The notes beneath the pieces were generated by a model. That model was not told the DNA's origin. It did not search any database and was given only the letters and a program-made list of their open reading frames with translations. The position numbers and the translations under genes were made by a program. Below are positions 1-50,854 of a DNA stretch of 50,854 bases, piece after piece (positions within the stretch are counted from its first letter, which is position 1; each line of letters opens with the position of its first letter). The stretch is from Candidatus Dojkabacteria bacterium (GTDB taxonomy: Bacteria > Patescibacteriota > Dojkabacteria > B142 > JAFGFJ01). The stretch is from the NCBI GenBank assembly GCA_016931155.1, contig JAFGFJ010000004.1:1-50854 (forward strand). Direction: 5' to 3'.

Positions 1-3000
1 AGGTATCTGTCAGGACGGTAACTATACTGTAGCAATTAAGTCTACTGATGCTGCAGGAAATGCTTCCGGCACAACAAAGCATGTTGTTGAGAGGGATACT
101 GTGAGACCGGAGACGCCAAATCTTAATGTCTCGAAATCAGGTGGTATTGGAAATGAGGTTTTGGGCTTGATGATTTCTGGCGAGAAGAATTCAACAGCTT
201 TAGTTACAGTTATTGAAGATGGGAGAACAAGTAAAAATATTTCGGTAAATCTCGGAAGCAATGGAAGCTACTCAGCGACCAACTTAGTGGGGTTCCTTAA
301 ATGTGGAAATGTTAGATACACCATTGTTGTCAGGATTGAAGATTCTGCAAAGAATATATCTTTAGCAACAAGCAGTAGTATAGCGACAGGAGAATGCCCT
401 ACATGTTCTAATGGTGGTAAGTTAGCTTTTCCTGTAAGACCCGATTATATTATAACGTCAGGATTTAGAACTCCTGAAAGACCAACACATGAAGGCCTAG
501 ATATGATAAGAAAAGGAGGTGATAGTTACAGGGCAGATATTTATGCTACAGGTGCAGGACAAATTATAAGATCAACTCATACTAGAGGAGAACAATGGGG
601 CAAACCAAATTATGTCACTCTTAAACATGATGATGGCAAGGTGACAGAATACTGGCATCTTGACAATGAATCATCAGATAACGATCCAATAGGAATTGGA
701 CAGAGGACCGGTACCATGACAGTTCTTGGCCATATGGGAAAAACGGGAGAGTCTACTGGGGTTCATCTGCATTTTGGAGTGTACATAGCAGGGAGCTCTG
801 TGAATCCAGAATACTACATCGGTGATAAGGAAGATCCTGGTTGTGCTATGGAAATTTCAGCCGATGCTGATAAATCCATACAACTCAAAGAATCACAATT
901 AGGCAGTCCAAATAGAGATGGTGGTATTCATGATTGGTGTGGAACAAAAGTACAAGATTATTATAGTATTGGGAATCATGGAGACAGCATTATCATGTAT
1001 AACCCAAATGATAGGCAAGCTTATCTTATAACAGGTGGTATCTGGGAAACTTACTGGAAGAATGGTGCATGTTCAGAGTTTGGTTACCCTAAGATGGATG
1101 AAGAAAAGAGCGGAAGACTCGAAGGCTGGTACCAATTTTTTGATAAAGCAAATATTTACTGGTCAAAAGATAGCGTTAAATCCCAACCAGGAATAGTAAA
1201 GGGATATATTAGAGATTATTATGAGAACAAAGGAGGTACATGGAGCTACCTTGGTTTCCCTGAAGATAAAGAATGGAATGCCACTTCAACATGTAACACG
1301 ACAGGGACTCATCAGAACTTTACATCAGGTAAAATATACGCTTCTCAAATTGGTCAAGCTGACTGGGAATACGGGGGAGATTTTTTGAATTTACAGGGTG
1401 ATACCATAAAACATTATTGGGATTTAGGCGAGATGAATGGAGAATTGGGTTGGCCAAAATCCGGCTCTTACAGAAAGTCGACTGATAATATATATCTTGA
1501 AAATGGAGAAATTCATCAAACAGGAATTTTTGATACTGGCGTTAATCATAAAATTTACGGTGGGTGCTCAGATCTAAGCCAGAGGAAAAATGATCCTGAT
1601 AATTATACTGCAAAGCTTATTCAAGCAAAAGAAAACACTTTTACTTCATATCAAAGAGTTAATGGAGGTAATGGAAATGGTGCTGTCCATCAGTGGACTT
1701 GTGGTGGAAATACAATGTGGCTTGCTAATTACAATAAAGTTGGTGGGCACGGGAATTCTGTAATTATCGCAAATGAAAATCTGAATGAAGCGTTTCTTCT
1801 GACTGGAGAAATCTGGAATAAATATAGAGATAATAATGGCTGCTCCATACTTAAGAAGCCAACTGCTGATGAGTATGATACTGGGATTCATAAAACCTGG
1901 CTTTGGAAATCCGGAACAAGCCTAAGACAAACTTTTGAAAGTGGGGATGTCTACAGCTTTGGCACTTTCAACTTAATTGGTCAAGAAACAAGGCATACAC
2001 ATATTATTTATGGAAATGTTAAAACGAAATATGATGCTAACAGTGGCATGAACGGAAGTTATAAATTCTTAAAATCGGATAGGTATTCATATAACGAAAA
2101 TGATGTAAAGACATTCTGTCAGGATTCTGAAGGCGGAAGAATTTGTGAGAATGATATTCCCGCACTTACTGATGAACAGAAAAAACTTGGAGAATTATTG
2201 GGTAGGTTTGTAAGTAAAAATGAAATAAAAGATCAATGTAGTTTGAGAGTAGTTAGTATTGATGATGGAATTGCCTACTACGATAATGGTTTCGCAGGTA
2301 AGATCACTGGGAACATTTATAGAAAATGGCAGCCAGGTTGTAATACTTATGGGAAACCGGTTTCATCAATACAGAGTGTTAACAGTAGAGGTATGGAAGG
2401 TGTATTCCAGAGATTCCAATTCAATAACTGGGATAGGGTTTATGATTTCTATGACTCTAATTTTGGAACAATAATACTTGAAGGAGATAGTAGAAATATG
2501 TATATAAAGTATGGTTTTGACAACTTAGGTTTCCCAAAGACAAGTGCGCTCAATAACGCGAAAGCAAACTGTGAGAAAGGCATTAAAGCTGGACATTATC
2601 TTGATGTACAAAAAGGCAGGGTATATAAGAGTGATTATGGAACTTTTTGGGTTAAAGGTGGAGGTATGAATGGAGTCGAAAAATACTTCTGGGAAAATGG
2701 GGCACATGAAAAGATTGGACTTCCGAAAGGGGATGAATATACAAGCGGATTATTGGGATCGACATTAACCCAGGAATTTGAACTGGCAAAAATATACGAC
2801 CCTCTTATAGGTGGAGCTAAAACTAATCCAGAAACGTTCTATTGTCCAGGTCAGGAGCCAACACCTACTCCTATGCCAACACAAACACCAGAGCCAACAA
2901 CTACACCCACACCAACTGATCCAAAAGAGGCTGAATGTCAGGCAAAAGGATTAATTAAGTATACAAATCCAAATAATGCGAATGATGTTGTTTGTGCAAA

Positions 3001-3640
3001 AATTCTTAACGTCCCTTATATAAACCAATACCTAGATTCTTCTGATCCTAAGGAAGGTGAAATGTGTGCCGCCGCCGCAGCTGTTATGGCTACAGCATAC
3101 TTTAAGAAAATACCAATAGGAGAGAATAGTAAGGCAATCGCGGATTATATGTCACAAAACCAAGGACAGGATTTATATAATGGGAAAGAAGTAGATACAG
3201 AAGTTGGGAAATTGAAAACTTGCTATAATGGTGCTTTTGGATATACTGGCATACATGTATCGTGTAACTCTGGATCAATTGAAGGAGTAAGAGCTTATCT
3301 TAAATATATGGGATTATCTTATAGTTCACCTGACTGGCTTGGATCTTTAACTTATTTAAAGAATGCTATTAATAACGAGAATCCAGTGATTATAAGCTAT
3401 GTATACGAGCCTACAGGTTTTGGACATGTAACTATTGTAAAGGGTTATACAGAAGATGGAAGATTTATAATGGCTGATTCATATAGAGACACATTTAAAA
3501 CTCCACCTAATGGGGATGGTAAAGCTAATATAAATGGTAATGGTGCTATTTATGATTTTATAAAAGTAAATGCAGAGTCAAAAAAGACAATAGGAGAAGC
3601 TCTTTATCCTATTAAATATTTATTAGAAGTTAAACCATGA
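1..3640 (+). CDS. Secreted multi-domain cell-wall hydrolase: Ig-like, M23 peptidase, LGFP-type repeats, C39-like peptidase (5' partial)
   Basis: The frame is already open at base 2 and reads through the in-frame GTG at 101, so the true start lies left of the window. Domains in order are: an Ig-like domain ending in repeated Ser/Thr strands (to about 390); an M23 (LytM-type) metallopeptidase with HEGLD at 488-502 and HLHFG at 764-778, the two Zn-binding motifs of that family; a long middle region with recurring LGFP-like motifs (GYP near 1085, LGFP near 1250, LGW near 1445, LGFP near 2525, IGLP near 2713), which usually mark peptidoglycan or envelope-binding repeats; a Pro/Thr linker (about 2853-2925); and a C39-like papain-fold domain with Cys at 3065 (GEMCAAAA), His at 3425 (GHVTIV) and Asp at 3476. 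I infer an exported enzyme that cleaves and binds peptidoglycan or a neighbour's wall. Its stop overlaps the next start (ATGA), so the following genes are probably cotranslated. Confidence 0.85.
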   Translation, partial: GICQDGNYTVAIKSTDAAGNASGTTKHVVERDTVRPETPNLNVSKSGGIGNEVLGLMISGEKNSTALVTVIEDGRTSKNISVNLGSNGSYSATNLVGFLKCGNVRYTIVVRIEDSAKNISLATSSSIATGECPTCSNGGKLAFPVRPDYIITSGFRTPERPTHEGLDMIRKGGDSYRADIYATGAGQIIRSTHTRGEQWGKPNYVTLKHDDGKVTEYWHLDNESSDNDPIGIGQRTGTMTVLGHMGKTGESTGVHLHFGVYIAGSSVNPEYYIGDKEDPGCAMEISADADKSIQLKESQLGSPNRDGGIHDWCGTKVQDYYSIGNHGDSIIMYNPNDRQAYLITGGIWETYWKNGACSEFGYPKMDEEKSGRLEGWYQFFDKANIYWSKDSVKSQPGIVKGYIRDYYENKGGTWSYLGFPEDKEWNATSTCNTTGTHQNFTSGKIYASQIGQADWEYGGDFLNLQGDTIKHYWDLGEMNGELGWPKSGSYRKSTDNIYLENGEIHQTGIFDTGVNHKIYGGCSDLSQRKNDPDNYTAKLIQAKENTFTSYQRVNGGNGNGAVHQWTCGGNTMWLANYNKVGGHGNSVIIANENLNEAFLLTGEIWNKYRDNNGCSILKKPTADEYDTGIHKTWLWKSGTSLRQTFESGDVYSFGTFNLIGQETRHTHIIYGNVKTKYDANSGMNGSYKFLKSDRYSYNENDVKTFCQDSEGGRICENDIPALTDEQKKLGELLGRFVSKNEIKDQCSLRVVSIDDGIAYYDNGFAGKITGNIYRKWQPGCNTYGKPVSSIQSVNSRGMEGVFQRFQFNNWDRVYDFYDSNFGTIILEGDSRNMYIKYGFDNLGFPKTSALNNAKANCEKGIKAGHYLDVQKGRVYKSDYGTFWVKGGGMNGVEKYFWENGAHEKIGLPKGDEYTSGLLGSTLTQEFELAKIYDPLIGGAKTNPETFYCPGQEPTPTPMPTQTPEPTTTPTPTDPKEAECQAKGLIKYTNPNNANDVVCAKILNVPYINQYLDSSDPKEGEMCAAAAAVMATAYFKKIPIGENSKAIADYMSQNQGQDLYNGKEVDTEVGKLKTCYNGAFGYTGIHVSCNSGSIEGVRAYLKYMGLSYSSPDWLGSLTYLKNAINNENPVIISYVYEPTGFGHVTIVKGYTEDGRFIMADSYRDTFKTPPNGDGKANINGNGAIYDFIKVNAESKKTIGEALYPIKYLLEVKP

Positions 3641-4209
3641 AAAAAACACATATTATAATAATTGTACTAGTAACATTTGTAGCATTGGGAGCCATACCTC
3701 TATTTGTTCTTTTACAGCCCGTGTACTTTAAAGCTAATATTTCTATATATGAACTATCGCTTGAATTTCCTAAAAGAAAATGGAAAGTGGAAGAACAAGC
3801 AGAAGATTTTATACAAATAAAGAATAAAAATGGATCATCAATATTACTAAAAACAAGGAGAGTGGATTATAATGCTATTCCTCACAATGGTATTAATTTA
3901 AGAGATGTAGCCGAATTCCCATTACAAGATGGCTTTGAGAGAATTAATGAAATAAAAGGTTCTACTATCTATAGACACGATAATTGTATTTTCCCTAAGG
4001 ATGAGGAAAATAACAAGTTTTTAAATTTTACACTTTTTGGATCCAATCCTAGTGGGAATCTTTCTTATTCCTTTGTTGATAAAAATAATATTGAATGGAC
4101 TATTATATATTCATTTGCTAATGAGACTTCTTGCAATGATTCCCAGACAGAAGATGCTATAAATGAAATGGACGAAATAGTTAAGTCGATTCAAATAGAA
4201 GAAAAATAA
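3637..4209 (+). CDS. Small membrane-anchored extracytoplasmic protein, unknown family
   Basis: The protein has 190 residues. One hydrophobic segment at residues 5-28 (IIIIVLVTFVALGAIPLFVL) follows a short KK-containing N-terminus and looks like an uncleaved anchor or a signal peptide. The rest is polar and beta-rich, with two cysteines in the second half. I do not recognise a family. The ATG overlaps the stop of the wall hydrolase by four bases (ATGA), and its own stop overlaps the next start by one base, so it belongs to a translationally coupled operon of exported proteins. A role alongside the M23/C39 hydrolase, for example as chaperone, immunity factor or anchor, is only inference from position. 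Confidence 0.7.
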   Translation: MKKTHIIIIVLVTFVALGAIPLFVLLQPVYFKANISIYELSLEFPKRKWKVEEQAEDFIQIKNKNGSSILLKTRRVDYNAIPHNGINLRDVAEFPLQDGFERINEIKGSTIYRHDNCIFPKDEENNKFLNFTLFGSNPSGNLSYSFVDKNNIEWTIIYSFANETSCNDSQTEDAINEMDEIVKSIQIEEK

Positions 4210-5594
4210 TGAAAAAGATATTTTCAATAATAGTCTCCTTTATTTTTATTTACACTGTTTACACAACAAAAGTTAAAGCTGATGTTGCTCCCATTGAGTA
4301 TTGGGGTAATGGAATTGTGACAGGAGAACATTATCAAATAGCTTTAGATAAGGAAATTTTGAAATTTAATGTATTCGAAGATAATATGTGTGGAAACAAT
4401 GGAATAGAATTTTGTAGTAGTTATTTTGACGTAAATGTAGAATTCTATTTTAATAATCCTGGAGAAGATATTAATGTAGAAGTATTTTTCCCAGTTCCTG
4501 GAGCAAATATGAACGAAGGTCATGTAAGAGAGATTGTCGATTCCTTCTCAATGAATATGAATGGTGAAAATACAGAACTTCTTACCAAGAATATTGATCC
4601 CGTATTAATTGCTAAGCCAGTTCTTGATCCCAAGGATACAACTGTAAACGTATATAGTACTCTACATTTCAAAAAAGGAGAAAACAAACTCATTGTAAAG
4701 TATAAAAATCCCCTAACTTCCAGTTACGTGGGCGGATATAAACACCTGCTATATATTCTTACAACTGGAAGTGCTTGGGAAGGGTCAATTGACGAATTAA
4801 TTATAGAAGTAAATTTCCAGTACCCGATTAGTTTCCTAAGATATGAAAATTCTGATGCCTATTATTTGGAGCAAAAGAGTGCAAATCTGCTTAGATACTC
4901 AGCTAAAAACGTAGAACCAATAGATGATCTTGAAGTAAGTTTCATGCCTTATCATGTATGGCAAAAAGTGTCCCCATTCTTACAAGGGAATGAATATAGT
5001 CTTTCTTTAAAAGAGAGATTTGAACTCGATGAATATTTAAGTGATTGGCTAGGTAATAAAGGTCATGTGGAGCTAGCAGGTATATTTGAAGATATGTATT
5101 ATCACAACTTAATCATTCTAGTTGAAGATGGTTATGACGTAGGGGATTGGAAAAAAGAAGAATATGCGAGATACCTTTCAAGGAAGTATAGAGAACTAGA
5201 ATTACAAAATGGAGCTTGTTATTTTGAACCTACTCCGTGGAATATGTACTTATCTGACACATTGTTTAAATCGCTAAAAGAAAGAATTGTAAAATATGCA
5301 GGAGAGAAATATTTAGATGAAAAAGATTTCGAAGTTGATTGTAATAAATACAAGGAACAAAAAGCTGAGTATCCTCAAACAAACTATATTCCCAGCCCTT
5401 ATGATCCTATTAATCCTTATCTGGTGACCATTAAACATTATGAATATTTTGTTGTAGGAGAAGCTATAGTCATTTTTATACTTATTGCCTTACTATTTAG
5501 AAGGAAAATAGCAGGAGGATTCAGGAGACTACTCAGTGTAATTAAAAAGAAAAAGCTACCAGAAAATAAAGGTAAAAAACTTCAAGAGAAATAA
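4209..5594 (+). CDS. Exported protein with C-terminal transmembrane anchor, unknown family
   Basis: The protein has 461 residues. A signal peptide (residues 1-25, KKIFSIIVSFIFIYTVYTT then KVKADVAP) suggests cleavage after KA. A large extracytoplasmic region of about 390 residues follows, with a beta-rich first half and a helical, charged second half (KEEYARYLSRKYRELELQ). One transmembrane helix near residues 420-440 (AIVIFILIALLFRRK) and a Lys-rich cytoplasmic tail end the protein. The layout resembles other bacterial surface proteins with an N-terminal beta domain and C-terminal anchor, but I see no motif that names a family. The start overlaps the previous stop by one base. It is probably an outward-facing partner of the upstream hydrolase, by context only. 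Confidence 0.7.
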   Translation: MKKIFSIIVSFIFIYTVYTTKVKADVAPIEYWGNGIVTGEHYQIALDKEILKFNVFEDNMCGNNGIEFCSSYFDVNVEFYFNNPGEDINVEVFFPVPGANMNEGHVREIVDSFSMNMNGENTELLTKNIDPVLIAKPVLDPKDTTVNVYSTLHFKKGENKLIVKYKNPLTSSYVGGYKHLLYILTTGSAWEGSIDELIIEVNFQYPISFLRYENSDAYYLEQKSANLLRYSAKNVEPIDDLEVSFMPYHVWQKVSPFLQGNEYSLSLKERFELDEYLSDWLGNKGHVELAGIFEDMYYHNLIILVEDGYDVGDWKKEEYARYLSRKYRELELQNGACYFEPTPWNMYLSDTLFKSLKERIVKYAGEKYLDEKDFEVDCNKYKEQKAEYPQTNYIPSPYDPINPYLVTIKHYEYFVVGEAIVIFILIALLFRRKIAGGFRRLLSVIKKKKLPENKGKKLQEK

Positions 5595-5610
5595 ATCTTA
5601 AATCTCATTT

Positions 5611-6621
5611 ATGAAAAAGCAAAAATTTAATATGAGTAAAAAGTATTTGGCAATTTTACTAATTATAAGTGCTTTTATATTACTACTATCGCTTATTACG
5701 CTTGTCCCTCTGCCTTTTAGAGCTTCTTATGCGAATGCTCAACTCAACAATATTGTCGCAGGTAAAAGTTTTATTAAGAACCGAAATGTATTTTTTCCTG
5801 AAGTTATAGTATTTACCAAGGAAGATGATGGAGATGTAACTGCAAATTTCGTAAAGCTAAAGCGTAACTTCTTAGTTTGGTGGGAAGTAGACTCAATTTC
5901 TACTCAAGAAGTGGATAATAAATTCGAAAAAAAATCTACAGACACAATTGTAGCAAGCCTGACTGATGAGATTGAACAAGGAAAATTAAATAGTGGTGAT
6001 AATATCGATGCCGACCAAATCAGTGATTATGATATGAGAATAAAAGAACTTAATGATAAAGAATACGAAGTGATAGCTCAATACACCAATGAAGCAGGAG
6101 ATAAAGTACTTAAACTAAAATTAGATGGGAAAGGAGGCACGTATTTGACTCTAAATGAACAGTTTCTTCCTATTTCGGGGAACATCTCATCCCCTGCAAT
6201 CTCTCCTACAGGTGATGAGATATGCTATAGCAAATATCAACAATCAAGTGAAAAAGAACATGAGGTTTATTCTGGTAAGGTTTATTGTATAAATATAGAT
6301 ACAAAGAAAGAAGAAGAAATATATAGTTTTGGGGGAAACGTAGTCGCATCAATAGGGGTAAACAAGAAATATGTGATTTATTCATTATCAAATGGAGAGA
6401 TCGGAGTGGTTGGGCTTTCTTCAAGGCAAAAAACGAAGTTATTAGGTCTTCAGATGCTTCCTCAATCAGATCCTGGAAGGGTAATTTTTGCAGACGAACA
6501 GTCAGCTATCATTGATCCAAATGATTATGAAAAACTTGTGAATAACAATCAAAGAATGATTAGTATTGATCTACTGGACTTGACTTACAGTGAGAAAACT
6601 AACCCTTTGTCAGCACAATGA
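5611..6621 (+). CDS. Membrane-anchored protein with beta-propeller-like ectodomain
   Basis: The protein has 336 residues. An N-terminal anchor at about residues 12-33 (LAILLIISAFILLLSLITLV) precedes an acidic, polar region. From about residue 185 come TolB/WD40-like strands (SPAISPTGDEICYSKY, then VYCINIDTKKEEEIYSF), which is typical of a partial propeller that senses or binds outside the membrane. No catalytic motif is visible. A protein of similar layout (anchor plus propeller-like strands) is encoded at 32608-33834. Its stop overlaps the ATG of a broken small gene at 6618 (ATGA), extending the coupled series of exported genes. Function is unknown. Confidence 0.65.
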   Translation: MKKQKFNMSKKYLAILLIISAFILLLSLITLVPLPFRASYANAQLNNIVAGKSFIKNRNVFFPEVIVFTKEDDGDVTANFVKLKRNFLVWWEVDSISTQEVDNKFEKKSTDTIVASLTDEIEQGKLNSGDNIDADQISDYDMRIKELNDKEYEVIAQYTNEAGDKVLKLKLDGKGGTYLTLNEQFLPISGNISSPAISPTGDEICYSKYQQSSEKEHEVYSGKVYCINIDTKKEEEIYSFGGNVVASIGVNKKYVIYSLSNGEIGVVGLSSRQKTKLLGLQMLPQSDPGRVIFADEQSAIIDPNDYEKLVNNNQRMISIDLLDLTYSEKTNPLSAQ

Positions 6622-6767
6622 CATTTTTAGCACAAAATATGGGCATGGTACATAATGATTCTTCTGATGGTAGATGGGAAGTGAAGAGTAATACGATAGA
6701 ATTGCCTCCTGGTTCATTAATGTATAGTGTGGGTTGGTATAAATTTAGTGGGTCTAGACTAGATTAG
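6618..6767 (+). pseudogene. 5' fragment of a gene interrupted next to the IS element
   Basis: A short frame of 49 codons starts with an ATG that overlaps the previous stop in the same ATGA arrangement used by the upstream genes. That argues it is a real gene start rather than chance. The encoded peptide (MTFLAQNMGMVHNDSSDGR then WEVKSNTIELPPGSLMYS) stops at a TAG 28 bases before the transposase ATG. I infer that the original longer gene was cut here by insertion of the IS1595-type element. The downstream M23 fragment could be its other end, but nothing in the fragment proves it. Confidence 0.45.
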
Positions 6768-7406
6768 AGTGGTTGAAACGTTTAAAAACTAGTTATGACA
6801 ATGGAAAACAAGTATTTAGTTGAGGCTCGAATTACAGAGAGCAAATTCAGGGAAATATTGAGATATTTTAGCGAAGATGAAACAGCAACGAAGACAGCTA
6901 GGTACTCAAAAACAAATCGAAACACAGTGAATAGACTCTATGGACTATTCCGCCTAAGAATAGCAAAGATGAGCATTATTTCATTGCCAGAGCTTGGAGA
7001 ATTTGAAATAGATGAGAGCTATTTTGGAGCAAGAAGAGTTAGGGGAAAAAGAGGACGAGGTGCAGCAGGTAAAACTCCAGTATTCGGGATATTGAAACGG
7101 AAAGGCAAAGTATATGTGAACATAGTAAAGAACTGTAAAAAGGAGCAACTGATGCCAATTATCGAAGGCAGAGTACTGGAAGGATCAACGATATATTCTG
7201 ATGGATGGAAGAGCTATGACGGTCTAATACTTAATGGGTATGACCATTATCGCGTGTATCACAGTAAGAATGAATTTGCCAGGGGGAAGACACATATTAA
7301 TGGGATAGAGAGCTTCTGGAGTTACACTAAGAGAAGGATGGCAAAGTTTAATGGCTTAAGTGATGATGTGTTTCATCTTCATCTAAAAGAATCTGAATGG
7401 AGGTAA
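6768..7406 (+). mobile_element. Truncated IS1595-family insertion sequence
   Basis: This covers the transposase gene and its short upstream segment. The left boundary is uncertain: I see no clear terminal inverted repeat, and the segment from 6768 (ggttgaaacg region) is only the likely end. The right end is missing. The transposase stops where related enzymes continue for about 25 residues, and the sequence passes directly into an M23 peptidase reading frame without an inverted copy of the left end. The copy therefore appears immobile and marks a deletion scar. Confidence 0.55.
6795..7406 (+). CDS. IS1595-family (ISXO2-like) transposase, C-terminally truncated
   Basis: The protein has 203 residues. 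The catalytic core is clear: Asp73 in EIDESYFGARR, Asp136 in IYSDGWKSYDG and Glu172 in HINGIESFWSYTKRRMAKF match the DDE signature of the IS1595 group. The N-terminus carries a helix-turn-helix-like segment (ATKTARYSKTNRNTVNRLYG) but no zinc ribbon, as in the shorter subgroup. Family members normally continue after the HLHLKE motif with an FRFN-type tail. Here the protein ends at HLHLKESEWR, so the last 25 or so residues are lost. It sits between the broken start of a coupled gene and an M23 remnant. It probably cannot transpose by itself. Confidence 0.85.
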   Translation: MTMENKYLVEARITESKFREILRYFSEDETATKTARYSKTNRNTVNRLYGLFRLRIAKMSIISLPELGEFEIDESYFGARRVRGKRGRGAAGKTPVFGILKRKGKVYVNIVKNCKKEQLMPIIEGRVLEGSTIYSDGWKSYDGLILNGYDHYRVYHSKNEFARGKTHINGIESFWSYTKRRMAKFNGLSDDVFHLHLKESEWR

Positions 7407-7734
7407 GGATATAGAGCCTAACGGGTATGCTAAAATTTATGCAACCATGGATGGAATAGCTGAGAACATTGGATTTTATGCTGGGTACACTGTAGTATTA
7501 AGTAATAGCAAATACAAGGTATTATATTTTCACTTAGATCCAACTGGAACAAACAATATTTTAGAAAAAGGTGAAAAAAGAACTGTAAAAATGGGAGATG
7601 TAATTGGATTAGCCGATAACACAGGTTTTTCAACTGGTTCTCATTTACACTACGAAATTCATAAAATTGAAAACGGAAAAGAAAGATACGCTACTAAAGC
7701 AGAAATGAATGCCTTGTGGCCACCACCTTTTTAA
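7387..7734 (+). pseudogene. C-terminal remnant of an M23 metallopeptidase
   Basis: This frame is open from just after a stop at 7384 and overlaps the transposase end; the first ATG is at 7447 (95 codons). The peptide matches the second half of the M23 fold: VYATMDG-like strand, YTVVLSNSKYKVLYFHL, then VKMGDVIGLADNTGFSTG followed by HLHYEI, which is the HxH zinc motif. The first zinc motif (HxxxD) and any export signal are absent. As it stands it should be inactive. It looks like the 3' half of a secreted peptidase gene whose 5' half was removed when the IS right end was deleted. Confidence 0.7.
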
Positions 7735-7750
7735 ATTTTGCCTAACACTA

Positions 7751-9367
7751 ATGAATGAACAATTTAAAAGCAAAAGGTTCTATATTGTTTTGATAATAGT
7801 TACATTTATTGCAATAGTACTGTCAGCACACTTCTTAATCTTCAAAAACACAATAGTCCCTAGTAAAGATAGTATGGTCAATAATGAGAAGAAAGTATTT
7901 ACAGATTTTATGAGTTACCAGGCAAATAGTGTTAGAAATCTTGCCAGTCTTCCTATAACCAGGATTATAGCTGATGACTTTACTGTTGAAAACGAAGTTT
8001 CTACTGGAACAGTGATTAGTTTAGATCTGAAAAAAGAAGATTTAAGCGCAGAATTTGATAATCCGGAGAATTATCCAAGACAAAAATTTCTTACTTCCGA
8101 AAATTACGACTTTGACATTGAAGACCAAATTAATCAAGAGGGAACTACTGAAGTTGAGTATAGAAGATATCTTGACTTAAAAATCAAGGAAACCGTCTAC
8201 AATGAGATATTTTTAAATAATCTCGATGAAGCAGTAAAAATTGATAAATCCATGTACTGGATGAAATATGACAACATTACTTCTAGCAATTTAACCCAAA
8301 CTGAATATGACGGGATAGAACCGCCATCAGACCCGAGTATTACCTTTCAACTTAATGAGAAACAGATTAAAGCTGTCGATTATTTTAAGAAATTAGAAAA
8401 TTTTGAGTCTTCCTCAATTAATGCCTATCCTCTCTTTGAAAATCAACCAATTATCAATCTATTTTCAAAGATAAAGATTATAGAGCAAAAGGATGTAAAA
8501 GGATATTTTGCATTAAAAATTGGGAGTTATGTAGATTTAAGTATATTCGAACAAAAAGAAAAAATCGAAGTTCCGATAGCAAACAGAAGTGAGCTAATCA
8601 GGAGTATACAAAGAGGAAATGTTTTTTTGTTGAATGACTTTGAAATAGAGAGCAACTCAACCACAATAGTATTTAATGAAGCAAAGTTAGGATACTTTCT
8701 TGCCCTCGGAGATGATACCTCACTATTAATACCAGCCTACCATATTAAAGGCAAGTACAAAGATAAAGATGTCGAATTCTATACTTATGCTATCGCTTAT
8801 GAGAAATTATTAGACAAAAACTATGTTTATACAGAAACTCCAAAAATAGCATATATAAATCCAATAGTTGTAACAGAAGTAACTTTTAATCCAACAGATT
8901 CCTACAGGATAAAGGGTGTGTTTAGCGAAACCGATTATCAAGTTAAAGGACAACTTATTTCTAAGCCTCTTAGTGTAGAGAAAAAAAGAATTATCTTTAT
9001 TTTTCCAGATACTACAGATGAGAAATATAATCAAAATGAAGAAATAGCCCATAATATTGACAGAACAATTTGGTTTGATGAAGATGGAACCTTCCAACTC
9101 GAATTTGACGTAAACAATTTCTGGGAGATGTATAATGCAGAAAAAATAAAAAAGGAAGTGCGATCAAAACTGGATAACTATTTTCAATTAGTATTATGTA
9201 TATCCTACAAGGAAATAGCAAATAAGGAGTTTTGTAGTGCGAAATCTATAAGAACATTCTTACCAGTACATAAAAATACAATTGAGACCCTGGAGAATAA
9301 TAATCCAGTCGAAAACAAAAAAGAATCTTTGGACGAGGGATTGATAAGAGAAATCTTCAACCCATAA
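7751..9367 (+). CDS. Membrane-anchored extracytoplasmic protein, unknown family
   Basis: I place the start at the ATG at 7751 (MNEQFKSKRF), because a longer frame from 7709 would overlap the M23 remnant and add a non-native leader. The protein has 538 residues. A single transmembrane segment follows residue 10 (FYIVLIIVTFIAIVLSAHFL) with Lys/Arg before it, so the bulk faces outside. The ectodomain is mixed alpha/beta and rich in Lys, Glu and Asn. I recognise no domain. It has the size and layout of the other exported genes in this left arm and probably belonged to the same cassette before the IS event. A possible C-terminal continuation lies in another frame at 9348-9596. Confidence 0.65.
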   Translation: MNEQFKSKRFYIVLIIVTFIAIVLSAHFLIFKNTIVPSKDSMVNNEKKVFTDFMSYQANSVRNLASLPITRIIADDFTVENEVSTGTVISLDLKKEDLSAEFDNPENYPRQKFLTSENYDFDIEDQINQEGTTEVEYRRYLDLKIKETVYNEIFLNNLDEAVKIDKSMYWMKYDNITSSNLTQTEYDGIEPPSDPSITFQLNEKQIKAVDYFKKLENFESSSINAYPLFENQPIINLFSKIKIIEQKDVKGYFALKIGSYVDLSIFEQKEKIEVPIANRSELIRSIQRGNVFLLNDFEIESNSTTIVFNEAKLGYFLALGDDTSLLIPAYHIKGKYKDKDVEFYTYAIAYEKLLDKNYVYTETPKIAYINPIVVTEVTFNPTDSYRIKGVFSETDYQVKGQLISKPLSVEKKRIIFIFPDTTDEKYNQNEEIAHNIDRTIWFDEDGTFQLEFDVNNFWEMYNAEKIKKEVRSKLDNYFQLVLCISYKEIANKEFCSAKSIRTFLPVHKNTIETLENNNPVENKKESLDEGLIREIFNP

Positions 9368-9596
9368 ACTCAAGCTGGACGAGAAAGTACTAGCCAGTAG
9401 TATCGAAAGGTACAGTGAATCTGCCTTGGCTGAAGTGACCTCAGATTTTCATGTGGATACAAATTCTCTAAATCTAGACTGTCTAAAAGATGGAGGTGAG
9501 CTTTATCTATTAGACAAAATGTATTTCGAAAATAATAGATTTAGATTACTACAAATAATACAAACCCAAACGTTTTTTATTTCGAAGGATATATAG
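9348..9596 (+). pseudogene. Frame-shifted coding remnant after the 538-residue protein
   Basis: A frame without an ATG near its beginning stays open for 82 codons from 9348 to the TAG at 9594. It encodes a plausible soluble peptide (KLDEKVLASSIERYSESAL and, later, GGELYLLDKMYFENNRFRLL). It overlaps the last codons of the upstream gene in a different frame. Either the upstream gene once continued through a frameshift here, or this is the tail of a deleted gene. Composition matches the neighbours. Confidence 0.35.
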
Positions 9597-9645
9597 AAAT
9601 GGTAAAAGAGAAAAAATAGATCATGGGAAAAAAGCCGCAAACCAA

Positions 9646-10566
9646 TTAGCTCCCAGTTCCTAGTTTCTCAATATTACTCGGTGTTAAAAGCACATAGTCA
9701 AAGATGGAGGGCACCTGAGGGTATAGAGGTATTTTTGTAATGACAGTAGGGGCAGGAGTAGTCCCAAACTGATCTACATCAAGGGCATATCCTGTAGCTT
9801 CATACACCCTCATCTGATCGTCTATTACTCCAGTCGCCCTCACAGTCAGCAGAGTATATCCATCCTCTCTCATAATTGGTCTAAAACTTAAGTTGATAAG
9901 CTCATCACCTGGCTGAAGACCAGTAGTATCCCCAACAACGAATTCTGTACTTGTCTGCACTGTCCCAAGATATGGTCGGAAAGCCAACACATGGTTTTCT
10001 GGAGGCGAATCATTTAGAGGATCGTTCCCGTGAGTGGTCATCACCCCCAATGGATCAAAAACATCACTTATACTCATATATTCACCGCCTCTTCTGAAAC
10101 CCAAAGTAAAAGTCATTGCTGTCTGCCCGGTCCAGTCGACCCTCAAAAGGTTTCTGTAGCCGCCCAGATACATAGTAAATAATTCATCTTTTTGGAGGGT
10201 ATAATCTTCTATATCCTTATTGTCCTCAATAGTCATTGTCACTTGAGAAATATTGTCATTGTCAACAATCGTACAAGTAATCCCTTTACCTGACATTGAA
10301 CAACTTGCATTTTCATCAACCAGAGAAGGATCAGAAATAATTTCAGACAAGTCGTACTCTGGACTTCCAAAAGCGTATATCGTTCCGATAATAGCCTGTT
10401 CAGCTCTGTCAAGATATCTCTCGTACTCTTTGGTAGTAGTCTGTTGTTCAACGTCTTTTGAAGCAATCAAGATCACAGAGACAACTATTACAGTAATAAT
10501 AGTAAGGACAAGAAGCGTAATTACCATTATTTGTCCTTTGTTGTTATTTTTTAATGATTTAATCAT
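9646..10566 (-). CDS. PilX-like type IV pilus assembly protein
   Basis: I choose the ATG at 10566 (MIKSLKNNNKGQIMVI) because a longer frame adds 42 residues inside the upstream gene with no pilin-like feature. The protein has 306 residues. The N-terminus KGQIMVITLLVLTIITVIVV is the prepilin-like hydrophobic helix of PilX/GspK-type proteins, but it lacks the Glu5 of ordinary pilins. A long extracellular C-terminal domain follows, including a Pro-rich end. It is the last gene of the pilus operon and overlaps the preceding prepilin gene by eight bases. A role as a minor subunit at the pilus tip or an assembly initiator is inferred from family and position. Confidence 0.7.
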   Translation of the reverse strand: MIKSLKNNNKGQIMVITLLVLTIITVIVVSVILIASKDVEQQTTTKEYERYLDRAEQAIIGTIYAFGSPEYDLSEIISDPSLVDENASCSMSGKGITCTIVDNDNISQVTMTIEDNKDIEDYTLQKDELFTMYLGGYRNLLRVDWTGQTAMTFTLGFRRGGEYMSISDVFDPLGVMTTHGNDPLNDSPPENHVLAFRPYLGTVQTSTEFVVGDTTGLQPGDELINLSFRPIMREDGYTLLTVRATGVIDDQMRVYEATGYALDVDQFGTTPAPTVITKIPLYPQVPSIFDYVLLTPSNIEKLGTGS

Positions 10567-11236
10567 AGAATCGTGTATAAAAAGAACTACATGTCCTGCT
10601 AAAGGATAAACTGGAATCACAGTAGAATGCAAGAGTAGGGGACTCAAAATTCGGAATACGAACCGGAGCAGATCCTGATCCAGTACTCCCACTTACTCCT
10701 GGGTAATTCCTTGTAGATATAGCAGTTTGCTGAACAACATTTGAAATATTCAGGGCACCTCCCCTGTAAGAACCAACAATAGTCACGAGTATAGTTCTCT
10801 TATCAAGTGTTTTATCAAAACCGATATCAAAAAATAGCTTATCTATAGTCATGTATTCAGGGCTTCTTTCTTGTATGCTTCCATTGTCATCGTACTTGCA
10901 CACCCCCTTCGTACCGTCTTCATTATCACAAAGCTTCCAGCTGAATTTACCTGACATTGCAAGTACCCCCTCGCACACCGCTTCGTCGTTTTCACCAACA
11001 CAATGGTTTATTACTTGTGAGTTTCTTATATCTCTTTTGATATTTGACAAGATATTTGATATTTCTTCACGCACATTAGCACGTGCAGCCGTCTTTGCTG
11101 CCACAGACAGTGAAATGATCATAACATTTGTAAGCATCACAAGCATGACAGCAATTATCGCCAGAGAAACAACTATCTCAAGAAGAGAATAAGCCTTCTT
11201 ATCAACTACCTGTTTTAATCTGAAAACAATATTCAT
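10559..11236 (-). CDS. Minor prepilin (PilW/PilV-like)
   Basis: The protein has 225 residues with a class III leader, KKAYSLLEIVVSLAIIAVML, in which the expected Gly before the cleavage site is Ala and Glu5 is present. The rest is a Cys-containing globular domain (CVGENDEAVCEG, LCDNEDGTKGVCKYDD) with several cysteines that could form disulfides outside the cell. PilD is encoded upstream in the same operon and should process it. The gene overlaps the PilX-like gene by eight bases and follows another minor prepilin by 34 bases. Confidence 0.78.
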   Translation of the reverse strand: MNIVFRLKQVVDKKAYSLLEIVVSLAIIAVMLVMLTNVMIISLSVAAKTAARANVREEISNILSNIKRDIRNSQVINHCVGENDEAVCEGVLAMSGKFSWKLCDNEDGTKGVCKYDDNGSIQERSPEYMTIDKLFFDIGFDKTLDKRTILVTIVGSYRGGALNISNVVQQTAISTRNYPGVSGSTGSGSAPVRIPNFESPTLAFYCDSSLSFSRTCSSFYTRFYD

Positions 11237-11270
11237 GTTATACCTTTTTGATAAACCAATAGTTAGAGGT

Positions 11271-11843
11271 CTACCTGCTCATTATATTAAAATTCCCCTT
11301 TCTAAAAGCCTGAACTTTTTCTACTACCTTTTCGCCACCTATCTCATAAACAACGACTGATACTACACTGTATGTTCCGTCCTCATCAAGCAGCTGCTTA
11401 AAAATAATCTGATTACACATAACCACATTAATTTCTGGCACATCAACTTTGTAAAGCCTATATGCCTCACTACCCTGAGTACATTCACCTGCACTTATTT
11501 CGTCAACAAACGGACTGACTGACTCGAGAGAGGCTACTCCCACACCTTCCTCCTGTCCCGAGGGGAGTGTTTTATTGATCTTATAAGAGCCAACGAGACC
11601 AGATACAGCTGCATTGCCACCAATTGATGGGATAATGTTTAGAGGAACGGGAGATTTTACAAGCTCAAGTGTTTGAACCAGTATTTCATTTGCTGTATTT
11701 TCTATTTCATTCTCCTTGGCAAGCCTGAGCGATTGGCTGGTCATACTGATGGCAACTACCATAGTCGTAGAAGCAACTCCAAGAGATATTATTACCTCAG
11801 CAAGACTAAACGCTTTTTTTCTTTTCCAGAATAATTTCCTCAT
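11271..11843 (-). CDS. Minor prepilin
   Basis: The protein has 190 residues. Its N-terminus, KRKKAFSLAEVIISLGVAST, is a prepilin leader with Ala in place of the usual Gly at the cleavage site, then Phe1 and Glu5. The long hydrophobic alpha-1 helix is followed by a polar beta domain with cysteines (SAGECTQGSEAY, VVMCNQIIF). The gene begins two bases from the stop of the preceding prepilin gene, so translation is probably coupled. Together with its two neighbours it would form the priming or tip complex of the pilus. Confidence 0.75.
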   Translation of the reverse strand: MRKLFWKRKKAFSLAEVIISLGVASTTMVVAISMTSQSLRLAKENEIENTANEILVQTLELVKSPVPLNIIPSIGGNAAVSGLVGSYKINKTLPSGQEEGVGVASLESVSPFVDEISAGECTQGSEAYRLYKVDVPEINVVMCNQIIFKQLLDEDGTYSVVSVVVYEIGGEKVVEKVQAFRKGNFNIMSR

Positions 11844-11845
11844 TA

Positions 11846-12439
11846 CTACAATTTAATATAGCTTATTTGGTTATTTTCCGCATCAAACCTGATTTTCTGG
11901 TTGAGATTCGTATTTTCAAAACTGATAACAATATCACAAATATTTTTTGTAGTTCTCACCGCACCAATATCTGAAAAAAGTCTCATATTCCCACTTACAC
12001 GCTCAAACAAAACACCCTGACAGTCATAACTGCTTCCCTCATCCACTTCAATTGATATATCACTATATATCAACTGTTTCAAATTTGCAGTTTCCACATT
12101 GCATATATAATCATCCACTCCTGAACCAATAGATGAAGCCTTATCGCAATAATAAAGAGCGTAATTATCGCCTTCAAAAACGAGGGCATAAGCATCTACT
12201 TTTGCTTCCAGAACACTGTTTACTTTTTTTGATGTACTGAGAGAACTGTTTCTTGCTTTATTCCGTGCCAATTCAGTACTTGCAAATACTTCTCTTGCCG
12301 CCTGTTTTAGCAGGGCAGTCTGCCTGAATCTTACAAGACCAACAATACTCAGACTCCCAAGTACGGCCACTATTGCAATCACAACAATAAGCTCAAGAAA
12401 ACTTATCCCCTTATTTTGTTTGATCCATTTCATACTCAC
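11846..12439 (-). CDS. Minor prepilin (GspH/FimT-like)
   Basis: The protein has 197 residues with the N-terminal prepilin signature KGISFLELIVVIAIVAVLGS: Gly-1 cleavage site, hydrophobic helix and Glu5. The arrangement of a short helix containing RQTALLKQAAREVFASTELA and a beta-rich C-terminus is like GspH/FimT minor pseudopilins. It lies directly after pilD, with its ATG adjacent to the pilD stop, and ahead of two further minor prepilins. Confidence 0.75.
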   Translation of the reverse strand: MSMKWIKQNKGISFLELIVVIAIVAVLGSLSIVGLVRFRQTALLKQAAREVFASTELARNKARNSSLSTSKKVNSVLEAKVDAYALVFEGDNYALYYCDKASSIGSGVDDYICNVETANLKQLIYSDISIEVDEGSSYDCQGVLFERVSGNMRLFSDIGAVRTTKNICDIVISFENTNLNQKIRFDAENNQISYIKL

Positions 12440-13291
12440 TTATAAGAGCGGAAAAATAAAACCAAAAATCTCTTTTGAAAACAAAAATCCAAAAACGGCT
12501 CCAATAGACAAAAACGGGACAAACGGAAGTCTCAGACCTCTTAGTTTCCCTTTTTTTATTGCAACTATAAGCCCAATGATTGAACCAATTACAAAAGCAA
12601 TATAAAAGCCAACTACTGAACCCTTCCAAGAAGATATAAGACCAAGCATTGCTGCAATTCGGATATCACCACCACCCATACCTTCACCTTTTGTCACAAA
12701 TACCAGAACAGCTATAAATAGAGCAGAAACAATACCGGAAATGATGTTGAAAAAGGGATAAATAATTATCACATTATCAATGCTTATCGAAGAACTTAAT
12801 GAAAAGCCTTTATAAACAAACAGGGCTAAATTCACGAAAACCAAAATCGCTACCAGTGGTATAGAAAGCTTATCAGGTACTTCCTGATAACAATAATCAT
12901 AAGCTGCAAAAAAAACGAAAATCGACAGAAAAAGACCGATCAAAAGGGCAAACGCAAGATATCGAAAAATTGAATCAGTTGAAAGCAGATCTATCTCCCC
13001 GATAAATCTTATTTGGGATAAAACAAAGACTGCCCCCGTTACAACCTCCACAAAAGGATAATATTCTGGAATTTGCTTCCGACAATGTTTGCATTTTCCA
13101 CCCTGCAAAAAGTAAGAGAGTAGGGGAATAAGCTCAAGAGGACCCAGCTTATGCTTGCAATGAGGACATTCCGATCTATCATTGATAAACTTTTTTTTTG
13201 CCCTGATTCTTGGGACTAAAACTGTAATAAAACTTCCAATACAGAGACCAAACACAAATACTATTGAGAACAGCACAAGATAAATTGACAT
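12440..13291 (-). CDS. pilD: Prepilin peptidase / N-methyltransferase PilD
   Basis: The protein has 283 residues and is a polytopic A24 aspartic peptidase that cleaves prepilin leaders and methylates the new N-terminus. It has the N-terminal signature GSFITVLVPR, two CxxC pairs (CPHCKHKLG and CKHCRKQIP) of the cytoplasmic zinc-binding loop, the first catalytic Asp in FFAAYDYCYQEVPDKLS, and the second in GEGMGGGDIRIAAMLGL, the GxGD-type motif. Length is normal for the full bifunctional enzyme. It sits in the middle of six substrate genes. Confidence 0.95.
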   Translation of the reverse strand: MSIYLVLFSIVFVFGLCIGSFITVLVPRIRAKKKFINDRSECPHCKHKLGPLELIPLLSYFLQGGKCKHCRKQIPEYYPFVEVVTGAVFVLSQIRFIGEIDLLSTDSIFRYLAFALLIGLFLSIFVFFAAYDYCYQEVPDKLSIPLVAILVFVNLALFVYKGFSLSSSISIDNVIIIYPFFNIISGIVSALFIAVLVFVTKGEGMGGGDIRIAAMLGLISSWKGSVVGFYIAFVIGSIIGLIVAIKKGKLRGLRLPFVPFLSIGAVFGFLFSKEIFGFIFPLL

Positions 13292-13293
13292 TT

Positions 13294-13764
13294 CTATTTT
13301 CTAATATCTGCAAACTTACTGGTGCTCGTTCCAATATCAATAACACCACTTTCCTTATCAGCCCCCAAAACATAACCGTCTCTCTCAACCTTATAACAAT
13401 AGACAGTTCCTGAACTATCGCTTTCCAAAGTTGGACTGCAAAGACTTGCGCCCCCCCCTTTCGGTTTGACAAGCCCCTCAACTTTTACTTTTCTAGGCTC
13501 AATATTTCTTCCAGCAATTATTATCTCTTCTTCACCCCAGGTAATATCTCCCTCAGTCGGGATTCTCCCGGTCTGTGTCTGTACTCTTGTAATTTCAGAC
13601 TTTATTTCCTCAAGAGCCTTAAGCCTTAGGGAATCTCTCGAAGATCTCTGAAGAACCCCAACTCCAAAAACCGACATAACAGTCAGCACCCCAATTATTG
13701 CAACAACAACTATTATCTCTATCAGAGTAAAACCCTTTTTATCAAATCCGGTTGTATTTCCCAC
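13294..13764 (-). CDS. Type IV prepilin (major-type), copy 2
   Basis: The protein has 156 residues and starts with GTG at 13764. Its leader FDKKGFTLIEIIVVVAIIGV is a canonical class III signal with Gly-1, Phe1 and Glu5. After the alpha-1 helix comes RSSRDSLRLKALEEIKSEI and a short beta domain containing YCYKVERDGYVLGADKESG. The same pattern (YCY, then GYxLGA, then E-x-G) occurs in the adjacent prepilin at 13777-14232, so the two are paralogues. It is followed three bases later by pilD. Confidence 0.82.
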   Translation of the reverse strand: MGNTTGFDKKGFTLIEIIVVVAIIGVLTVMSVFGVGVLQRSSRDSLRLKALEEIKSEITRVQTQTGRIPTEGDITWGEEEIIIAGRNIEPRKVKVEGLVKPKGGGASLCSPTLESDSSGTVYCYKVERDGYVLGADKESGVIDIGTSTSKFADIRK

Positions 13765-13776
13765 AATAAGCTTAAA

Positions 13777-14232
13777 TTATGGTCTTCCAAATAATTGCTC
13801 GCAGGAAGCATTTACATCAGCCCCTTCCTCAAACCACTCACCATTTTCCAGGACAGCACCAAGAGCGTATCCACCTGATGTCCTCTCATAACAATACCTT
13901 GTTCCATTTGCATCAGTATCGCCTCCACCAAGATTAAACCCTACCTGTTTTGCTATTCCCTTCAACTCAACAGAAATAAACACATTCCCATTTCTTTCAA
14001 GAACAACCTTATTGCTTTGAAAGTCTATGTCTGTTGATTCAGGATACTGATTGTACAACTCGTAGTAGCTCTGTATTGCCATAGCAATATCGTCAACAGT
14101 ATTTCTTCTTTGAGCATCCCTCGAAGCCCTCTGTGCAAGACTTATCCCAAATACGGTCATTCCAAGTATCACGGCTATTATTGCCATCGTGACAAGAAGT
14201 TCAACAAGAGTAAACCCTTTTTTATTTTTCAT
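13777..14232 (-). CDS. Type IV prepilin (major-type), copy 1
   Basis: The protein has 151 residues with the textbook prepilin start KNKKGFTLVELLVTMAIIAV. The alpha-1 helix leads into RASRDAQRRNTVDDIAMAI and a Gly/Cys-containing globular head (RYCYERTSGGYALGAVLENG). It is placed directly after pilC and is the best candidate for the main pilus subunit, judged by its canonical leader and position. The head shares its central motif with the next gene. Confidence 0.85.
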   Translation of the reverse strand: MKNKKGFTLVELLVTMAIIAVILGMTVFGISLAQRASRDAQRRNTVDDIAMAIQSYYELYNQYPESTDIDFQSNKVVLERNGNVFISVELKGIAKQVGFNLGGGDTDANGTRYCYERTSGGYALGAVLENGEWFEEGADVNASCEQLFGRP

Positions 14233-14268
14233 GAGTATAAATTTTATAAACTAAATTAAAACAAATTT

Positions 14269-15489
14269 TTATTGAACGAACTGTCCGATCTGATAAATAG
14301 GAAGATAGATTGCAACTGCCAGAAGCCCGACCAACCCCCCTACAAACAAAAGAATAAGAGGTTCCATAAGCTTTGTCAAATTGTTGGTAATCTGATTTAC
14401 CTCATTGTCGTAAAATTCGGCAAGACTTTCAAGAATCTGATCGAGACTACCAGTTTCTTCTCCTGTCGCAATCATTTGACTGACAATAAGAGGAATATAT
14501 TTACTCTTGGAAAGAGGTACTGCAAGGGGAATTCCCTTACTTACATCTTCTGCAGCAGAAGAAAGTGCATTTTGGAAGTGAATGTTCGACATCGAATTTG
14601 TTACTGTTTTTATTGTATCAATTATAGGAATACCGCTTACTAGAAGCATATGTGTCAGCCTTGTGAGCTGAGTAATTTGAATTTTTGTATTCAAAGGACC
14701 AAAAACCGGGATTTTTAAAAGAAGCTTATCAGTAAACTCTCTTCCGCTCTTCGTCCCTCTGTAATACCTGAAGGCAAAAATAATCAATCCAGTGCCCCCA
14801 ACAATTGAAATAAATCCGATGGGGCTTTTTACGAAATTTCCGAAAGCTACAAGTAGCCTGGTAACAATTGGAAGTTCTGCTCCCCCAAAATCAGCATACA
14901 ATTCTTCAACAGCAGGCACCATAAACAGTATCATTACAAAAAGAACTACTACTACAGCTACAAGGATAATAACAGGGTAGATCATTGCACTCCTTATCTT
15001 TGACTGTATATCATTCGATTTTTCAAGATCAATAGAGATTTGTGTTATTACTTCTGAGAGATTTCCGCTTTGTTCTCCAGCTCTCAAAAGACTAAGCTGA
15101 ACCTCATTAAACATCGATTTGCGCTTGGAAAAAGCAGAAGAGAGTGTGTTCCCACCTTTTACCTCCTCCAAAATACTATTTAGCTCATTTCTAAACCCTT
15201 CATTCGTTGTCTGCTGAACCAGGATATCTAGTGACTGGGTAATAGGGAGACCCGCAGAAAGCATTACTGACATTTGTTTTGTAAAAAATACTTTGTCCTT
15301 GAGAGGAATCCCTCCTATCTGCACGCTGCCAATTTTTTTGAGGCTAAAACCGATACTATCGTCTATATTGACCACAATAAGATCCTGCCCATGAAGAGCA
15401 TTAAGAACTTCCTCTCTGGATGTTGCCTCCATCTCACCCTCAATCCTTTCACCCGTTTTTTTTGTAGCAATATATCTAAAGTTTGCCAT
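14269..15489 (-). CDS. pilC: Type IV pilus inner-membrane platform protein PilC
   Basis: The protein has 406 residues, the normal length for PilC/GspF. It has an N-terminal cytoplasmic domain with IPLKDKVFFTKQMSVMLSAG and PITQSLDIL, a transmembrane pair around AMIYPVIILVAVVVVLFVMI, a second repeat of the T2SSF domain (LTRLTHMLLVSGIPIIDTI), and a C-terminal helix near PLILLFVGGLVGLLAVAIYL. PilC connects the cytoplasmic ATPases to the growing pilus. The ATG overlaps the pilT stop by one base (TAATG). Confidence 0.95.
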   Translation of the reverse strand: MANFRYIATKKTGERIEGEMEATSREEVLNALHGQDLIVVNIDDSIGFSLKKIGSVQIGGIPLKDKVFFTKQMSVMLSAGLPITQSLDILVQQTTNEGFRNELNSILEEVKGGNTLSSAFSKRKSMFNEVQLSLLRAGEQSGNLSEVITQISIDLEKSNDIQSKIRSAMIYPVIILVAVVVVLFVMILFMVPAVEELYADFGGAELPIVTRLLVAFGNFVKSPIGFISIVGGTGLIIFAFRYYRGTKSGREFTDKLLLKIPVFGPLNTKIQITQLTRLTHMLLVSGIPIIDTIKTVTNSMSNIHFQNALSSAAEDVSKGIPLAVPLSKSKYIPLIVSQMIATGEETGSLDQILESLAEFYDNEVNQITNNLTKLMEPLILLFVGGLVGLLAVAIYLPIYQIGQFVQ

Positions 15490-17321
15490 TATGCTTTCTT
15501 CATAAGTCTAACAAGTTCTTCAGGTCTTGTCGTATGCTTTTGAGCATCTTCCACAGAAATTTCTCCCTCTCTGATAAGATCAACAAGAGATCTTTCAAGA
15601 GTAACCATTCCCACATCAAAGCTCGTCTGAATAATGTTATCTATCTGATAGGTCTTTCCCTCACGAATAGCATTTCTAACAGCAGGTGTCCCAATCATTA
15701 TTTCAGTTACAGCACGCCTTCCACCGCTTTTTACAGGGATAAGCCTTTGTGAAATAACAGCAGAAATTACATTTGAAAGCTGTGATCTGATCTGAGCCTG
15801 CTGATGCTGAGGAAAGACGTCAATTATTCTGTCTATTGTCTGAACTGCAGTGTTTGTATGCAAAGTAGCAAACACAAGGTGACCAGTTTCTGCAACTGTA
15901 ATAGCTGCTGCAATAGTCTCAAAATCCCGCATCTCTCCCACAACCACAACATTTGGATCCTGTCTCAATACAGCCCTTAGAGCATTATCCCAGCTCAATG
16001 TATCTTTATGCATTTCCCTTTGATCGACAAGAGATGCTCCTTTGGGATAAACATATTCAATAGGATCTTCTATTGAAATAATATGTTTTCTTTGTTTTGA
16101 ATTTATCTCCTGAACCATTGCAGCAATAGTAGTACTTTTACCACTTCCAGTAGGACCGGTTACTAGAACAAATCCCTGTGGTATCTCAATAAATTCATTG
16201 GCAATTTGAGGAAGTTTCAATTCCTGTATAGTTCGAATCTTCGAAGGCAAGAACCTGAATGCAGCAGCCATATTTCCTTTCTCGTGATAGACATTAATCC
16301 TAAATCTTGCATTCTCTCCATACTCGTAAGACAAGTCTACTTCTTTTGTTTCTTTCAAAGTTTTCTTCTGATCTTCAGTCAGTATTGAAGAAATGAACCT
16401 TTCTATATGTTTCCCTTCTAAAATTGCAGTACCTACCTTGTCAAGAGTTCCGTCCACCCTCATAAAGACCGGATAACCAACCCCAAAATGCAAATCAGAT
16501 GCATTCTTCAAAAGTACGAGATCAAAATACCTTTCTATGGTCGCTGTATTTGGATCTATACTCTGAGCCAGGACTTCTTCTTCAGAAGGCGTTCCGGTTT
16601 CTTCATTAATTTCCATATCATTTGGCTCGGAATCCATAGAGATAGTTTTTATTCGTTCGAATGCTGGAGATTCAAGATCTTCCGTATTAACTTCACTACT
16701 TATAGCAGGAAGCTCCTCAGGTAATTCTCCGGAGATAGCCGAAGTCACTTCCATCTGTTGCAATTCCTTACCCGCTGTCTTCACTTCATTTCCAGAACTT
16801 GTACTCACTGTTTCTTCCAAAGTTTCACTCAAAGGGGGCAAAGTTTCACCAACAGATCCCTCCACCGGAGCAGTATTTGCGGAATTTTCTACAAGAGCTT
16901 CTAAAGATGGAGCCGGGTTATTTCCCGCCTGCTCACCTGCCAATGTTTGTTGAGTACCAACTGGAAGGTCAGACGAAACAGAAGAAATGTCAACTTGTTC
17001 TGAAGAATCACTTGGAAGGGGAGGACCCTTTATCTCCTTGACTCCTTCCCCCGTAATATTAACCTCTTGTCCTGGCAACATCGTTGGAACTTTTTTGCTT
17101 TCCTCATGCTCAATTTCACCATTATTGTAAGACTCTGATGGAGCTTTCATTTCTTCTGACTCAACTCCGGTCTCAACCGAAATCCCATTTTTATCCTGTG
17201 TTGGAGTATTATCCACAGGACTTTGCTGACCTCCAGCCATTCCAGCTTTTGTAACTACTGGCTCAGCAGGAGTAATCTTCTGATCTCCATCATTCTTCTT
17301 TGCAATACTTATAAAGGGCAT
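15489..17321 (-). CDS. pilT: Type IV pilus retraction ATPase PilT with long disordered N-terminal extension
   Basis: The protein has 610 residues, against about 350 for usual PilT. The last 350 residues are a complete secretion ATPase: NASDLHFGVGYPVFMRVDG, Walker A GPTGSGKSTT, Asp and His boxes (ISIEDPIEYVYP, HLVFATLHTNTA), Walker B VVVVGEMRDFETI, and the PilT-like C-terminus ending in an RPEELVRL helix. The first 255 or so residues are low-complexity, acidic and rich in Ser, Glu, Pro and Thr, with no cysteine or predicted fold. PilT drives pilus disassembly. The extension may be a regulatory or interaction tail; that is inference. Confidence 0.93.
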   Translation of the reverse strand: MPFISIAKKNDGDQKITPAEPVVTKAGMAGGQQSPVDNTPTQDKNGISVETGVESEEMKAPSESYNNGEIEHEESKKVPTMLPGQEVNITGEGVKEIKGPPLPSDSSEQVDISSVSSDLPVGTQQTLAGEQAGNNPAPSLEALVENSANTAPVEGSVGETLPPLSETLEETVSTSSGNEVKTAGKELQQMEVTSAISGELPEELPAISSEVNTEDLESPAFERIKTISMDSEPNDMEINEETGTPSEEEVLAQSIDPNTATIERYFDLVLLKNASDLHFGVGYPVFMRVDGTLDKVGTAILEGKHIERFISSILTEDQKKTLKETKEVDLSYEYGENARFRINVYHEKGNMAAAFRFLPSKIRTIQELKLPQIANEFIEIPQGFVLVTGPTGSGKSTTIAAMVQEINSKQRKHIISIEDPIEYVYPKGASLVDQREMHKDTLSWDNALRAVLRQDPNVVVVGEMRDFETIAAAITVAETGHLVFATLHTNTAVQTIDRIIDVFPQHQQAQIRSQLSNVISAVISQRLIPVKSGGRRAVTEIMIGTPAVRNAIREGKTYQIDNIIQTSFDVGMVTLERSLVDLIREGEISVEDAQKHTTRPEELVRLMKKA

Positions 17322-17454
17322 TTTGGACAGTTAATAATTAATTTTTTACTTTAGTAATTTGTCTCAGACAATTTAACAGATTTTTCGATATTTATTAACA
17401 CCTGTATGTTTTCAATTATTTCTCATCTATTTAATTGTGCCGGTTCATCCACGA

Positions 17455-19536
17455 TTATTTATTTGCCACTCTCAATATTTCTTCTACAGTAGTAAGTCCA
17501 TCAAGAGCTTTCATAAAACCATCCTGAATCATCGTTTCCATTCCCTTTTCAATAGCCATCTTCTCAATTTCCTCTACAGAACGGTGCTCCATAACAAGTC
17601 TGCCAATTTTCTCATTGAATCCAAGAGTCTCAAATATCGCCATCCTTCCCTGATACCCGGTGTCTCCACATTTCGGGCAACCCTTTCCTCTGTATAGGTA
17701 TACCTCATTACTCGGAGGTTTTACTGCCTGCATTTTTATAATTTCCGACGAAGGTATCTGGCTGGTATCCTTAGTGCTTACTTTGCCAGGTACAGAAGCA
17801 GGATCAAAAGATTTCGGATAAGAAAACATATCAAATCCCTTGAGACCCGCCAGGACTTTATGTATTTTTTCAACTATTGGAGGTGGGGCGATATATTTTT
17901 CCTTACAGTTTTCGCAGATTTTCCTCACAAGCCTTTGACCGACTGAAACATTAATAGTAGAAGCAAGCAGAAACGGTTCAACCCCCATATCAAGAAGACG
18001 GGGAAGAGCCCCTGCCGCACTATTGGTATGAAGAGTCGCCAGAACCAGGTGACCTGTGAGAGCCGCCTGTACTGCAAGGGCAGCTGTTTCAGCATCACGA
18101 ATTTCTCCCACCATTATTATGTCCGGATCCTGCCTCAAAAAAGATCGAAGACCATTCGCAAAAGAAAGACCTACCTCTTCATTTATTTGCACCTGGGTAA
18201 CCCCTTCTACTCTTATTTCAACCGGATCCTCAAGAGTCATTATATTTACTTCCTGCGTATTTAGTATCTTAAGTGAACTTGCAAGAGTCTGGGTTTTTCC
18301 ACTTCCTGTTGGACCTGTCACAAGAACTATCCCTTGAGTTTTCGCCAGTGCTTCCCTATATGTTTTCAGTGAAGTACCTCTCAGTCCAGTATCTTCGAGA
18401 TTCATAATCCCTCCTCCTTTTTCAAGAAGCCTCATTACAACCTTCTCTCCATATATTGAGGGCATGATTGAAATCCTTATATCTACAGCTCTATCAGCAA
18501 CCTTAATCTGAAACCTGCCATCTTGAGGAACTCGATGTTCATCAATCTTTAAATTTGAAAGAATTTTCAGCCTTGAGACAATAGAGCTTGAAAGCTTCCG
18601 GGGAAGCGTTAACCTCTCAGACAAAACCCCGTTTAGTCTATATCTGACTGCTACCTTACTTTCACGGGGCTCAATATGAATATCAGAAGCGTTAAACCTG
18701 GTAGCATACTCAAGAACCATATTTACAATCCTCGAGACAGGAGCAGATCCTAAGTCTGCCCCGGATAAATCCTGTTCTTTCCCGATAACCGGACCTATCA
18801 CAAAAGCTTCACCGACATCTTCAAGTGCCTCGGTTACTTCTTCTTCAATTTTTACACTGTACTTTGTATCAAGTACCTTCTTTATATCTGTAGGAGTAGC
18901 ATAATAGGGTGCTATTTTCTTGCCGATAACAGCTTCGATGTAATTGACCTTTTGGATATCAATCGGATCGGTCATTGCCACCTTTATGTAATCACCAACC
19001 AGCTCAAAGGCAATTGCACTGTTTTTCTGTGCCGCTTCAAAAGGAATTTTTTGTATTATTTCAGTGGAAATTACTAGCTCACCAAGCTCAATAAAGGGAA
19101 TCCCTGTTATCTCCGATTTCGTCTTGAAAAGATCATTTTCAGAAATCAAACCTTTCTCCACCGCCAGAGATTCAGCACTTCTTCCGGTACTGGCAGACTC
19201 AAACTTCAATGCTTTATACTTTTCAGTATCAATAACTCCTTTCTCAATAAGCTTTGAAAGGACATTAATTGCCCCGGTTCCGTGACTAATCGGAGAAGAT
19301 ACCGGAGCAGACACCGGAGCTTGTGTAGAAACGGTCTGTATTGCACCAGCATCTGACCCCACTGCAGCAGGGACTTCTGCAGGAACAGGATTCTGACCAG
19401 ATGTGTTTGATAGTTGATTTAATCCTGCTGGAGAAACTCCCTTGTCCGGAGCAGATCCATTTACTGGAGCACCCTGAACGAGAGCTTGAAGGTTCGAATC
19501 TAAACTTGAGTTTGTATTATTGACATTGCCGGGCAT
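17455..19536 (-). CDS. pilB: Type IV pilus extension ATPase PilB
   Basis: The protein has 693 residues. After a Pro/Ala/Ser-rich disordered leader of about 90 residues comes a T2SSE N-terminal domain (LIEKGVIDTEKYKALKFES, IPFIELGELVIS), then the ATPase core: SDIHIEPRESKVAVRYRLNG, Walker A GPTGSGKTQTLAS, Asp box MTLEDPVEIRVEGVTQVQ, Walker B DIIMVGEIRDAETA and His box LATLHTNSAAGA. Two CxxC pairs (CENCKEKY and CPKCGDTGYQGR) form the zinc finger of PilB/GspE. It is the first gene of the pilus operon, divergent from the delta-prime-like gene, and 133 bases ahead of pilT. Confidence 0.95.
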   Translation of the reverse strand: MPGNVNNTNSSLDSNLQALVQGAPVNGSAPDKGVSPAGLNQLSNTSGQNPVPAEVPAAVGSDAGAIQTVSTQAPVSAPVSSPISHGTGAINVLSKLIEKGVIDTEKYKALKFESASTGRSAESLAVEKGLISENDLFKTKSEITGIPFIELGELVISTEIIQKIPFEAAQKNSAIAFELVGDYIKVAMTDPIDIQKVNYIEAVIGKKIAPYYATPTDIKKVLDTKYSVKIEEEVTEALEDVGEAFVIGPVIGKEQDLSGADLGSAPVSRIVNMVLEYATRFNASDIHIEPRESKVAVRYRLNGVLSERLTLPRKLSSSIVSRLKILSNLKIDEHRVPQDGRFQIKVADRAVDIRISIMPSIYGEKVVMRLLEKGGGIMNLEDTGLRGTSLKTYREALAKTQGIVLVTGPTGSGKTQTLASSLKILNTQEVNIMTLEDPVEIRVEGVTQVQINEEVGLSFANGLRSFLRQDPDIIMVGEIRDAETAALAVQAALTGHLVLATLHTNSAAGALPRLLDMGVEPFLLASTINVSVGQRLVRKICENCKEKYIAPPPIVEKIHKVLAGLKGFDMFSYPKSFDPASVPGKVSTKDTSQIPSSEIIKMQAVKPPSNEVYLYRGKGCPKCGDTGYQGRMAIFETLGFNEKIGRLVMEHRSVEEIEKMAIEKGMETMIQDGFMKALDGLTTVEEILRVANK

Positions 19537-19544
19537 GGACAGAT

Positions 19545-19553
19545 TTATTCACA
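19545..19553 (+). promoter_or_regulatory. DnaA-box match upstream of pilB
   Basis: TTATTCACA fits the TTATNCACA consensus and lies in the divergent spacer a few bases upstream of the pilB start. A single box is expected by chance a few times in an AT-rich window this size, so it is recorded without a claim of function. Confidence 0.15.
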
Positions 19554-19566
19554 ACAAACAGCTCCT

Positions 19567-19595
19567 TTGACTGAAGGAGTAAAATTACTTATTCT
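19567..19595 (+). promoter_or_regulatory. Candidate sigma-70-type promoter of the delta-prime-like gene
   Basis: TTGACT at 19567-19572 and TATTCT at 19590-19595 are separated by 17 bases and match consensus at five and four of six positions. Transcription would begin near 19602, leaving a leader of only about 15 bases before the ATG at 19618. Confidence 0.5.
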
Positions 19596-19617
19596 ATCGT
19601 AAGTAAATTACTATTCG

Positions 19618-20352
19618 ATGTCAATTCAGCCTTCCAGCAAAATCATTGAAAGGACAATAAAAAACACAAATTTTGATGATATAGATTCTTTATCGATTAT
19701 TGTTTCCACACAAAACCTGGAACTTCAAAAATATCTTGTTAGCGAACTCACCAGGAAAATAATGGGGGAGGAGAGAAGAAAAGAAAATCCTGACATATTA
19801 AGACTTGAAATATCAGACAGAAATTCAATAGGAATAAATGACATTAAGGGATTGATTGCCAGGTTAAAATACAAACCCTACCAGTCAAAAAGAAAAGTCG
19901 CAATCATTGAAAAAGCAGAAAATATGACATTAGAAGCACAGAATGCTTTCCTGAAAACGCTTGAAGATATACCGGACAGAACTTTCATAATCCTTTCCAC
20001 AGCTAATCACGGAATGCTTTTACCGACAATCCTTTCAAGATGCCGACTTTTCGAAATTAATTCGCAGGAAGAAAAGCAAATTAACTATGATCCTGCTGAA
20101 ATCCTGAAAATGAATCTTTATGAAAGATTTGAGCTAGCTGAAAAAATCTCAAGAATAAAGGAGCCCGGTGAGAAAAGGTCCGAAGTAAATAATCTACTAA
20201 GAAGTTTCATCGAATTCTATAGAGATGATTTAAAAAACAGACCTGAAAATAAAAAAGTCCTGGAGCTGCTCAGTTACACAATGAATGCAATAAACGAAAA
20301 CGTAAATGTGAGGCTTGTTCTTGAAAATTTAATGCTGAATCTGAATGAATAA
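19618..20352 (+). CDS. DNA polymerase III delta-prime-like subunit (HolB family)
   Basis: The protein has 244 residues. The centre matches the clamp-loader AAA+ fold: YKPYQSKRKVAIIEKAENMT, then EAQNAFLKTLEDIPDRTFII, then the SRC motif in TILSRCRLFEI. No Walker A lysine motif is present in the N-terminus, as expected of non-hydrolysing delta-prime subunits. Length is shorter than E. coli HolB (about 330), probably through a reduced C-terminal collar domain. It is transcribed away from pilB and stands alone, without dnaX or holA in view. Role: structural member of the clamp loader. Confidence 0.8.
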   Translation: MSIQPSSKIIERTIKNTNFDDIDSLSIIVSTQNLELQKYLVSELTRKIMGEERRKENPDILRLEISDRNSIGINDIKGLIARLKYKPYQSKRKVAIIEKAENMTLEAQNAFLKTLEDIPDRTFIILSTANHGMLLPTILSRCRLFEINSQEEKQINYDPAEILKMNLYERFELAEKISRIKEPGEKRSEVNNLLRSFIEFYRDDLKNRPENKKVLELLSYTMNAINENVNVRLVLENLMLNLNE

Positions 20353-20492
20353 TTCTCCGGCAGATGATCATCTCTTTTCTCCAAATACTCAAACAGTTTT
20401 AATGACAACTGAGACTCACTTCAGAGAAATTTTCAAGACATATTTGATCTATTAATCCATTGGAAATGATTCCCCTTTTATTATTTGCCAAG

Positions 20493-20522
20493 TTGCTCTA
20501 AATATAGGAAAATATTTATACT
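20493..20522 (+). promoter_or_regulatory. Candidate promoter of the VanZ-family gene
   Basis: TTGCTC at 20493-20498 and TATACT at 20517-20522 with an 18-base spacer lie just ahead of the ATG at 20539. The predicted start near 20529 would give a leader of about 10 bases. Confidence 0.35.
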
Positions 20523-20538
20523 TCAGACAAATCAAAAA

Positions 20539-21057
20539 ATGAACAAGTCTCAATTCAATAGAACTATTTATCTAATTTATCTCTGGGGAACCGTGTTCCT
20601 TTGGATGGGATTTATCTGGTGGCTTTCTTCAATTCCAAGACTCAGTCTGACTGGAAACGACACAGAACCATTGCTTCGAGCGGGTGGACAACTCCTGGCT
20701 TTTGGCTTTCTATTTCTTTTAATCTACCGTGCACTTCTTACTTCGTTCAAATTTAGAGTAGAGAGACTTGCATTCTGGAGAACAAGAAAAGAAAAATCAG
20801 AGGACACAGAATTTGTATTTATTGTAGAGACACTTCTACTTTTTATTGCAGTTCTCTTGAGCATATTATATGCAATTGTTGACGAATATCATCAGAGCTT
20901 TGTTGATAAATCAATGGCAAGCGCAAGAGACGTACTTCTGGACACAATCGGTATTCTAACGATTGCACTTATTACTTACTCCCTGCCAATAATTGCGGAG
21001 ACAGAAGTTTTTGCAGTCAGGAAACTGTTCAAGAAAAAACAACTTAAAGCAGATTAA
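20539..21057 (+). CDS. VanZ-family membrane protein
   Basis: I choose the ATG at 20539 (MNKSQFNRTIYLIYL); a longer frame from 20485 adds a non-conserved leader that would overlap the likely promoter. The protein has 172 residues and four hydrophobic segments (YLWGTVFLWMGFIWWL; LLAFGFLFLLIYRAL; TLLLFIAVLLSILYAIV; LLDTIGILTIALITYSL). The VanZ hallmark is present: DEYHQSFVDKSMASARDVLLDTIG matches the DE-HQ-F and R-x-x-S-x-x-D-x-x-N/D-x-x-G pattern. VanZ-type proteins are linked to envelope and glycopeptide or lipid effects, but the biochemical activity is unsettled. Confidence 0.82.
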   Translation: MNKSQFNRTIYLIYLWGTVFLWMGFIWWLSSIPRLSLTGNDTEPLLRAGGQLLAFGFLFLLIYRALLTSFKFRVERLAFWRTRKEKSEDTEFVFIVETLLLFIAVLLSILYAIVDEYHQSFVDKSMASARDVLLDTIGILTIALITYSLPIIAETEVFAVRKLFKKKQLKAD

Positions 21058-21064
21058 CTGACTC

Positions 21065-21092
21065 TTTTTTATTTTTTATTTTTTATTTTTTA
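21065..21092 (+). repeat. Tandem heptamer repeat (TTTTTTA)x4
   Basis: Four perfect copies of TTTTTTA fill the short spacer between the VanZ gene and the slipin gene and end 10 bases before the slipin ATG. Short repeats in such positions are prone to copy-number slippage. There is no stem-loop, so it is not a terminator. Confidence 0.8.
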
Positions 21093-21102
21093 TTTTACTA
21101 AG

Positions 21103-21867
21103 ATGGAGTTTGGATTTTTTCTCACTTGTCTGAGTGTTATTGGCTTTTTATTCTTTTTAATGATAATCGGAAATATAAGGGTCATAAATGAATACGAAAG
21201 AGGGGTTCTTTTTACTTTTGGAAGATTCTCAAAAGTTGTTGGACCTGGACTCACATTTGTAATCCCAATTGCCCAGAGACTTTCCAAAATAGATATAAGA
21301 ACAAAAACTGTTGATCTTGCGGAACAGGAAGCAATAACAAAAGATAATGTATCAACAAAAATCAGTGCAGTTCTGTATTACAAAATTAATGACGCCGCAA
21401 AATCAATAATAATAGTTGAGAGTTCTGCATGGGCAACTTCCCAGCTTGCTGAAACAACAATGAGAACTATTGTTGGAGAATTTTCTTTGGACGAACTACT
21501 GGCTCACAGAAACAAAGTTGCTCAAAAGATTGAGGAAATAGTGGAAAAGACAACTGAAGAGTGGGGAATAGAAATCCAGGGAGTTGAACTGAAAGATGTA
21601 ATCCTCCCCGATACCATGAAGAGAACCATAGCAAAACAGGCTGAGGCGGAAAGAGAAAAGAGAGCTACGATAATAAACTCTGAAGGAGAAGTTATCGCTT
21701 CACAAAATCTTGCCAGAGCAGCAAAAACAATGGCAACAGCACCCGGAGCACTTCATCTCAGAACATTGAACTCAATCAATGACATCTCCTCAGACCAGTC
21801 AAACACTGTAGTATTTGCTGTGCCAATGGAAATACTGAGAGCCCTGGATGGGTTTAAGAAAAAATAG
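21103..21867 (+). CDS. Slipin (stomatin/prohibitin-like SPFH protein)
   Basis: The protein has 254 residues. An N-terminal hydrophobic hairpin or anchor (FFLTCLSVIGFLFFLMIIGN) is followed by the SPFH domain: VINEYERGVLFTFGRFSK, VGPGLTFVIPIAQR, IDIRTKTVDLAEQEAITKDN, and the family signature EWGIEIQGVELKDVILPDTM. A coiled-coil with AEAEREKRATII then ends the fold. Length equals that of bacterial slipins. They form oligomeric rings on membranes and commonly pair with an NfeD-type protease, which is absent here. The function in this cell is unknown. Confidence 0.93.
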   Translation: MEFGFFLTCLSVIGFLFFLMIIGNIRVINEYERGVLFTFGRFSKVVGPGLTFVIPIAQRLSKIDIRTKTVDLAEQEAITKDNVSTKISAVLYYKINDAAKSIIIVESSAWATSQLAETTMRTIVGEFSLDELLAHRNKVAQKIEEIVEKTTEEWGIEIQGVELKDVILPDTMKRTIAKQAEAEREKRATIINSEGEVIASQNLARAAKTMATAPGALHLRTLNSINDISSDQSNTVVFAVPMEILRALDGFKKK

Positions 21868-24153
<2,286 letters not shown>

Positions 24154-24163
24154 AATTTTAATA

Positions 24164-26935
24164 ATGGCAGATAATAATACAAAAAAGAATAAGAACCCTG
24201 AGGAAGAAGAAATAAAGAAAAAGAAAATTCAAAATGGGTCAAAGAACGACGAAACAGGCTTAAATAGCGTGAAACAGTCTGTAGTCGAGAAAAACAACGT
24301 TAATGAAAACAAGGAGGAAAACCCGATCGATTTCCCTCTTCAAGGAATCAGAAAGGGTGGAGTAATTGATCAGGATATTTCCGGAATAATGAAACGCTCT
24401 TACATCAACTATGCGATGAGCGTAATAGTAGCTCGTGCTCTTCCAGATGTTAGGGACGGACTCAAGCCTTCACAAAGAAGAATATTAGTCACTATGAAAG
24501 ATCTCAGCCTCGCACCAGGCGGAAGATACCGAAAAAGTGCGAAAATTGCTGGAGATACTTCAGGAAACTACCACCCGCATGGAGAAGCTATTGTCTATCC
24601 TACGATGGTAAAAATGGCACAGGATTTTAATATGCGCTATCCACTGGTGGACGGACAGGGAAACTTCGGTTCAATTGACGGGGACAACGCCGCCGCAATG
24701 AGATACACAGAGGCTCGGATGTCACGCTTGTCATGGGCAATGATGGATGATTTGGATAAAAGTACCGTCGAATATATACTCAACTATGACGGATCAAGAA
24801 AAGAACCCTCGGTACTTCCGGCTGTTGTTCCAAACCTCCTCTTGAATGGTGGTGATGGAATTGCAGTTGGCATGGCAACAAAAATTCCTCCACACAATCT
24901 GACCGAACTCATTGATGCTATTACTGCAATGGTAGAGAAGGGGAATGAGTGGAAAGAAAGCCGAAAAACTGGAGCCAGTAAATATTTTGAAAACATAAGA
25001 ACATTGCAGGATCTGGAGAAATTGCCCGGTGGGAGATTTCCTGAGTTTATTACCACAATAGAGGTAGATGAACTTATGAGATTTATTCCAGGACCTGATT
25101 TTCCTACTGGTGCTCAGATTTATGACGCAAAGGAAATTGCAATGGCATACGCAACAGGTAGAGGAAGAATTTTGATTCGTGCTGTGGCAGAAATTGAGGA
25201 GGGAAAAGGAGGAAAATTCCAGATTATTATTACTCAAATTCCTTATCAAGTAAACAAAGCAAGACTTGTTGCCAAAATGGCAGAGCTTGTCAGAGCGAAA
25301 AAAATAGAGGGTATTGCAGACATTCGGGACGAATCTAACAGAGAAGGTATAAGAATAGCCGTTGAAGTAAAAAGAGATGGAAAACCAAAAACAATCCTTA
25401 ATAAGCTATATAAGTATACTGAGATGCAGAAGGCATTCAATGCCAATATGCTGGCTCTTGTAAACGGAGAACCGAAGGTCTTGAACCTCAAGAGAATACT
25501 GGAGCTTTTCATTACGTTCAGGCAGGAGATATCAATTAGGAGGGCCGAATTTGATCTTGCCAGATCAAGAGAACGGGAACATATCCTTGAGGGATTAATG
25601 ATCGCCCTTGATCATCTGGATGAGGTAATAAGGACTATCAGAGAGTCAAAAGACGCTGATATGGCGAAAGCAAACTTAATGAAGAAGTTCAAGCTCAGTG
25701 AAATCCAGTCACAGGCAATACTCGACATGCAACTCAGAAGGCTTGCAGCATTGGAAAGAAAGAAGATCCAGGACGAATACAAACAAATAAAACTTCATAT
25801 CAATGAACTACTCGAGCTTCTTTCAAGTCCTGAGAAGATCCTGCAACTCATTAACGATGAGTTGCAAATAGTAAAAGAAAAATATGGGGACAAAAGAAGA
25901 ACAAAAGTCTTTAAGGGAGGAGTAGACGAGTTTAGTGAAGAAGACCTGGTTGCAAAGGAAGATGTGATTGTTACGGTTAGTGAGCAAGGCTACATAAAAA
26001 GGATCAAAGATATTACCTACAAAATACAAAGAAGGGGAGGAAAAGGAGTAAGGGGTATGGAAACCAAGGAAGATGATGCAGTCAGCCATATTTTCAGCTG
26101 TAGCACACACGATGATATCTTATTTTTCACAAATAGAGGTAAAGTCTACCAAAAGAAGGTATACGAAATACCAGAGTTTGGAAGGACAGCTAAAGGACAA
26201 CCTGTTATTAACCTCATAAACATAGAACAGGGAGAGCTGGTTACAAGCATACTTACAAAAACCAAAGAGGGGGTACTGGGAGAAGACGTGAAACAAGAGC
26301 AGGAGATGGAATCTGAGCAATCGGGAAAGAAGTATAAACACCTGTTTATGGCAACAAGAAAAGGCACAGTGAAAAAGACAGGTCTTGCCGATTTCGAAAA
26401 CATAAAAAATAACGGTCTTATAGCCATAAAACTCGATCAAGACGATGAGCTTGCCTGGGTCAAGCCAACAACAGGAAATTGTGAAATTCTTCTGATAACC
26501 AAAAACGCCAAGTCAATCCACTTCCATGAAAAAGATGTCCGACCGACTGGAAGAGCTACAATGGGAGTTAAAGGGATAAATATGAAAACAAAAGGAGATG
26601 AGGTAATTGCAATGGATGTAATTCGGAAAAAAGAAGACTTTATGCTTACAATATCGGAGAACGGCTTCGGAAAAATAACAAAACTGGAGCAGTTTCCACT
26701 ACAAAGAAGAGGTGGTGGTGGTGTTTTTGCTGCAAGAACAAACGATAAAACAGGAACCCTTGCTTCCGCAAGAATTTTAGATCACCCTGATCTTGAACTT
26801 CTAATAGTCAGCCAACACGGGCAAGTGGTTAGAATCCCGACAGTGCAGCTTCCGGAGAGAAGCAGACAAACAGCCGGAGTAATTTTGATGAAACTCAACA
26901 AAGGAGACAAGGTTGCAGCTATTGCTATTATATAG
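24164..26935 (+). CDS. gyrA: DNA gyrase subunit A
   Basis: The protein has 923 residues. The first 58 or so are a Lys/Glu/Asn-rich extension absent from E. coli. Then come the winged-helix and tower domains: RPSQRRILVTM-like KPSQRRILVTMKDL, YHPHGE, and the catalytic Tyr181 in AAMRYTEARMS. The C-terminal beta-pinwheel has the GyrA box QRRGGKGVRGM near residue 622, which marks gyrase rather than topoisomerase IV. The two positions that give fluoroquinolone resistance in E. coli (Ser83 and Asp87) correspond to Ala142 and Pro146 here. The gene starts 10 bases after gyrB. Confidence 0.98.
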   Translation: MADNNTKKNKNPEEEEIKKKKIQNGSKNDETGLNSVKQSVVEKNNVNENKEENPIDFPLQGIRKGGVIDQDISGIMKRSYINYAMSVIVARALPDVRDGLKPSQRRILVTMKDLSLAPGGRYRKSAKIAGDTSGNYHPHGEAIVYPTMVKMAQDFNMRYPLVDGQGNFGSIDGDNAAAMRYTEARMSRLSWAMMDDLDKSTVEYILNYDGSRKEPSVLPAVVPNLLLNGGDGIAVGMATKIPPHNLTELIDAITAMVEKGNEWKESRKTGASKYFENIRTLQDLEKLPGGRFPEFITTIEVDELMRFIPGPDFPTGAQIYDAKEIAMAYATGRGRILIRAVAEIEEGKGGKFQIIITQIPYQVNKARLVAKMAELVRAKKIEGIADIRDESNREGIRIAVEVKRDGKPKTILNKLYKYTEMQKAFNANMLALVNGEPKVLNLKRILELFITFRQEISIRRAEFDLARSREREHILEGLMIALDHLDEVIRTIRESKDADMAKANLMKKFKLSEIQSQAILDMQLRRLAALERKKIQDEYKQIKLHINELLELLSSPEKILQLINDELQIVKEKYGDKRRTKVFKGGVDEFSEEDLVAKEDVIVTVSEQGYIKRIKDITYKIQRRGGKGVRGMETKEDDAVSHIFSCSTHDDILFFTNRGKVYQKKVYEIPEFGRTAKGQPVINLINIEQGELVTSILTKTKEGVLGEDVKQEQEMESEQSGKKYKHLFMATRKGTVKKTGLADFENIKNNGLIAIKLDQDDELAWVKPTTGNCEILLITKNAKSIHFHEKDVRPTGRATMGVKGINMKTKGDEVIAMDVIRKKEDFMLTISENGFGKITKLEQFPLQRRGGGGVFAARTNDKTGTLASARILDHPDLELLIVSQHGQVVRIPTVQLPERSRQTAGVILMKLNKGDKVAAIAII

Positions 26936-27154
26936 CAGGTTTTTCCCCAAAATTATTGACAGTTTCGAAAATTAAAGCTAACATCTCCAGAGTGTATTTC
27001 GTTGGCAACTACATAGAGTATATTTCATAAATATAAAGGCAAATATGTAACGTTGCAAAATAGAGGTCGTTTTAGTGGGTACAAACCTGCAATGATAATG
27101 AGTAAATATTCTAAGAAAATTGTTGATATTGTAGCAGTATTAATTGATTCTGCG

Positions 27155-27193
27155 TAGGGAGGTTATAAATTGTCTATTTGATCCGCCTCCCTA
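27155..27193 (+). promoter_or_regulatory. Anti-terminator-type hairpin in the leader of the GreA gene
   Basis: TAGGGAGG (27155-27162) and CCTCCCTA (27186-27193) form a perfect 8-bp stem. The 3' half of this stem is also the 5' half of the terminator stem that follows, so the two structures exclude each other. This is the layout of an attenuator or riboswitch expression platform. Confidence 0.5.
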
Positions 27194-27220
27194 AGCAAAG
27201 TGAACAGGGAGGTTTTTTTT
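27186..27220 (+). terminator. Intrinsic terminator upstream of the GreA gene
   Basis: CCTCCCT (27186-27192) pairs with AGGGAGG (27206-27212) and is followed at once by eight T residues (27213-27220), a classic Rho-independent terminator. It could end gyrA transcripts 250 bases after the stop codon, or act as a conditional stop for transcripts entering the GreA gene that begins 21 bases later. Confidence 0.8.
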
Positions 27221-27240
27221 ATTTTTTATGATAATGTGTT

Positions 27241-27669
27241 ATGTCAAATCTAAGAGACGAGTTAAAGAGCAAGCTGGATGAATTGAAAATAGAGCTTCAG
27301 TCAATCACAAATGATATTGATATTTCGAGAAGGGAGGATCAGGAAGAAGACGTAGCCGTAACTCGAGATCTTTTGGATCAAAAAACTATGCTTATTCAGC
27401 AGATCGCTGACATTGAGGATGACCTGGATACATATAGGGAGAACAACACCACAAGTATAGTTGATATGGGAAATGCGGTATCTCTAGAGATAGGAGGTTT
27501 AACGAAAGAGATTACTATTGTTCCTTCGGCTCAAGCTGATCCCAGCCGTGGCTATATTTCCTCAGGCTCACCACTTGGCATAGCACTTGTTGGAAAGAAA
27601 AAAGGAGAAACTATATTATTGGAAACACCAGCTGGTAGACAGTTCTACCAGATAGTGGAAATAAAATAG
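27241..27669 (+). CDS. greA: Transcription elongation factor GreA/GreB family
   Basis: The protein has 142 residues, slightly short of the usual 157. The N-terminal part is an antiparallel coiled-coil (LRDELKSKLDELKIELQSI, LLDQKTMLIQQIADIEDDL) whose tip has the acidic cluster REDQEEDVA. The C-terminal FKBP-like domain has VDMGNAVSLEIGG, TIVPSAQADPSRGYISSGS, PLGIALVGKKKGE and the closing strand YQIVEIK. Gre factors rescue backtracked RNA polymerase by stimulating transcript cleavage with the coiled-coil tip acids. There is no Shine-Dalgarno between the terminator and the ATG. Confidence 0.9.
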   Translation: MSNLRDELKSKLDELKIELQSITNDIDISRREDQEEDVAVTRDLLDQKTMLIQQIADIEDDLDTYRENNTTSIVDMGNAVSLEIGGLTKEITIVPSAQADPSRGYISSGSPLGIALVGKKKGETILLETPAGRQFYQIVEIK

Positions 27670-27676
27670 GGTAGAG

Positions 27677-27714
27677 AAGAGCAGCCAAATATTAGAGCTG
27701 TCTTTCTATTTTAG
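27677..27714 (+). terminator. Imperfect terminator after the GreA gene
   Basis: AAGA and CAGC (27677-27685, one bulged G between them) pair with GCTG and TCTT (27697-27704), followed by a T-rich tract. It lies eight bases past the GreA stop, between convergent genes. Confidence 0.45.
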
Positions 27715-27760
27715 TTTACAATACCCCACCCTCTTGATTTAGTGAATTACCTTCTTAAAT

Positions 27761-28819
27761 TCAATCTTCTTTAAGTGGATGGTACTTTTGATGAGTATCC
27801 TCTGCAAACTTATCACTAGCGTGTACATAGCGAGTTGTAGTTTGGAGGGATTCATGTCCTAATAAATGCTGAATTGCAGCCGGACTTGCCCCTTGTTCCG
27901 CAAGATATGTAGCAAATCCGTGTCTCAAACTGTGAGCACTGGTGGGAGCAATTATCCCAAGCCTTTTCCTGTATTCAACTATTTTGGCTTGAAGATAATT
28001 TGTAGATACTCTTACCTTATATAAATCTTCCTGAGCTTTGGCTCTTCTTCCTCCTCTATAAGGAATAAAAAGAGCCGGGTATTGGTCATCACGTATACCC
28101 AAATACCTTCCCAGATAAGTCTTTGCACGAGGAGTTAAATAAACAAACCTCTGTTTTTTTCCTTTCCCCAATATAAATATCTTGGCATCTTTTATTTCTT
28201 CAGACTCTCCCTTCAAGTTGATATGTTCGCGATTTAGATTAGTAAGTTCAGAAATCCTCATACCTGTCGAAAACAAAACCTCTAGCATCGCACGATTTCT
28301 AAATCTTACTTTTTTCTTTTTCTCATATTCCTCAGGAGCTTCAATAAGTTTAATAAGTTCATTCAGCTCAGCAACCTGTGAAATCTTCCTTTCAGTTTTT
28401 ATTAGTTTCACCGCCTCAGGAGGAACCGGTACTTTGTGATCAAAATTTATCAAATATGTTAAAAATGATCTTAGCGATGATAAAATCCGATTAATTGAAC
28501 GACTATCCAGTGCACCAACTTTACCAGAATTAGTTTTAGGGGCAACAGGGCTCGATAACCTCGAATCGCCTTGACCATTGGTAGTTTCCAGCCCCTTGTA
28601 TTCTTTCAGAATAATTAAATGCCTGCCTTGTCTTAAGAATCCTTTAAATTGACTTATGATATTTTTATCTACTTGTTCAAACTCAATTCCTTCTGAGTTC
28701 AAAAAGGCTTCGAGCAAGGTTAGATCTCTTTCATAGTTTTCAATTGTTTCCTTGCTGTAATTATTATTAAGGAGATCAAGTAGAAATTCATCCTTATATG
28801 GCAGTTGTACTTTTCCCAT
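27761..28819 (-). CDS. xerC: Xer-type tyrosine recombinase
   Basis: The start at 28819 (MGKVQLPYKDEFL) is chosen because the longer frame adds a hydrophobic stretch unlike the family. The protein has 352 residues. The N-terminal SAM-like core-binding domain (YSKETIENYERDLTLLEAF) carries an insert rich in Gly/Ser/Asn before the catalytic domain. The catalytic residues are all present: Arg in STGMRISELTNLN, Lys in LGKGKKQRFVYL, His/Arg in SAHSLRHGFATYLAEQG, His in LLGHESLQTTTRYVH, and the Tyr of that last motif. These enzymes resolve chromosome dimers at dif. A single Xer protein in reduced genomes is usual; XerC versus XerD (or XerA/H) is not decided here. Confidence 0.88.
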   Translation of the reverse strand: MGKVQLPYKDEFLLDLLNNNYSKETIENYERDLTLLEAFLNSEGIEFEQVDKNIISQFKGFLRQGRHLIILKEYKGLETTNGQGDSRLSSPVAPKTNSGKVGALDSRSINRILSSLRSFLTYLINFDHKVPVPPEAVKLIKTERKISQVAELNELIKLIEAPEEYEKKKKVRFRNRAMLEVLFSTGMRISELTNLNREHINLKGESEEIKDAKIFILGKGKKQRFVYLTPRAKTYLGRYLGIRDDQYPALFIPYRGGRRAKAQEDLYKVRVSTNYLQAKIVEYRKRLGIIAPTSAHSLRHGFATYLAEQGASPAAIQHLLGHESLQTTTRYVHASDKFAEDTHQKYHPLKED

Positions 28820-29260
28820 AATCAAAACTAATAATATTTCTAATAGATATTCTCTCACAAATAACATTTACTTACTTCATATAGCATAATTCATTATTAA
28901 ACAAGGATTCAAGCACACTCAACATTTCTGTTATACGCTGCCTTTATAAGAAGCTCAAACAATACTTTAATAAATACAAACCTACAGAAGACCAAAAGCC
29001 CCAGAACCTTTGCTACACAGTTGTTTTAATCGGGGTAGGGGCTTAAAAGCCTCCCCAGCAAGGCTTTCCAGTGTTTTACTGAGTGACATTACATATTATA
29101 GGGTAGATAAGAGTAAGGGCTAATATAAGTAAATAAATTGAAATTACAACAATCCTGTAAACAAATAGCTGAATAACAAAGGTAAATACAAGCAAAACAA
29201 TAACAATGAGAATTTCCCCCCTCTCTTCCTTCCCGTCCTCATTACTGAGTATAAGGGTGA

Positions 29261-29269
29261 TTATACACA
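29261..29269 (+). promoter_or_regulatory. DnaA-box match
   Basis: TTATACACA fits TTATNCACA exactly and is 167 bases from a second match inside the inverted repeat at 29426-29459. Confidence 0.25.
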
Positions 29270-29425
29270 GTTTCTTTTCACTTTACAATAGACATAAATG
29301 GCAAAAAAGAGTGGTATTAGGGCTTTATGACATTTTTGAGTAATTCTTTCTACCTTTTCTAATACCTTTCTCATAAAACATGCTATCTTCTGATTCATTC
29401 TTTGCATTTATTCCTATATTATTAT

Positions 29426-29459
29426 TAACCTATAGTTATCCACAAAAAACTATAGGTTA
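29426..29459. repeat. Perfect 12-bp inverted repeat around a DnaA-box match
   Basis: TAACCTATAGTT (29426-29437) is the exact reverse complement of AACTATAGGTTA (29448-29459), with the 10-base loop ATCCACAAAA. The consensus DnaA box TTATCCACA (29436-29444) straddles the inner edge. There is no T-tract on either side, so it does not look like a transcription terminator. It could be a protein operator, an origin element or an RNA hairpin. Confidence 0.75.
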
Positions 29460-29558
29460 TATCATTCTTATATATGAAGTTGATCAACATTTTTTACCAA
29501 CTCCCCTACCCCATACCCATACTTCATAACCAGATAAAAAACTGACTGAAATATTTCT

Positions 29559-30377
29559 TTAAAGAAGCGTCCCGTTGATGCCAAATGGTGCAAAAAGAAC
29601 TGCAATTATTAGAATAACAAGGAAAAGGAAACTGTATTCTATCCAGGTAAAAAACCCAATTCTCTCCCTAATCTCTAGACCCACACCAAGGGTCATATAG
29701 ACTATTACACTGAGGATTAGAGCAACATACGCAACAGACAGCGGCCAAATACTAAGAACAAAAGAGGCAAAAAGCACAGTGAAAGAAATGATTGAAACTG
29801 AGAGTGTTAGTTGTGACTTACTAAGCTGTATCATCCAGAAACCTGAATATGTCAGATAAAAAGTGAGCATAAATATAAGACCCAGCCTGATAACTGGAGA
29901 TATTCCTAAAGAAAAAAGAATTGAATAACCGAGGTAAGATGCAATCAGAATTAAAACATACTGTGCAGCTTTTCCAGCCTGCCCCAATGGGATCTTTGTA
30001 AGAACAGAAACATTCAAAATATTTCCCGTTAGGATAGTAATATAGCTTACCAACCAGAACAACAGACCTGAAACCACTAAAAATGGAATTCTTCCAAGCC
30101 CTCTAAACGATGTGAATAGCAATAGCTCAGAGAAAAAGGAAAAAATAAAAGTTATAACAGATGGAAAGGTAAGCACAGAAAGGAATCTCCCACGATTCAT
30201 ATTGAAGTTGATAGTCCAGTAGAAACCTAGAAGCATGATAGATGATAGAAGTGCGGATCTGATAAAATAGTGCAAAACTTCTTCTTCCGTTATAAATTCA
30301 AAACTGATTAGCTGCAAGCCTACAAAAAAGAAAGAAAGAATTGTTGTTATAACTACAGATCGTGTTCTTGTTGTCAT
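29559..30377 (-). CDS. Polytopic membrane protein, unknown function
   Basis: The protein has 272 residues and about eight hydrophobic segments from [19 protein letters not shown] through [20 protein letters not shown] few charged residues lie between helices. No transporter motif is visible. The ATG overlaps the ruvB stop by four bases (ATGA), so it is cotranslated with ruvB and ends the ruv operon. It may be an unrelated passenger. Confidence 0.7.
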
Positions 30378-31408
30378 TTTATTAACTTCTGTTGTGAATT
30401 AGTATTTTCACTATAATCAAACCCCAGGTGTTCATACGCTTTTTTCGTTACTACCCTGCCCCGTGGTGTTCTTTCCAAAAAACCTTCCTTCATAAGATAT
30501 GGCTCATAAACGTTTGACAATGTTTCAATATCTTCGGAAACCCCCGCTGATAAAGTCGTAAGACCAACCGGTCCTCCATCAAACTTCTCAATAATTGTAG
30601 TTAGAATTTTTCTATCCAATGTATCAAGTCCATTTACATCAATATCCATAATGTCTAGAGCTTTCCTTGCTAGATCAGATCTAATCATTTCAACTCCTTC
30701 TACGTGAGCTAGATCCCTCACTCTTTTCAGAAGCCTCACGGCGATTCTAGCCGTACTTCTGGATCTTTTCGCAATCTCTTCAGCGGCTTCCTCATCAATA
30801 TCAATATCCAGAAATCTTGCCTTCTGTTTTACAATCTCCTTCATTTCTTCAAGTGAATAAAAGTCTAACCTGAAATCAGCTCCGAATCTATCTCTAAGAG
30901 GAGATGAAAGAAGACTTATCCTGGTTGTCGCTCCAACAATTGTAAACCTGGGAAGATCAAGCCTCAGAGTCTTAGCAGAAGGTCCTTTACCGATTATTAT
31001 ATCAATAGCTCTGTCTTCCATTGCTGGATATAGAACCTCCTCAACAATTTTGTTCAACCGATGTATTTCATCAATAAAAAGTATACCGTTTTCTGAAACA
31101 TTCGTTAGGATAGATGCAAGATCTCCCTGTCTTTCTATTGCTGGACCGGAAGTGATAAAAATTGGAGACTTCATTTCGTTTGCCAAAACGTGTGCAAGAC
31201 TTGTTTTACCTAGCCCAGGAGGACCATGGAATAAAATGTGATCAATTGGCTCTTCTCTGCTCTTTGCCGCGTCAATCATTATTTTTAATATCTCTTTTTC
31301 TTTTCCACGTCCGATTACTTCGTCAAAATTCCTCGGTCTTAGACTTTTTTCAATTCTCTCTTCCTCATTGCCCTCTAATTGTGGATCCACTACTCTATCC
31401 GTAGCCAT
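30374..31408 (-). CDS. ruvB: Holliday junction branch migration helicase RuvB
   Basis: The protein has 344 residues, normal for RuvB. It has the N-terminal signature [18 protein letters not shown], Walker [20 protein letters not shown], Walker [12 protein letters not shown], sensor 1 [20 protein letters not shown] and the C-terminal winged helix ([30 protein letters not shown]). It is the hexameric motor that pumps DNA through the RuvA-bound junction. It begins five bases after ruvA. Confidence 0.97.
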
Positions 31409-31413
31409 TATTA

Positions 31414-31989
31414 TTATTTTTGAAGAAATTTTTTAACTACATCCTGCGGAGTTTTTACATCTGCATCTTCTTTTATTACTTTTTTAACCTTGTCATCAAT
31501 CTCATTTTTTCTAAATCCTAAGACCATAAGAGCAGCAATGGATTCGTCATACAAATCTATATTTATACTAGATAAGTCCTCTCCTCTTGCGAGATAAGTA
31601 TCCTTCCCAACTTTATCTTTAAGATCAACAATAATCTTTTCTGCGGTTCTTGCCCCTACTCCACTTATTTTGAGTCCTTTTGGATTGTTTAATTTTATTG
31701 CCTCAATTATACCTCCAACTCCAAGCTCAGTAAGTAGAATAAGTGCAGTTTTTGGTCCTACCCCGGAAACCGTTATCAATCTCTCAAAAAAAGAAAGCTC
31801 TTCTGAAGTCTCAAAACCAAAAAGCCTTAACTCCTGTTCTCTAACGTGAGTATATACAAAAAATTCAGCAGTATCTTCTTCCCTGTAAGAAATTTTCCCA
31901 ACCTCGATTTTATAGCCAACCCCATTTGCGTTAACAATAAGATAACCGTCACCAATAAATTTTACTTTCCCCGAAATATAACCAATCAT
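31414..31989 (-). CDS. ruvA: Holliday junction DNA-binding protein RuvA
   Basis: The protein has 191 residues. Domain I has the OB-fold start [19 protein letters not shown]; domain II has both helix-hairpin-helix motifs ([19 protein letters not shown] and [18 protein letters not shown]); domain III ends with the RuvB-binding helices ([19 protein letters not shown]). It forms the tetramer that holds the four-way junction open. ruvC lies 117 bases upstream and ruvB five bases downstream. Confidence 0.95.
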
Positions 31990-32091
31990 AGTAGCAATAG
32001 AGAGACAAGAAATGATATCAGAAGGGTTATTTTTTTTCCAGAAGGATCAGAAGCTTTTACCTGGCTGATAATAGATACTCAATAAAGAATT

Positions 32092-32110
32092 CTGAGAATT
32101 CTATTCTCAG
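32092..32110 (-). repeat. Perfect 7-bp hairpin at the ruvC stop
   Basis: CTGAGAA and TTCTCAG pair around a five-base loop; the stem includes the ruvC stop codon on the minus strand. A short T-containing tract follows in the ruvC to ruvA direction, so it may lower readthrough into ruvA or protect the ruvC 3' end. Confidence 0.4.
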
Positions 32111-32589
32111 CTTACACAACTAAGATGACAAACCGCAACAGCAAGTGCATCTGCTGCATCATCAGGTTCAGGAATACTTTTTAGAGATAGTAATGACTTT
32201 ACCATTTTTTGAACTTGTACCTTTTCAGCACGACCATAACCACAAACCGAAATTTTTACCTGTAAAGGAGTATAGTCGAAGACCCTCAGTCCAGAGTTCA
32301 CTGCAGAAAGAATAGCCACACCTCTAGCTTGTCCCACAGTGATTATTGTCTTTTGATTTTTAAAGAAATACAGATTTTCAATTGCAACTTCCTCAGGCTT
32401 AAATTCCTTGATAAGAGCAGATAGTTCATCATAAATATTCTTGAGGCGAAACGACATTTCCTCTCCTGCAGGAGTAGTAATTACTCCATAGCTATAGACC
32501 TTATATTTCCCGCTCTTAACATTTTTATCCTGCTCAACAATAGCCCACCCTGTTGTTGCAAGCCCGCAATCTATTCCGAGTACCTTCAT
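32107..32589 (-). CDS. ruvC: Crossover junction endodeoxyribonuclease RuvC
   Basis: The protein has 160 residues. The RNase H-like acidic residues are present: the Asp in VLGIDCGLATTGWAIV, the Glu in EEVAIENLYFFKN, and the Asp pair in PEPDDAADALAVAVCH. This nuclease resolves the Holliday junction after RuvAB migration. It follows the anchored propeller-like gene by 18 bases. The C-terminus ends after HLSCVS, slightly short, but the catalytic domain is complete. Confidence 0.95.
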   Translation of the reverse strand: MKVLGIDCGLATTGWAIVEQDKNVKSGKYKVYSYGVITTPAGEEMSFRLKNIYDELSALIKEFKPEEVAIENLYFFKNQKTIITVGQARGVAILSAVNSGLRVFDYTPLQVKISVCGYGRAEKVQVQKMVKSLLSLKSIPEPDDAADALAVAVCHLSCVS

Positions 32590-32607
32590 ATAATATGATA
32601 CAGTTAA

Positions 32608-33834
32608 TTACTCACCTATAATTATATTACTCTCATTTTTACTCACATTCAGTATCCCTATTCCCGCTGATTTTGTTTCCCCAACATTACCACTCTTTCC
32701 AGGATTAAAACCAACAACAATATTGTCAAATAAATAAGAAATGCCCACATAACCTGCCGACAGTTTAACATCTATTCCAGTTGAGTTATCATAAAGATGA
32801 CTTTCTATAGCCTGATTGCCATTTTCATCAATCCTTTTCGTTGACACAAAAATAAGACTATTCTTTGTATCAACACTAAGGGCAACGACATCATCCAACT
32901 CTTGGAGAACTTCAACTTGTGTTTTTGTCTTAATATTTCTTATTGTAAGGTTTGGCTCATCCTTTTTATAGGGCCAATAGACTACTCTGTTGTCATCAAG
33001 CCAGTGAACGTATTTACCTTGAAAACTATCCATAACCTTCCCATCAAGTCCTATGATATTTACAGACAAGTACTCTTGTTCCTCTCCGCTCTCACTCGAC
33101 GTCGGATCAATTGACTTGCTGACTGTATCTTCAACAACAATTGCTTTTCTGTCTGGACTGAGCTTAAGAGAAAAGCCAGCATCATCTGTTAAAATAGTGG
33201 GAGGAAAACCACCTGTCTGAAAAAGCTTATCTGTTTCTTTTGTGTCCATATTGATCAAATAAACAGCATCATTCAGAACAAATTGATAAGCAATTCTGCC
33301 TACACTGTCATATGCAAAAGTGTGTTTATTCCCTTCAGAGGAAACTTCAAGTTTTGTCAAAGTATCAGCAGAAGTAAAATCAAACATATATACTTCTGAA
33401 GCTGACCCAGTACTATCATATGATTCAACAATAGTTTGATCGAAAGTAAACAATGTATCTTTAATACAGGAAATATCTTTGTAGCCTTCTACGTTTGAAG
33501 AAATCAGTGTACTCTTCTCCAGATCGATATCATATTTGTATAGTTCACACCCCCAAATATAATAAAACAACCTTCCCTCTTTAACAGTTGGAGCTGGAAC
33601 TGGCTGTTCCCTAAATTCATCGATGGCTTTATTTAGCTCTTTTTCCCTTGTTTTGTCAAACTGTATCTCGAGTGCTAAATATACAAAAAAAGCAAGACAA
33701 GCAAAGAATATTAAAATTCCAGGAATGACAAAAACAATAGAAGACAACTTGCGCTTTTTCTTATCCAGCAAGGCTTTCTTCCTTGCCTGATCTGCCAGCA
33801 TTAAATTTGATTGCTTTATTTCCGGGGTAGACAT
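32608..33834 (-). CDS. Membrane-anchored protein with propeller-like ectodomain
   Basis: The protein has 408 residues. A Lys/Arg-rich cytoplasmic leader (DQARKKALLDKKKRKLSSI) precedes one transmembrane helix (FVIPGILIFFACLAFFVYLA). An outward region of repeated beta strands follows, with the feel of a TolB/WD40-like propeller (FSLKLSPDRKAIVVEDTV, VHWLDDNRVVYWPYKKDE). No enzyme motif is visible. It sits between yebC and ruvC with short gaps, so it is cotranscribed with housekeeping genes. It shares its general layout, but no clear sequence motif, with the protein at 5611-6621. Confidence 0.7.
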   Translation of the reverse strand: MSTPEIKQSNLMLADQARKKALLDKKKRKLSSIVFVIPGILIFFACLAFFVYLALEIQFDKTREKELNKAIDEFREQPVPAPTVKEGRLFYYIWGCELYKYDIDLEKSTLISSNVEGYKDISCIKDTLFTFDQTIVESYDSTGSASEVYMFDFTSADTLTKLEVSSEGNKHTFAYDSVGRIAYQFVLNDAVYLINMDTKETDKLFQTGGFPPTILTDDAGFSLKLSPDRKAIVVEDTVSKSIDPTSSESGEEQEYLSVNIIGLDGKVMDSFQGKYVHWLDDNRVVYWPYKKDEPNLTIRNIKTKTQVEVLQELDDVVALSVDTKNSLIFVSTKRIDENGNQAIESHLYDNSTGIDVKLSAGYVGISYLFDNIVVGFNPGKSGNVGETKSAGIGILNVSKNESNIIIGE

Positions 33835-33839
33835 ACAAC

Positions 33840-34637
33840 TTAACTAAGATCTACATTTGTCCAAACATTTTGCACATCTTCAAGCTCCTCAAGCCTTTCC
33901 ATGAAATTTTCTACTTTTTCTTTTTTGTCCTCAGCAAGTACTACTTTTTCTTTTGCAATTTTTATTATTTCTGCTGTTTCTATTTTAAAACCATTTTTCT
34001 CTACCGCTTCACGAACTTTTGCAAGGTCAGCTTTTGAAGTAAATATTTCGAAGTAGTCTGTATTATTCCCTTCATCATCCTGATCCGAATACTCCTGAAT
34101 ATCTTCAACACCTTCTATTTCAAACATTTCAAGCTCAGCACTCTGATTATCAATTTTTTCATATGTGTCTTCCTTTCCAAACTTTTCAGATTTTTTTAAT
34201 TTCGCCGGCATAACCGATATCAATCCTTTTTCTTCAAATTGCCAAGATACACTGCCTGGACCAGCCATCTTACCTCCCATACTTTCAACCGTTGTCCGCA
34301 CATTATTTACTGTTCTGTTTGGATTATCAGTCTGTGTATCTATCAGGACAGCAATACTACCAGGGCCGTATGCCTCATAGGTCACCTTCTCTATCCTCCC
34401 CGACTTTAATTCACCTGTTCCCTTTTTTACAGCACGTTCAACATTGTCAGAAGGCATATTTGCAGCTTTTGCCTTATCAATTGCAAGTCTCAAAGTAAAA
34501 TTAAAATTCGGATCGCCACCACCTTCCTGAGCCGCAAGAGTAATTGCCTGACTAAACTTAGTAAATAATGCCCCTCTAGCCGCATCATTTGCTCCTTTTT
34601 GTCTCTTTATTTTTGCCCACTTTGAGTGACCAGACAT
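33840..34637 (-). CDS. yebC: YebC/TACO1-family regulatory protein
   Basis: The protein has 265 residues. It has the canonical start MSGHSKWAKIKRQKGANDA then RGALFTKFSQAITLAAQEGG, LRLAIDKAKAANMPSDNVER, the central YGPGSIAVLIDTQTDNPNRT, and a C-terminal acidic domain. It is about 15-20 residues longer than E. coli YebC because of an extra Glu/Lys-rich segment (KKSEKFGKEDTYEKIDNQS). YebC-family members act in translation of difficult peptides and in transcriptional control; which role applies here is unknown. Confidence 0.95.
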   Translation of the reverse strand: MSGHSKWAKIKRQKGANDAARGALFTKFSQAITLAAQEGGGDPNFNFTLRLAIDKAKAANMPSDNVERAVKKGTGELKSGRIEKVTYEAYGPGSIAVLIDTQTDNPNRTVNNVRTTVESMGGKMAGPGSVSWQFEEKGLISVMPAKLKKSEKFGKEDTYEKIDNQSAELEMFEIEGVEDIQEYSDQDDEGNNTDYFEIFTSKADLAKVREAVEKNGFKIETAEIIKIAKEKVVLAEDKKEKVENFMERLEELEDVQNVWTNVDLS

Positions 34638-34688
34638 ATTTATTTTAATAATTCAAAACAGTCATCTGAGTTTATCATATTTAACAAA

Positions 34689-36092
34689 CTAATTTATGCC
34701 ATTGTCACCAATCACAACAACAATATCCCCTGTATGCCTGTAGGGAAAAACATTTTCAATTAAAACAATTTTGGTACCAAAAATATTTTCAAGCTCCTTG
34801 ATTGTCTCGATATATTTTACTGGTTCTTTTGTGTATACAATCGTCTCAGAATAATGATCTCTGCTGTTGCCAACATTGATTACCTTAGCACCAACATTTG
34901 AAATCCATCTGGCCTTTTTTGTTCCAATCCCTGGAACAGCCGTGCCATTCAGCAATTCTATCCTTGCTTGCTCACGTTGTACCTCAACATTAAAAAATAT
35001 CTTTGTTACATCCTCATCTATACGCTCAATCATAGGAATTTTCCTTCCTCCCTCACTCATATAACTTGATGTCTCTTTTGTATAACCTGCTTTTACTCTG
35101 TCAAAACTTACTTCACGCAGCAACCATATTAATCTTCTAAATTCACCAGGTTCAAAATTTGACCTTACACTCCTGGAGATTTCTTCTGATGCGTTCTTTA
35201 CTTCATATAGCTTGTCAATTTCATCAAGACTCAGTACCAGCCCCTTTATAGCAGAAAACTGATGAGCATGTTTAGTATCCCTACCTTGAGTATCGGCCAT
35301 TACTATAGACATAAAATCTTCCTCATCAACCCTATGCTTTCCTTTCTCAATTTCAAAAATGCCCTTTTCATTTCTAATATCTTCATCCCTCAATTCTTCC
35401 ACCACTTCGACCTCCACCTTTCCATAAACAGCCAGAAGCGTCTGGAAATCTTCTTTATCAATACTCAAATACCTGTCTATTCTGACTGAAAGTAAACTTT
35501 CAACAGCATCTACCATAAGATCCAGACAGACCGGCTCTTCCCTTAGTCTACCCCAATTATATAGCTTCTTGAGAGAGGACTGTTTGTTTTCACTCGCTAT
35601 GTAGACCTCGATATCCGGATCAACAACAAAAATTCCGAGTGTTTTTTTCTCCGGGTCAAGAGCCAATACAGAAAGTGAATCAACAAAAGCAATATCCTCA
35701 TTTTTTCTATCAAGTCCAATCAGTAAAACATTTATTCTTCTCTCCCCCTTCCATACTTCTTCTCTTTCACTACGATCTCCAATCTCTCTACTAAATTTTA
35801 TTGAGTAAAAACCCTTTATATTTGGATAAACTACAAAAATTATTGGAGAGAAAAAAACAAGAGAGAATACAATAACCAACACTGTCCTAACTAGCCGTGA
35901 ATCCACTTTACCTTTGAAAATGTTTTTTCTTTTTGTGGATCTACTGTGTGTTCTTTTATACCAAAATCTACTGATCCTGGCTGTCAAAGAAGAAAAAATG
36001 TTTTGTTTTTGAGCAAAAGGCTTAGTCCCTTCTCGTCTTTTTACCTTTCTTTTTTCCCGAAGGGATCGCTTCTTTTTTAGAAACATCTTCAA
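34689..36092 (-). CDS. LytR-CpsA-Psr-like protein with LytR_C domain, catalytic arginines not conserved
   Basis: The protein has 467 residues if the ATG at 36092 is used; this overlaps the pseudouridine synthase gene by 71 bases, so a later start is possible. A very basic cytoplasmic leader precedes one transmembrane helix (RTVLVIVFSLVFFSPIIFVV). The LCP-like domain begins RINVLLIGLDRKNEDIAFVD and includes YLSIDKEDFQTLLAVYGKV, but the usual SIPRD motif is VVDPD and the later Arg pair is replaced by MADTQGRDTK. The C-terminus has a LytR_C fold (IELLNGTAVPGIGTKKARWI). LCP enzymes attach polymers to peptidoglycan; this one may be inactive or divergent. Confidence 0.75.
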   Translation of the reverse strand: MKMFLKKKRSLREKRKVKRREGTKPFAQKQNIFSSLTARISRFWYKRTHSRSTKRKNIFKGKVDSRLVRTVLVIVFSLVFFSPIIFVVYPNIKGFYSIKFSREIGDRSEREEVWKGERRINVLLIGLDRKNEDIAFVDSLSVLALDPEKKTLGIFVVDPDIEVYIASENKQSSLKKLYNWGRLREEPVCLDLMVDAVESLLSVRIDRYLSIDKEDFQTLLAVYGKVEVEVVEELRDEDIRNEKGIFEIEKGKHRVDEEDFMSIVMADTQGRDTKHAHQFSAIKGLVLSLDEIDKLYEVKNASEEISRSVRSNFEPGEFRRLIWLLREVSFDRVKAGYTKETSSYMSEGGRKIPMIERIDEDVTKIFFNVEVQREQARIELLNGTAVPGIGTKKARWISNVGAKVINVGNSRDHYSETIVYTKEPVKYIETIKELENIFGTKIVLIENVFPYRHTGDIVVVIGDNGIN

Positions 36093-37065
36093 TTATATCT
36101 TTTATTTTGACCTTGGAATCTTTATCATAAATGAAGCTCATTACTTCTGTTGGTATTCCGATATCTATCGTTTTTTTTCTTCCAGCTTTTGCATCTCTCA
36201 GGAATGGAAGAGTCAGAGAACTTGAGTGCAGCATAAGTCTTGGTGCCCTTTCTCCACCATAAACAACATCCCCGGCAATCGGAAAACCAAGAGAAGATAG
36301 ATGCACTCTTATCTGATGAGTTCTACCTGTCTTGGGACTGGCCTCAACAAGAGAGTACTTTCTGTCTTCTCCAAATATTCTTAGAGATCTAAATACTGTT
36401 TCTGCAAGTTTTCCTCCTCTTTCCACTACTGCAAATTTTTTCCTTGCCTTTGGGTTTCTTCCCAGAAAATTTCTAACCACCAGCTCGTTTCTACCTGCAA
36501 ACAAACTACTTATATCTCCAGTCACAATTGCGTAATATTTTTTTTCAACTTTTTGTTCACTGAAAAGCTTGGAATAATACCAAAGTGCCTCGTTTGTTTT
36601 GGCTACCATAATCAATCCGGATGTTTCTTTATCGAGCCTATGAATAAGCCCAGATCTGAAACTTATTCCAACATCTTTAAGACTAGCATAATGACCTAGT
36701 AGAGCGTTTAACAAAGTCCCCTGCCAGTTTCCTGTTGCCGGATGCACTGTCATTCCTGCAGGTTTATTAACTATCACCAGATTGTCATCTTCATATACAA
36801 TGTCCAATCCAATATCCTCTGGCTCAACTTCAACCTGATGATCAAAAATTTTGGGGGTAATTTCAATGGTATCACCCTTTTTTACCCTGTAATTTGCCTT
36901 AAATTCGACAGTGTTATTTATCATTACGCAATTACCTTCTATCTGTTTTTTCACGAAAGACCTACTCCAATCGTTGTTGTAGAAGGTAAGGTATAGATCA
37001 AGCCTCTTTCCCTCAACACTCTTTTCAACCTTGAATTTTCTTTTTTTAGTTTGTATTTCTGACAC
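36022..37065 (-). CDS. rluD: RluA/RluD-family 23S rRNA pseudouridine synthase
   Basis: The protein has 347 residues with a GTG start (SEIQTKKRKFKVEKSVEGK). The S4 domain (RLDLYLTFYNNDWSRSFVKK) is followed by the catalytic domain with IVYEDDNLVIVNKPAGMTVH, the active-site Asp in GLIHRLDKETSGLIMVAKT, and GRTHQIRVHLSSLGFPIAGD. The C-terminus ends with a Lys/Arg-rich tail (SGKKKGKKTRRD). It converts uridines to pseudouridine in the large-subunit rRNA; which positions cannot be told. It overlaps lspA by 20 bases. Confidence 0.9.
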   Translation of the reverse strand: MSEIQTKKRKFKVEKSVEGKRLDLYLTFYNNDWSRSFVKKQIEGNCVMINNTVEFKANYRVKKGDTIEITPKIFDHQVEVEPEDIGLDIVYEDDNLVIVNKPAGMTVHPATGNWQGTLLNALLGHYASLKDVGISFRSGLIHRLDKETSGLIMVAKTNEALWYYSKLFSEQKVEKKYYAIVTGDISSLFAGRNELVVRNFLGRNPKARKKFAVVERGGKLAETVFRSLRIFGEDRKYSLVEASPKTGRTHQIRVHLSSLGFPIAGDVVYGGERAPRLMLHSSSLTLPFLRDAKAGRKKTIDIGIPTEVMSFIYDKDSKVKIKDIIEDVSKKEAIPSGKKKGKKTRRD

Positions 37066-37477
37066 TTTTTCTATTTTTAATAAACAAAATTGTAACTATT
37101 ATCAGAGAAGTAGTGATTAATAAATCAGCAATGTTAAAGCTTGGAATTATTCCAATATTTATATAGTCCACTACTCCTTCTCTAAGCACTCTATCTATCA
37201 AATTACTCAGCCCTGCTCCAAGTAAAATTAACAAGGGAACAAGATAAGTTTTGTCTTCAAGTTTAATCATAAATATAGTCAAAATTACCCCAAATAAATT
37301 TAACAAAAGTCCTATCGGAATTTCTTTGCCAAAAATTCCAAATGCAACACCTTTGTTCAATACATAATCTTTTTCATTAATTGTTACAAAAAGTTTAACA
37401 GTTTGATCAATAAAGATGATCGTAAATAGTAATATCCATTCCCACAGAGTTCTTTTTATTGTGCCCTTTGATCTCAC
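37046..37477 (-). CDS. lspA: Lipoprotein signal peptidase LspA
   Basis: The protein has 143 residues with a GTG start. Four transmembrane segments and the aspartic-protease residues are present: Asp104 in EGVVDYINIG and Asp118 in FNIADLLIT. Also seen are the family motifs DQTVKLF, NKGVAFGIFG and GAGLSNLIDRVL. LspA removes the signal peptide from diacylated prolipoproteins. It lies directly after lgt, the enzyme for the preceding step. Confidence 0.93.
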   Translation of the reverse strand: MRSKGTIKRTLWEWILLFTIIFIDQTVKLFVTINEKDYVLNKGVAFGIFGKEIPIGLLLNLFGVILTIFMIKLEDKTYLVPLLILLGAGLSNLIDRVLREGVVDYINIGIIPSFNIADLLITTSLIIVTILFIKNRKSVRNTN

Positions 37478-37507
37478 AATCGATTTTATAATTTTCCCTT
37501 TGTTCTA

Positions 37508-38404
37508 CTAAAAAGTCTTTCCTGTTTTTCCTCTCACTCCATAAGAAACATTATATCCCCCTCTTTCTCGCACATCCTTCCCAGAATCCTCTCCTCTCTG
37601 CCGAAATATTCTCCTCTTCTCCTGAATTTCTTTTTGCTCTCTATCAATCTTTTTAACCGGAAATAAAGTGAATGAAGACAAAACGACAAGAATAGCAAGT
37701 ATATGACCAAAATCAATCATACCATTTTCTGAAATATATCCTTCCGTCATAAATCTTAGAAGTGACTGCATCAATCCCCAAATAAGTAAATATAAGCCAG
37801 ACACAACTCCTTTTTTTTCTCTCATCGATCTCGAAAGAGCAATGATTGAAACCATAGCCAATCCAATTATTTCTATAAGTTGAACTGGAAATCTACCTGC
37901 TTTGTCTTCTGTATAGGTTAAAGAAAAAATCCCATCATAGACACAACCATAGTATGCTGAAGACAAAAATAGTCCTGTCACTAATAGAATATGTGCCGGG
38001 ATAATTGCCATTACAACTTTATCAAGAATACCCCTCGTATCTTTTATTCTCTTTTTTGATAAAACCGAAAACCAGCAACCAAGTATTACTCCAAAAGGAA
38101 GCATAGGATAATAAAGATTCCCATCCCAGAACTTTAGAAAACCCAGAACCAGATCAAAAATATTTTCAATGTTGTAATGTGCTATGCTTAATGTAAACCC
38201 GACTATTCGAATGGTTAAAAGCCCGGCAAAAACACCGGAAAGACCAATATCAAAGCTATCTTCATCCCTAATCCTGTCCAGCTTTTCTATGTCTCTAAAC
38301 CTCAAAAACCATAGTATTCCCAAAAATACTATTATTGAAATAACCGAGAAACCAAGAAGAGTGGAAACTTCGAAATTTATAATTGTAAATAAGCTCTTTA
38401 ACAT
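37508..38404 (-). CDS. lgt: Divergent prolipoprotein diacylglyceryl transferase (Lgt-like)
   Basis: The protein has 298 residues and about seven hydrophobic segments. The fold and order of motifs follow Lgt (FKFWDGNLYYPMLPFGVILG; then AGRFPVQLIEIIGLAMV; then LLRFMTEGYI, whose Arg217 and Glu221 match the conserved R-x-x-x-E pair). However, the His-Gly-Gly segment is YYPML and the G-R-x-x-N-x-x-N-x-E loop is SSAYYGCVYDG, so the catalytic His and the Arg-Asn pair are lost. The neighbouring intact lspA supports the assignment. Activity is uncertain. Confidence 0.75.
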   Translation of the reverse strand: MLKSLFTIINFEVSTLLGFSVISIIVFLGILWFLRFRDIEKLDRIRDEDSFDIGLSGVFAGLLTIRIVGFTLSIAHYNIENIFDLVLGFLKFWDGNLYYPMLPFGVILGCWFSVLSKKRIKDTRGILDKVVMAIIPAHILLVTGLFLSSAYYGCVYDGIFSLTYTEDKAGRFPVQLIEIIGLAMVSIIALSRSMREKKGVVSGLYLLIWGLMQSLLRFMTEGYISENGMIDFGHILAILVVLSSFTLFPVKKIDREQKEIQEKRRIFRQRGEDSGKDVRERGGYNVSYGVRGKTGKTF

Positions 38405-38417
38405 AATTATAATTTTA

Positions 38418-39725
38418 TCATTTAGTATCTAACTTGTGCCTCATAAGACTCAAAACCCCAGCGTAACTCAATACAGAAACAGTTGCAAGGATCATAAATC
38501 CATACAGGTTTACTACCTTATCCATAAGAAGGCCAAAAAGAAAAGCTGGTATTGATGCCAGTGTTTGATTTATTGCCATCCAAACACTATACACCCTACC
38601 CCTGAAAGACTCTTCTGTTTTTTCATGTATAAGAGCTTGAGCGGGAATAATAAGAAAAGGTGCCCCAAAAGCAATAAGCACTACTGAGATCATGCTTATT
38701 TCAAGAGAAGAAGGTATTTTTATGTGTGCAAATTCCTTAAATATAGCAAGTGCAGTAAGCATAAGACAACCGATTCCTATTACAAAGACACCCTCATTAA
38801 TTATTAAAAATTTTCTCCTGTTTTTACCGAATGTATTCATAACAATAAATCCCAAAAAGACTCCAATAGCTGCAGGAACAATAATTATAGAACCGATATT
38901 GTGAGAATCAATTCCGAAAAGCTCTCTTCCTATTCTGAAAACTACTGTCACTGAAGTCAGCACAGCGACCTGTACAATAAATATATGTAAAAGTGTATAT
39001 TTCATAACCCTGTTGTTTTTAATATAGTTAAGTCCCTGCTTCCATGACCCAAAAATCCCTGTAACTAATTTCCACAAGTTCGAAATATCCGGTTTTATTC
39101 TGTCAACAAGTGGAGGTATTTTTACAAACAAAAGCACAATCGTACCCGATAGAAAAAGTGCTGCAAGAAATACGAATATTCCCTGCTGTCCCAGCAACTT
39201 CAGAAGCTGACCTGACCCACCTATTCCAAAAATATAAGTTGAGTAAAGAGTAATTGAAAAAAGGGAATTCGCTAAAAGAATAGACTTCGTAGAAACAACA
39301 TTTGGGATTGTAGATCCTTCTGCCGGAATAAAAAATTGCTGAATAACGCTCATTAAAAGAATCGCGATGTATGAGATTGTCAAGCTTTCCCAACCCCTGA
39401 AAAGAAGGAAAAATAGCATAATAACAAACCTCAAAAGATTTGCTGCTATCATAATTTTCTTTCTGTCCCACCAGTCAACAATCACCCCACCAATACCCGA
39501 CAGAAAAAGAGCCGGAAGATTTGAAAGAAATACAATCAATCCAACTCCACTAGCGGTTCCTTTCAAACCAGCACTCAGCACTCCCTGGTCAGAAAGAATA
39601 GCCATGGAAATAGCAAAAGTGCCAATACCAACCTGAGTCAGGATCTGAGAACACCACAAGGAAAGAAAACTCTTGTTATACAATAATCCGGGCAGTACTT
39701 TTTTTGATCCAGATATTTCCTCCAT
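38418..39725 (-). CDS. MFS transporter
   Basis: The start at 39725 (MEEISGSKKVLPGLL) avoids an 11-residue Cys-rich leader. The protein has 435 residues and about twelve transmembrane helices. The MFS hallmark loop appears between helices 2 and 3 (GIGGVIVDWWDRKKIMIA), with a second copy in the C-terminal half (KTEESFRGRVYSVWMAINQT). It resembles the MFS_3/EntS-like subgroup of exporters. The substrate cannot be inferred. It ends 13 bases before lgt. Confidence 0.88.
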   Translation of the reverse strand: MEEISGSKKVLPGLLYNKSFLSLWCSQILTQVGIGTFAISMAILSDQGVLSAGLKGTASGVGLIVFLSNLPALFLSGIGGVIVDWWDRKKIMIAANLLRFVIMLFFLLFRGWESLTISYIAILLMSVIQQFFIPAEGSTIPNVVSTKSILLANSLFSITLYSTYIFGIGGSGQLLKLLGQQGIFVFLAALFLSGTIVLLFVKIPPLVDRIKPDISNLWKLVTGIFGSWKQGLNYIKNNRVMKYTLLHIFIVQVAVLTSVTVVFRIGRELFGIDSHNIGSIIIVPAAIGVFLGFIVMNTFGKNRRKFLIINEGVFVIGIGCLMLTALAIFKEFAHIKIPSSLEISMISVVLIAFGAPFLIIPAQALIHEKTEESFRGRVYSVWMAINQTLASIPAFLFGLLMDKVVNLYGFMILATVSVLSYAGVLSLMRHKLDTK

Positions 39726-39849
39726 GCAACAGACTATTATACAATTGTCTTTGGTCAAGAGAAAGAGGAACTATATTTGGAGAAACCCTTTACTCGTTTT
39801 TCAATAAGTACTCTCGTATAAATCTGTTGTCTTTTCCTGAGATATTTAA

Positions 39850-40950
39850 TCAAATTATTATTCTTCCATCAACAAGAACCACTTTGCCATCAACAACAAT
39901 TTTCGAACCCTTAGTATTTTCCCCCGATATGCCACTTCCCATATCTTTCACAATATCCCAATGAATTGCACTACGATTTTTGCCTCCTCCTTCCTTGCCT
40001 TCATATGCCTTCCCAAGTGCAGTATGAATTGTCCCCCCAATTTTTTCATCAAAAAGAGTATTGTTCATAAATCTTTTTATTCCATAATTTGCAGCTATGG
40101 AAAATTCTCCTACTCTTCTCGCCCCTGGATCAATGTCCAGGGAAGCTTTTAGAGTGTCTTCTCCTTTTTCAGCACTGAATTTTATTACTTTTCCTTTTTT
40201 GAACCAAAGACGGATTCCCTTCACTTCTTTGTTCATTCTAATACTAGGAAACTCGTAGTATATATATCCATCCACACTATTCTCAAGAGGAGCACCAAAA
40301 ACTTCACCAGCTGGGATATTATTAAACTGCCTTGTGTCAGGAACGAAATATCTTTTCCTGAAACTCATCTTAAGATCCGTTTGATTTCCTACAACATGTA
40401 TTTCTTTTGTGTTGTCCAAAATCTTTTTCATTTTTTCAAGTTTTTTATGAATACTGGAATAATCCTGAAGACAAGCATTAAAATAGAAATCTTCGAGATC
40501 TTCAAGACTCATATTGGATTCTTGAGCCATTGAGTGAGTCGGATAATATAGTAGTGTCCAGGTTTTCTTCAAAAGCTTATCCATAATTGGACGTGATACT
40601 TTCTGTCTAATTATTACCTTCTTTGGATCAACTTCACTCAGATCTCTACTATTTGAATCAGCCACAATTGTCACCACTTTATCACACCACCCAATAAGAA
40701 ATTCTGTGATTTCCGGTTTTCTCTCAAGCATTTCCTTCGATGCATGATCATAAAAAAATTTCCCCGTGTCAGGAAGCCAGGTATCAACATGAATATTCGA
40801 CTGCTTAAGCACTCCATACTTGTAGACTTCCTTTGCTAATGGCGATCCAAGAGGATCTGTCAACCTCAACAAGATATTATCACCCTTTTTTGCAGAGACT
40901 GCTTTATCGATTATAAACCTGGCAAGTTTGGTATTTCTTGGATCAATCAT
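39850..40950 (-). CDS. M29-family aminopeptidase
   Basis: The ATG at 40950 (MIDPRNTKLARFIIDKAV) is preferred to a frame 33 bases longer. The protein has 366 residues. The family pattern is clear: VSAKKGDNILLRLTDPLGSP, LKMSFRKRYFVPDTRQFNNI with IPAGEVFGAPLENSVDG, RRVGEFSIAANYGI, and the metal-binding AIHWDIVKDMGSG near the end. These are thermophilic-type aminopeptidases with two metal ions that clip N-terminal residues. A role in peptide recycling is inferred from family. Confidence 0.9.
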   Translation of the reverse strand: MIDPRNTKLARFIIDKAVSAKKGDNILLRLTDPLGSPLAKEVYKYGVLKQSNIHVDTWLPDTGKFFYDHASKEMLERKPEITEFLIGWCDKVVTIVADSNSRDLSEVDPKKVIIRQKVSRPIMDKLLKKTWTLLYYPTHSMAQESNMSLEDLEDFYFNACLQDYSSIHKKLEKMKKILDNTKEIHVVGNQTDLKMSFRKRYFVPDTRQFNNIPAGEVFGAPLENSVDGYIYYEFPSIRMNKEVKGIRLWFKKGKVIKFSAEKGEDTLKASLDIDPGARRVGEFSIAANYGIKRFMNNTLFDEKIGGTIHTALGKAYEGKEGGGKNRSAIHWDIVKDMGSGISGENTKGSKIVVDGKVVLVDGRIII

Positions 40951-41060
40951 TCTAAATACATTAAATATAGATATTAATGACAATCAAAAGGTGTGTGAGT
41001 TACTATGGATTCTACATCATTTCTGGTTTAGCTTCCAGAGCGTGTGAGCCGGGTAAATAT

Positions 41061-42329
41061 TTAGAGTTTTAATAAATCCCCAAGTCTGTTTAAATCTTTC
41101 CTCGGGCTTATTCCGACAAGAAGCAGATTATCTTTATTCAGTAATTTCTCCCACACATTGACTACTTCCTCTTTGGTTACAGATAAAATCTTCGTTTTTG
41201 CTTCTTCAATAGAAATAACTTCCTCAGTTAGAAGCTCTTGTATACCGTGCCATAAGGCCATATCGTCCGTTGTTTCCAGACCGGTTACAAGATTCCCAAC
41301 AAGATAATTTTTTGCTCTTTCCAATTCATCTTCCCCAAAATTTCCACTTCTTAACACTCCAAGTTCTTTTACAACAGCCTCAACAGCTGCCTCAACTCTT
41401 TTATTGTCTACGCCAAGCCCAACAAGATAGGAACCCGTTTCGTCAAGCATTTCAATGTGTGAATATACGTAATATGCAAGCCCAAGCTGATCTCTAATTA
41501 CCTGAAAAAGTCTTGATCCGAATCCTTCAGATAGAATGGCATTCCCTACTTGAGCTGCAAACCTTTCCTTATCCTTGCGGGAAACCCCAAAACCTCCAAG
41601 AACAAGATGAGTCTGTTCCACCTCTTTATTAAAAATAAATAATTCTGATTCAACTTTTCTCGTCTCGTACATCTCACACTCCGCATACTTCCCGGCAGCA
41701 AGCTCACCAAAAAGTTCACCAATCTGTTCCTCCGATTCTCCAGGCTCTATTCCACCTGCAACAACAACCATTACATTTTCCCCAACATAATAAGAATTAA
41801 CAAAATCTTGAAAAGCTTTTCTTGGCATCTTTGATACTGTATCTATTGTGCCAGTGATAAATCTTCCCAATGGATGTTTTCCATATAGTTTTTGATCGAA
41901 AAGTTCAGGAGCTTTTCTCATGGGAAGATCTTCATACATCCTTATTTCCTCGATTATCACTCCCCTTTCTTTATCTATTTCCTTTTCTTCAAATACAGAA
42001 TTTTTAATTATGTCTGCAAGAATATCAATTGCATGCTTGAATTTCTCTTTCGGAACCTTAATGAAATATCCAGTATAATCCTGAGATGTAAATGCATTCG
42101 ATGTACCCCCAAGATTCTCAATCTCCATTCCAATGATTTTGCTCGTTGGACGCTTTTTCGTACCCTTAAAAAACGTATGTTCAACAAAATGCGCAAGTCC
42201 GGCATACTCGTCACTTTCAAACCTTGAACCAACACGTACAAGCACCATAACAGTCGCACTTTGACTATCCTTATCAGTAACAGTAAGCATTTTAAGCCTA
42301 TTTTTTAATCTTTTTGTGGATACTTTCAT
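41061..42329 (-). CDS. M16-family zinc peptidase
   Basis: The protein has 422 residues. The inverted zinc motif HxxEH is HFVEHTFFKGTKKR; the distal Glu lies in GVIIEEIRMYEDLP, and the M16 C-terminal domain contains FGSRLFQVIRDQLGLAYYVY. The pattern is that of the single-chain processing peptidase group, also called PqqL/YmxG-like in other bacteria. It is probably a cytosolic or membrane-associated oligopeptidase. It stands 110 bases from the M29 gene downstream. Confidence 0.92.
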   Translation of the reverse strand: MKVSTKRLKNRLKMLTVTDKDSQSATVMVLVRVGSRFESDEYAGLAHFVEHTFFKGTKKRPTSKIIGMEIENLGGTSNAFTSQDYTGYFIKVPKEKFKHAIDILADIIKNSVFEEKEIDKERGVIIEEIRMYEDLPMRKAPELFDQKLYGKHPLGRFITGTIDTVSKMPRKAFQDFVNSYYVGENVMVVVAGGIEPGESEEQIGELFGELAAGKYAECEMYETRKVESELFIFNKEVEQTHLVLGGFGVSRKDKERFAAQVGNAILSEGFGSRLFQVIRDQLGLAYYVYSHIEMLDETGSYLVGLGVDNKRVEAAVEAVVKELGVLRSGNFGEDELERAKNYLVGNLVTGLETTDDMALWHGIQELLTEEVISIEEAKTKILSVTKEEVVNVWEKLLNKDNLLLVGISPRKDLNRLGDLLKL

Positions 42330-42342
42330 AAATTGAAGGATA

Positions 42343-42975
42343 CTATTTCTTCTTTTTTTTCTTCTTTTTCTTTTTGTCCTTTTTTGCTATATCTTTCCCG
42401 TTGCTTTCATCGATTACTAAAATCTCCTCAACAAAAGGCTTTCTTCTTCGCTGAAACATATTTTTAAGCTTCATTAATCCTCTCTTGATATCCGAACTTA
42501 AAGAAAATTCCTTTCTACCAGAATACTCTACCGGGCTTCTGTCTATCTCTTTTATTTCGAATTTCTCTTCATTTGGCTCAACACTGACCCCGATTCTCAG
42601 ATCAGAAGGCCTCACCTCATTGACTTTTGGACTTACCGAAAGAGTCAATGTCATTTCTACCCCTTCCTTACCTGTAAAATTTACAATAGGAATATTTACA
42701 CCTCCCTTCGGTTCCTCCAGGAATCCTTCGTCATCAAAAACCTCATCCGGTCTTATCAACATATAAAGAAGAACAAAAGGAATTCCAAGAAAGAAAGTCG
42801 CAATAGCTATGACAAGAGAATGTATCGGGTTTACATATCTCTTTTTAGCATCAAAATACACCCAGAAAACAACCACCATCCATAGCAAGACAACGTAGGC
42901 AATAAAGACGAAAATGATTATTTTATAATTTAACCCTTCATTGAAATTTATGAAGTCAATTATGGCGTCATACAT
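42343..42975 (-). CDS. Membrane protein with two helices and poly-lysine tail
   Basis: The start at 42975 (MYDAIIDFINFNEGLNYK) is preferred over a 12-residue longer version. Two transmembrane helices (IIIFVFIAYVVLLWMVVVFW and HSLVIAIATFFLGIPFVLLY) flank the short loop FDAKKRYVNP. A cytoplasmic or extracytoplasmic beta domain (EMTLTLSVSPKVNEVRPSDL) and a Lys-rich C-terminus ending in about ten consecutive lysines follow. The domain layout is not one I recognise. It lies between efp and the M16 peptidase. Confidence 0.65.
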   Translation of the reverse strand: MYDAIIDFINFNEGLNYKIIIFVFIAYVVLLWMVVVFWVYFDAKKRYVNPIHSLVIAIATFFLGIPFVLLYMLIRPDEVFDDEGFLEEPKGGVNIPIVNFTGKEGVEMTLTLSVSPKVNEVRPSDLRIGVSVEPNEEKFEIKEIDRSPVEYSGRKEFSLSSDIKRGLMKLKNMFQRRRKPFVEEILVIDESNGKDIAKKDKKKKKKKKKK

Positions 42976-43050
42976 GGAAGGTGATAAATAGTAAAATAAA
43001 AAATAACACACTTGATCGGAGGTTACAAATTTTTGCTCGAATTATTTGTA

Positions 43051-43626
43051 CTATCCTTCTTCTGCTTTACTTGTATAGGTTCCTGACTCAGTGTTCAATT
43101 TGATAAATTCTCCCATTTTTAAAAAAAGAGGAACCTGAACTTTGTATCCAGTCTCTAAAACAGCTTCTTTCATAGCATTACTTGAAGTATCCCCTTTTAC
43201 AGCATCACTTGTCTGCTCTATTTTCAAGACAACCGATTTCGGAATTTCAATACCAACCGGCTTATCATTAATGAATAATACAACTACTTTTGTTCCTTCC
43301 TTTATAAAATTCCGCTCCCAGCTCAACTCCGAAAAAGGAAAACTGAATTGGGAAAAGTCGTCTTTGTCCATAAAATAAACAGAAGAATCATCTGCGTAAA
43401 GATATTGTGCTTCCTTTCTGTGAGCATCAGCAAGTTCCACCCTTTCCGAGCTGGAAAAAGTTTTTTCCACAATTGAACCGGTATTTACATTTTTCCCTTT
43501 AATTCTTATTGTTGCCATTCCACGCCCCTTCTTCATGTGACTATATTCAAGCACAAGATAGCTCTCCCCACCTGTAGTGAAAATCATGCCCTTACGTAAA
43601 TCGTTGGAAGGTACGACAATTGCCAT
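43051..43626 (-). CDS. efp: Translation elongation factor P
   Basis: The ATG at 43626 gives MAIVVPSNDLRKGMIF, the normal EF-P start. The protein has 191 residues and the three OB-type domains are complete: LVLEYSHMKKGRGMATIRIK in domain I, VELADAHRKEAQYLYADD in domain II, and LFLKMGEFIKLNTESGTYTS in the C-terminal domain. The domain I loop, whose tip residue is modified in other bacteria, reads KKGRGMA, with Arg35 at the tip. EF-P relieves ribosome stalling at polyproline. Confidence 0.95.
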   Translation of the reverse strand: MAIVVPSNDLRKGMIFTTGGESYLVLEYSHMKKGRGMATIRIKGKNVNTGSIVEKTFSSSERVELADAHRKEAQYLYADDSSVYFMDKDDFSQFSFPFSELSWERNFIKEGTKVVVLFINDKPVGIEIPKSVVLKIEQTSDAVKGDTSSNAMKEAVLETGYKVQVPLFLKMGEFIKLNTESGTYTSKAEEG

Positions 43627-43783
43627 GGATAGAAACAACAAACTTACCTTGGAAAGAAATAATTAGTTAAAAGTGCAAGAAAGTTTTAACACAATTTGGA
43701 GAATAATAAAAGAGGAAAAAACTGACTACACAGAGCTGACAGGTATCTGGTGTAACTTATCGGCAATGTTTAGCCAGCGATAT

Positions 43784-43811
43784 TTGTGCAATTATATAAA
43801 AGTGATATAAT
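43784..43811 (+). promoter_or_regulatory. Candidate promoter of the radical SAM gene
   Basis: TTGTGC at 43784-43789, 16-base spacer, perfect TATAAT at 43806-43811. Start near 43818 leaves a long leader to the ATG at 44033. The -35 overlaps the first copy of the TTGTGCAATT repeat, so a bound protein could block it. Confidence 0.5.
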
Positions 43812-43850
43812 AACGGAGTGTGATTTGTTTTGTATTTAAGTCAAATTACA

Positions 43851-43908
43851 ATTCTACGATGCAAGGATATCCTGAAAAGACTTGTGCAATTGTGAAATTT
43901 CGTAGAAT
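43851..43908 (+). promoter_or_regulatory. Leader inverted repeat with internal palindrome
   Basis: ATTCTACGA (43851-43859) is the exact complement of TCGTAGAAT (43900-43908). The 40-base loop contains the perfect 10-bp palindrome AGGATATCCT (43864-43873) and a second copy of TTGTGCAATT (43882-43891). Together they could fold into a leader RNA structure or form an operator. Confidence 0.4.
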
Positions 43909-44032
43909 CAGAGAGTTTTGTGTCAATTTAGAGAAGAAGGACTTGATTGTCTTGATATAATAATTGCTCGAGAAAAATGCACACACCACAAAGCAAATCC
44001 CAAATAACTTCATAATTCTTTGTTTATTCAAT

Positions 44033-45550
44033 ATGGGACAAGAAACCAGAGAAGTTAAACAAACTGATTCAAAAATTAATGTTCAAAGAGTCGAGCCGGT
44101 AAGATTAAGCCGGGAGGACGTAACTTATTTACTTGGGCAGGAAAATATTAGCTACGTTCAATCACATGCTGATCAGCCCGAATTACATACACTATTAAAT
44201 GAACTTATCCCTTCAGAACACAATCACTTTTGTATCTGTGGTAAACCTGTCACAAATAGTGTCACAAAGCTAATAAGATCAAGAATAGAAGCCCCTACTG
44301 TATCTTTGGAAGAACACCCATATCATACCTCACCAGAATCATTCAAAGAGTTTTTAAATAGCCAAAGTGCCAGAATCATTGCTATGACCGATCGATGTAC
44401 ACCTGCCTGCAGTTTCTGTGGAAATCCCGATAAAGGACCGATATCTAAAAAGATGTCAGTATCATTTATTCGCACACTTCTCGAAGAAAAAAATCCATTT
44501 AACCAAGACCTCAATATACCACTTAAATCAGGTGATGACAGACTCACTAAAGATAATTACTATGCTATTACTGATCCTTTCGACTGGCAAGATAGAGTTT
44601 TCGACTACGTTTCAATCATGCAACTAGCTCTTGATAATCAGCGATGTTTATATACAAGCACCGCAGTCCCAATAGGCACTGAAATTACAGTTATAAGAGC
44701 AATAGAATTTTTACTTGATAATGAGGTACCTTGGGTTTTTAGACTAAGTCGTGGTTCTGAGAATGCCAAAAGAGTTGACTCAATTCTTGAATTTTTACAC
44801 ACAAAATACGGGAAAAAATTTCAAGACTTAATAAATTGTGGCTATCTGACGAATGAAGATAGAACAACGTTTTATGATAATGGCAGAGTGCTTGCAGGTC
44901 AAATCAGAAAAGGTATAGAACCTGATTTTGAGTCACTATTATTAGCACCAAGTTGTTATGATGGAGTTATAATTGGAGTTGACAAAGTAATTAATACTTT
45001 TGTTACACTACACTCAGAAACAGACCCATTAGGTGCTTCATATCTTCCGCTTAATCCAACACTGGAAGATAATATTGTTATACCTGTCCCCAGATTTATT
45101 AATGAAATGTATATTGATCAAGAAGGAAATTTACCAAAGGGATTTATATTTAACCCACATAGTGGCGAGTATATTGTTACTGATATCGGTTTTGACGATC
45201 CAGATCCAAATTTCAGAAGAGTAGCAAAATGCAGGTATATATCCTTTGCTTTAGGGGCAATAGTCAGAAAACTAATAGCTATTCAACAAAATACATTTCA
45301 GGATTACGATACAGATCCTACTGAGGCTGTCAGTATGGAAAAATTACAAGAATTATTTAATGACAGTGAACTTAGAAAAGATGTCGTACTAAATTGTGTT
45401 CTTGACTTACTAAAAGAATTATATCCTCAGGATGAAACGAATGTAGTTATACCACCAATAGTACAAAAATTCATCGATAAACAGTTTACCGAAGAAGAAC
45501 TAATTAAGAAATTTCTGAAGTTTTTTATGTTCGTGGGCAACAATACTTAG
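44033..45550 (+). CDS. Radical SAM-type protein, unknown substrate
   Basis: The ATG at 44033 (MGQETREVKQTDSKINVQRV) is preferred over a frame beginning 23 codons earlier. The protein has 505 residues. A CxxxCxxC motif (Cys122, Cys126, Cys129 in DRCTPACSFCGNP) is the ligand set of a radical SAM [4Fe-4S] cluster, with the expected following strand structure. An additional FCICGKP lies in the N-terminus. The rest does not match a named subgroup. No neighbour suggests a substrate: efp is divergent and a tRNA-Leu follows. It could modify a protein, tRNA or small molecule; I do not assign one. Confidence 0.75.
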   Translation: MGQETREVKQTDSKINVQRVEPVRLSREDVTYLLGQENISYVQSHADQPELHTLLNELIPSEHNHFCICGKPVTNSVTKLIRSRIEAPTVSLEEHPYHTSPESFKEFLNSQSARIIAMTDRCTPACSFCGNPDKGPISKKMSVSFIRTLLEEKNPFNQDLNIPLKSGDDRLTKDNYYAITDPFDWQDRVFDYVSIMQLALDNQRCLYTSTAVPIGTEITVIRAIEFLLDNEVPWVFRLSRGSENAKRVDSILEFLHTKYGKKFQDLINCGYLTNEDRTTFYDNGRVLAGQIRKGIEPDFESLLLAPSCYDGVIIGVDKVINTFVTLHSETDPLGASYLPLNPTLEDNIVIPVPRFINEMYIDQEGNLPKGFIFNPHSGEYIVTDIGFDDPDPNFRRVAKCRYISFALGAIVRKLIAIQQNTFQDYDTDPTEAVSMEKLQELFNDSELRKDVVLNCVLDLLKELYPQDETNVVIPPIVQKFIDKQFTEEELIKKFLKFFMFVGNNT

Positions 45551-45584
45551 TTTTTTCCAGATTCTTTTTCGATTCTTATCGAGT

Positions 45585-45669
45585 GCCGAGGGAGGGAATC
45601 GAACCCTCACGAGTTTTAAGGCTCACCGGATTTTGAGTCCGACGCGTCTACCAGTTCCGCCACCTCGGC
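45585..45669 (-). tRNA. trnL-CAA: tRNA-Leu (anticodon CAA)
   Basis: The complement begins GCCGAGGTGGCGGAACTGGT, a typical class II tRNA start. The acceptor stem pairs GCCGAGG with CCTCGGC. The anticodon loop CTCAAAA is closed by a TCGGA/TCCGG stem and reads CAA, decoding UUG. A long variable arm and a T-arm with GGTTCGATTC complete an 85-base gene. The 3' CCA is not encoded. Confidence 0.95.
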
Positions 45670-45791
45670 CTGCTCCAGTATTATATCAGTTCATCAACAC
45701 AGTATGAAATTAATCATCTTTATTAGTCATAAAATGGAAAAATAGTCATAGCATGCAAAAAAACTGGATAATTCCAGAATTATTGCAGTTA

Positions 45792-46340
45792 TTAATTAAA
45801 ATCGGAAGGGATATTAATAGACGGAGATACACCAGTAATGCCTGTAGTGACTCTACTTATCTCTCCGTATCTGTTTTTCATAACATACATAGCTCCCAAT
45901 TCTTTTACTCGATCCAATAATTTCTTACTGCAATCTGAAGAAGTGTGAAAGAATACATGGTGGTAAGGGACTTCCTTATCTTGCTCCATCTGTCTCAATC
46001 GTTCCAACATTTCAAGACCATTCATTTTCTCATCGGGACTTTCCGATATCATCCTCATCCTGTTGTCACAAAGGATAATTAATTGCGCCCCTGGATAATC
46101 ATTTTCGAATTGCTTCAAGAATCTAATCGCATCATATCCGTCTCCCGCATGATATTTTTTTACTTCCCCGAACAATAAATTCAATATATCCTCTGCGTGT
46201 TCATGAATAGTATGATCATCATCAACACATAAAAACCCTGCAAAATGATCCAGCTTTCGTGCCTCCGGAGCAGGAATTTTATCATGCAGTAGTTTCTTTG
46301 GAAGGATTTGCTCCCCACAAAGTGTATCTGCTTTGCACAT
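45792..46340 (-). CDS. Stand-alone response-regulator receiver-domain protein
   Basis: I use the ATG at 46340, because the longer frame adds a Cys/Phe-rich stretch. The protein has 182 residues. A CheY-type receiver fold is recognisable: acidic pocket Asp40-42 in FLCVDDDHTIHE, phospho-acceptor Asp92 in LIILCDNRMRM, Thr133/Ser134 in FFHTSSD, and Lys155 in YVMKNRYGE. No output domain is present. A short N-terminal tail with two cysteines precedes it. No histidine kinase is in the window, so its partner is unknown. It may act like CheY or Spo0F by protein contact. Confidence 0.78.
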   Translation of the reverse strand: MCKADTLCGEQILPKKLLHDKIPAPEARKLDHFAGFLCVDDDHTIHEHAEDILNLLFGEVKKYHAGDGYDAIRFLKQFENDYPGAQLIILCDNRMRMISESPDEKMNGLEMLERLRQMEQDKEVPYHHVFFHTSSDCSKKLLDRVKELGAMYVMKNRYGEISRVTTGITGVSPSINIPSDFN

Positions 46341-46429
46341 AACAATACGATTATTAACAGAAAGTTGCGGAAGTTTACAGAAAAAACAAAAGAAATACAA
46401 GAGTTTTACATTTTTTTGACATCGTTCTA

Positions 46430-46843
46430 TTATCCTTTTCTGCCTTTCACTTCGTCCCCCACTGCTTGAGAGATCTGCATACCTGCAAGACGGGTAAGAA
46501 AATTCCTGCGTGCAAGTATAGCCTGATCGTAACGCCCTCCGACTTGCATTTCAACCGCATTTCTTTGTGCATAGAGTCGTTTTACCATAGCATCAAGTTG
46601 GTCTTTTTGACGTACAGTTGTAGATATTTGCTCTCTTATTTGAGCTTTAACCTGTGGGGGATATCTTCTGTCATTTGCCTTAGATTGGAGATCTTTTATT
46701 CTCGCCTGAAGTTTTGCCCTATTGTCAAGAAGCTCACTAAGTTTTGACTGAATTTGTTCTTTCTGAGCAGAAATTGTTTCTCTTTTCTGTGATTCTAGCC
46801 CCTTTATCTCTGCTTTTATTGCACTAGGATTTGGAATTCCCAT
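46430..46843 (-). CDS. Small coiled-coil protein, unknown function
   Basis: The protein has 137 residues, almost wholly helical with heptad patterns (KAEIKGLESQKRETISAQKE, LLDNRAKLQARIKDLQSKAN, RQKDQLDAMVKRLYAQRNAV). It is rich in Gln, Lys, Arg and Ala, with no signal peptide or membrane segment. It ends in a basic tail. It is 15 bases from the next small gene, with which it probably forms an operon. I do not recognise a family. Confidence 0.65.
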   Translation of the reverse strand: MGIPNPSAIKAEIKGLESQKRETISAQKEQIQSKLSELLDNRAKLQARIKDLQSKANDRRYPPQVKAQIREQISTTVRQKDQLDAMVKRLYAQRNAVEMQVGGRYDQAILARRNFLTRLAGMQISQAVGDEVKGRKG

Positions 46844-46858
46844 TTTGAATCAACCAGA

Positions 46859-47203
46859 TTATTCGTTTAGAGGACTTCTTATGTAGTTTTCTCTGAATTC
46901 CATAAGAACCTGTACTATTTTTTGTTCAAGATTTTCAATTGAATCCATTAGAAACGAGAGAAGCGCATCCTGATCTGCAGAACGATTGATTAATTCATCA
47001 AACTTAGACTTCTGATCATTTGTGAGCATTGGCTCAAAATAGGCAACAAGATTGTCTCCGAATTCATTGTATAGCTTATCAGCTTCCTGTTCGAGAAAAA
47101 CAGCCTCTACTTGATTTCCATGCTTCTCCTGAACAATTTGTCTCATAAAACTCATGACATTTTCATCTCTTACTTCATTGTTTGAGGTCTGCGGAGCCGC
47201 CAT
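46859..47203 (-). CDS. Small helical protein, DUF5663-like
   Basis: The protein has 114 residues, helical and acidic, with the pattern EQEADKLYNEFGDNLVAYF, then FDELINRSADQDALLSFLMD, then ENLEQKIVQVLMEFRENY. It resembles small helical proteins annotated DUF5663 in CPR genomes, but I cannot verify that without a search. It is transcribed with the coiled-coil gene and divergent from the dockerin gene. No function is known. Confidence 0.6.
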   Translation of the reverse strand: MAAPQTSNNEVRDENVMSFMRQIVQEKHGNQVEAVFLEQEADKLYNEFGDNLVAYFEPMLTNDQKSKFDELINRSADQDALLSFLMDSIENLEQKIVQVLMEFRENYIRSPLNE

Positions 47204-47211
47204 TGCTTTGT

Positions 47212-47240
47212 TTTATAATTTATAGAAGAATATTACACAA
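47212..47240 (-). promoter_or_regulatory. Candidate promoter of the small helical gene
   Basis: On the minus strand, TTGTGT (47235-47240) and TATAAA (47212-47217) are separated by exactly 17 bases. The predicted start is nearly at the ATG (47203), so the transcript would be leaderless or almost so. Confidence 0.4.
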
Positions 47241-47242
47241 AA

Positions 47243-47271
47243 TTGAAAATAATGTCGAATTAAAGTATCTT
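47243..47271 (+). promoter_or_regulatory. Candidate promoter of the dockerin-cohesin pair
   Basis: TTGAAA (47243-47248), 17 bases, TATCTT (47266-47271). The start would be near 47278, only about seven bases ahead of the ATG at 47285. Confidence 0.4.
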
Positions 47272-47284
47272 ATTAGTAGACATA

Positions 47285-47911
47285 ATGAAACAACCGATAA
47301 TTGTTCTTAAAGTAATTTTAACATTTTTACTGTCAGCAGTGTCGATCACATATTTCGCAGATCAACTAAGACAGGATAAAACAAATGCACAGGAGGTACT
47401 CCAGTCCGTTGTTGTATCAGTGAATGTGAGAGTCGGCAAAATCAGCTTCACTGTCTACCCCGAGAAAAGAATTCCTCCGACAGGAAACTGGAGTACAAGA
47501 ATGAGCGTCCAGATTAGACAAGCTGGAACGACCGTTCCAATTATTCAAAGAGATAATGTTACCACAGATTCTAATGGCTACGGGGAGATTATCCTTTCAG
47601 ACAGCGAAATCTTAAACCCTGGTGTTTACGATTTTTCGTTTAAGGGAATCTCTCATTTGAGAAAAAACTATTATTCTTATACCATTTCTAGTCTTGAACC
47701 CTATTTAAATTTTACTACAAACAGGGAATATCTCCTTGCTGGAGAAACCAGTGTCATTGTTGATAATTATGTAAATTCTTTGGATGTTTCTACTGTAGTA
47801 AAAAACTTCTATAAAACCAACATACAAAATGACCTGAATAGAGATGGCCAGGTAAATTCACTTGACCTTAGTAACCAAATAATTAATTTATACAAGTTCG
47901 GAGACACATGA
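47285..47911 (+). CDS. Secreted protein with C-terminal dockerin-type domain
   Basis: The protein has 208 residues. A signal peptide at residues 3-25 (PIIVLKVILTFLLSAVSITY) precedes a beta domain (residues about 38-150) and the C-terminus holds two dockerin-type calcium-binding repeats. The second is canonical: DLNRDGQVNSLDLSNQI starts at residue 183. The first, NYVNSLDVSTVVKNFYK near residue 160, keeps the VNSLDV part but lost the DxNxDG loop. Dockerins dock onto cohesins; the next gene encodes a cohesin and overlaps by four bases (ATGA). The beta domain could be a carbohydrate- or pilus-like module; it shows no enzyme motif. Confidence 0.85.
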   Translation: MKQPIIVLKVILTFLLSAVSITYFADQLRQDKTNAQEVLQSVVVSVNVRVGKISFTVYPEKRIPPTGNWSTRMSVQIRQAGTTVPIIQRDNVTTDSNGYGEIILSDSEILNPGVYDFSFKGISHLRKNYYSYTISSLEPYLNFTTNREYLLAGETSVIVDNYVNSLDVSTVVKNFYKTNIQNDLNRDGQVNSLDLSNQIINLYKFGDT

Positions 47912-49923
47912 AAAATAGATTTTCAGAGAAAACTTCATTTGTCAGGATAATTGTTCTTACGGTGGTTCTTCTCTGCATTGGATTTGCAAACCCCTACCAG
48001 ACAAAAGCGGCTACCAACGGCTCCTTTAGAATAACAGCACCTTCAACCACTCTTGTGTCAAATTGTGAGTATTTTGCAAATATCGTGATAAATACGGGAG
48101 GAGACAACTCGAACGCTGCAGACATTGAAATAACATTTGATCCTGCCAGGCTCGAAATTTTGGATTCAGACACTTCTGTCCCCGGAAAACAGATTCAAAT
48201 GGGTAGTGCTTATGAGGGATATTTGGGAAATATGGTTGATGAATCTACTGGAAGAATAAGACTTCTTGGTGCTTCGACTACAAGGATACTAAATGGTGAA
48301 GCAGTCTTCGGAATTATAAAATTCAGATCAAGACCTGCAGTGACCAGTGCAGGATTTAGTATTAAGTTCGATGGTGCAGGAAATACTTTGGATAGCAACA
48401 TAGCAGACTCATCAACGAGTTATGATATTCTTGGTTCAGTTGAGAACATTTCTTTTACCTTCGGTTCAGGTAGCTGCCCCACAGATACCTCGGGTCCAAT
48501 TATTATATTCGTACAACCCAAAAATAACGAAATATCTTATCCTCCAAACGGTCATATTATTATAAAAGTTTCAGACCCAGGCACGGGGATAAATATAAAT
48601 ACACTCCACATAAACATAAATGGAGAGATATATTTAATAACCAGTCCAGAGTTGAGTTATGAAGTAAGTGGATCAGAATATACTATAGAAATAGTACCGA
48701 AAAACCCTTTCCCCACTGATCAACCTTCAACCATTATAGTAAGAGTAGAAGACAATTCAGGTAATTCCTCCACGGAATCTATTGTTTTCAATATGTTACA
48801 GCAAAGAGAAGATCTTCCGGAGACAGGAATTTCAACACCTGTAGACAAAGTAATAACAGATACTATTAACAGTCTGGAAAATATTTTTAAAAGAATCACG
48901 GATACAATCCCAGGTATGCTGGGTCAAATAATACAGGAAGCGGGCATAGCCGGTCTCGGAAGCATTCTTAGTGCCTTAACTCTTATTGCTTACGGAATAG
49001 CTCTTCTTTTTACACTCAGAAGTCCCAAGCATTTGTTTTACCTCTTCGGATTTGTTTTCGGAAAAAGAAGTAAGAACCCCTGGGGCATAATTATTGATGG
49101 GAATAGCAACAAACCTGTAGCTTTTGCAAATGTCAGGTTGTATATCGAGGGAAGCAGAGCTGTCGTCAATGAAAAAGTATCTGATCTCGATGGCAGGTAC
49201 GGACTCGTTGCATCAGCAGGAAAATATAGGCTGGAAGTAGAACATTCGGACTATAAAAAAGAAATTGTTTCTATAGAAATTCCAGAAACAGGAGTAATCA
49301 CAAGAGATATAGTACTCAGACCGCTTGAATCGAAAATGAATTTCTTCAGAGGTATAAGGAAAGGTCTTGAGAATTTCAATAATTCAATGAATAAACTACT
49401 CCCATATATTTTCACAATTGGATTTTTTTCTTCACTACTGGCAACTATTTTCAACCCTGTGGTCACTAACTTTTTGATCATGACCTGTTATTTTGTATTT
49501 CTTATCCTTCAGGCAATCGCAAGCAGATACAAACTGAAGGAATGGGGATCTGTCTTTGATTCATCCAGCAATCTTTTGGTACCAAATACTTTGGTCAAAT
49601 TATTTGATACAAAGACTTGGAAGCTAATAGACACCCAAATGACTGATGAAAAGGGACGGTTTGGGCTGTTTATCCAACCTGGTGAGTACGGTCTTCTTGC
49701 TGTAGCACAAGGTTATAGTTTCCCTTCAAAGAAGCAGGAAGACCTGCCACTTCTTGAGGAGAAATACCAGAGTCTCCTTAAGGTAGATATAAAGGAAGGA
49801 AAAAAACTTGATGTTGATATTCTACTTGATCCCCTTGGAGAGGCAACTGCGAAAAAACTTCAGGAGAAATTTACCAGTTCAAAGGGAAATACAATTCAAG
49901 ATTCTCCCTTCGGAGTCGATTAG
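47908..49923 (+). CDS. Membrane-anchored cohesin-domain protein with CarboxypepD_reg-like domains
   Basis: The protein has 671 residues. A signal peptide (residues 12-30, FVRIIVLTVVLLCIGFANPY) is followed by a cohesin-like domain (about 38-190: ANIVINTGGDNSNAADIEIT, FDPARLEILDSD, and GEAVFGIIKFRSRPA). An Ig-like domain (about 197-300) follows. A transmembrane segment near residues 350-372 (SILSALTLIAYGIALLFTLR), a first CarboxypepD_reg-like domain (GIIIDGNSNKPVAFANVRLY), a helix pair near 498-536 and a second such domain (GSVFDSSSNLLVPNTLVKLF) complete it. Positive residues after the first membrane helix suggest the regulatory-like domains face the cytoplasm, which is odd for this fold. It probably captures the dockerin protein encoded immediately upstream. 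Confidence 0.85.
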   Translation: MKNRFSEKTSFVRIIVLTVVLLCIGFANPYQTKAATNGSFRITAPSTTLVSNCEYFANIVINTGGDNSNAADIEITFDPARLEILDSDTSVPGKQIQMGSAYEGYLGNMVDESTGRIRLLGASTTRILNGEAVFGIIKFRSRPAVTSAGFSIKFDGAGNTLDSNIADSSTSYDILGSVENISFTFGSGSCPTDTSGPIIIFVQPKNNEISYPPNGHIIIKVSDPGTGININTLHININGEIYLITSPELSYEVSGSEYTIEIVPKNPFPTDQPSTIIVRVEDNSGNSSTESIVFNMLQQREDLPETGISTPVDKVITDTINSLENIFKRITDTIPGMLGQIIQEAGIAGLGSILSALTLIAYGIALLFTLRSPKHLFYLFGFVFGKRSKNPWGIIIDGNSNKPVAFANVRLYIEGSRAVVNEKVSDLDGRYGLVASAGKYRLEVEHSDYKKEIVSIEIPETGVITRDIVLRPLESKMNFFRGIRKGLENFNNSMNKLLPYIFTIGFFSSLLATIFNPVVTNFLIMTCYFVFLILQAIASRYKLKEWGSVFDSSSNLLVPNTLVKLFDTKTWKLIDTQMTDEKGRFGLFIQPGEYGLLAVAQGYSFPSKKQEDLPLLEEKYQSLLKVDIKEGKKLDVDILLDPLGEATAKKLQEKFTSSKGNTIQDSPFGVD

Positions 49924-49955
49924 AAAAAATGTCTGAAATTGCGGAAGTTACAAGA

Positions 49956-49975
49956 GAATATTTCCACTAATATTC
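49956..49975 (+). repeat. Short inverted repeat after the cohesin gene
   Basis: GAATATT (49956-49962) and AATATTC (49969-49975) form a perfect 7-bp AT-rich stem with a 6-base loop, 33 bases past the stop. It is too AT-rich and lacks a T-run, so it is at most a weak 3'-end structure. The rest of this 170-base gap shows nothing. Confidence 0.3.
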
Positions 49976-50093
49976 CCGCTTTATTACTAAATGTCTCTTA
50001 TTCCCTCAAGGAAATCAATATCTTTCCTGCTGATGAGTAAAACGTGATGCTCTAAATCGCAACAACCCAAAGTAATAGCTAAGACTCAACTTG

Positions 50094-50594
50094 TTAGTTT
50101 GAAGGATTCGTCCCAGGCACAGAAGATGGGTCTGTTGTTTCAGTATCGGTAGTTACAACTGGAGCAACATTAACAATCCTGTCCTTTTCGGGATCATATA
50201 AAATAGCTTTATTTTTATATACAAGCAACTTATGACCATTCTTTGCATCTGCATAAAACTCAGGATTACTTTCTCTCAATTTATCAACGTCAACAACAGT
50301 TGCAATACCTGGTTCTTCATCAGGCAACAAAATATGCTTCTCGACCTGTCTCTTCAGGAAATTGGCCTCTTCACCTGCAGCAACAGTTGGATTAACAGCC
50401 TTCTGTTTCTCTTTGTAGTATAAAAGACCAAGACCACCAGCCACCAAAATGCACACAACCAACAACACAACAAGAACTGAATCCCTTTTTTGGAACAGAT
50501 TTAGAGCCTTTCCTGTTTTCTCTGATGTTCCCGATTGTTCCATACTTCCTGTATGCTCACTGCCAAAAGGTGATTGTAAATTCATATCGGGCAA
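50094..50594 (-). CDS. Membrane-anchored CPR-type conserved protein
   Basis: The protein has 166 residues; an ATG three codons later (50585) is also possible. A polar N-terminus (NLQSPFGSEHTGSMEQS) precedes one membrane helix (SVLVVLLVVCILVAGGLGLL). The outer domain carries the pattern HILLPDEEPGIATVVDVDKL then NPEFYADAKNGHKLLVYKNK then AILYDPEKDRIVNVAPV, which I recall from many Patescibacteria proteins of unknown role. The tail is Thr/Pro-rich. The gene is convergent with the cohesin gene. Confidence 0.7.
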   Translation of the reverse strand: MPDMNLQSPFGSEHTGSMEQSGTSEKTGKALNLFQKRDSVLVVLLVVCILVAGGLGLLYYKEKQKAVNPTVAAGEEANFLKRQVEKHILLPDEEPGIATVVDVDKLRESNPEFYADAKNGHKLLVYKNKAILYDPEKDRIVNVAPVVTTDTETTDPSSVPGTNPSN

Positions 50595-50623
50595 TTAAAA
50601 ATTCTGTGGAAAATTATTTCTAA

Positions 50624-50652
50624 AGCGTACAAGTTTTTGCTTGGTTAGTCAA
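50624..50652 (-). promoter_or_regulatory. Weak promoter candidate for the anchored CPR-type protein
   Basis: On the minus strand TTGACT (50647-50652) is followed 17 bases later by TACGCT (50624-50629). The -35 is good, the -10 is poor. Confidence 0.25.
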
Positions 50653-50662
50653 GAATTTTAAT

Positions 50663-50854
50663 TTAGTTTACTATCAGATACTTGATTATAATTTCCTCTT
50701 CCAGAGTTTCTCTCAACACCAAATAGAAGCCGCCATTATCTTTACCCTCAATTTTTACAAACCCATCATAGTTATCATAATATCCTTCATAGCTGATAAG
50801 GACAAGAGAATCGGGAGTTACCATACTATTCTCCACCTTTATTTCACTCTCCCC
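50663..50854 (-). CDS. C-terminus of a protein cut by the window edge
   Basis: The minus-strand frame is open from the last base of the window to a TAA at 50663-50665 and covers 63 residues, so the 5' end is outside. The peptide (ENSMVTPDSLVLISYEGYY then GGFYLVLRETLEEEIIIKYL then IVN) is beta-rich with an amphipathic end and resembles the C-terminal strands of secreted fibre- or adhesin-like proteins of CPR genomes, but that is only a resemblance. It lies 69 bases upstream of the anchored protein on the same strand. Confidence 0.6.
   Translation of the reverse strand, partial: GESEIKVENSMVTPDSLVLISYEGYYDNYDGFVKIEGKDNGGFYLVLRETLEEEIIIKYLIVN

Follow-up and report, generated by a model that had tools for sequence, protein, structure and literature searches.

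A conserved X-dockerin/cohesin gene pair in Candidatus Dojkabacteria, a probable enzyme-free junction at the cell surface

The scaffoldin CipA of C. thermocellum binds enzymes through its many cohesins and bears a type II X-dockerin; the same organism displays cohesins on its cell surface. In Ruminococcus flavefaciens the X-dockerin is found on a non-enzymatic protein, CttA, which sits on the cell-anchored cohesin of ScaE; here the dockerin has insertions, the cohesin is anchored via its C-terminal side, and the junction withstands about 600 pN (PMC4266597). Cohesins and dockerins in organisms without cellulosomes were reported by Peer et al. 2009, as cited in PMC10066038, and Patescibacteria, too, have been noted to carry genes for one or the other (PMC9123182, PMC10633639). 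One such gene product, SEML1_0315, is an essential dockerin-bearing protein of Southlakia epibionticum, a member of the Saccharibacteria (PMC10633639). Non-cellulosomal cohesins and dockerins are thus already known; for a conserved two-gene unit of X-dockerin and cohesin we found no description in the open-access papers searched. In Patescibacteria, whose envelope cohesion and host attachment are little understood, a plug-and-socket unit conserved by itself across a class offers a testable part of the cell surface; in one cultured member of the phylum, a dockerin protein is already known to be essential (PMC10633639).

The window, the whole stretch of DNA that was analysed, is a contig of 50,854 bases from a 971 kb, 92% complete genome of a Candidatus Dojkabacterium, a tiny, probably host-dependent bacterium. 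All features of the gene pair lie on its plus strand. An ORF with homologs (47285–47911) encodes P0001, an X-dockerin protein of 208 aa, and is followed by an ORF (47908–49923) for P0002, a membrane-anchored cohesin protein of 671 aa. The P0002 start codon and the P0001 stop codon overlap in the sequence ATGA (47908–47911), which is likely to couple their translation; a start/stop overlap or near-contact is also seen in several relatives' gene pairs. This order and overlap had been described in an earlier note on this DNA, and both were confirmed. From its hydrophobic N-terminus P0001 runs into an X-module and then a dockerin. P0002 starts with a signal peptide, continues with a cohesin and an Ig-like domain, and ends in membrane segments interspersed with two transthyretin-like domains.

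The beta domain of P0001, which the earlier note had left as unknown, proved to be an X-module (residues about 42–148; 47408–47728; conserved motif KGISHLRK). A profile of the P0001 family (20 members) matched the CipA X-dockerin of C. thermocellum (2b59_B) with E=4e-8, aligning the X-module and the dockerin as one unit, and also matched other X-dockerins. It is this span over both modules that identifies the domain, placing the X-module N-terminal to the dockerin. Ahead of it, residues 5–25 (47297–47359) form a 21-residue hydrophobic segment, a probable signal-anchor. Topology was assigned for both proteins from hydropathy and a simple cleavage rule, and by this rule a strict [AVST]-x-A cleavage site is absent from 15 of the 22 P0001 family members, including P0001 itself. 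Because the hydrophobic stretch lacks a clear cleavage site, the N-terminus is suggested to be an uncleaved membrane anchor rather than a cleaved signal peptide. P0001 carries the docking part alone, with no ligand-binding module beyond the X-module.

The dockerin module (residues 150–208; 47732–47908) was detected with the Pfam dockerin profile PF00404, whose cut-off is 22.9 bits. P0001 scored 22.3 bits in the genome search, 24.3 bits with its frame neighbours and 19.1 bits, slightly under the cut-off, in hmmscan; all 20 family members were matched at E<=1, the best at 2.4e-7, which bears out the dockerin assignment made earlier. Column counts over the same 20 members resolved two calcium-type loops. 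The second (47831–47866) has the canonical 12 residues, DLNRDGQVNSLD, with D183 and D194 invariant and D187 kept in 18 members. The first (E154–D167; 47744–47785) has 14 residues, two over canonical, as it does in 16 of the 20 members; two others have the canonical length, and in two the loop is longer still. Relative L070 has a canonical first loop, DVNGDDEINSLD. The columns that are kept in loop 1 are D/E154 (20/20), D160 (19/20), N164 (20/20) and D167 (20/20), and NSLD closes the loop in both repeats of P0001. To say, as had been done, that the first repeat has lost its calcium loop is therefore too strong: the loop is lengthened, and its acidic residues are retained. Both loops keep their calcium-ligand positions. 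Length variation in the first calcium region of X-dockerins is known, that of CipB having been reported as longer than its B. cellulosolvens counterpart (PMC8063739), and insertions in dockerins are known as well (PMC4266597).

The cohesin domain of P0002 spans residues 36–192 (48013–48483). The Pfam cohesin profile, PF00963, found nothing on full-length P0002 or in the genome search, and NCBIfam gave no useful match. The excised domain reached 16.1 bits (E=0.013), under the curated cut-off of 24.1 bits, so that the Pfam search fell short for the domain in the window itself, while 10 of 18 cohesin family members were matched, the best at 8.8e-8. Against solved cohesins, a purely sequence-based comparison with the cohesin family profile gave a weak match (E=0.1), behind an unrelated match to LptA at 0.063. 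The AlphaFold2 model of mature P0002 has a pLDDT of about 90 across the domain, and its matches with a good target TM-score (TMt) were solved cohesins (6kgf_C, TMt 0.77; 6kge_A, TMt 0.78; 2.5 Å), in agreement with the cohesin-like domain proposed earlier for residues 38–190. In a close relative, L081, whose cohesin domain is about 49% identical, both genes lie in one frame; its pair was read through its stops (TAA and TAG as Gly) and modelled with AlphaFold2 as one chain, a construct that informs on the folds only. This model (pTM 0.62; dockerin part at pLDDT about 40–75) confirmed the cohesin fold, the 40 best structure matches all being cohesin modules. On the models, residues 36–192 of P0002 are a cohesin fold. 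The same cohesin domain is present in relatives among Candidatus Dojkabacteria (WS6) and other Patescibacteria.

The remainder of P0002 looks like a stalk and an anchor. A signal peptide (residues 1–34; 47908–48009) ends in a strict [AVST]-x-A site, QTKA-ATN, which 17 of the 21 P0002 family members possess, P0002 included. Behind the cohesin lies an Ig-like beta domain (residues about 195–297; 48490–48798; AlphaFold2 strands, pLDDT of about 86), which is doubled in some relatives. Transmembrane segment 1 (residues 350–368; 48955–49011) was placed by hydropathy, with positive charge on its C-terminal side. It precedes a first transthyretin-like domain of the CarboxypepD_reg-like type (residues 393–472; 49084–49323; PF13715, 38.5 bits, E=1.2e-9), a transmembrane hairpin (residues 497–537; 49396–49518; hydropathy, helices in the model) and a second transthyretin-like domain (residues about 545–640; 49540–49827; a weak PF01060 match, a beta domain in the model). 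Judged by the charges, both transthyretin-like domains are probably cytoplasmic. The genome has three sortase genes and P0002 an LPETG motif (48814–48828), a possible sortase site. Sortase anchoring of the ScaE type was rejected because the motif is unconserved, LPxTG occurring in 3 of the 21 family members, and wrongly spaced, at residue 303 with the membrane segment starting from ~350. The membrane and transthyretin-like C-terminal part (48940–49827) recurs in very large proteins of the class (2,000–4,700 aa), and this genome itself encodes another copy on a protein of 1,076 aa (contig C5, 8365–9087); possibly it is an anchor module in general use.

Homologs of P0001 were found in 19 of 58 genomes searched, and the family profile matched in 26 of 86 genomes of the class. 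The class has strong X-dockerins at 23 loci. At 22 of these, a cohesin gene lies directly downstream in the same order and on the same strand; at the remaining one (L141) the downstream gene encodes a 738 aa protein that the cohesin profile does not match. No other neighbour family is common to more than four of the loci compared, so the pair has been kept together while its surroundings changed. In one relative (L058, 788–2101) the cohesin gene is divided into two ORFs, possibly through an assembly error. Among 380 Patescibacteria genomes, an X-dockerin match was obtained in 90, a cohesin match in 83 and both in 55; a cohesin is thus present in 55/90 genomes with an X-dockerin and in 28/290 without (Fisher p=4e-22, uncorrected for relatedness). 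Beyond the class, 48 places have a strong dockerin, and at 26 of them a cohesin lies no more than 2.5 kb downstream on the same strand; this is a lower bound because the cohesin profile was built almost wholly on the Dojkabacteria class. The adjacency of X-dockerin and cohesin is far beyond chance. A search for P0001 relatives on plasmids found none.

Taken together, P0001 and P0002 probably form a cognate, enzyme-free, non-covalent X-dockerin:cohesin junction at the cell surface of this Dojkabacterium. P0002 would be exported, its signal peptide cleaved, and the protein anchored through three transmembrane segments, its cohesin outside on the Ig-like stalk and its two transthyretin-like domains probably inside. 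P0001 would also be exported and would dock its X-dockerin into the cohesin of P0002, in the mode of ruminococcal X-dockerin:cohesin complexes and those of type II from clostridia, each EF-hand-type loop most likely holding calcium. From the sequences, binding of P0001 to P0002 is very likely and its dependence on calcium likely, whereas for a structural or adhesive role of the pair the balance is only slightly favourable. The pair would then probably give a two-protein link of high mechanical strength at the surface, inside one envelope or from one surface to a neighbouring one, rather than an enzyme display platform, because P0001 is cargo-free and its N-terminus anchor-like. Such a junction may connect parts of a single cell's envelope, one cell with the next, or the cell with a host.

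On these features CttA:ScaE appears to be the closest described arrangement, sharing the non-enzymatic X-dockerin protein on a cell-anchored cohesin, the insertions in the dockerin and the C-terminal anchoring of the cohesin (PMC4266597). It differs in that CttA has two cellulose-binding modules and P0001 none, and in that ScaE is sortase-anchored to the wall whereas P0002 is fixed through membrane segments and has domains that are probably cytoplasmic. With the C. thermocellum system the pair shares the X-dockerin and the surface cohesin, but that system has a scaffoldin and enzymes, and this one has neither. The modules resemble those of non-cellulosomal cohesins and dockerins, as far as the citation in PMC10066038 conveys them, but here they make up a dedicated, conserved two-gene unit. 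SEML1_0315 is also a dockerin-bearing envelope protein of a host-dependent member of the same phylum (PMC10633639).

Could the pair instead be a remnant of a degradative cellulosome, of which cohesin and dockerin are the hallmark, with its dockerin-bearing enzymes elsewhere in the genome? A cellulosome reading has been made for some Patescibacteria, the Shapirobacterales (PMC9123182). In the genome studied here, P0001 is the one dockerin detected and, in line with the earlier note's statement that no glycoside hydrolase is present, no enzyme domain is found on it; nor is there a multi-cohesin scaffoldin, P0002 and the genome's second cohesin protein having one cohesin each. Since only one dockerin was detected, this is not a cellulosome; a degradative one was rejected, and the fragment reading is extremely improbable, being already largely refuted. 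The junction of cohesin and dockerin is here separated from cellulose degradation, persisting in small genomes with no detectable dockerin-bearing enzyme. Improbable, too, is a reading without any binding within the pair, in which P0001 would be a beta protein that binds calcium and P0002 a surface protein unrelated to it, the two genes being co-transcribed on other grounds. The sub-threshold Pfam score of the cohesin in the window would fit that reading, but the domain has the cohesin fold, and a strict pairing that has outlasted all other synteny and is seen again beyond the class argues against it.

The most serious competitor, though an unlikely one, is adhesion or cargo display proper. 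It is modelled on CttA and ScaE minus the cellulose-binding modules: P0001 would be secreted after cleavage, and with its X-module or N-terminal part it would bind a host or substrate ligand while P0002 holds it on the cell. The CttA X-dockerin and ScaE cohesin, which share the arrangement, hold cells on cellulose (PMC4266597), and for the essential dockerin protein of the epibiont S. epibionticum host-glycan targeting was suggested by its authors (PMC10633639). In other classes the dockerin proteins of related pairs bear DUF4215, fn3, Ig-like, laminin-G or PAN modules. Against this stand the missing ligand-binding module of P0001 and the missing cleavage site in most of its family. Since P0001 has no cargo and an anchor-like N-terminus, the surface display proposed in the earlier note is not evident at this locus, though it is evident in related ones. 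What stands of that interpretation is a real X-dockerin gene coupled to a membrane-anchored cohesin gene, free of enzymes; its statements on the beta domain and the calcium loop are corrected above.

The junction reading need not imply a strictly one-to-one pairing, because the genome encodes a second cohesin-type protein, which has no dockerin neighbour and is a possible second partner of P0001. This protein of 229 aa (contig C9, 202158–202541; L071, 3970–4659, minus strand) has an LPKSG-membrane-RYRK tail, and relatives of about 240 aa occur in several genomes.

Larger versions of the system are found in other Patescibacteria. Dockerin proteins elsewhere in the phylum bear fn3, Ig-like, laminin-G, PAN, DUF4215 or esterase modules. 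Locus L119 (genome G143, 5758–9368) has two cohesin-dockerin genes and then a cohesin gene with a membrane end, and L138 (G146, 4039–7430) has a cohesin-dockerin, a two-cohesin-dockerin and then a membrane-anchored cohesin; to judge by their modules, such gene sets could possibly give self-assembling chains. In L124 (G151, 218–11884), six consecutive dockerin genes were seen with no cohesin in the stretch, the cohesins of that genome being on its contig C2. We tentatively raise the idea, as a less than even prospect, that cohesin:X-dockerin junctions serve Patescibacteria as a general non-covalent means of surface building, from the minimal pair described here to chains encoded by gene sets like L119 and L138, which might join into enzyme-free fibres bearing adhesion modules.

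Elsewhere in the window, a large ORF of secreted type, open at the window edge (2–3640), has repeats, a stretch resembling M23-type peptidases and, at the C-terminus, a C39-like part, as judged by eye. A transposase-like ORF (6795–7406; IS1595 type by eye) adjoins large surface-protein genes. A type IV pilus-like cluster (9646–19536), also recognised by eye, comprises prepilin-like proteins, a prepilin peptidase, an inner-membrane protein and two ATPases.
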